DNA of 24,271 bases from a virus. Where the stretch lies: positions 1 through 24,271 of the IMG/VR virus record IMGVR_UViG_3300010885_025368; one strand, 5' to 3'. The position numbers and the translations under genes were made by a program. The notes beneath the pieces were generated by a model, which worked only from the letters and a program-made list of their open reading frames with translations, was not told the origin of the DNA and made no database searches. Positions 1-24,271 of this stretch are shown piece after piece; positions within the stretch are counted from its first letter, which is position 1; every line of letters begins with the position of its first letter.

Positions 1-2
1 TT

Positions 3-3000
3 ACTCTTAGTGCGTTAAGAAATACTGATGTTAATACTCCTAGCAATTATAGGAAAAACACACAAGATTTAGTAATATTAAAATCTGGTGGTAAAGGTAC
101 AGGCGGAATCACAACTAATGTTAATCCAGTAACTCGTATATATGAATCTAAACCCAATGTAACTTCTACTGGTACTACAGGTAGTATATCTTCAAAACCA
201 ACATCTACAGTATCAACTTCTACAACTTATCGAGATAAATCTGGTGGTGATTTAGTTGCAGGATTTAATACAAAAAGTCCTGGTAGATTTGATATGTTTA
301 TTGAAAATGTAGAAATTAGTACAATCATAGAAAGTACTAATCAAAGTGTAATGACACAACCTACCAATATATCATTTGAAGTTATTGAGCCCTATAGTAT
401 TAATGGATTTATTGAAGCTCTACAAGTATCAGCAATAGCCGCTGGGAATTCGTCATATTTAGGAGCAACATTTTTATTAAAACTGCAATTTACAGGGTAT
501 CCCGATGGTTTAGATTTACCTAGCGTAGTTCCTGAAATTGATCAAACTACTAGATATTTTCCTATCACATTAACAGGAATAGAAGTTACTATTGACGAAC
601 GAGGTACAAAATATAAAGTATCTGCTATAGGGCAAAGTGATTCGGGGCTTGGACAATCTGCTGTATTAAAAAAATCAGTAAAAGTTTCTGGTAATACTAT
701 TCAATCTATTCTATCTAATCTAATGGCAAATATCACTTTGCAGTTGCAAGATGATGATAAAAATGCTAAAAATAATTCATTACCTGCTAATTCGTTTGAT
801 GAATACCGCATTAAATTTCCTAAGTTTAATTCTAGTACAGGGTTCAATGACGGGTCTCCGCCCAATGATATAGCTAATGCTAAACTTGTTGAGGATCTAA
901 CAGATAATACAGTTAATAGTTTTCCGGATGCTGGTACTTCAACTAAACCTGATGCATACGATCCTAGAAGTTCTAAACAACCTAGTCCGCAACAATCTTC
1001 GCAAAATCCAGAAGGTACTAAACTTACACCTAACACTGATCCAATTAGCCAATTTGCTGAAGGTAAAACTATACCAGAATGTATTGAAGCTGTTATTAAA
1101 GATAGTGAATACGTAAAAAATATAGCTAAAAAATTAAGTTCAACAACTGAATGGAATCAAGTAGTAGATGAATTTGGTATGGTAGATTATTTTTTAATCA
1201 AAATAGAAGTTATTAATAAAGATACCATTAACCTTGATACTAAAAAACCTTATCAAATTTTTACATATGTTGTAACACCAAGAAAAATAAGCTATACAAG
1301 ATTTCCCGGATACGGAAATCAAACAGTTGATGCTGCCAAGTTAGCTACATTAAGTTTAAGAGAATATAATTATCTGTATACTGGTCAAAATCTTGATGTA
1401 TTAAATTTCAAATTAAATTTCAATACATTATTTTTTGAAGCTATACCTAGTGCATTAGGAAATCAAAATGCTCCTCCAGCAAAAGTAGCCGTTGCACCTG
1501 GAAATAAAGTAGAACCTAAATCTAATCCTGATAGTTCAGCGGCAGTGAAATCTAATCAAGTACCTTCTTCGCCTCAACGGGCAGATGCATCTCTTACATC
1601 GATTGATAAGAATGCTAGCGGGCAAAATAAAGTAGATGCATATGCCAAACTAGCAAAAGGAATTCACGATGCTATAACTAATCCTAAAGGTAGTATGTTA
1701 TCTGGAGAAATTGATATTCTAGGTGATCCTTTTTATGTAGTTACCGGCGGGGTAGGAAATTATAATCCTTCTCCTGGAAAATCTAGTGTTAGAATAACCG
1801 CAGACGGCGAAGCCTCGCATAATTATGGAGAAGTATTAGTTACAATTAATTTTAGAAATCCTATAGATATACAATCATTAGATCAAAGTGGAAGAATGTT
1901 TTTTGATCCATCGTTAGTACCTTTTAGTGGAGTATATAGAGTAAATGAAGTTAAATCGACTTTCAAAGATGGCATGTTTAAGCAGTCCTTGTCAATACTA
2001 CGTACTCCGGGGCAACCATCCCCTGCTCTCGGTATACCAGTGTCTACAATTCCTACCAATCCTAGTAATAAAATTTCACAGGTACCAAATCCTAACGATC
2101 AAACAATTCAAGATTCTACTCCTGTAAGTCCTGTTATTAATACAGATACTGGACAAAGTGGAGATAGAGCTACTACTGTTACTTTAGGTAATCAACTACA
2201 ACGAGGGTTGCCTAGTCCCGGTTTGCCTGGTGTACTAAGTAACTTTACAAATGCATCGGGTGGGCTTGGCGGATCAAATAATTATCTTCTTTCTCAAATT
2301 AGCGGAGCAACTCCTAATTTAGGTGGTAACACACGAATTGCTAGACAACTCTTTGGCGGAATTGTACCAGGTGGAAGTAATCAAGGAATTCCTTTACCGG
2401 TGTCAGCAGTAGCCAATTTACAACAACAAATACTAAATCCTGCTAGTTTAGTATCACAGGTAGGTAATACAGCCCTAAGACAATTTGGCATTACAAATCC
2501 TAACGCACAATTAGCCGCAGTACTGATAGGCAAAGCTAGTCAAGCAATTAATCAAGTATCGGTACCAGGGTCAGGAATAGGAGCTGGATCTACAGTAAAT
2601 TATACTCCCGTAACTCCTGTAACAACACTTGTTGATTCTAATCAAACGGTTACTGCACAAGATGTAAGATTACAAAATTCTACATTACCCACTAGTGCTC
2701 TTGCTATTGCAGGGTTAGCATCTGGACTTGATCCTAGAACAATGGCCACTGTGGCAGCTTTGGGAACTATTGGTGCTGGGCTAGTAAACAAAATTAAATC
2801 AAATGCAACATCTGTAATACAAGGAACACCTACAGATCCTATGGCAACTGCACAACAATTCGGAGTCGATCCTACACAACTATCTGGATTATCTGCACCT
2901 TTACAGAGCAAGATATTAGATCAAATGTCTAATATTGCTTCTAATCTACCCTCAAATACAGACCTAGCAGTAGCCAGTAGTCAGGGTATAAACTTAAAAT

Positions 3001-3506
3001 CTTTATCACCGCAAGGTATCGCTAATTTACCTCCTACCGCCCCTTATGCTATAGCACCTGATCCTGCACCAGATACACAATATATTAATAATATTGCTAA
3101 ATCTGGAGGACCGACTGCTGTAGCAAATGCCTATGGAGTTAAAAATGTTGCAAATATTCCGCAATCTTTACTATCATCAGTTGAACTTAAATCGGCATTA
3201 TTACCTTCTCCTAGCTTAGGTACTGCTGGTAATTTATTAATGGCCGCAGTTGCAGGGTCTAAATACTTGTCTGGGAATCTACAATTATCTAATCTTGTAG
3301 GATCTGCATTATCAAAAGAAGCTGGATTAACTACTATACAAAATAATTTTGGTGCAACGTTGAATACTGGTGGAAATCTAAGTAATGCGGTTACTAATCG
3401 ATTTGGTAGTCGTAGTCAAGGCAGTAGCCCCTTAGACAAATTAAACATACAAAGTTCTGGCAGCCCTCAAGTTCCAGATAGAACATCAGATACAGGAGCA
3501 GGATAA
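3..3506 (+). CDS. Large baseplate hub-like structural protein (5' partial)
   Basis: The frame is open from base 3, so the gene starts upstream of the window and at least 1167 residues are visible; the ATG at 294 is internal. After a Thr/Ser-rich linker (about 110-230) comes a block typical of large hub proteins of marine T4-like phages: GGDLVAGFNTKSPGRFDMF, then FEVIEPYSINGF, SYLGATF and ITLTGIEVTIDERGTKY (about 240-620). A second block holds GEIDILGDPF (about 1700), YGEVLVTINFRNPIDI (about 1830) and VPFSGVYRVNEV...GMFKQSLSILR (about 1917-2000). That closing pattern is shared by hub domains of the gp27/gpD kind. From about 2010 to the stop lies a Pro/Asn/Gln/Ser/Gly-rich extension of some 490 residues with degenerate repeats. 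Only 2 bases separate its stop from gp5, and T4 gp27 is the partner of gp5, so a hub role is inferred from motifs and context. A generic tail structural protein remains possible. Confidence 0.75.
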   Translation, partial: TLSALRNTDVNTPSNYRKNTQDLVILKSGGKGTGGITTNVNPVTRIYESKPNVTSTGTTGSISSKPTSTVSTSTTYRDKSGGDLVAGFNTKSPGRFDMFIENVEISTIIESTNQSVMTQPTNISFEVIEPYSINGFIEALQVSAIAAGNSSYLGATFLLKLQFTGYPDGLDLPSVVPEIDQTTRYFPITLTGIEVTIDERGTKYKVSAIGQSDSGLGQSAVLKKSVKVSGNTIQSILSNLMANITLQLQDDDKNAKNNSLPANSFDEYRIKFPKFNSSTGFNDGSPPNDIANAKLVEDLTDNTVNSFPDAGTSTKPDAYDPRSSKQPSPQQSSQNPEGTKLTPNTDPISQFAEGKTIPECIEAVIKDSEYVKNIAKKLSSTTEWNQVVDEFGMVDYFLIKIEVINKDTINLDTKKPYQIFTYVVTPRKISYTRFPGYGNQTVDAAKLATLSLREYNYLYTGQNLDVLNFKLNFNTLFFEAIPSALGNQNAPPAKVAVAPGNKVEPKSNPDSSAAVKSNQVPSSPQRADASLTSIDKNASGQNKVDAYAKLAKGIHDAITNPKGSMLSGEIDILGDPFYVVTGGVGNYNPSPGKSSVRITADGEASHNYGEVLVTINFRNPIDIQSLDQSGRMFFDPSLVPFSGVYRVNEVKSTFKDGMFKQSLSILRTPGQPSPALGIPVSTIPTNPSNKISQVPNPNDQTIQDSTPVSPVINTDTGQSGDRATTVTLGNQLQRGLPSPGLPGVLSNFTNASGGLGGSNNYLLSQISGATPNLGGNTRIARQLFGGIVPGGSNQGIPLPVSAVANLQQQILNPASLVSQVGNTALRQFGITNPNAQLAAVLIGKASQAINQVSVPGSGIGAGSTVNYTPVTPVTTLVDSNQTVTAQDVRLQNSTLPTSALAIAGLASGLDPRTMATVAALGTIGAGLVNKIKSNATSVIQGTPTDPMATAQQFGVDPTQLSGLSAPLQSKILDQMSNIASNLPSNTDLAVASSQGINLKSLSPQGIANLPPTAPYAIAPDPAPDTQYINNIAKSGGPTAVANAYGVKNVANIPQSLLSSVELKSALLPSPSLGTAGNLLMAAVAGSKYLSGNLQLSNLVGSALSKEAGLTTIQNNFGATLNTGGNLSNAVTNRFGSRSQGSSPLDKLNIQSSGSPQVPDRTSDTGAG
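3494..3503 (+). promoter_or_regulatory. Shine-Dalgarno site for gp5 inside the end of the hub gene
   Basis: AGGAGCAGGA lies 5 to 10 bases before the ATG at 3509 and overlaps the last codons of the preceding gene. It is the strongest ribosome binding site in the window. With a 2-base gap between stop and start, it suggests translational coupling of hub and gp5. Confidence 0.6.
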
Positions 3507-3508
3507 AG

Positions 3509-5818
3509 ATGGCATTTGAAGAAAGACGCCGAGGTAAATTACCAACTCCGGGCCCATTCTTGGCTGAAATTACCAGCCACCTAGATCCTAGCTATATGGG
3601 TAGACTAGAAGTTTCTTTAATTAAAAATTTACAAAGTAATATTGATGATCAAGGGCAAACTTATATAGTTAGTTACCTAAATCCTTTTTACGGAGCCACC
3701 TCCGCTCGTTTTGAAGGTAACAACAGTAGCGATTTTAACGATGTACAAAAAAGTTATGGCATGTGGTTTATCCCGCCAGATGTCGGAACTACAGTTATGG
3801 TTATCTTTATTGATGGAGATCCTAATCAAGGATATTGGATGGGCTGTATACAAGATCCTTTTCAAAATCATATGGTTCCAGGAATTGCGGCTAGTAAACA
3901 AACTGCAATGACACAACAACAAAAAGATCGCTATGGTACAGAATATCTTCCTGTTGCTGAATTTCTTAAAGGCACACAAAAACTCAACGATCCTAATGTA
4001 GATAAAATTGCTAAACCCATACATCCATTTGCTGATAGATTATTAGCACAGGGATTATTATTAGATACCGTCCGAGGTCCTACATCAAGTAGTGCTCGAA
4101 GAGAAGTACCTAGCGGAGTATTTGGAATATCAACACCTGGGCCCTTAGATATTAGTACTAATGCTAAGACAGGTAAAATAGGTTATGCAGGTAATCGTCA
4201 GGTTCCTGTAAGCAGATTAGGTGGTAGCACATTTGTTATGGACGATGGTGATGTCAATGGGCAAAATGAATTAGTCAGAATTCGAACTCGTACTGGTCAT
4301 CAAATATTAATGCACAATAGCCAAGATTTAATTTACATTGCTAACTCTAAAGGTACTGCATGGATTGAAATGACCAGTAATGGTAAGTTAGATATCTATG
4401 CCGCAGATAGCGTTAGTATCCATACTGAAGCAGACTTTAATTTTCGTGCTGATAGAGATATCAACATTGAAGCAGGTCGAAATATTAATATGAGAGCAGT
4501 AGGTAATATGGAAACCAATATTAGTGGATACTATTATCTTGTGGTTGACGATTACGGAAAAATATCTTTTAAGAATGATGTCGATGAAACCATTGGTGGA
4601 ACTCAAAGAACAACAGTGGCACAAGATATTAATCTTGTTGCAGGTAAAGATGTATTGTTTACAGCCGATGCTTCGATGCACCTAAGTGCTGAAACAAATA
4701 TGTTCCAAGGAGCAGGTGAGAATTTTAATGTTGGTGCTAGTGGCAACTATTACGGAACAGCCGCAAAATATCATATGAATGGTCCGGCTGCGGCAGCTCC
4801 TACTGCGGCAGATGCGGCAACTGCTCCGCCACTATTGAGCATCTATCATTTGCCTAATAGAAATCCTAATACCGGCTGGGCAGTTAATAACAAATATAAA
4901 ACTACACCTATTAGCAGTATTATGCAACGTGTACCAACACACGAACCGTATGATCAACATGAAAATATTAATCCTCAGGCATTTAGTTCTACAGCAACAG
5001 ATGTAACATTACAAAGTCGTCCGGGGGTAGCACCTAATCCTAATTCAGGTCTTGTAGATAGTCCTAATACATCAGAAGTTGTACCAGGTACTTGTGATCC
5101 CAAATATGCTAAAGATATTAATAATTCTGCGAGTAAAGCAGGAATAGATGCATTAAAAGCCGCCGCAGAAAAATTAGGATTAACTGCGCCTGCGGCAGTA
5201 GCAAGTTTATTAGGTATTGCAGGTGGAGAAAGTCGTTGGAAAGTTGTTACAGAAAGTTTTAATTATACATCTGCCGCAAGATTGTTAGAAGTATTTCCTA
5301 CAGTATTCAAAGGAGATTCTGCACTTGCACAACAATATGTTGGGAATCCTAATAATAGTTTGCCTGAATTCTTATATGGTTATCAAACTGCCAAAGGTAA
5401 AGGCCTTGGTAATACACAGGCTGGAGATGGTGCCGCATTTATTGGTCGCGGATTTATACAATTGACTGGTCGTGCAAACTACACAAAATATAGTAGTTTG
5501 ATGTTTAGTAAAGGTCTTGTGAGTTCTGCAACAGCGTTAATTGATAATCCAGAACTGCTCAATAATGTAACAACAGCCGCACAGGTAAGTGTCCTGTACT
5601 TCTTAGACCGTGTTAAAGTTCCGCAGACTGATCCTGGATATTTTGAAGCCGCATGTCGTGCCGTGGGATTTAATACACCTGATATTCATGCTACTAAACA
5701 AGGATTTTATCAATGTTTTCTAGGTCAATTACAAGGCACTGTTGTACAATCCGGTAGTGGAACAATAGTTACAGATAGTTCAGGCAATCCAATTAAGTCT
5801 GGTCAAATAGCACAATAA
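3509..5818 (+). CDS. 5: gp5-type baseplate hub/tail spike protein with C-terminal GH19-type lytic domain
   Basis: This 769-residue protein is the likely central spike of the baseplate, puncturing the outer membrane and opening peptidoglycan during infection. Residues about 15-125 look like the gp5/VgrG OB-fold (GPFLAEI, YMGRLEV, YGMWFIPPDVGTTVMVIF, GYWMGCI). Residues about 240-300 lead into a beta-helix with short repeats to about 415 (GKLDIYAADSVSI, RDINIEAGRNINMRA, QDINLVAGKDVLFTA). A Pro/Ala/Asn linker follows. Residues about 529-745 resemble GH19 chitinase/endolysin domains: GGESRW with E574, TESFNY with E582, and GRGFIQLTGRANY at 646-658. By comparison with phage GH19 endolysins, E574 and E582 are the candidate catalytic pair, cleaving the glycan strand. 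In T4 gp5 the lysozyme domain is of another family and sits between OB-fold and beta-helix, so this order differs. The stop overlaps a late-promoter-like motif before gp25. Confidence 0.88.
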   Translation: MAFEERRRGKLPTPGPFLAEITSHLDPSYMGRLEVSLIKNLQSNIDDQGQTYIVSYLNPFYGATSARFEGNNSSDFNDVQKSYGMWFIPPDVGTTVMVIFIDGDPNQGYWMGCIQDPFQNHMVPGIAASKQTAMTQQQKDRYGTEYLPVAEFLKGTQKLNDPNVDKIAKPIHPFADRLLAQGLLLDTVRGPTSSSARREVPSGVFGISTPGPLDISTNAKTGKIGYAGNRQVPVSRLGGSTFVMDDGDVNGQNELVRIRTRTGHQILMHNSQDLIYIANSKGTAWIEMTSNGKLDIYAADSVSIHTEADFNFRADRDINIEAGRNINMRAVGNMETNISGYYYLVVDDYGKISFKNDVDETIGGTQRTTVAQDINLVAGKDVLFTADASMHLSAETNMFQGAGENFNVGASGNYYGTAAKYHMNGPAAAAPTAADAATAPPLLSIYHLPNRNPNTGWAVNNKYKTTPISSIMQRVPTHEPYDQHENINPQAFSSTATDVTLQSRPGVAPNPNSGLVDSPNTSEVVPGTCDPKYAKDINNSASKAGIDALKAAAEKLGLTAPAAVASLLGIAGGESRWKVVTESFNYTSAARLLEVFPTVFKGDSALAQQYVGNPNNSLPEFLYGYQTAKGKGLGNTQAGDGAAFIGRGFIQLTGRANYTKYSSLMFSKGLVSSATALIDNPELLNNVTTAAQVSVLYFLDRVKVPQTDPGYFEAACRAVGFNTPDIHATKQGFYQCFLGQLQGTVVQSGSGTIVTDSSGNPIKSGQIAQ

Positions 5819-5821
5819 ATA
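5814..5821 (+). promoter_or_regulatory. T4-type late promoter motif AATAAATA before gp25
   Basis: AATAAATA overlaps the gp5 stop (TAA at 5816-5818) and ends 4 bases before the gp25 ATG. T4 late promoters carry TATAAATA about 6 bases before the start of transcription. Here that would place the RNA start at or just inside the gp25 ATG, so it is either a promoter for a leaderless message, a promoter mainly serving downstream genes, or coincidence. Confidence 0.4.
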
Positions 5822-5825
5822 TAGT

Positions 5826-6263
5826 ATGGCATACAAATCACTAGTCATTACCAACGCTAACGCAGTTCCGCAACAACCTGTTAAAACAAGTCAGTTTTAC
5901 AAAGGATTTAGTAGTCAGGATCCTGCTAATACTACAGCACGGTTGTACGATCTTGCTCTAATCAAACAAGACATCTTAAATCAATTTAATACTCGCAAAG
6001 GTGAACGAGTAATGAATCCTCAATTTGGCAGTATTATTTGGGATGTCCTAATGGAACCAATGACTGAACAAGTCAAGGAAGCCCTTAATAAAGATATCAC
6101 TACTATTTGTAATAGTGATCCTAGAGCTATTCCTACTCAGATTAACTTAACAGAATATGAGTCAGGATATCTAATCGAAATAACTTTACAGTTAGCAGGT
6201 ACAGATCAATCTAGCAATATGATATTGACTTTTGATCAACGTGCCGGCCTCACAGTACAATAA
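5826..6263 (+). CDS. 25: Baseplate wedge / sheath initiator protein gp25
   Basis: A 145-residue protein of the gp25 family, close to the usual length (T4 gp25 is about 130). In contractile tails gp25 joins the wedge core (gp6, gp53) and provides the template on which the sheath polymerises. The family signature is clear: ARLYDLALIKQDILNQFNTR followed by KGERVMNPQFGSIIWDVLME (residues about 38-78), then a helix (VKEALNKDI) and the C-terminal strands ending GTDQSSNMILTFDQRAG. Although the family has been labelled lysozyme-like, this fold is structural and no lytic activity is inferred. It lies 7 bases after gp5 and 46 bases before gp6. In T4, gene 25 is in the 51-27-29 cluster rather than beside 5 and 6; here all are together. 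No Shine-Dalgarno site is visible before the ATG; the next in-frame ATG is inside the conserved core, so 5826 is the start. Confidence 0.93.
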   Translation: MAYKSLVITNANAVPQQPVKTSQFYKGFSSQDPANTTARLYDLALIKQDILNQFNTRKGERVMNPQFGSIIWDVLMEPMTEQVKEALNKDITTICNSDPRAIPTQINLTEYESGYLIEITLQLAGTDQSSNMILTFDQRAGLTVQ

Positions 6264-6277
6264 TGTACATGGTTTAT

Positions 6278-6296
6278 TACCGCAATAAATACGGTA
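6278..6296 (+). other. Small inverted repeat enclosing the gp6 late promoter motif
   Basis: TACCG (6278-6282) and CGGTA (6292-6296) form a 5-bp stem around the 9-base loop CAATAAATA, which contains the promoter motif. No T-run follows, so it is not an obvious intrinsic terminator. It occupies most of the 46-base gap between gp25 and gp6, and may be chance. Confidence 0.3.
6284..6291 (+). promoter_or_regulatory. T4-type late promoter motif AATAAATA before gp6
   Basis: AATAAATA matches the T4 late promoter TATAAATA at seven of eight positions and lies in the 46-base gap. A start about 6 bases downstream (near 6297) would give a leader of about 13 bases before the ATG at 6310, a normal arrangement. 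No clear Shine-Dalgarno site is seen in that leader (ATAGAATTAAAATT). It would drive gp6 and the overlapping giant gene. Confidence 0.6.
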
Positions 6297-6309
6297 TAGA
6301 ATTAAAATT

Positions 6310-9300
6310 ATGACCATCCCATCAACCCCTACCCAATTACTTGTTACCGAAGACTGGAAAAAAATCTATCAAAGTTTTCGAAATGCTGACTTTCAAAGTT
6401 ATGATTACGAAACAATTCGTAGAATTTTAATTTCTTATCTACAAGAAAACTACCCAGAAGACTTTAACGATTTCATTGATAGTAGTGAATATATTGCTTT
6501 AGTTGATTTAATAGCATATCTAGGACAGAATTTAAGTTTCCGTATTGATCTAAATGCTCGTGAAAACTTTTTAGAAACAGCACAACGCAGAGATAGTATT
6601 TTACGTCTAGCACAGTTAATTAGTTATGTTCCTAAACGTAATATTCCTGCTAGCGGTCTATTAAAAATTACAGCAATTTCTAGTACAGATTCAATAACAG
6701 ATTCTACTGGAGTTAATCTAGCTGGTACTACAATCAGCTGGAATGATCCAACAAATACAAACTGGTATAATCAATTTATTAGTATAATAAATTCTGCAAT
6801 GCCAGCTCCGACGACATTTGGTAAACCTAATGACCATGCTAAAATTAATGGTATTAGTACTGATCAATATTTGATTAATAGTTCTAATCCTGACGTTCCT
6901 ATATATAGTTTTAGTAAGAATGTCAACGGAACTTCTATGTCTTTTGAAATTGTCCCAGCTACATTCAAAGGACAAAGTTATATCTACGAATCGACACCGA
7001 GTCCTGCTAGTCCTGTAAGTGTATTATATCAAAATGACAATCAAGGATCTGGTAGTCCGAGTACAGGATTTTTTGCCTTATTCAAACAAGGTACACTGGG
7101 ATTCAGCAACTTTAGCATTACTAATCCTGTAGCTAATGAAATTATTGGAATTAATGTTAGCAACATAAACAATACTGATGTTTGGTTATGGCAGCTTAAT
7201 AATGATGGATCGTATCCATCGACTCCTTGGACAAAAGTTCCCGCAGTAGTAGGTACTAATGTTATATATAATAATATTGCTTCAAATATAAGAAATTTGT
7301 ATAGTGTTACTTCTAGAGACAGTGATCAAATTGATTTGAATTTTACTGATGGTAGTTTTGGTAATTTACCTAAAGGTAATTTTAATTTATATTATCGTCA
7401 AAGTAACGGATTGACCTATGCTATCAAACCCGAACAAATGAGTGGGATTGTTATAAATGTTCCATATATTAATCAATCAGGGCAATCTCAAACATTGACA
7501 CTAACATTAGGATTACAATACACTGTTAGTAATAGTTCAGCTCCAGAATCTAATGCTACTATACAACGTAATGCACCCCAGTCATATTATACACAGGCTA
7601 GGATGGTTACGGGTGAAGATTATAATATAGCACCATTAACTTATACAAGCAATGTACTTAAAATTAAAAGTACAAATAGAGTAAGTAGTGGAATCAGCAA
7701 ATATTATGAACTGAGCGATGTTAGTGGAAAATACAGTTCTACAAATATATTTGCAACAGACGGTATACTTTATAAAAATACACACGAAAAGAATTTTAGT
7801 TTTACGTTTTCTAGTAGAAATCAAATTCTATCTGTTATTAAAAAACAATTAGAACCTATCGTTGCATCTCCTGCATTGAAATCTTTTTATATTGATACAT
7901 ACAGATCAATTGCTCCTGTAATACTTAACCCCGATACAACTACACTTATTTCTAGATGGCATTCGAGTAATGTAGTATCTGGACAAAGTCGAGGATATTT
8001 TGTTTTAGATGAAATACGATCAGGTAAAGTTGTTCAAGTACCTATATCAGTTGGCTCATTAGTAAGTTATCCTTACAGACATATATCTGCAGGTTCAATG
8101 ATAAAATTTGTACCACCTGTTGCTAATAATAAACCACAGTATTTTTTACCTAACGGAAAAATTACACCTACCAAGAGTAGCAAAACTACAGATTATATTT
8201 GGGTTACAGCAATACAAGTAATTGGCGATGGAGCAAATGGTGGTTTAGGAAATCTAAACGATGGTACGGGTCCAGTAGTTCTTAGTGACCAGTTAGGCGA
8301 CGGTGCTATTCCTGTTGAAATAATTCCTTCATTTATAGATACTTTTTCTTATAATTTTGAAAACTCTCTTGTTAATCTATGTTTGACACAGCGTAATTTT
8401 GGTTTGTCATATAGTGTCGGATCTAGAAGTTGGACAATCATTGAAGACACAAATTTAGATTTAACTAATCCATTTAGTACAACCGATCAAGGCAACAATA
8501 GTAATTCTAATAAAGACTCAAGTTGGTTGATAGCATTTACATGGAACGGTGATCGTTATAAAGTTAGATATAGGATTACTGATTTTGTATTTCAAAGTAC
8601 AAAACAAACAGGATTTTATGTTGACCCGACTGATGTAAATTTTGATTTTACAACTAACTCTGTAATTAAAGATAAAATCAATGTATTGGCATTGAACACA
8701 AAACCTGGAATTAATACATCATCTCAAGGATTAGGTAAAGACTATAGTTGGCAAATAAATTCTCCAGTTACTGAAGTAGATGGATATACTGATCCTTCAA
8801 AAGTTTTAATAAGTTTTTACAGTCATCAAGATTCAGGAACAATTGGTCAAATAATTGACCCTGATTCATTTAATAATATAGTAGGCACGTCGACTGCTAA
8901 TACTTCAGACGGTTATGTTATGTATCAAGTTTCTACAGATGGTATGACAGTTACTCCTGTGGATAATTTATCATTTGTGGTATTTCCTACAGAAGCTGAT
9001 GCTATAACATATTACAATACATTTAGCGGACTTAATTCGGATTACTTGTATTACTTTACATCAACCAATGTTGTTAAGAAAGTAAACGGTTCTGCATTTG
9101 TTCTACAACCAGGGTATGTAGTATATCCTGGTCGGGCAGAATTAAGTTTCCACTATCTACATAATAGTGGACATGAACGTAGAATTGATCCTAGCAAAAG
9201 TAATATTATTGACATTTATATGTTGACAGCAGATTATGATACAGCATTTAGAAATTGGTTATTGACAGGAGCAGGAACAAAACCGTTGCCTCCTACCAGC

Positions 9301-9768
9301 CAAAGTTTGGAAAATAATTATTCTAGTGACTTAGAACCGATTAAAACTATAAGTGATGAAATAGTTTACCAACCTGTAACTTATAAAATATTATTTGGTT
9401 CTAATGCTGATATTACTTTGAGAGCAACTTTTAAGGCTGTAATTAATCCTAATAGTACTGCTAGTAAAAACAATATTGTATCTCGAATATTATCTGCTAT
9501 CAACACATTCTTTGCTTTAGAGAATTGGGAGTTTGGTCAAAGTTTTTACTTTAGTGAATTATCAACTTATGTAATGAACTTATTATCTCCTGATATAACA
9601 AATTTTATAATGGTTCCTACTGTAAATAATTTTGGAAGTCTATATGAAATCAATTGTCAAAACAACGAAATTTTTATTAGCGGAGCAACAGCCGCTGATA
9701 TTGAAGTGATTAGCGCAGTAACAGCTTCTCAGCTAAACACTGATTTTATTGTAACCAATGCCGGATAA
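6310..9768 (+). CDS. 6: Baseplate wedge protein gp6 (enlarged)
   Basis: gp6 forms the iris-like ring of wedge dimers in the T4 baseplate, linking the hub to the outer wedge proteins. Residues about 12-115 carry the strongest signature: TEDWKKIYQSFRNADFQSYDY, ENYPEDFNDFIDSSEYIALVDLIAYLGQ and RENFLETAQRRDSILRLAQL. The C-terminal 200 residues (about 950-1145) match the other conserved gp6 region: VTYKILFGSNADITLRATF, then INTFFALENWEFGQSFYFSELSTYV and NFGSLYEINCQNNEIFI. At 1152 residues it is far longer than T4 gp6 (about 660). The added length is in the middle (about 120-940), rich in Ser/Asn/Thr and predicted beta. The start at 6310 fits a short leader from the late promoter motif. The end overlaps, or lies 7 bases before, the giant gene depending on that gene's start. 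Family assignment is confident; the role of the central part is not known. Confidence 0.92.
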   Translation: MTIPSTPTQLLVTEDWKKIYQSFRNADFQSYDYETIRRILISYLQENYPEDFNDFIDSSEYIALVDLIAYLGQNLSFRIDLNARENFLETAQRRDSILRLAQLISYVPKRNIPASGLLKITAISSTDSITDSTGVNLAGTTISWNDPTNTNWYNQFISIINSAMPAPTTFGKPNDHAKINGISTDQYLINSSNPDVPIYSFSKNVNGTSMSFEIVPATFKGQSYIYESTPSPASPVSVLYQNDNQGSGSPSTGFFALFKQGTLGFSNFSITNPVANEIIGINVSNINNTDVWLWQLNNDGSYPSTPWTKVPAVVGTNVIYNNIASNIRNLYSVTSRDSDQIDLNFTDGSFGNLPKGNFNLYYRQSNGLTYAIKPEQMSGIVINVPYINQSGQSQTLTLTLGLQYTVSNSSAPESNATIQRNAPQSYYTQARMVTGEDYNIAPLTYTSNVLKIKSTNRVSSGISKYYELSDVSGKYSSTNIFATDGILYKNTHEKNFSFTFSSRNQILSVIKKQLEPIVASPALKSFYIDTYRSIAPVILNPDTTTLISRWHSSNVVSGQSRGYFVLDEIRSGKVVQVPISVGSLVSYPYRHISAGSMIKFVPPVANNKPQYFLPNGKITPTKSSKTTDYIWVTAIQVIGDGANGGLGNLNDGTGPVVLSDQLGDGAIPVEIIPSFIDTFSYNFENSLVNLCLTQRNFGLSYSVGSRSWTIIEDTNLDLTNPFSTTDQGNNSNSNKDSSWLIAFTWNGDRYKVRYRITDFVFQSTKQTGFYVDPTDVNFDFTTNSVIKDKINVLALNTKPGINTSSQGLGKDYSWQINSPVTEVDGYTDPSKVLISFYSHQDSGTIGQIIDPDSFNNIVGTSTANTSDGYVMYQVSTDGMTVTPVDNLSFVVFPTEADAITYYNTFSGLNSDYLYYFTSTNVVKKVNGSAFVLQPGYVVYPGRAELSFHYLHNSGHERRIDPSKSNIIDIYMLTADYDTAFRNWLLTGAGTKPLPPTSQSLENNYSSDLEPIKTISDEIVYQPVTYKILFGSNADITLRATFKAVINPNSTASKNNIVSRILSAINTFFALENWEFGQSFYFSELSTYVMNLLSPDITNFIMVPTVNNFGSLYEINCQNNEIFISGATAADIEVISAVTASQLNTDFIVTNAG
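9763..9766 (+). promoter_or_regulatory. Weak ribosome binding site (GGAT) deciding the giant gene's start
   Basis: GGAT within the gp6 stop region is 9 bases from the ATG at 9776, whereas the earlier in-frame ATG at 9758 has no purine-rich site before it. It also fits the conserved-looking N-terminus MATSKINSVNLLP. Ribosomes ending gp6 at 9768 could restart here. Confidence 0.4.
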
Positions 9769-9775
9769 AACAAAA

Positions 9776-12700
9776 ATGGCAACTTCTAAAATCAATTCAG
9801 TTAATTTATTACCAACAGTCTTACAAACAGATAGAAACACTAAGTTTCTAGCTAGTACACTTGACCAACTAATTCAACCTGCACAATTAGAACGATTGGA
9901 TGGATATATAGGGTCTACTCGTACACCTACATATAATTCTACAAGCGATGTTTATATTCCGGGCAATGTATATGATCTAGATCCAGCATTGATTACTAAT
10001 GATAGTATAGGTAATATACAGGACGTTCAAGGTTATGATGATTTAATAAATGAAATTTCTATTAAGGGCGGTCTAACTGATAATCTTGATAGGCTTTTTA
10101 GATCAAAAGTTTATTCTTATAATGCGCATGTTGATTGGGATAAACTAGTTAATTATCAAGATTACTATTGGCTAACTGATGGTCCTCAAGTGATTGAAGT
10201 TACTTCTAATTCTTTAGATATTAATTCTACAATTATAGGACAAACAACTGCAACTGTAACTGTAGGTACAGGAACTGTTACTTTAAGTAATGGTATGTTA
10301 ATTACATTTGGTGGAATTGGAATAGCAGAAGAATATCATAACAAAGAATTTTTTGTAGAAGGTGTAGGAACATCAATTGTACTTGTACCTTTTCAAAATT
10401 TAATTACTACTGAAAATCTTGCTACTGATTATGCTGATGGATTTGACACATCACCTTTTGATAATTATTCTTTTGATGACGACCGTCCGGTTCCTGTTAA
10501 TGCTGAATATGTTACAATTAATAGAGCTAGCCCAGATCTAAATCCTTGGAGTCGTTACAATCGGTGGGTACATCAAAATGTAATTACTCAAAGTGCATTA
10601 GCCAATGGAGAAGTTCCAGTTTATCCTGCAAGCCATCGAGCTCAACGTCCTATTGTTGAATTTGAAGCAGGACTTCAGTTATTCAATTTTGGATCTCATA
10701 GTATTCGACCTGTTGATATTATTGATACAACATCGACAAATGCATTTTTAACAATTAATGGTTCTACAGCAACTATAAACACAATACCTTCAACAATAAT
10801 AGATGGAGTAACGTTGGCACAAGGCCATCGTATTGTATTCAATGCAGATCTAAATCCTGATGTAAGGAGTAAAATCTATCAGGTAAATTTTGCACAAGTT
10901 AATGGATATAGAACTCTAACACTTGTTCCTGCAGATGATACACCTCAAAACAATTCTTCAATGATGATTGTTGACGGAACTGTATCAAACGGTACAAGTT
11001 GGTGGTATGATGGTAGTCAGTGGCAATATGCACAACAACGACAAGTCTTAAATCAAGCACCTTTGTTTGATCTATACGATGAAAAAGGTTACAGTTATGC
11101 AGACAAAAATCATTACCTTTCTAATTTTATAGGTAACAAGATATTTGGATATGTAATTGGTACAGGAACTAATGATAAGTATTTAGGTTTTCCTTTATCA
11201 TATCGAAAAATTAATGCTGTCGGCAGTTTCTTATTTTCTAATTATTTGTCTAATGGTAAGATAGTTATTTCTTTTCCAAATCGTACTACAGGGCAGATTG
11301 ATACCAATATAACATATTGTAAACGAAATACTATTCACGGTGAAGTATATGAAAATTCTTGGAAACTAGGTATTGATTATCCTATTCCTGTGTTTACTTC
11401 GCCTTCTGGAGTTAGTTATTATCAAGAACCTTTAAGTTTAACTAACAATCCATTAAATTCAACTATTGAGCAGTTTACAGTTAGCGAACTTAGTGAACAT
11501 GTAGCAACAATGATATCAAGAATTGACGGATATCATATTGATAACTTAGGTGCTGGTAATTTACGAGATATTGGAAATACTACTGATTATGGTACTAAAT
11601 TAATTTCTAATTTTAATCCTATTGCATTTGCTCAGATGTTTATAGGAAAAAAAGAAAATAGTGTAATCGATGCTATTACAAAATCTGCAAATCAGTATTA
11701 TGAATTCAAATTAACATTCTTAAACAGTATCATTAAACTATCTAATCAATTAGATCCTGTGTTAGCTGTTAATGAAGTATTGACTACATTGAATCAAAAC
11801 AACGGCGAAACTAGCCCCTATTATCTATCAGATATGTTGGCATATGGTAACCCAGAAATTCAAAGAACATTTCCAGTTACTGATTCACGTAATGTAATGT
11901 ATCCTTTAAGCAGTGAGTTTGATCTTAGCACATTGAGTTTAAGATCTGTACTAGTTTACCTAAATGGTATGCAACTAATTCATGGGATTGATTATGTATT
12001 TGATAAAGAATTAAACACTGTTAATATATTAACACCTTTGATAAAAGGTGATACTTTAGTTGTTAACGACTATACAAATACTGAAGGCGCATATGTACCG
12101 CCTACACCTACAAAGTTAGGAATGTATCCTGCATTTGTTCCTAAGATATATCAAGATAATACGTATATTACTCCTACAATGGTTATACAAGGGCATGATG
12201 GTAGTATAATGCCTGCGTACAATGATTATAGAGATGCTATTATTCTTGAATTAGAAAAAAGAATTTATAACAATATAAAAGTAAAATATAGATCAGAATT
12301 ATTAGATATTAATAGTGTTATTCCTGGAGCATTTAGAACTACAGATTATTCTATTAATGACATTACTAATATACTGCAACAAGATTTTATAAAGTGGGCA
12401 GGCCAATATACCGTAGATTATGCAACAAATTCTACATTTGATACAACTCAACCTCGTACATGGAATTATTCTGAGTCGTTTAATACAACTCAAAATATAT
12501 CATTATCTGGATCTTGGCGTGCTATCTATAAGTATTTTTATGATACTGATCGCCCCCATACTAATCCATGGGAAATGTTAGGATTCTCTGAAGAGCCAAG
12601 CTGGTGGGAATCAGCGTATGGAACAGACTATTCATCTAACAATATACAATTGTGGAATGATCTTGAAGCAGGATACATTTTTAGTACTGATACTATAAAT

Positions 12701-15700
12701 TCTTATTATGCTCGTCCTGGACTATCAAATATTATTCCTGTTAATGAGTTTGGAAATTTAACACAACCTACTGATAATTTAATATCTAGTGTTGTTCAAA
12801 GTAATATACGTAAGACTTGGATTTCAGGCGATCAAGGACCAGCTGAAACAGCATGGAGAAGAAGTAGTTTATGGCCTTATACGGTTCAGAAAATTTTAGC
12901 CTTAACTATTCCAGCTACCTATGCTTCTTTAATGTACGATACAAGTCGTATGCAAAAAAATATTGCAGGTCAGTGGACATATGATATTGAAGAAAAGTTC
13001 TTACAATTAGGAAATTTACACATATCTGGTGAGAACAATGATCTAACCAGCGGATATAGTGTGTTGGTATCTGAAGTAGGACAACAGCGCACAACTAATT
13101 ATATTTCTGAACTTAGACAAGATTTAGAATATGCTAATTATAATTTGTTCTATAAAGTTGGGGGGTTTGTTGATCAAAGTACCTTACAGGTAATTATAGA
13201 TGCTTATGATCCAACAAGTACTGATCCTGGTGCTATATTACCATCTCAAAATTATAGATTAATTTTAGATACCAGCAATCCTATTAGATCAGTAAGTATA
13301 TCAGGATTTATAATACAAAAATCATCAACAGGATTTACTGTTAAAGGTTATGATAGTCAAAGTCCTTACTTTACATATTATCCTAGCCTTAGAAATCTTA
13401 ATACACAATCAATTACAGTTGGTGGAAAAACAGCATCTTATGTTACATGGGCGCCAAGCGGAACTCTTGGCTCTACTGGTTTAGATAATGCTGATACAAC
13501 TACAGCTCAATCTGCAATAGCTGGTAATTTTTATCAGAAAGGTCAAATTGTTGCTCATGGTAATAACTATTATCGAGTCACAGTTGCACATCAAGCAGAA
13601 ACATCATTCAACACTAGTTACTATCAAATATTATCAGCACTTCCTAGTTCTGGTGGTGCTACGGTTCAAACTGCAAATAGTTTTAGTAAAACACCTGTAC
13701 AAATTCCTTACGGTACAACGTTTGCCAACATACAACAAGTATATGATTTAATTATAGGATACGGACGTTGGGTTGTTGAACAAGGATTTGTTTTTAATGA
13801 ATATAATAAAGATTTAGGAACCATTCTTGATTGGAATCTAACAGCAGAAGAATTTTTATACTGGACAACTCAAAATTGGGATTCGGGCAATATTTTAACT
13901 TTAAGTCCCTTTGCTGATCAAATTGTTTATCAGGCCAATGATTCTGTTGTTGATAATTTATTCAGCGGATTTTATGACTATAGTATACTAACAGTAAATG
14001 GCAGTCCCTATCCACAAAAAGATTTAAGTATTTCTAGGAACAACGGTGTTTGTACTATTGCTACATTACCAAATACTGATGGAATCTATTTTGCCAGATT
14101 AAATTGTGTACAAAAACAACACGGTATGATTTTTGACAACACTGATGATTTTGGTGATGTTATATATGATATACAAACTGGTAGTCGACAGATGCGTATG
14201 AAATTAGTTGGATTTAGAACAGCTAATTGGAATGGAGACTTTTTTAGTCCTGGTTTTGTATATGACAATGTTAAAATAACAAATTGGGCACCTAACATAT
14301 CTTATTTGTCTAGTAGTGTTGTTTATTACAACGGTAACTATTATTCCGCAATAGGTAATATTGAGCCTAGCAAGTATTTTAATTTAACACAATGGGATGT
14401 ATTAACTAAAAAACCCAAGTCAAAATTATTACCTAATTTTGATTATAAAATTAGTCAGTTCTCTGATTTTTACAGTTTAGATATTGATAACTTTGATGCT
14501 GGTCAAGAAAAAATGTCACAGCATCTTACAGGATATACACCCCGTGTTTATCTAAACAATATGTTTACAGATCCTATTGCACAATATAAATTTTATCAAG
14601 GATTTATTAGACAAAAAGGAACTGAAAATTCTATCAATGCATTGTCTAAAGCAACAATACATAACCTACAAGGTCAAGTTAGTTATAACGAAGAGTGGGC
14701 ATTTAGAATTGGGGAATACGGATCGTATACTACATATCAAGAATTAGAAGTTCCGTTAGTTGAAGGCACCTTTTTAGAAAATCCTCAAATTATTAACTTT
14801 GTTGATCAAATACCTGATAACGCAGGAAATAGTCTAATATATTTTAATGTTCCTTCTGACTTTACAATTACACCTAAAAATTATTCTTCGTCAGCTACAT
14901 TTGCATCGACATCTAATCAAGATACACTACTATTAACTCATTCTGGGTATGTAAGACTTGATGATGTTACTGCAACTGCTTACAACGAAAATAGTTTATT
15001 AGATATTGCTAACAATAGTCATTTGGTCGCTGGAGATACAATATGGCTAGGATTTACACAAGATGGTAACTGGGACATTTATAGATATACATATAATCCA
15101 TCAGGTATTATAGGAGTGTATGTAAGTTCGCCAGTTAGTCAAATTACGTTTACAACAGCTGATGCACATGGCCTATCAGCAGGACAAATTATAAGTGTTG
15201 TTGAATTTAATAGTCAGGTTAACGGAATATACATTATTCAATCTGTGCCTTCTATTAATCAATTTACAGTTGCAAGTACTTTATCATCAATTGAAAATGC
15301 AGAGTTACTGTCGCCTGGTAAACTATATGAATTCAAAACAGCAAGACTATCAGAGTTTGATAATTTGCCCTCAGATAAACAATTATATCAATTACCCTAC
15401 GGTACTAAATTCTGGATTGATTCAACAATTAATAATGACAAAAATTGGTCAGTATATGAAAAGATTAATAATTATAGCAGTACAGTAACATATGGAGTTA
15501 ATGTTACACAGGAGAGAAGATCGGCTGGGTTAGGTAACAGTATCAGTAAAAGATACGGTAGTGATGTTGTTGTTGTGGGAGCTCCTAATTATAACAATCA
15601 ACACGGTGAAGTTTTCCTATATACAAAAATAGGATCTACATTAAAAAATATACTAAGATATTCTTTAGGCGGAGCTACAGTTGCTACAGATTTTGGTTAT

Positions 15701-18700
15701 AAAGTAATATATGATGATAAACCTGTAACTGGATCTACATATGGTTTAGTATTTGCATCAGCTCCTAGTGCATCTAGTTCTGCAGGTATTGTTAAAGTTA
15801 GTTCTATTAATTCTAAAACACAAGAAGAAAGTGTTCATGCTTACATTACAAATCCTCATCCAGCAACAACATTGTTTGGTACATCAATGTGGGTTGAAAG
15901 AAATGCTAAAACCAAAGTAGTGTTAGTAGGTGCTCCTGGGTCAGGAACTTCTAAAGGTCTAGCATGGGCATATACAGCTACAGTCACAGCTGGAACAATA
16001 GAAATTTCATCAGCAAATACAGTCACTGATCGTACCATAATTTATACTCCGGGTAGTCAGTGGGGATATGCAATTAGTGGAAATGATAATGGATCATTAA
16101 TTGCAATTAGTGCACCTGGTTATTCAACAAGTACAGGTGTTGTCTCAATAGTTAATAAAAATCTAACTCATATACAAACAATAGTGTCACCTTTTAGTGT
16201 TAATGGTAGATTTGGAGAAACTATATCTATGTCTACACTTGGGGATTACTTGTTTGTATCTGCTCCAAATATTATAAACAGTGATTCTTCAGTGGGTGCA
16301 GTTGCAGTATATAATTTGACCAATGGATTATTTGCATTAGATCAAATTATAGAAAATCCTGTTAGTGGCTCTACAATGAACTTTGGTAAAGCTGTAGATA
16401 TAAATGTCTCTTCGGATACATTGGTAATTTCTGCAGTCGGAGTTAATGCTACTTTCTTAACTACATTTGATTCTAATAGTACATTATTTGATGGAAACAT
16501 TACTAAATTTATTGGTACAGAATCTAACTCCGGTGCAGTCTATATGTATTATAGAAACAACCAGAGATTTGTACTAGCACAAGATCTTACAACATCTACA
16601 ATTGCACTTTCATCTGGTACAAATTTTGGTGTCAGTATAGCAGTCGATGACGGGGTTGTACTAGTTGGTGCACCCGCTAATAGCAATGCTGATATATTAA
16701 GTGCAGTATATCAGTTTAATCAAATAGATACAACAACTGATAGTCTAAGTAAAATTAGAAGTTTTGAAGATTTAGTGATAGTTGATGCTGTACAAAAAGT
16801 ATCTTTAATAGATACTTATAACGAAGACATATTACAATATCTTGATGTTATAGATCCTCTAAAAGGTAAAATAGCAGGTATAGCAGAACAAGAATTAACA
16901 CATAAACTAATCAGTGATCCTGCAATATATTCAATTGGACTTGCCGGTGTAAATGTAGATACAAATACTAATTGGTTAGATGATCATGTAGGTGAACTAT
17001 GGTGGGATCTAAGTACCGCAAAATATGTATGGTATGAACAAAGTGATTTAGAATATCGTAAAAATAATTGGGGTAAATTATTCCCAGGAGCTACTATTGA
17101 TGTATATGAGTGGGTTGGATCTACATTATTGCCCACTGAATGGAGTACTCAAGCAGATACCACACAAGGATTAACACTTGGCATTAGCGGTCAACCTAAG
17201 TTTCCTGATAATAGCATTGTTAGTGTTAAACAAGTTTATGATTCTGTAACTAACTCTTATAGCAATGTATATTATTATTGGGTTAAGAATTCAGTCATTG
17301 TTCCTAATGCTAAAAATAGACGTATTAGTAGTTATGAAGTAGCCAGTATAATTGCAGATCCTACTGCTTATGGATTAGAATTTGCGGCAATGATTGCACC
17401 TAATGCAGTAGCATTAAGTAATGTTGGACCTATGTTAGTTGGCAAAAATATCAGCCTTAACATAGGACAAGATACAGTATCAGAAAAATTATCTAATCCT
17501 ATACCTAAGCACACTGAATGGTTGATCTTACAAGAACACAGTGAAAACAGTATGCCTAGTGCACTATTAGAAAAGAAACTTGTGGACAGTTTACTAGGAC
17601 ATGATAATCTTGGTAACATTGTACCAGACCCGTCTTTAAGTTTAAGAACACGTTATGGTATAGGTATTAGGCCACGTCAAACTTTATTCAAAGATAGATT
17701 AACTGCTATTAGAAATATTGTTGAATTTACTAATAGTGTTCTAATTAAAGAACAAATTACGGGTAATTATGATTTCATTAATCTTAATTCTCAAGAAGAA
17801 ATTCCTAGTCAGTATTTAGGAACATATGATAAATTAATTGAAGATAATAACGAACTTGCATTAATAGATACAACCGTATTTCAGCAAGCAGTTATACAAT
17901 GTTTAGTTGATACCGATGGTCGTGTTACAGGAACCAATATTATAAGTTCAGGATTTGGTTATGGTATATTAAATCCTGTGTCTGATGGTTACTATCAAGG
18001 ACCCACATTTATATCAGACGGGTCAGGATCTGGTCTTGAAATAGCCACAGTTGTTAATAATCAAGGTAGTGTTGTAGAAGTTAATATATTAAATGGTGGC
18101 AATGATTACATCGGTAATTTTAATATTACATCTCGCCCTCAATCAGTAATTGTTATTAGTGATAGTACATTCAACGGAGGCTGGACGCAATTTGAATACA
18201 GTTATAACACCAACCAATGGATACGTGCTCGTACTCAAAGTTACAATACAACTCTGTATTGGAAATATATAGATTGGTTGAGTAGTGATTACAATCAATA
18301 TCAAATATATTCATACGTCATAGGTAGTGCATATGAGTTAGGTGAACTAATACTAGTACCTGGTCAATATGTTAAAATTAATAATGGTGGAGATGGGAAC
18401 TATATAGTTGTCGAATCGATTAACCCTAATACTTATGGAACATTTGGTCGAGGATTTAATGTTGTATATAAACAAAATGGAACTATTCAACTTTTAGATA
18501 CTTTATGGAGTAGAACAAATAATGATTATACATTTGACTATGTTAGATCGTATGATCAAACTTTATGGGATCAAACTCCGGATCTAGAGTTAGAGTATAT
18601 ACTAACCGCTCTAAAAGATAATCTATTTGTTAATAATCTAAAAATTAATTGGAATTTGTTATTCTTCAAAGCTGTAAGATACGCATTATCGGAACAGAAA

Positions 18701-21700
18701 TTATTAGATTGGGCATTTAAGACATCGTTTATAAATGTAACAAATAGCGTGGGGCAATTAGAACAACCTCCTGTATATAAACTACAAGATAGTAGTTTCT
18801 ATCAACAATATATTGAAGAAGTCAAACCCTATCATACACAGATAAGAAACTTTACTACAAAATATTCTACGGTAGAACCTACTAATACATATCTAACTGA
18901 TTTTGATTTTCCTTCTTATTATAATACTACAACACATAATTTAATTGTGCCTATAGTAAATGATAATGAAGTTAACGGTAAACCTGTAAGAAAAATTGAC
19001 ACTACAATTAAGTTTGATAGGATTTCAAAAGAAAATCAAATTGGAGAATTAACCGCAGTTGATACATTTATATGTAATGGACATAATAATCAATTTACAT
19101 TAAATTGGCAGGCACAACCTGACAGAAATAAAATTTCAATTCAAATTAGTGGAGTTCCGTCAGTACTTAATCCTTTGGAACCATATCATACAGGTATTGT
19201 ATTATCGGAAGATTTTACAATTCAATTTGACAATAATGTTAGTACAGTTGTGTTTTTGAATTACACTCCACAAAAAGATCAAACAATAACAGTAACATAT
19301 CAAAAGAGTGTTGAGTTACTCAATGCTGCCGAACGTATATTAAACTTCTATAAGCCAACTGCCGGAATGCCGGGCGTTGATTTAGCTCAACTAATGACGG
19401 GTATTGAATATCCTGGACTAACAGTTGGTGGACAATATGAAGGGCCTGGATTTGCTGATAGATTTGGTGGAGTATATCCTGATAGTTTCATCGATGGTGG
19501 TACTTGGACAAGTGGTATTTCAGTTAATGCTCTAGGAATTAATCCAGAAGACATTACAATTGACGGTGAATACGGATTTGTAACTCCTAATACAAGTTAT
19601 GCTCCTGAAGAAGTTGTACCTGGGTTTGTTACAGATAGTTTAGGTATTAATGTCTATACTAAAAATAAATTTGGAGCACCTATTGTAATTAATGCCAATG
19701 TTCATGCATTTGCTTCTACACTAACACAGAGTTTTGCGTTATCAGAATTACCGACAACTACTGATAATATTACAGTAATATACAATAATACAGAATTAAT
19801 GTATATTGATTCTACTGATTTTACCAACAGCAATCAGTATACTATTGACTGGGCAGATTCTTTATTAATTATTCCTCCTCAAATTGCTAATGGAATACTA
19901 GGTTATACTATTGTTGGTGTTGGTGGAGGATCTGGGATAACTGCTGGTGTAGTTGACAAATCTGTAACAACAGTGATCAATACAACAACTGCTTATGTTG
20001 AAAGTTTAGCGGCTTATGCAGATATAAAAGATGCATTTGTTACAGTTAATGGTCAACCTATTGATAGAGTTACAACTACTTCTAATTATGGATTTATGTT
20101 GACTCCTGTTAGTCCAATAAATCAACGTGCGGCTGTAAATGTTTATAATCTTAGCACAGCATCTAATACAATACAAGCATGGTTCTTTACAGAGTCCCAA
20201 GTATACTTTAATGTTATTCATGAACAAACTTTTGTACTATCTAATTTTGATATTACACAACCTTTAACATTACAATATCCCCCAGGCAATATAGAACCAG
20301 TATCGCAAAATACAATTATTGAAATTACAGATAATAGTGGTACTAGAAGATTATTGCCACCGGATGCAAATTATTATTCAGTAACAAATACAAATCATCC
20401 TATTTTTAGTTTTACAACTACTATACAAAACAATATAAATGTATTGGTATATCTTAACGGAGTTGCATTAAAGCCGGGATTTGATTATTCAGTTAATACT
20501 GGGGCATTAACAGTTACAATAGATACAGGTAGTGTTAGTTTAACTCGAGGTGATGCTATTGCCATTGAATCTTATTCTCCTGATATTATTGGAAATAGTG
20601 ATCCGTTAACTACTAATTATTCATATCAATATAGAATAGTTGGGTCAAAACTTTATCTTTCACCGAGAGCAGGTGGCACAGACATATATACAATCTCATC
20701 TGCAACACTTAAAGTTATTACATACACAGATGCAGACGGAATGTTAGTTGAGTCACAAAAATTTGTTGGCAATCCCAATAGAAGATTTACATTAAATCGT
20801 CCAATTCTTAATACCAATTATGTTTTTGTGACGGTATTCAAATATAATCAAAGTTATCCATTGGTTAACGGTATTGATTATATTGTATTAGATGATAGAG
20901 TAACTGTACAGTTAAATGATAATTGGAATTTGAATAGTAACGATACTGTTGAAATTATAAGTTTTGGCACCCAACGGTTTAGCAGTACTGTATTAGGATA
21001 TCGTATATTCAACGATATGTTAGGCGGTACTTCTTTTACAAGATTAAGTTCTAAGTATTCTACATATCTAACACAACCTTTGCATGTATATGACACAGAA
21101 ATTCATGTAGCAGATTCTTCAATTTTAACTCCTCCAATAATTGATGCAAATATTCCTGGAGTTATTATTATTGATGCAGAGCGAATAGAGTTTTTCCAAA
21201 TTCATGGAAATGTATTATCTCAATTGCGTAGAGGAACATTGGGCACTAGTCCTTCAACTTATTTGAAATTTGGAACCAGTGTAATAGATCAAGGTTCTTT
21301 CCAAACATTACCATTTACTGAAAAAATTAGAATACAAAATACCTTTACAAATACGTTGACTAATGTTCATGTAATAAGTAAAACCACTTTACCGAGAAGG
21401 ACGTATCCAAATACATCAACTTTTGTACATTGTGACGGAATTACATTATCAACTGGTACTGCTTTAATTGACCAAGTTGATGTTTATTATGGTGGTCGAC
21501 TGTTAAGAAAAATTGGTGAATATTATCACGAAACCACTGCAACCTATGAAAGTTTAGACCCAAGTAGTATTGTAGGATCTACATCATCTGTTGCATTGTT
21601 ACCATTAGGTGTTAATGTTGGAGATTCGTATCTTGTAACTGATACTAACCAAGTATGGACACATACAGGATCACGAACTCAAGCACCGTCGACATCAACT

Positions 21701-21979
21701 TATGTTTATTCTGGATTAAAATATTTGCCTCAGGAGTATACTATTTCAATGAATGGAACTACACAGATATTGACTATCAATACTTCAACATTAGGTGTTG
21801 AAAAAGATCTGCAGATTTCTATTGTTAAGAAAGATTTTGCAACAACTGCTACATGGAATACTATTGATCCTACAGATAATGCCAAAACATTAAGTTTGTT
21901 AGATAGCACTACGACAGTTGCGCTATTCTTACAGGCGGCCCCGGCAGCATTGCCAGACAATTACTTTTATGGTGTATAA
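9776..21979 (+). CDS. Giant virion structural protein (baseplate/tail, in the gp7 position)
   Basis: About 4067 residues, half of the window, uninterrupted. The first 150 residues (LPTVLQTDRNTKFLASTLDQL, LDGYIG, AHVDWDKLVNYQDYYWL) resemble the N-terminus of very large structural proteins of marine T4-like phages. In order (residues approximate): SWWYDGSQWQY 405; VYLNGMQLIHGIDYVF 730; HLTGYTPRVYLNN...KFYQGFIRQKGTENSI 1580-1620; seven FG-GAP-like repeats 1917-2317; VGELWWDLS 2405; a Gly/Ser-rich GFGY...GSGSGLEIA domain 2710-2790; EVKPYHTQIR 3015; GMPGVDLAQLM 3197; VYLNGVALKPGFDYSV 3560; ERIEFFQIHG...LRRGTLGTSP 3800-3825. No transmembrane segment or enzyme motif is evident. It sits directly after gp6, where T4 has gp7, gp8, gp9 and gp10, so a peripheral wedge or fibre-attachment role is inferred. 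An alternative ATG at 9758 adds 6 residues and overlaps gp6 by 11 bases. Confidence 0.85.
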   Translation: MATSKINSVNLLPTVLQTDRNTKFLASTLDQLIQPAQLERLDGYIGSTRTPTYNSTSDVYIPGNVYDLDPALITNDSIGNIQDVQGYDDLINEISIKGGLTDNLDRLFRSKVYSYNAHVDWDKLVNYQDYYWLTDGPQVIEVTSNSLDINSTIIGQTTATVTVGTGTVTLSNGMLITFGGIGIAEEYHNKEFFVEGVGTSIVLVPFQNLITTENLATDYADGFDTSPFDNYSFDDDRPVPVNAEYVTINRASPDLNPWSRYNRWVHQNVITQSALANGEVPVYPASHRAQRPIVEFEAGLQLFNFGSHSIRPVDIIDTTSTNAFLTINGSTATINTIPSTIIDGVTLAQGHRIVFNADLNPDVRSKIYQVNFAQVNGYRTLTLVPADDTPQNNSSMMIVDGTVSNGTSWWYDGSQWQYAQQRQVLNQAPLFDLYDEKGYSYADKNHYLSNFIGNKIFGYVIGTGTNDKYLGFPLSYRKINAVGSFLFSNYLSNGKIVISFPNRTTGQIDTNITYCKRNTIHGEVYENSWKLGIDYPIPVFTSPSGVSYYQEPLSLTNNPLNSTIEQFTVSELSEHVATMISRIDGYHIDNLGAGNLRDIGNTTDYGTKLISNFNPIAFAQMFIGKKENSVIDAITKSANQYYEFKLTFLNSIIKLSNQLDPVLAVNEVLTTLNQNNGETSPYYLSDMLAYGNPEIQRTFPVTDSRNVMYPLSSEFDLSTLSLRSVLVYLNGMQLIHGIDYVFDKELNTVNILTPLIKGDTLVVNDYTNTEGAYVPPTPTKLGMYPAFVPKIYQDNTYITPTMVIQGHDGSIMPAYNDYRDAIILELEKRIYNNIKVKYRSELLDINSVIPGAFRTTDYSINDITNILQQDFIKWAGQYTVDYATNSTFDTTQPRTWNYSESFNTTQNISLSGSWRAIYKYFYDTDRPHTNPWEMLGFSEEPSWWESAYGTDYSSNNIQLWNDLEAGYIFSTDTINSYYARPGLSNIIPVNEFGNLTQPTDNLISSVVQSNIRKTWISGDQGPAETAWRRSSLWPYTVQKILALTIPATYASLMYDTSRMQKNIAGQWTYDIEEKFLQLGNLHISGENNDLTSGYSVLVSEVGQQRTTNYISELRQDLEYANYNLFYKVGGFVDQSTLQVIIDAYDPTSTDPGAILPSQNYRLILDTSNPIRSVSISGFIIQKSSTGFTVKGYDSQSPYFTYYPSLRNLNTQSITVGGKTASYVTWAPSGTLGSTGLDNADTTTAQSAIAGNFYQKGQIVAHGNNYYRVTVAHQAETSFNTSYYQILSALPSSGGATVQTANSFSKTPVQIPYGTTFANIQQVYDLIIGYGRWVVEQGFVFNEYNKDLGTILDWNLTAEEFLYWTTQNWDSGNILTLSPFADQIVYQANDSVVDNLFSGFYDYSILTVNGSPYPQKDLSISRNNGVCTIATLPNTDGIYFARLNCVQKQHGMIFDNTDDFGDVIYDIQTGSRQMRMKLVGFRTANWNGDFFSPGFVYDNVKITNWAPNISYLSSSVVYYNGNYYSAIGNIEPSKYFNLTQWDVLTKKPKSKLLPNFDYKISQFSDFYSLDIDNFDAGQEKMSQHLTGYTPRVYLNNMFTDPIAQYKFYQGFIRQKGTENSINALSKATIHNLQGQVSYNEEWAFRIGEYGSYTTYQELEVPLVEGTFLENPQIINFVDQIPDNAGNSLIYFNVPSDFTITPKNYSSSATFASTSNQDTLLLTHSGYVRLDDVTATAYNENSLLDIANNSHLVAGDTIWLGFTQDGNWDIYRYTYNPSGIIGVYVSSPVSQITFTTADAHGLSAGQIISVVEFNSQVNGIYIIQSVPSINQFTVASTLSSIENAELLSPGKLYEFKTARLSEFDNLPSDKQLYQLPYGTKFWIDSTINNDKNWSVYEKINNYSSTVTYGVNVTQERRSAGLGNSISKRYGSDVVVVGAPNYNNQHGEVFLYTKIGSTLKNILRYSLGGATVATDFGYKVIYDDKPVTGSTYGLVFASAPSASSSAGIVKVSSINSKTQEESVHAYITNPHPATTLFGTSMWVERNAKTKVVLVGAPGSGTSKGLAWAYTATVTAGTIEISSANTVTDRTIIYTPGSQWGYAISGNDNGSLIAISAPGYSTSTGVVSIVNKNLTHIQTIVSPFSVNGRFGETISMSTLGDYLFVSAPNIINSDSSVGAVAVYNLTNGLFALDQIIENPVSGSTMNFGKAVDINVSSDTLVISAVGVNATFLTTFDSNSTLFDGNITKFIGTESNSGAVYMYYRNNQRFVLAQDLTTSTIALSSGTNFGVSIAVDDGVVLVGAPANSNADILSAVYQFNQIDTTTDSLSKIRSFEDLVIVDAVQKVSLIDTYNEDILQYLDVIDPLKGKIAGIAEQELTHKLISDPAIYSIGLAGVNVDTNTNWLDDHVGELWWDLSTAKYVWYEQSDLEYRKNNWGKLFPGATIDVYEWVGSTLLPTEWSTQADTTQGLTLGISGQPKFPDNSIVSVKQVYDSVTNSYSNVYYYWVKNSVIVPNAKNRRISSYEVASIIADPTAYGLEFAAMIAPNAVALSNVGPMLVGKNISLNIGQDTVSEKLSNPIPKHTEWLILQEHSENSMPSALLEKKLVDSLLGHDNLGNIVPDPSLSLRTRYGIGIRPRQTLFKDRLTAIRNIVEFTNSVLIKEQITGNYDFINLNSQEEIPSQYLGTYDKLIEDNNELALIDTTVFQQAVIQCLVDTDGRVTGTNIISSGFGYGILNPVSDGYYQGPTFISDGSGSGLEIATVVNNQGSVVEVNILNGGNDYIGNFNITSRPQSVIVISDSTFNGGWTQFEYSYNTNQWIRARTQSYNTTLYWKYIDWLSSDYNQYQIYSYVIGSAYELGELILVPGQYVKINNGGDGNYIVVESINPNTYGTFGRGFNVVYKQNGTIQLLDTLWSRTNNDYTFDYVRSYDQTLWDQTPDLELEYILTALKDNLFVNNLKINWNLLFFKAVRYALSEQKLLDWAFKTSFINVTNSVGQLEQPPVYKLQDSSFYQQYIEEVKPYHTQIRNFTTKYSTVEPTNTYLTDFDFPSYYNTTTHNLIVPIVNDNEVNGKPVRKIDTTIKFDRISKENQIGELTAVDTFICNGHNNQFTLNWQAQPDRNKISIQISGVPSVLNPLEPYHTGIVLSEDFTIQFDNNVSTVVFLNYTPQKDQTITVTYQKSVELLNAAERILNFYKPTAGMPGVDLAQLMTGIEYPGLTVGGQYEGPGFADRFGGVYPDSFIDGGTWTSGISVNALGINPEDITIDGEYGFVTPNTSYAPEEVVPGFVTDSLGINVYTKNKFGAPIVINANVHAFASTLTQSFALSELPTTTDNITVIYNNTELMYIDSTDFTNSNQYTIDWADSLLIIPPQIANGILGYTIVGVGGGSGITAGVVDKSVTTVINTTTAYVESLAAYADIKDAFVTVNGQPIDRVTTTSNYGFMLTPVSPINQRAAVNVYNLSTASNTIQAWFFTESQVYFNVIHEQTFVLSNFDITQPLTLQYPPGNIEPVSQNTIIEITDNSGTRRLLPPDANYYSVTNTNHPIFSFTTTIQNNINVLVYLNGVALKPGFDYSVNTGALTVTIDTGSVSLTRGDAIAIESYSPDIIGNSDPLTTNYSYQYRIVGSKLYLSPRAGGTDIYTISSATLKVITYTDADGMLVESQKFVGNPNRRFTLNRPILNTNYVFVTVFKYNQSYPLVNGIDYIVLDDRVTVQLNDNWNLNSNDTVEIISFGTQRFSSTVLGYRIFNDMLGGTSFTRLSSKYSTYLTQPLHVYDTEIHVADSSILTPPIIDANIPGVIIIDAERIEFFQIHGNVLSQLRRGTLGTSPSTYLKFGTSVIDQGSFQTLPFTEKIRIQNTFTNTLTNVHVISKTTLPRRTYPNTSTFVHCDGITLSTGTALIDQVDVYYGGRLLRKIGEYYHETTATYESLDPSSIVGSTSSVALLPLGVNVGDSYLVTDTNQVWTHTGSRTQAPSTSTYVYSGLKYLPQEYTISMNGTTQILTINTSTLGVEKDLQISIVKKDFATTATWNTIDPTDNAKTLSLLDSTTTVALFLQAAPAALPDNYFYGV
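15525..16727 (+). other. Seven FG-GAP-like repeats (probable beta-propeller) inside the giant protein
   Basis: Seven successive units of the form (F/Y/W)G-x(n)-(V/I)-S/G-A-P-x(n)-G-x-V-x-x-Y are seen. They are YGSDVVVVGAPN (15552), FGYKV...VFASAPS (15692), FGTSM...VVLVGAPG (15875), WGYAISGNDNGSLIAISAPG (16060), FGETI...YLFVSAPN (16210), FGKAV...LVISAVG (16381) and FGVSIAVDDGVVLVGAPA (16625). FG-GAP repeats are known from integrin alpha chains, where seven make a propeller; seven here is the number expected for a closed domain. Unit 4 has an N-D-N-G loop that could bind calcium; unit 6 has the P replaced by V. Confidence 0.7.
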
Positions 21980-21984
21980 TATAG

Positions 21985-21992
21985 TATAAATA
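21985..21992 (+). promoter_or_regulatory. T4-type late promoter TATAAATA
   Basis: An exact match to the T4 late promoter -10 element TATAAATA lies in the short gap after the giant gene. A start about 6 bases downstream falls at about 21998, the first ATG of the next gene. The ATG at 22013 would then have a 15-base leader with a weak GGA site. It would drive the small structural gene and the two fibre genes. Confidence 0.7.
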
Positions 21993-22012
21993 TCGTTATG
22001 GAAATTAAAAAA

Positions 22013-22639
22013 ATGAGCCCTCAACCTAATAATCAACCAAAAGATCAAGGATTAGTGTCCGTAAAAGGGCACATTAAAATATTTGATCCAGTATCTAAAG
22101 AAGTTTTTATTGATAAACCTAACGCTATTAATTATGAAAATTTTAGTCTAGCATTAGCTAACAGTATAAGCAATCAAGGGTTTGGTACTATTGCTGAAAT
22201 GAATTTTGGCAACGGTGGTACACGAGTTGATGATACTGGTATTATAACATATCTAACACCTAATGTTATTGGATCTAGTGCTAGTTTATATAATCAAACA
22301 TACCTTAAAGTTGTTGATGCACAACAGCCTACTGATTTAGATCCTGCAAGAAATTTTATGCAAGTGCGTCATGTTGCTGGAGCTTACTATAGCGATGTTT
22401 TAGTAAGTTGTTTACTTGATTTTGGTGAACCAAATGGACAAAGTGCATTTGATAATGAAACAAATTCAGACGGTACATTTGTATTTGATGAATTGGGACT
22501 AAGATCATACAGTCCAGATGGTCCTGGAACAGGATTATTGTTGACTCATGTTATCTTCCATCCTGTACAAAAGTCATTAAATCGTATGATACAAATTGAT
22601 TATACAGTAAGAGTACAAAGTCTTACCAACGGGATGTAA
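22013..22639 (+). CDS. Small virion structural protein of unknown role
   Basis: A 208-residue protein (213 if the ATG at 21998 is used). The later ATG is preferred because the TATAAATA motif predicts transcription from about 21998, which would leave the first ATG without a leader, and GGA at 22000-22002 precedes the second. Visible features are KGHIKIFDP, NYENFSLALANSI (about 42-55), EMNFGNGGTRVDDTGIITYL (about 64-84), LYNQTYLKVVD, CLLDFGEP, FDELGLRSY and LLTHVIFHPVQKSLNRMIQIDYTVR near the C-terminus. This set of motifs resembles a conserved structural protein of marine myoviruses that I cannot name by function. No signal peptide, membrane segment or enzyme motif is seen. Its place between the giant protein and the fibres, with 2 bases to the next gene, suggests a connector or fibre-attachment part; that is inference. 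Confidence 0.75.
   Translation: MSPQPNNQPKDQGLVSVKGHIKIFDPVSKEVFIDKPNAINYENFSLALANSISNQGFGTIAEMNFGNGGTRVDDTGIITYLTPNVIGSSASLYNQTYLKVVDAQQPTDLDPARNFMQVRHVAGAYYSDVLVSCLLDFGEPNGQSAFDNETNSDGTFVFDELGLRSYSPDGPGTGLLLTHVIFHPVQKSLNRMIQIDYTVRVQSLTNGM
22631..22634 (+). promoter_or_regulatory. Ribosome binding site GGGA for the first fibre gene
   Basis: GGGA lies 7 bases before the ATG at 22642 and within the last codons of the preceding gene. With a 2-base gap between stop and start this indicates coupled translation. Confidence 0.4.
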
Positions 22640-22641
22640 TT

Positions 22642-23412
22642 ATGGCCTACATAGTTTATACCAGCAGTGGAACTTTTTTAACTTCGATACCGACAGGTGC
22701 TGTTAATTCAGCTGACACAAGTGTTACTCTAATCGGAAGAGATGTTGTAGGTTACGGACAGTACTACAATCAAAACTTAGTTAACATGTTAACTAACTTT
22801 TCAAATACAACAGCTCCCGCACATCCTTTACAAGGTCAACTATGGTTTGATAGTAGATATAATAAACTAAAAGTTTATAATAGTACTGGAGGATTTCAAA
22901 CAGTTCGAGCATCTATTGTTTCGGCAACACAACCAATTGGTCAAGATCCCGGAGAATTATGGTACGATAGTACAAATAGATCTTTGAATTTCTTAGATAG
23001 TCAAGGTCAGTATAATACAATAACTATTTTTCCTCGTAGTAGCATCAGTGGTTGGCAATATCCGCAAACTCCTATTTTAGATAATACAGTACCTACACCA
23101 GTACAGAAAAAAGTTACATTGTTACAAAGTTATGGACAAACAATTGGTGCATTAACAACAGCAAGTTTTACTGTATCGTCTGTGCAATCTACATCAACAT
23201 TTGCATTAGCTAACACATCGACAGTTAAATTAGCCGCTGGTCTAACCATTCTTGGTAATATACAAGCAACTGGTAATTTTATAGCAACTCCCTCTACTCC
23301 TGCTAGTCATACAGCAATCGGCACTCCGGGACAAATTGCATGGGATGCTAATTATGTTTATGTTTGCACAGCCGTAAACACTTGGAAACGTGCTGGACTA
23401 AGCACCTGGTAA
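22642..23412 (+). CDS. Tail fibre-type structural protein, paralogue 1
   Basis: A 256-residue protein. Residues 1-120 form a module shared with the next gene: IGRDVVGYGQYYNQN, then NFSNTTAP and PLQGQLWFDS followed by NKLKVYNSTGGF, and a second copy PGELWYDSTNRSLNF. The middle is Ser/Thr-rich beta (about 150-215). The last 30 residues, PGQIAWDANYVYVCTAV then NTWKRAGLSTW, resemble a C-terminal module common in marine phage fibre or receptor-binding proteins. Such proteins usually sit at the tip of the tail and contact the host surface, probably as trimers; that is inferred from the family pattern. The start has a good GGGA site. The next gene follows after 19 bases, apparently by tandem duplication. 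No chaperone protein or catalytic motif is visible in this copy. Confidence 0.78.
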   Translation: MAYIVYTSSGTFLTSIPTGAVNSADTSVTLIGRDVVGYGQYYNQNLVNMLTNFSNTTAPAHPLQGQLWFDSRYNKLKVYNSTGGFQTVRASIVSATQPIGQDPGELWYDSTNRSLNFLDSQGQYNTITIFPRSSISGWQYPQTPILDNTVPTPVQKKVTLLQSYGQTIGALTTASFTVSSVQSTSTFALANTSTVKLAAGLTILGNIQATGNFIATPSTPASHTAIGTPGQIAWDANYVYVCTAVNTWKRAGLSTW

Positions 23413-23431
23413 TAACTAATATTGAAACACT

Positions 23432-24271
23432 ATGCCATACATACTAACCAAAACCGACGGAACAACATTAACTACAGTTCAAGATGCAACAGTTGATAAC
23501 ACAACAAGTTTAACTTTTATTGGGCGTAATTATTCTGGATATGGACAACCGATAGAAGAAAACTTTATACATCTATTAGAGAATTTTTCAAATACAATTG
23601 CTCCAACAACACCTATACAAGGACAACTTTGGTTTGACAGTACACTTCAGCAACTACAGATTTGCTATGATGGTATTAATTTTACCAATGCATCAAATGC
23701 AACAGTTTCAAATGTTAAACCTTCAAATCCTGTTACAGGAAGTATATGGTGGGATACAGGAAATAATCTATTAAAAATATATGTAGAAGGTGCTTGGCAG
23801 TCGAGTGATATATTTGGTGCCGCAGGGTCATCATGGGACTTTAACAAAATTGTAAGTCTGTCTGGATCTAAACCTGCTATAAAGGCAACATATAATAATG
23901 ATGTATTTGCAGTATTTTCTGATCAAACAGAGTATACTCCGTATAACGATACATTAGTTTCCAGTAGTACTTTTCCAATAATTAAGCCTGGTATAACATT
24001 ACCGGGAGCTAACCCTACAACAGGTAGTAGTGCAGTATCAGCAACTAATGGATATTTGTTATGGGGAACAGCCGCCGAAGCAATAACTACCAAAGGTGTT
24101 ACAGTTAGTGTAAAGTCTGATAATACTTCGTATTATATTCCTTTTGCAAATGGTACTACCGGTTCTCCAAGTCTTTATACTAATAGTGATTTTAATTATA
24201 ATCCAAGCACTAACATTTTACAGGTTACTGCATCTGCTGCCTTGTATGCTGATTTGGCAGAGCGTTATGAA
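23432..24271 (+). CDS. Tail fibre-type structural protein, paralogue 2 (3' partial)
   Basis: An open frame from ATG 23432 to the right edge, 280 codons with no stop, so the C-terminus is missing. Residues 1-125 parallel the previous gene: IGRNYSGYGQPIEEN, NFSNTIAP, PIQGQLWFDSTLQQLQI, and a second copy TGSIWWDTGNNLLKIYVEG. The centre has VFAVFSDQTEYTPY and FPIIKPGITLPG. The visible end, NYNPSTNILQVTASAALYADLAERYE, matches the YNPSTN...YADLAERY pattern that precedes the C-terminal domain of many marine myovirus fibre or adhesin proteins, often followed by a Gly-rich GTVV-type stretch, so roughly a hundred or more residues may lie beyond the window. No strong Shine-Dalgarno site is seen in the 19-base gap. 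Probable role: adhesion or receptor binding at the tail tip, inferred from family pattern and position. Confidence 0.78.
   Translation, partial: MPYILTKTDGTTLTTVQDATVDNTTSLTFIGRNYSGYGQPIEENFIHLLENFSNTIAPTTPIQGQLWFDSTLQQLQICYDGINFTNASNATVSNVKPSNPVTGSIWWDTGNNLLKIYVEGAWQSSDIFGAAGSSWDFNKIVSLSGSKPAIKATYNNDVFAVFSDQTEYTPYNDTLVSSSTFPIIKPGITLPGANPTTGSSAVSATNGYLLWGTAAEAITTKGVTVSVKSDNTSYYIPFANGTTGSPSLYTNSDFNYNPSTNILQVTASAALYADLAERYE

Follow-up and report, generated by a model that had tools for sequence, protein, structure and literature searches.

Within its baseplate operon, this uncultured bacterial virus encodes a giant protein with an inserted integrin-type beta-propeller, which most likely serves as a displayed binding platform with the host cell envelope as its preferred partner, a reading to which we give a probability of roughly 0.55. 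The window, the whole 24,271-nt virus record analysed here, holds part of a T4-like baseplate operon (all coordinates below are on the plus strand). A gene for a structural protein (P0002) is followed by genes for a gp5-like baseplate hub lysozyme with an endolysin-like C-terminus (3509-5818; PF04717 above its cut-off, phrog_13211 at E 5e-51), a gp25-like baseplate wedge subunit (5826-6263; PF04965 at 39 bits, cut-off 27.2), and a gp6-like baseplate wedge subunit (6310-9768; phrog_10646 at E 1.3e-280), the last of which overlaps by 11 nt the start of a giant 4,073-codon open reading frame (9758-21979). Homologues of gp5, gp25, and gp6 thus stand upstream of the giant gene in the order that defines a T4-type baseplate operon. 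PA5oct and 121Q have the identical gene order ahead of a homologous giant gene, and an annotated baseplate wedge gene lies immediately upstream of the giant homologue in Atu_ph07, XacN1, RaK2, CBB, and Hallingskeid.

The scaffold of the 4,073-aa protein belongs to phrog_10938, a virion structural protein family whose profile matches it at E 6.7e-299, and tblastn finds matches in 60 phage records; homologues include PA5oct gp355, Atu_ph07 gp180, 121Q gp582, and CBB_236. Public databases label the protein merely 'virion structural' or 'hypothetical'. There is good evidence that it is a virion protein and that its gene belongs to the baseplate operon, namely the operon gene order, the ESI-MS/MS note on the PA5oct gp355 record, and mass spectrometry of CBB virions, which detected 21 peptides of CBB_236 (PMC5259590). 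We infer a baseplate location, 'inside the wedge' as the earlier note had placed it, from the gene order and the virion proteomics of the homologues. The likeness to the gp7 wedge protein is positional only, consisting in the place after gp6: hhalign of the single T4 gp7 sequence found no match in any of three core alignments, and a PDB sequence search with the scaffold flanks of the propeller returned chance-level matches only. Elsewhere in the giant protein, a CBM5/12-like (chitin-binding type 3-like) stretch at residues 1256-1282 (13523-13603) matches PF02839 at E 4e-5 with 23.9 bits, below the cut-off of 26.2, and a relative, L060, has LamG lectin domains inserted at other positions.

Seven units of the form FG/WG/LG...GAP/SAP/SAV follow one another at residues ~1913-2325 of the giant protein, as delimited by motif search, structural model, and unit profiles: unit 1 (15494-15661, residues 1913-1968; LG...VGAP, motif start at nt 15530), unit 2 (15662-15850, residues 1969-2031; FG...ASAP, nt 15692), unit 3 (15851-16024, residues 2032-2089; FG...VGAP, nt 15875), unit 4 (16025-16186, residues 2090-2143; WG...ISAP, nt 16061), unit 5 (16187-16354, residues 2144-2199; FG...VSAP, nt 16211), unit 6 (16355-16588, residues 2200-2277; FG...ISAV, nt 16382), and unit 7 (16589-16732, residues 2278-2325; FG...VGAP, three strands, nt 16625). 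A strand just ahead of them (15470-15493, residues 1905-1912; strand E26-32 in the model) probably supplies the outer strand of blade 7 and so closes the propeller. In a motif search of the whole protein, every match falls within residues 1925-2306 and none outside, and 1,000 shuffles of the whole protein yield a mean of 0.09 motifs and a maximum of 3. Profiles of the individual units, each built from 63 relatives, align to one another in hhalign with a probability of at least 90% in 17 of the 21 pairs, and because the units are mutually similar the repeat is real rather than a chance run of motifs. The motif search, the shuffles, and these unit-to-unit comparisons bear out the claim, made in the earlier note from the letters alone, that seven FG...GAP-type units lie in a row; of the motif, which it called well kept in five or six of them, the GAP or SAP tripeptide is present in six and replaced by SAV in unit 6. 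Of the spacing it gave, ~110 to 240 bases, the lower figure is too low (measured, 150-243 nt), and the extent of 15525-16727 was slightly too small, since blade 7 includes a strand that precedes unit 1 and by secondary structure the domain spans residues ~1905-2325 (nt ~15470-16732). Two units have distinctive loops between their second and third strands: that of unit 6 is long and carries a conserved TFD...F.D motif, and that of unit 2 is 8 aa in the window and has a median of 30 aa in relatives.

Residues ~1905-2325 are confidently predicted to form a seven-bladed integrin-type (FG-GAP) beta-propeller in which an N-terminal strand completes blade 7. A Pfam scan of the whole giant protein does not report FG-GAP; searched by itself, the second half of the segment matches PF14312 (FG-GAP_2) at E 4e-5 (24.0 bits, cut-off 23), and the same family is matched by 61 of the 63 relatives (E up to 1, best 1.4e-17). 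Low-scoring matches to Pfam HisK_sensor in 23 members of this 63-member family were judged probably spurious. Searched against the PDB, the profile of the family finds integrin alpha-4 (E 1.2e-14), alpha-M, alpha-6, and alpha-X, and an AlphaFold2 model built on the same alignment reaches a pLDDT of 88.3 and a pTM of 0.88. In our reading of the model's secondary structure, on which the assignment of blades is based, the strands in order reproduce the seven units as a closed propeller of four-stranded blades, with three strands in the last unit and a lone strand ahead of the first. The best 50 PDB matches in a fold search are all integrin heads (Z 34.5-37.5; the best, at Z 37.5, over 366 residues at 3.4 A), and the alignment pairs model residue 23/24 with integrin residue 1, in keeping with an integrin-style closure of blade 7 by the N-terminal strand. 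A second model, with 1,101 aa of context, reproduces the strand pattern of the propeller and is of low confidence except in the propeller and in the stretch that immediately precedes it. Both checks set beforehand thus came out in favour of a closed propeller, structure prediction giving a complete seven-unit integrin-type propeller and the profile and fold searches returning FG-GAP_2 and integrin alpha heads. Integrins fill the match list at least partly because they dominate the FG-GAP propellers in the PDB, so the list says nothing about descent from animals.

The propeller departs from integrin heads in its motifs. In the metazoan type, at least three blades have a DxDxDG calcium loop joining strand 1 to strand 2; the strict motif occurs in none of the 63 sequences. 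The strict cage motif of Chouhan et al. (two aromatics, G, aromatic, X13-20, P, X2-15, G), expected in every blade of a metazoan-type integrin, occurs in none of the seven units; a relaxed form is present in units 1-5 only, unit 6 lacking the P and unit 7 the last G. As the calcium motif is absent from all 63, this is a propeller of FG-GAP_2 type and not a calcium-binding integrin head, and it should be filed as an integrin-like propeller of that type rather than as a head of the integrin family.

The propeller sits between two neighbouring conserved segments of the scaffold, W-x-V-Y-x-K and R-x-Q-x-D-L-V-D. In the window, the left edge is W-S-V-Y-E-K (15446-15463, residues 1897-1902), near-invariant in relatives, and the right edge is S-L-S-K-I-R-S-F-E-D-L-V (16742-16777, residues 2329-2340; consensus R.Q.DLVD). 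Among the loci compared (80 retrieved by the upstream core and 80 by the downstream core), those with both anchors have 389-1,022 residues between them, except for L063, which has none: there no more than a few residues separate W-A-V-Y-K-K from R-T-Q-V-D-S-V-D, a junction without a propeller. The same short junction can be read by eye in PA5oct and Atu_ph07, so that the comparison of giant proteins with and without the insertion, proposed in the earlier note, has three empty sites to draw on. No propeller match is found in the giant proteins of ten cultured phages with the downstream core, also when searched with the family profile; a tblastn search with the propeller against 50,697 phage records gives no match; and the 353-kb record of L063 holds no other propeller of this type, its lone match being the left edge itself. 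The propeller is present in 116 of the 117 environmental rows of a broad clade. Several marine MAG contigs carry it too, and these are probably binned phage DNA. On the tree of the downstream core, presence and absence require two changes, compared with a mean of 9.7 when shuffled, and L063 is nested inside the propeller clade with a support of 98. Because of this nesting, the simplest reading of the two changes would be one gain and then one loss in L063; we infer the direction of the first change from a midpoint-rooted tree in which some cultured branches are long. The best explanation is that the propeller was gained once by one large environmental virus group and retained in almost all descendants, with at least one clean loss.

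The propeller is under purifying selection and yet evolves faster than the core. Mean pairwise identity is 0.43 before the propeller, 0.34 within it, and 0.57 after it, and the rate of evolution of the propeller is 2-3 times that of the scaffold. The closest relatives give dN/dS values of 0.18-0.32 for the propeller and 0.08-0.14 for the core, rough figures with synonymous sites near saturation; at 0.18-0.32, diversifying selection on the propeller is rejected. Divergence of the propeller parallels that of the core (Mantel rho 0.57). Length variation is larger in the 4-1 and 2-3 loops, on the FG-GAP face, than in the 1-2 and 3-4 loops (one-sided p 0.003), whereas substitutions are not concentrated in the top-face loops and the bottom loops vary about as much or more, so that a hypervariable ligand face is only partly supported. 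Placed by eye, the large insertions of L035, L038, and L054 follow the third strand in blade 3, in blade 5, or in both: L035 and L038 have a helical-looking stretch in the 3-4 loop of unit 3, and L035 and L054 have a large insertion after the third strand of unit 5. In L046 and L053, insertions similarly placed by eye follow the second strand of blade 7.

Several of these features favour an exposed binding role, namely the faster evolution, the loop insertions, the occasional loss, the CBM5/12-like stretch, and the LamG domains of L060, and phage precedents (the phi11 receptor-binding protein and phiKZ gp131C) lend support. The propeller would then be a rigid platform borne by a loop of the conserved scaffold and displayed on the baseplate, with its FG-GAP side bearing the length-variable 2-3 and 4-1 loops, its loops able to take up extra domains, and the host cell envelope as its putative target. 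A bolder version, which we hold tentatively and below even odds, is that the propeller is a conserved adhesion head of integrin-alpha type in a core baseplate protein, a host-adhesion organ apart from the tail fibres with recognition domains swapped into its loops, much as integrins carry an alpha-I domain. Purifying selection, the lack of a top-face bias in substitutions, and the fact that L063 manages without a propeller count against a binding platform.

Many propellers hold neighbouring proteins together, and this one may instead be an internal structural or docking part, linking adjacent proteins of the baseplate or tail fibres without ever touching the host. Near-universal retention and divergence in parallel with the core keep this reading alive (116 of 117 rows and a Mantel rho of 0.57 fit a structural partner as well as they fit a binding platform), and purifying selection and the conserved long blade-6 loop with its TFD...F.D motif also speak for it. 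However, a docking part is harder to reconcile with a propeller that evolves 2-3 times faster than its scaffold, tolerates domain-sized insertions in its loops, is dispensable in L063, and is absent from ten cultured relatives; we regard docking as a serious but doubtful alternative, and on balance would place host-surface binding somewhat ahead of it. It is improbable that the propeller is an enzyme domain for degrading a surface polymer: some phage propellers are enzymes, for example endosialidases (PMC4901313), but the best 50 structural matches listed are all non-enzymatic integrin heads, and no convincing enzymatic Pfam family is found in the segment of the window or of the 63 relatives. 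Slightly less probable still is a tolerated insertion with no present function, since the clean absence in L063 shows that loss is possible, yet fold-determining motifs are kept across ~115 divergent rows and dN/dS is well below 1. Chance matches, for which one could invoke the commonness of Gly, Ala, and Ser in beta-rich proteins, have next to no probability left, being refuted by the shuffle control, the unit-to-unit profile similarity, the predicted structure, and the integrin profile matches.

Phage baseplates with propellers and phages with FG-GAP proteins are already known. In the searchable literature, a scope that leaves out most subscription journals and bioRxiv, we found nothing that links FG-GAP with phage baseplates, and an integrin-type propeller in a giant baseplate-operon protein, characteristic of a large uncultured clade, appears to be undescribed there. 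In large phages, most baseplate proteins lack annotation, and a removable module, predicted to be of integrin type, together with natural pairs with and without it, offers a handle both on the role of the giant protein and on cell recognition by uncultured phages. With it, the prokaryotic relatives already known for the integrin head gain a phage branch.

Among phages, the propeller can be likened to that of phiKZ gp131C (PDB 4GBF), whose C-terminal domain is described as seven-bladed, at the periphery of a jumbo myophage baseplate, and thought to bind the host (PMC4901313); gp131C is not among the best 50 PDB matches listed. The phi11 receptor-binding protein Gp45 likewise has a baseplate propeller, the likely sugar-receptor site (PMC4901313), but one of five blades in a separate trimeric protein. 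CBB, a related jumbo phage, has propeller-bearing structural proteins, with CBB_552 in the virion (PMC5259590), but these are of the Kelch family and encoded by separate genes, and the CBB giant protein itself gives no propeller match. In Atu_ph07, which has a homologous giant protein, the 393-aa 'hemagglutinin' gp320 contains an FG-GAP_2 propeller (E 5e-18), but as a free-standing gene beside genes annotated as tail sheath rather than as an insertion in the giant protein; the Phosso arrays are further FG-GAP proteins in phages. Prokaryotic propellers of seven FG-GAP repeats are known from the bacterial integrin-type set (Chouhan et al. 2011, PMC3192720) and the VCBS supercluster (PMC8023676), and the former has calcium loops in all seven blades whereas the phage propeller has none. 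The integrin alpha heads (alpha-4, alpha-M, alpha-L, and alpha-V) share with it the seven FG-GAP blades, the N-terminal closing strand, the overall fold (Z 34-37, rmsd ~3-4 A, 16-20% identity), and profile similarity; unlike them, it has no DxDxDG calcium loops, no strict cage motif, and no beta subunit, and it sits inside a phage structural protein.

Inserted repeats of about 60 residues, of the type 'TRAEVLAAYQNN.DA.LYPDEASIRYWMINGLG', lie within propeller loops of the giant protein in three of the loci of relatives fetched for comparison (L035, 12692-15790; L038, 12695-14542; L054, 11399-13711); these repeats are apparently helical and have no match in Pfam. In one relative, L060, Laminin-G/concanavalin-type lectin domains are inserted in the giant protein, upstream of the propeller, at about 8500-9430 (PF13385, E = 1.6e-27). 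The giant protein of the window itself contains a stretch resembling CBM5/12 (chitin-binding type 3) at 13523-13603, with a score slightly under the Pfam cut-off, and its PA5oct-like homologue in vB_Pa-PAC2 carries a chitin-binding type 3 (CBM5/12) annotation. Three marine MAG contigs (L186, L188, and L189) encode the downstream core of the giant protein with no propeller match, and are possibly additional lineages without the propeller.

Elsewhere in the operon, the gp5-like hub protein P0003 has OB and needle-like parts as well as a C-terminal endolysin-type domain (residues ~543-700, window 5135-5608; phrog_181, E = 1e-26). GC content is 0.38-0.41 across window positions 2000-6000, which run from the last part of P0002 through the gp5-like gene into the first part of gp25, compared with about 0.31-0.34 in most of the remaining operon.

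FG-GAP proteins also occur in other phage settings. Atu_ph07 (L172) has a giant protein without the propeller and a free-standing FG-GAP_2 protein, annotated as 'hemagglutinin protein' (5019-6200), whose gene adjoins genes with tail sheath annotation. In Sinorhizobium phage Phosso (L190), two giant genes annotated as hypothetical lie side by side at 2339-22979 (about 3,160 and 3,690 aa), and together contain dozens of FG-GAP-type units matched by the propeller profile.
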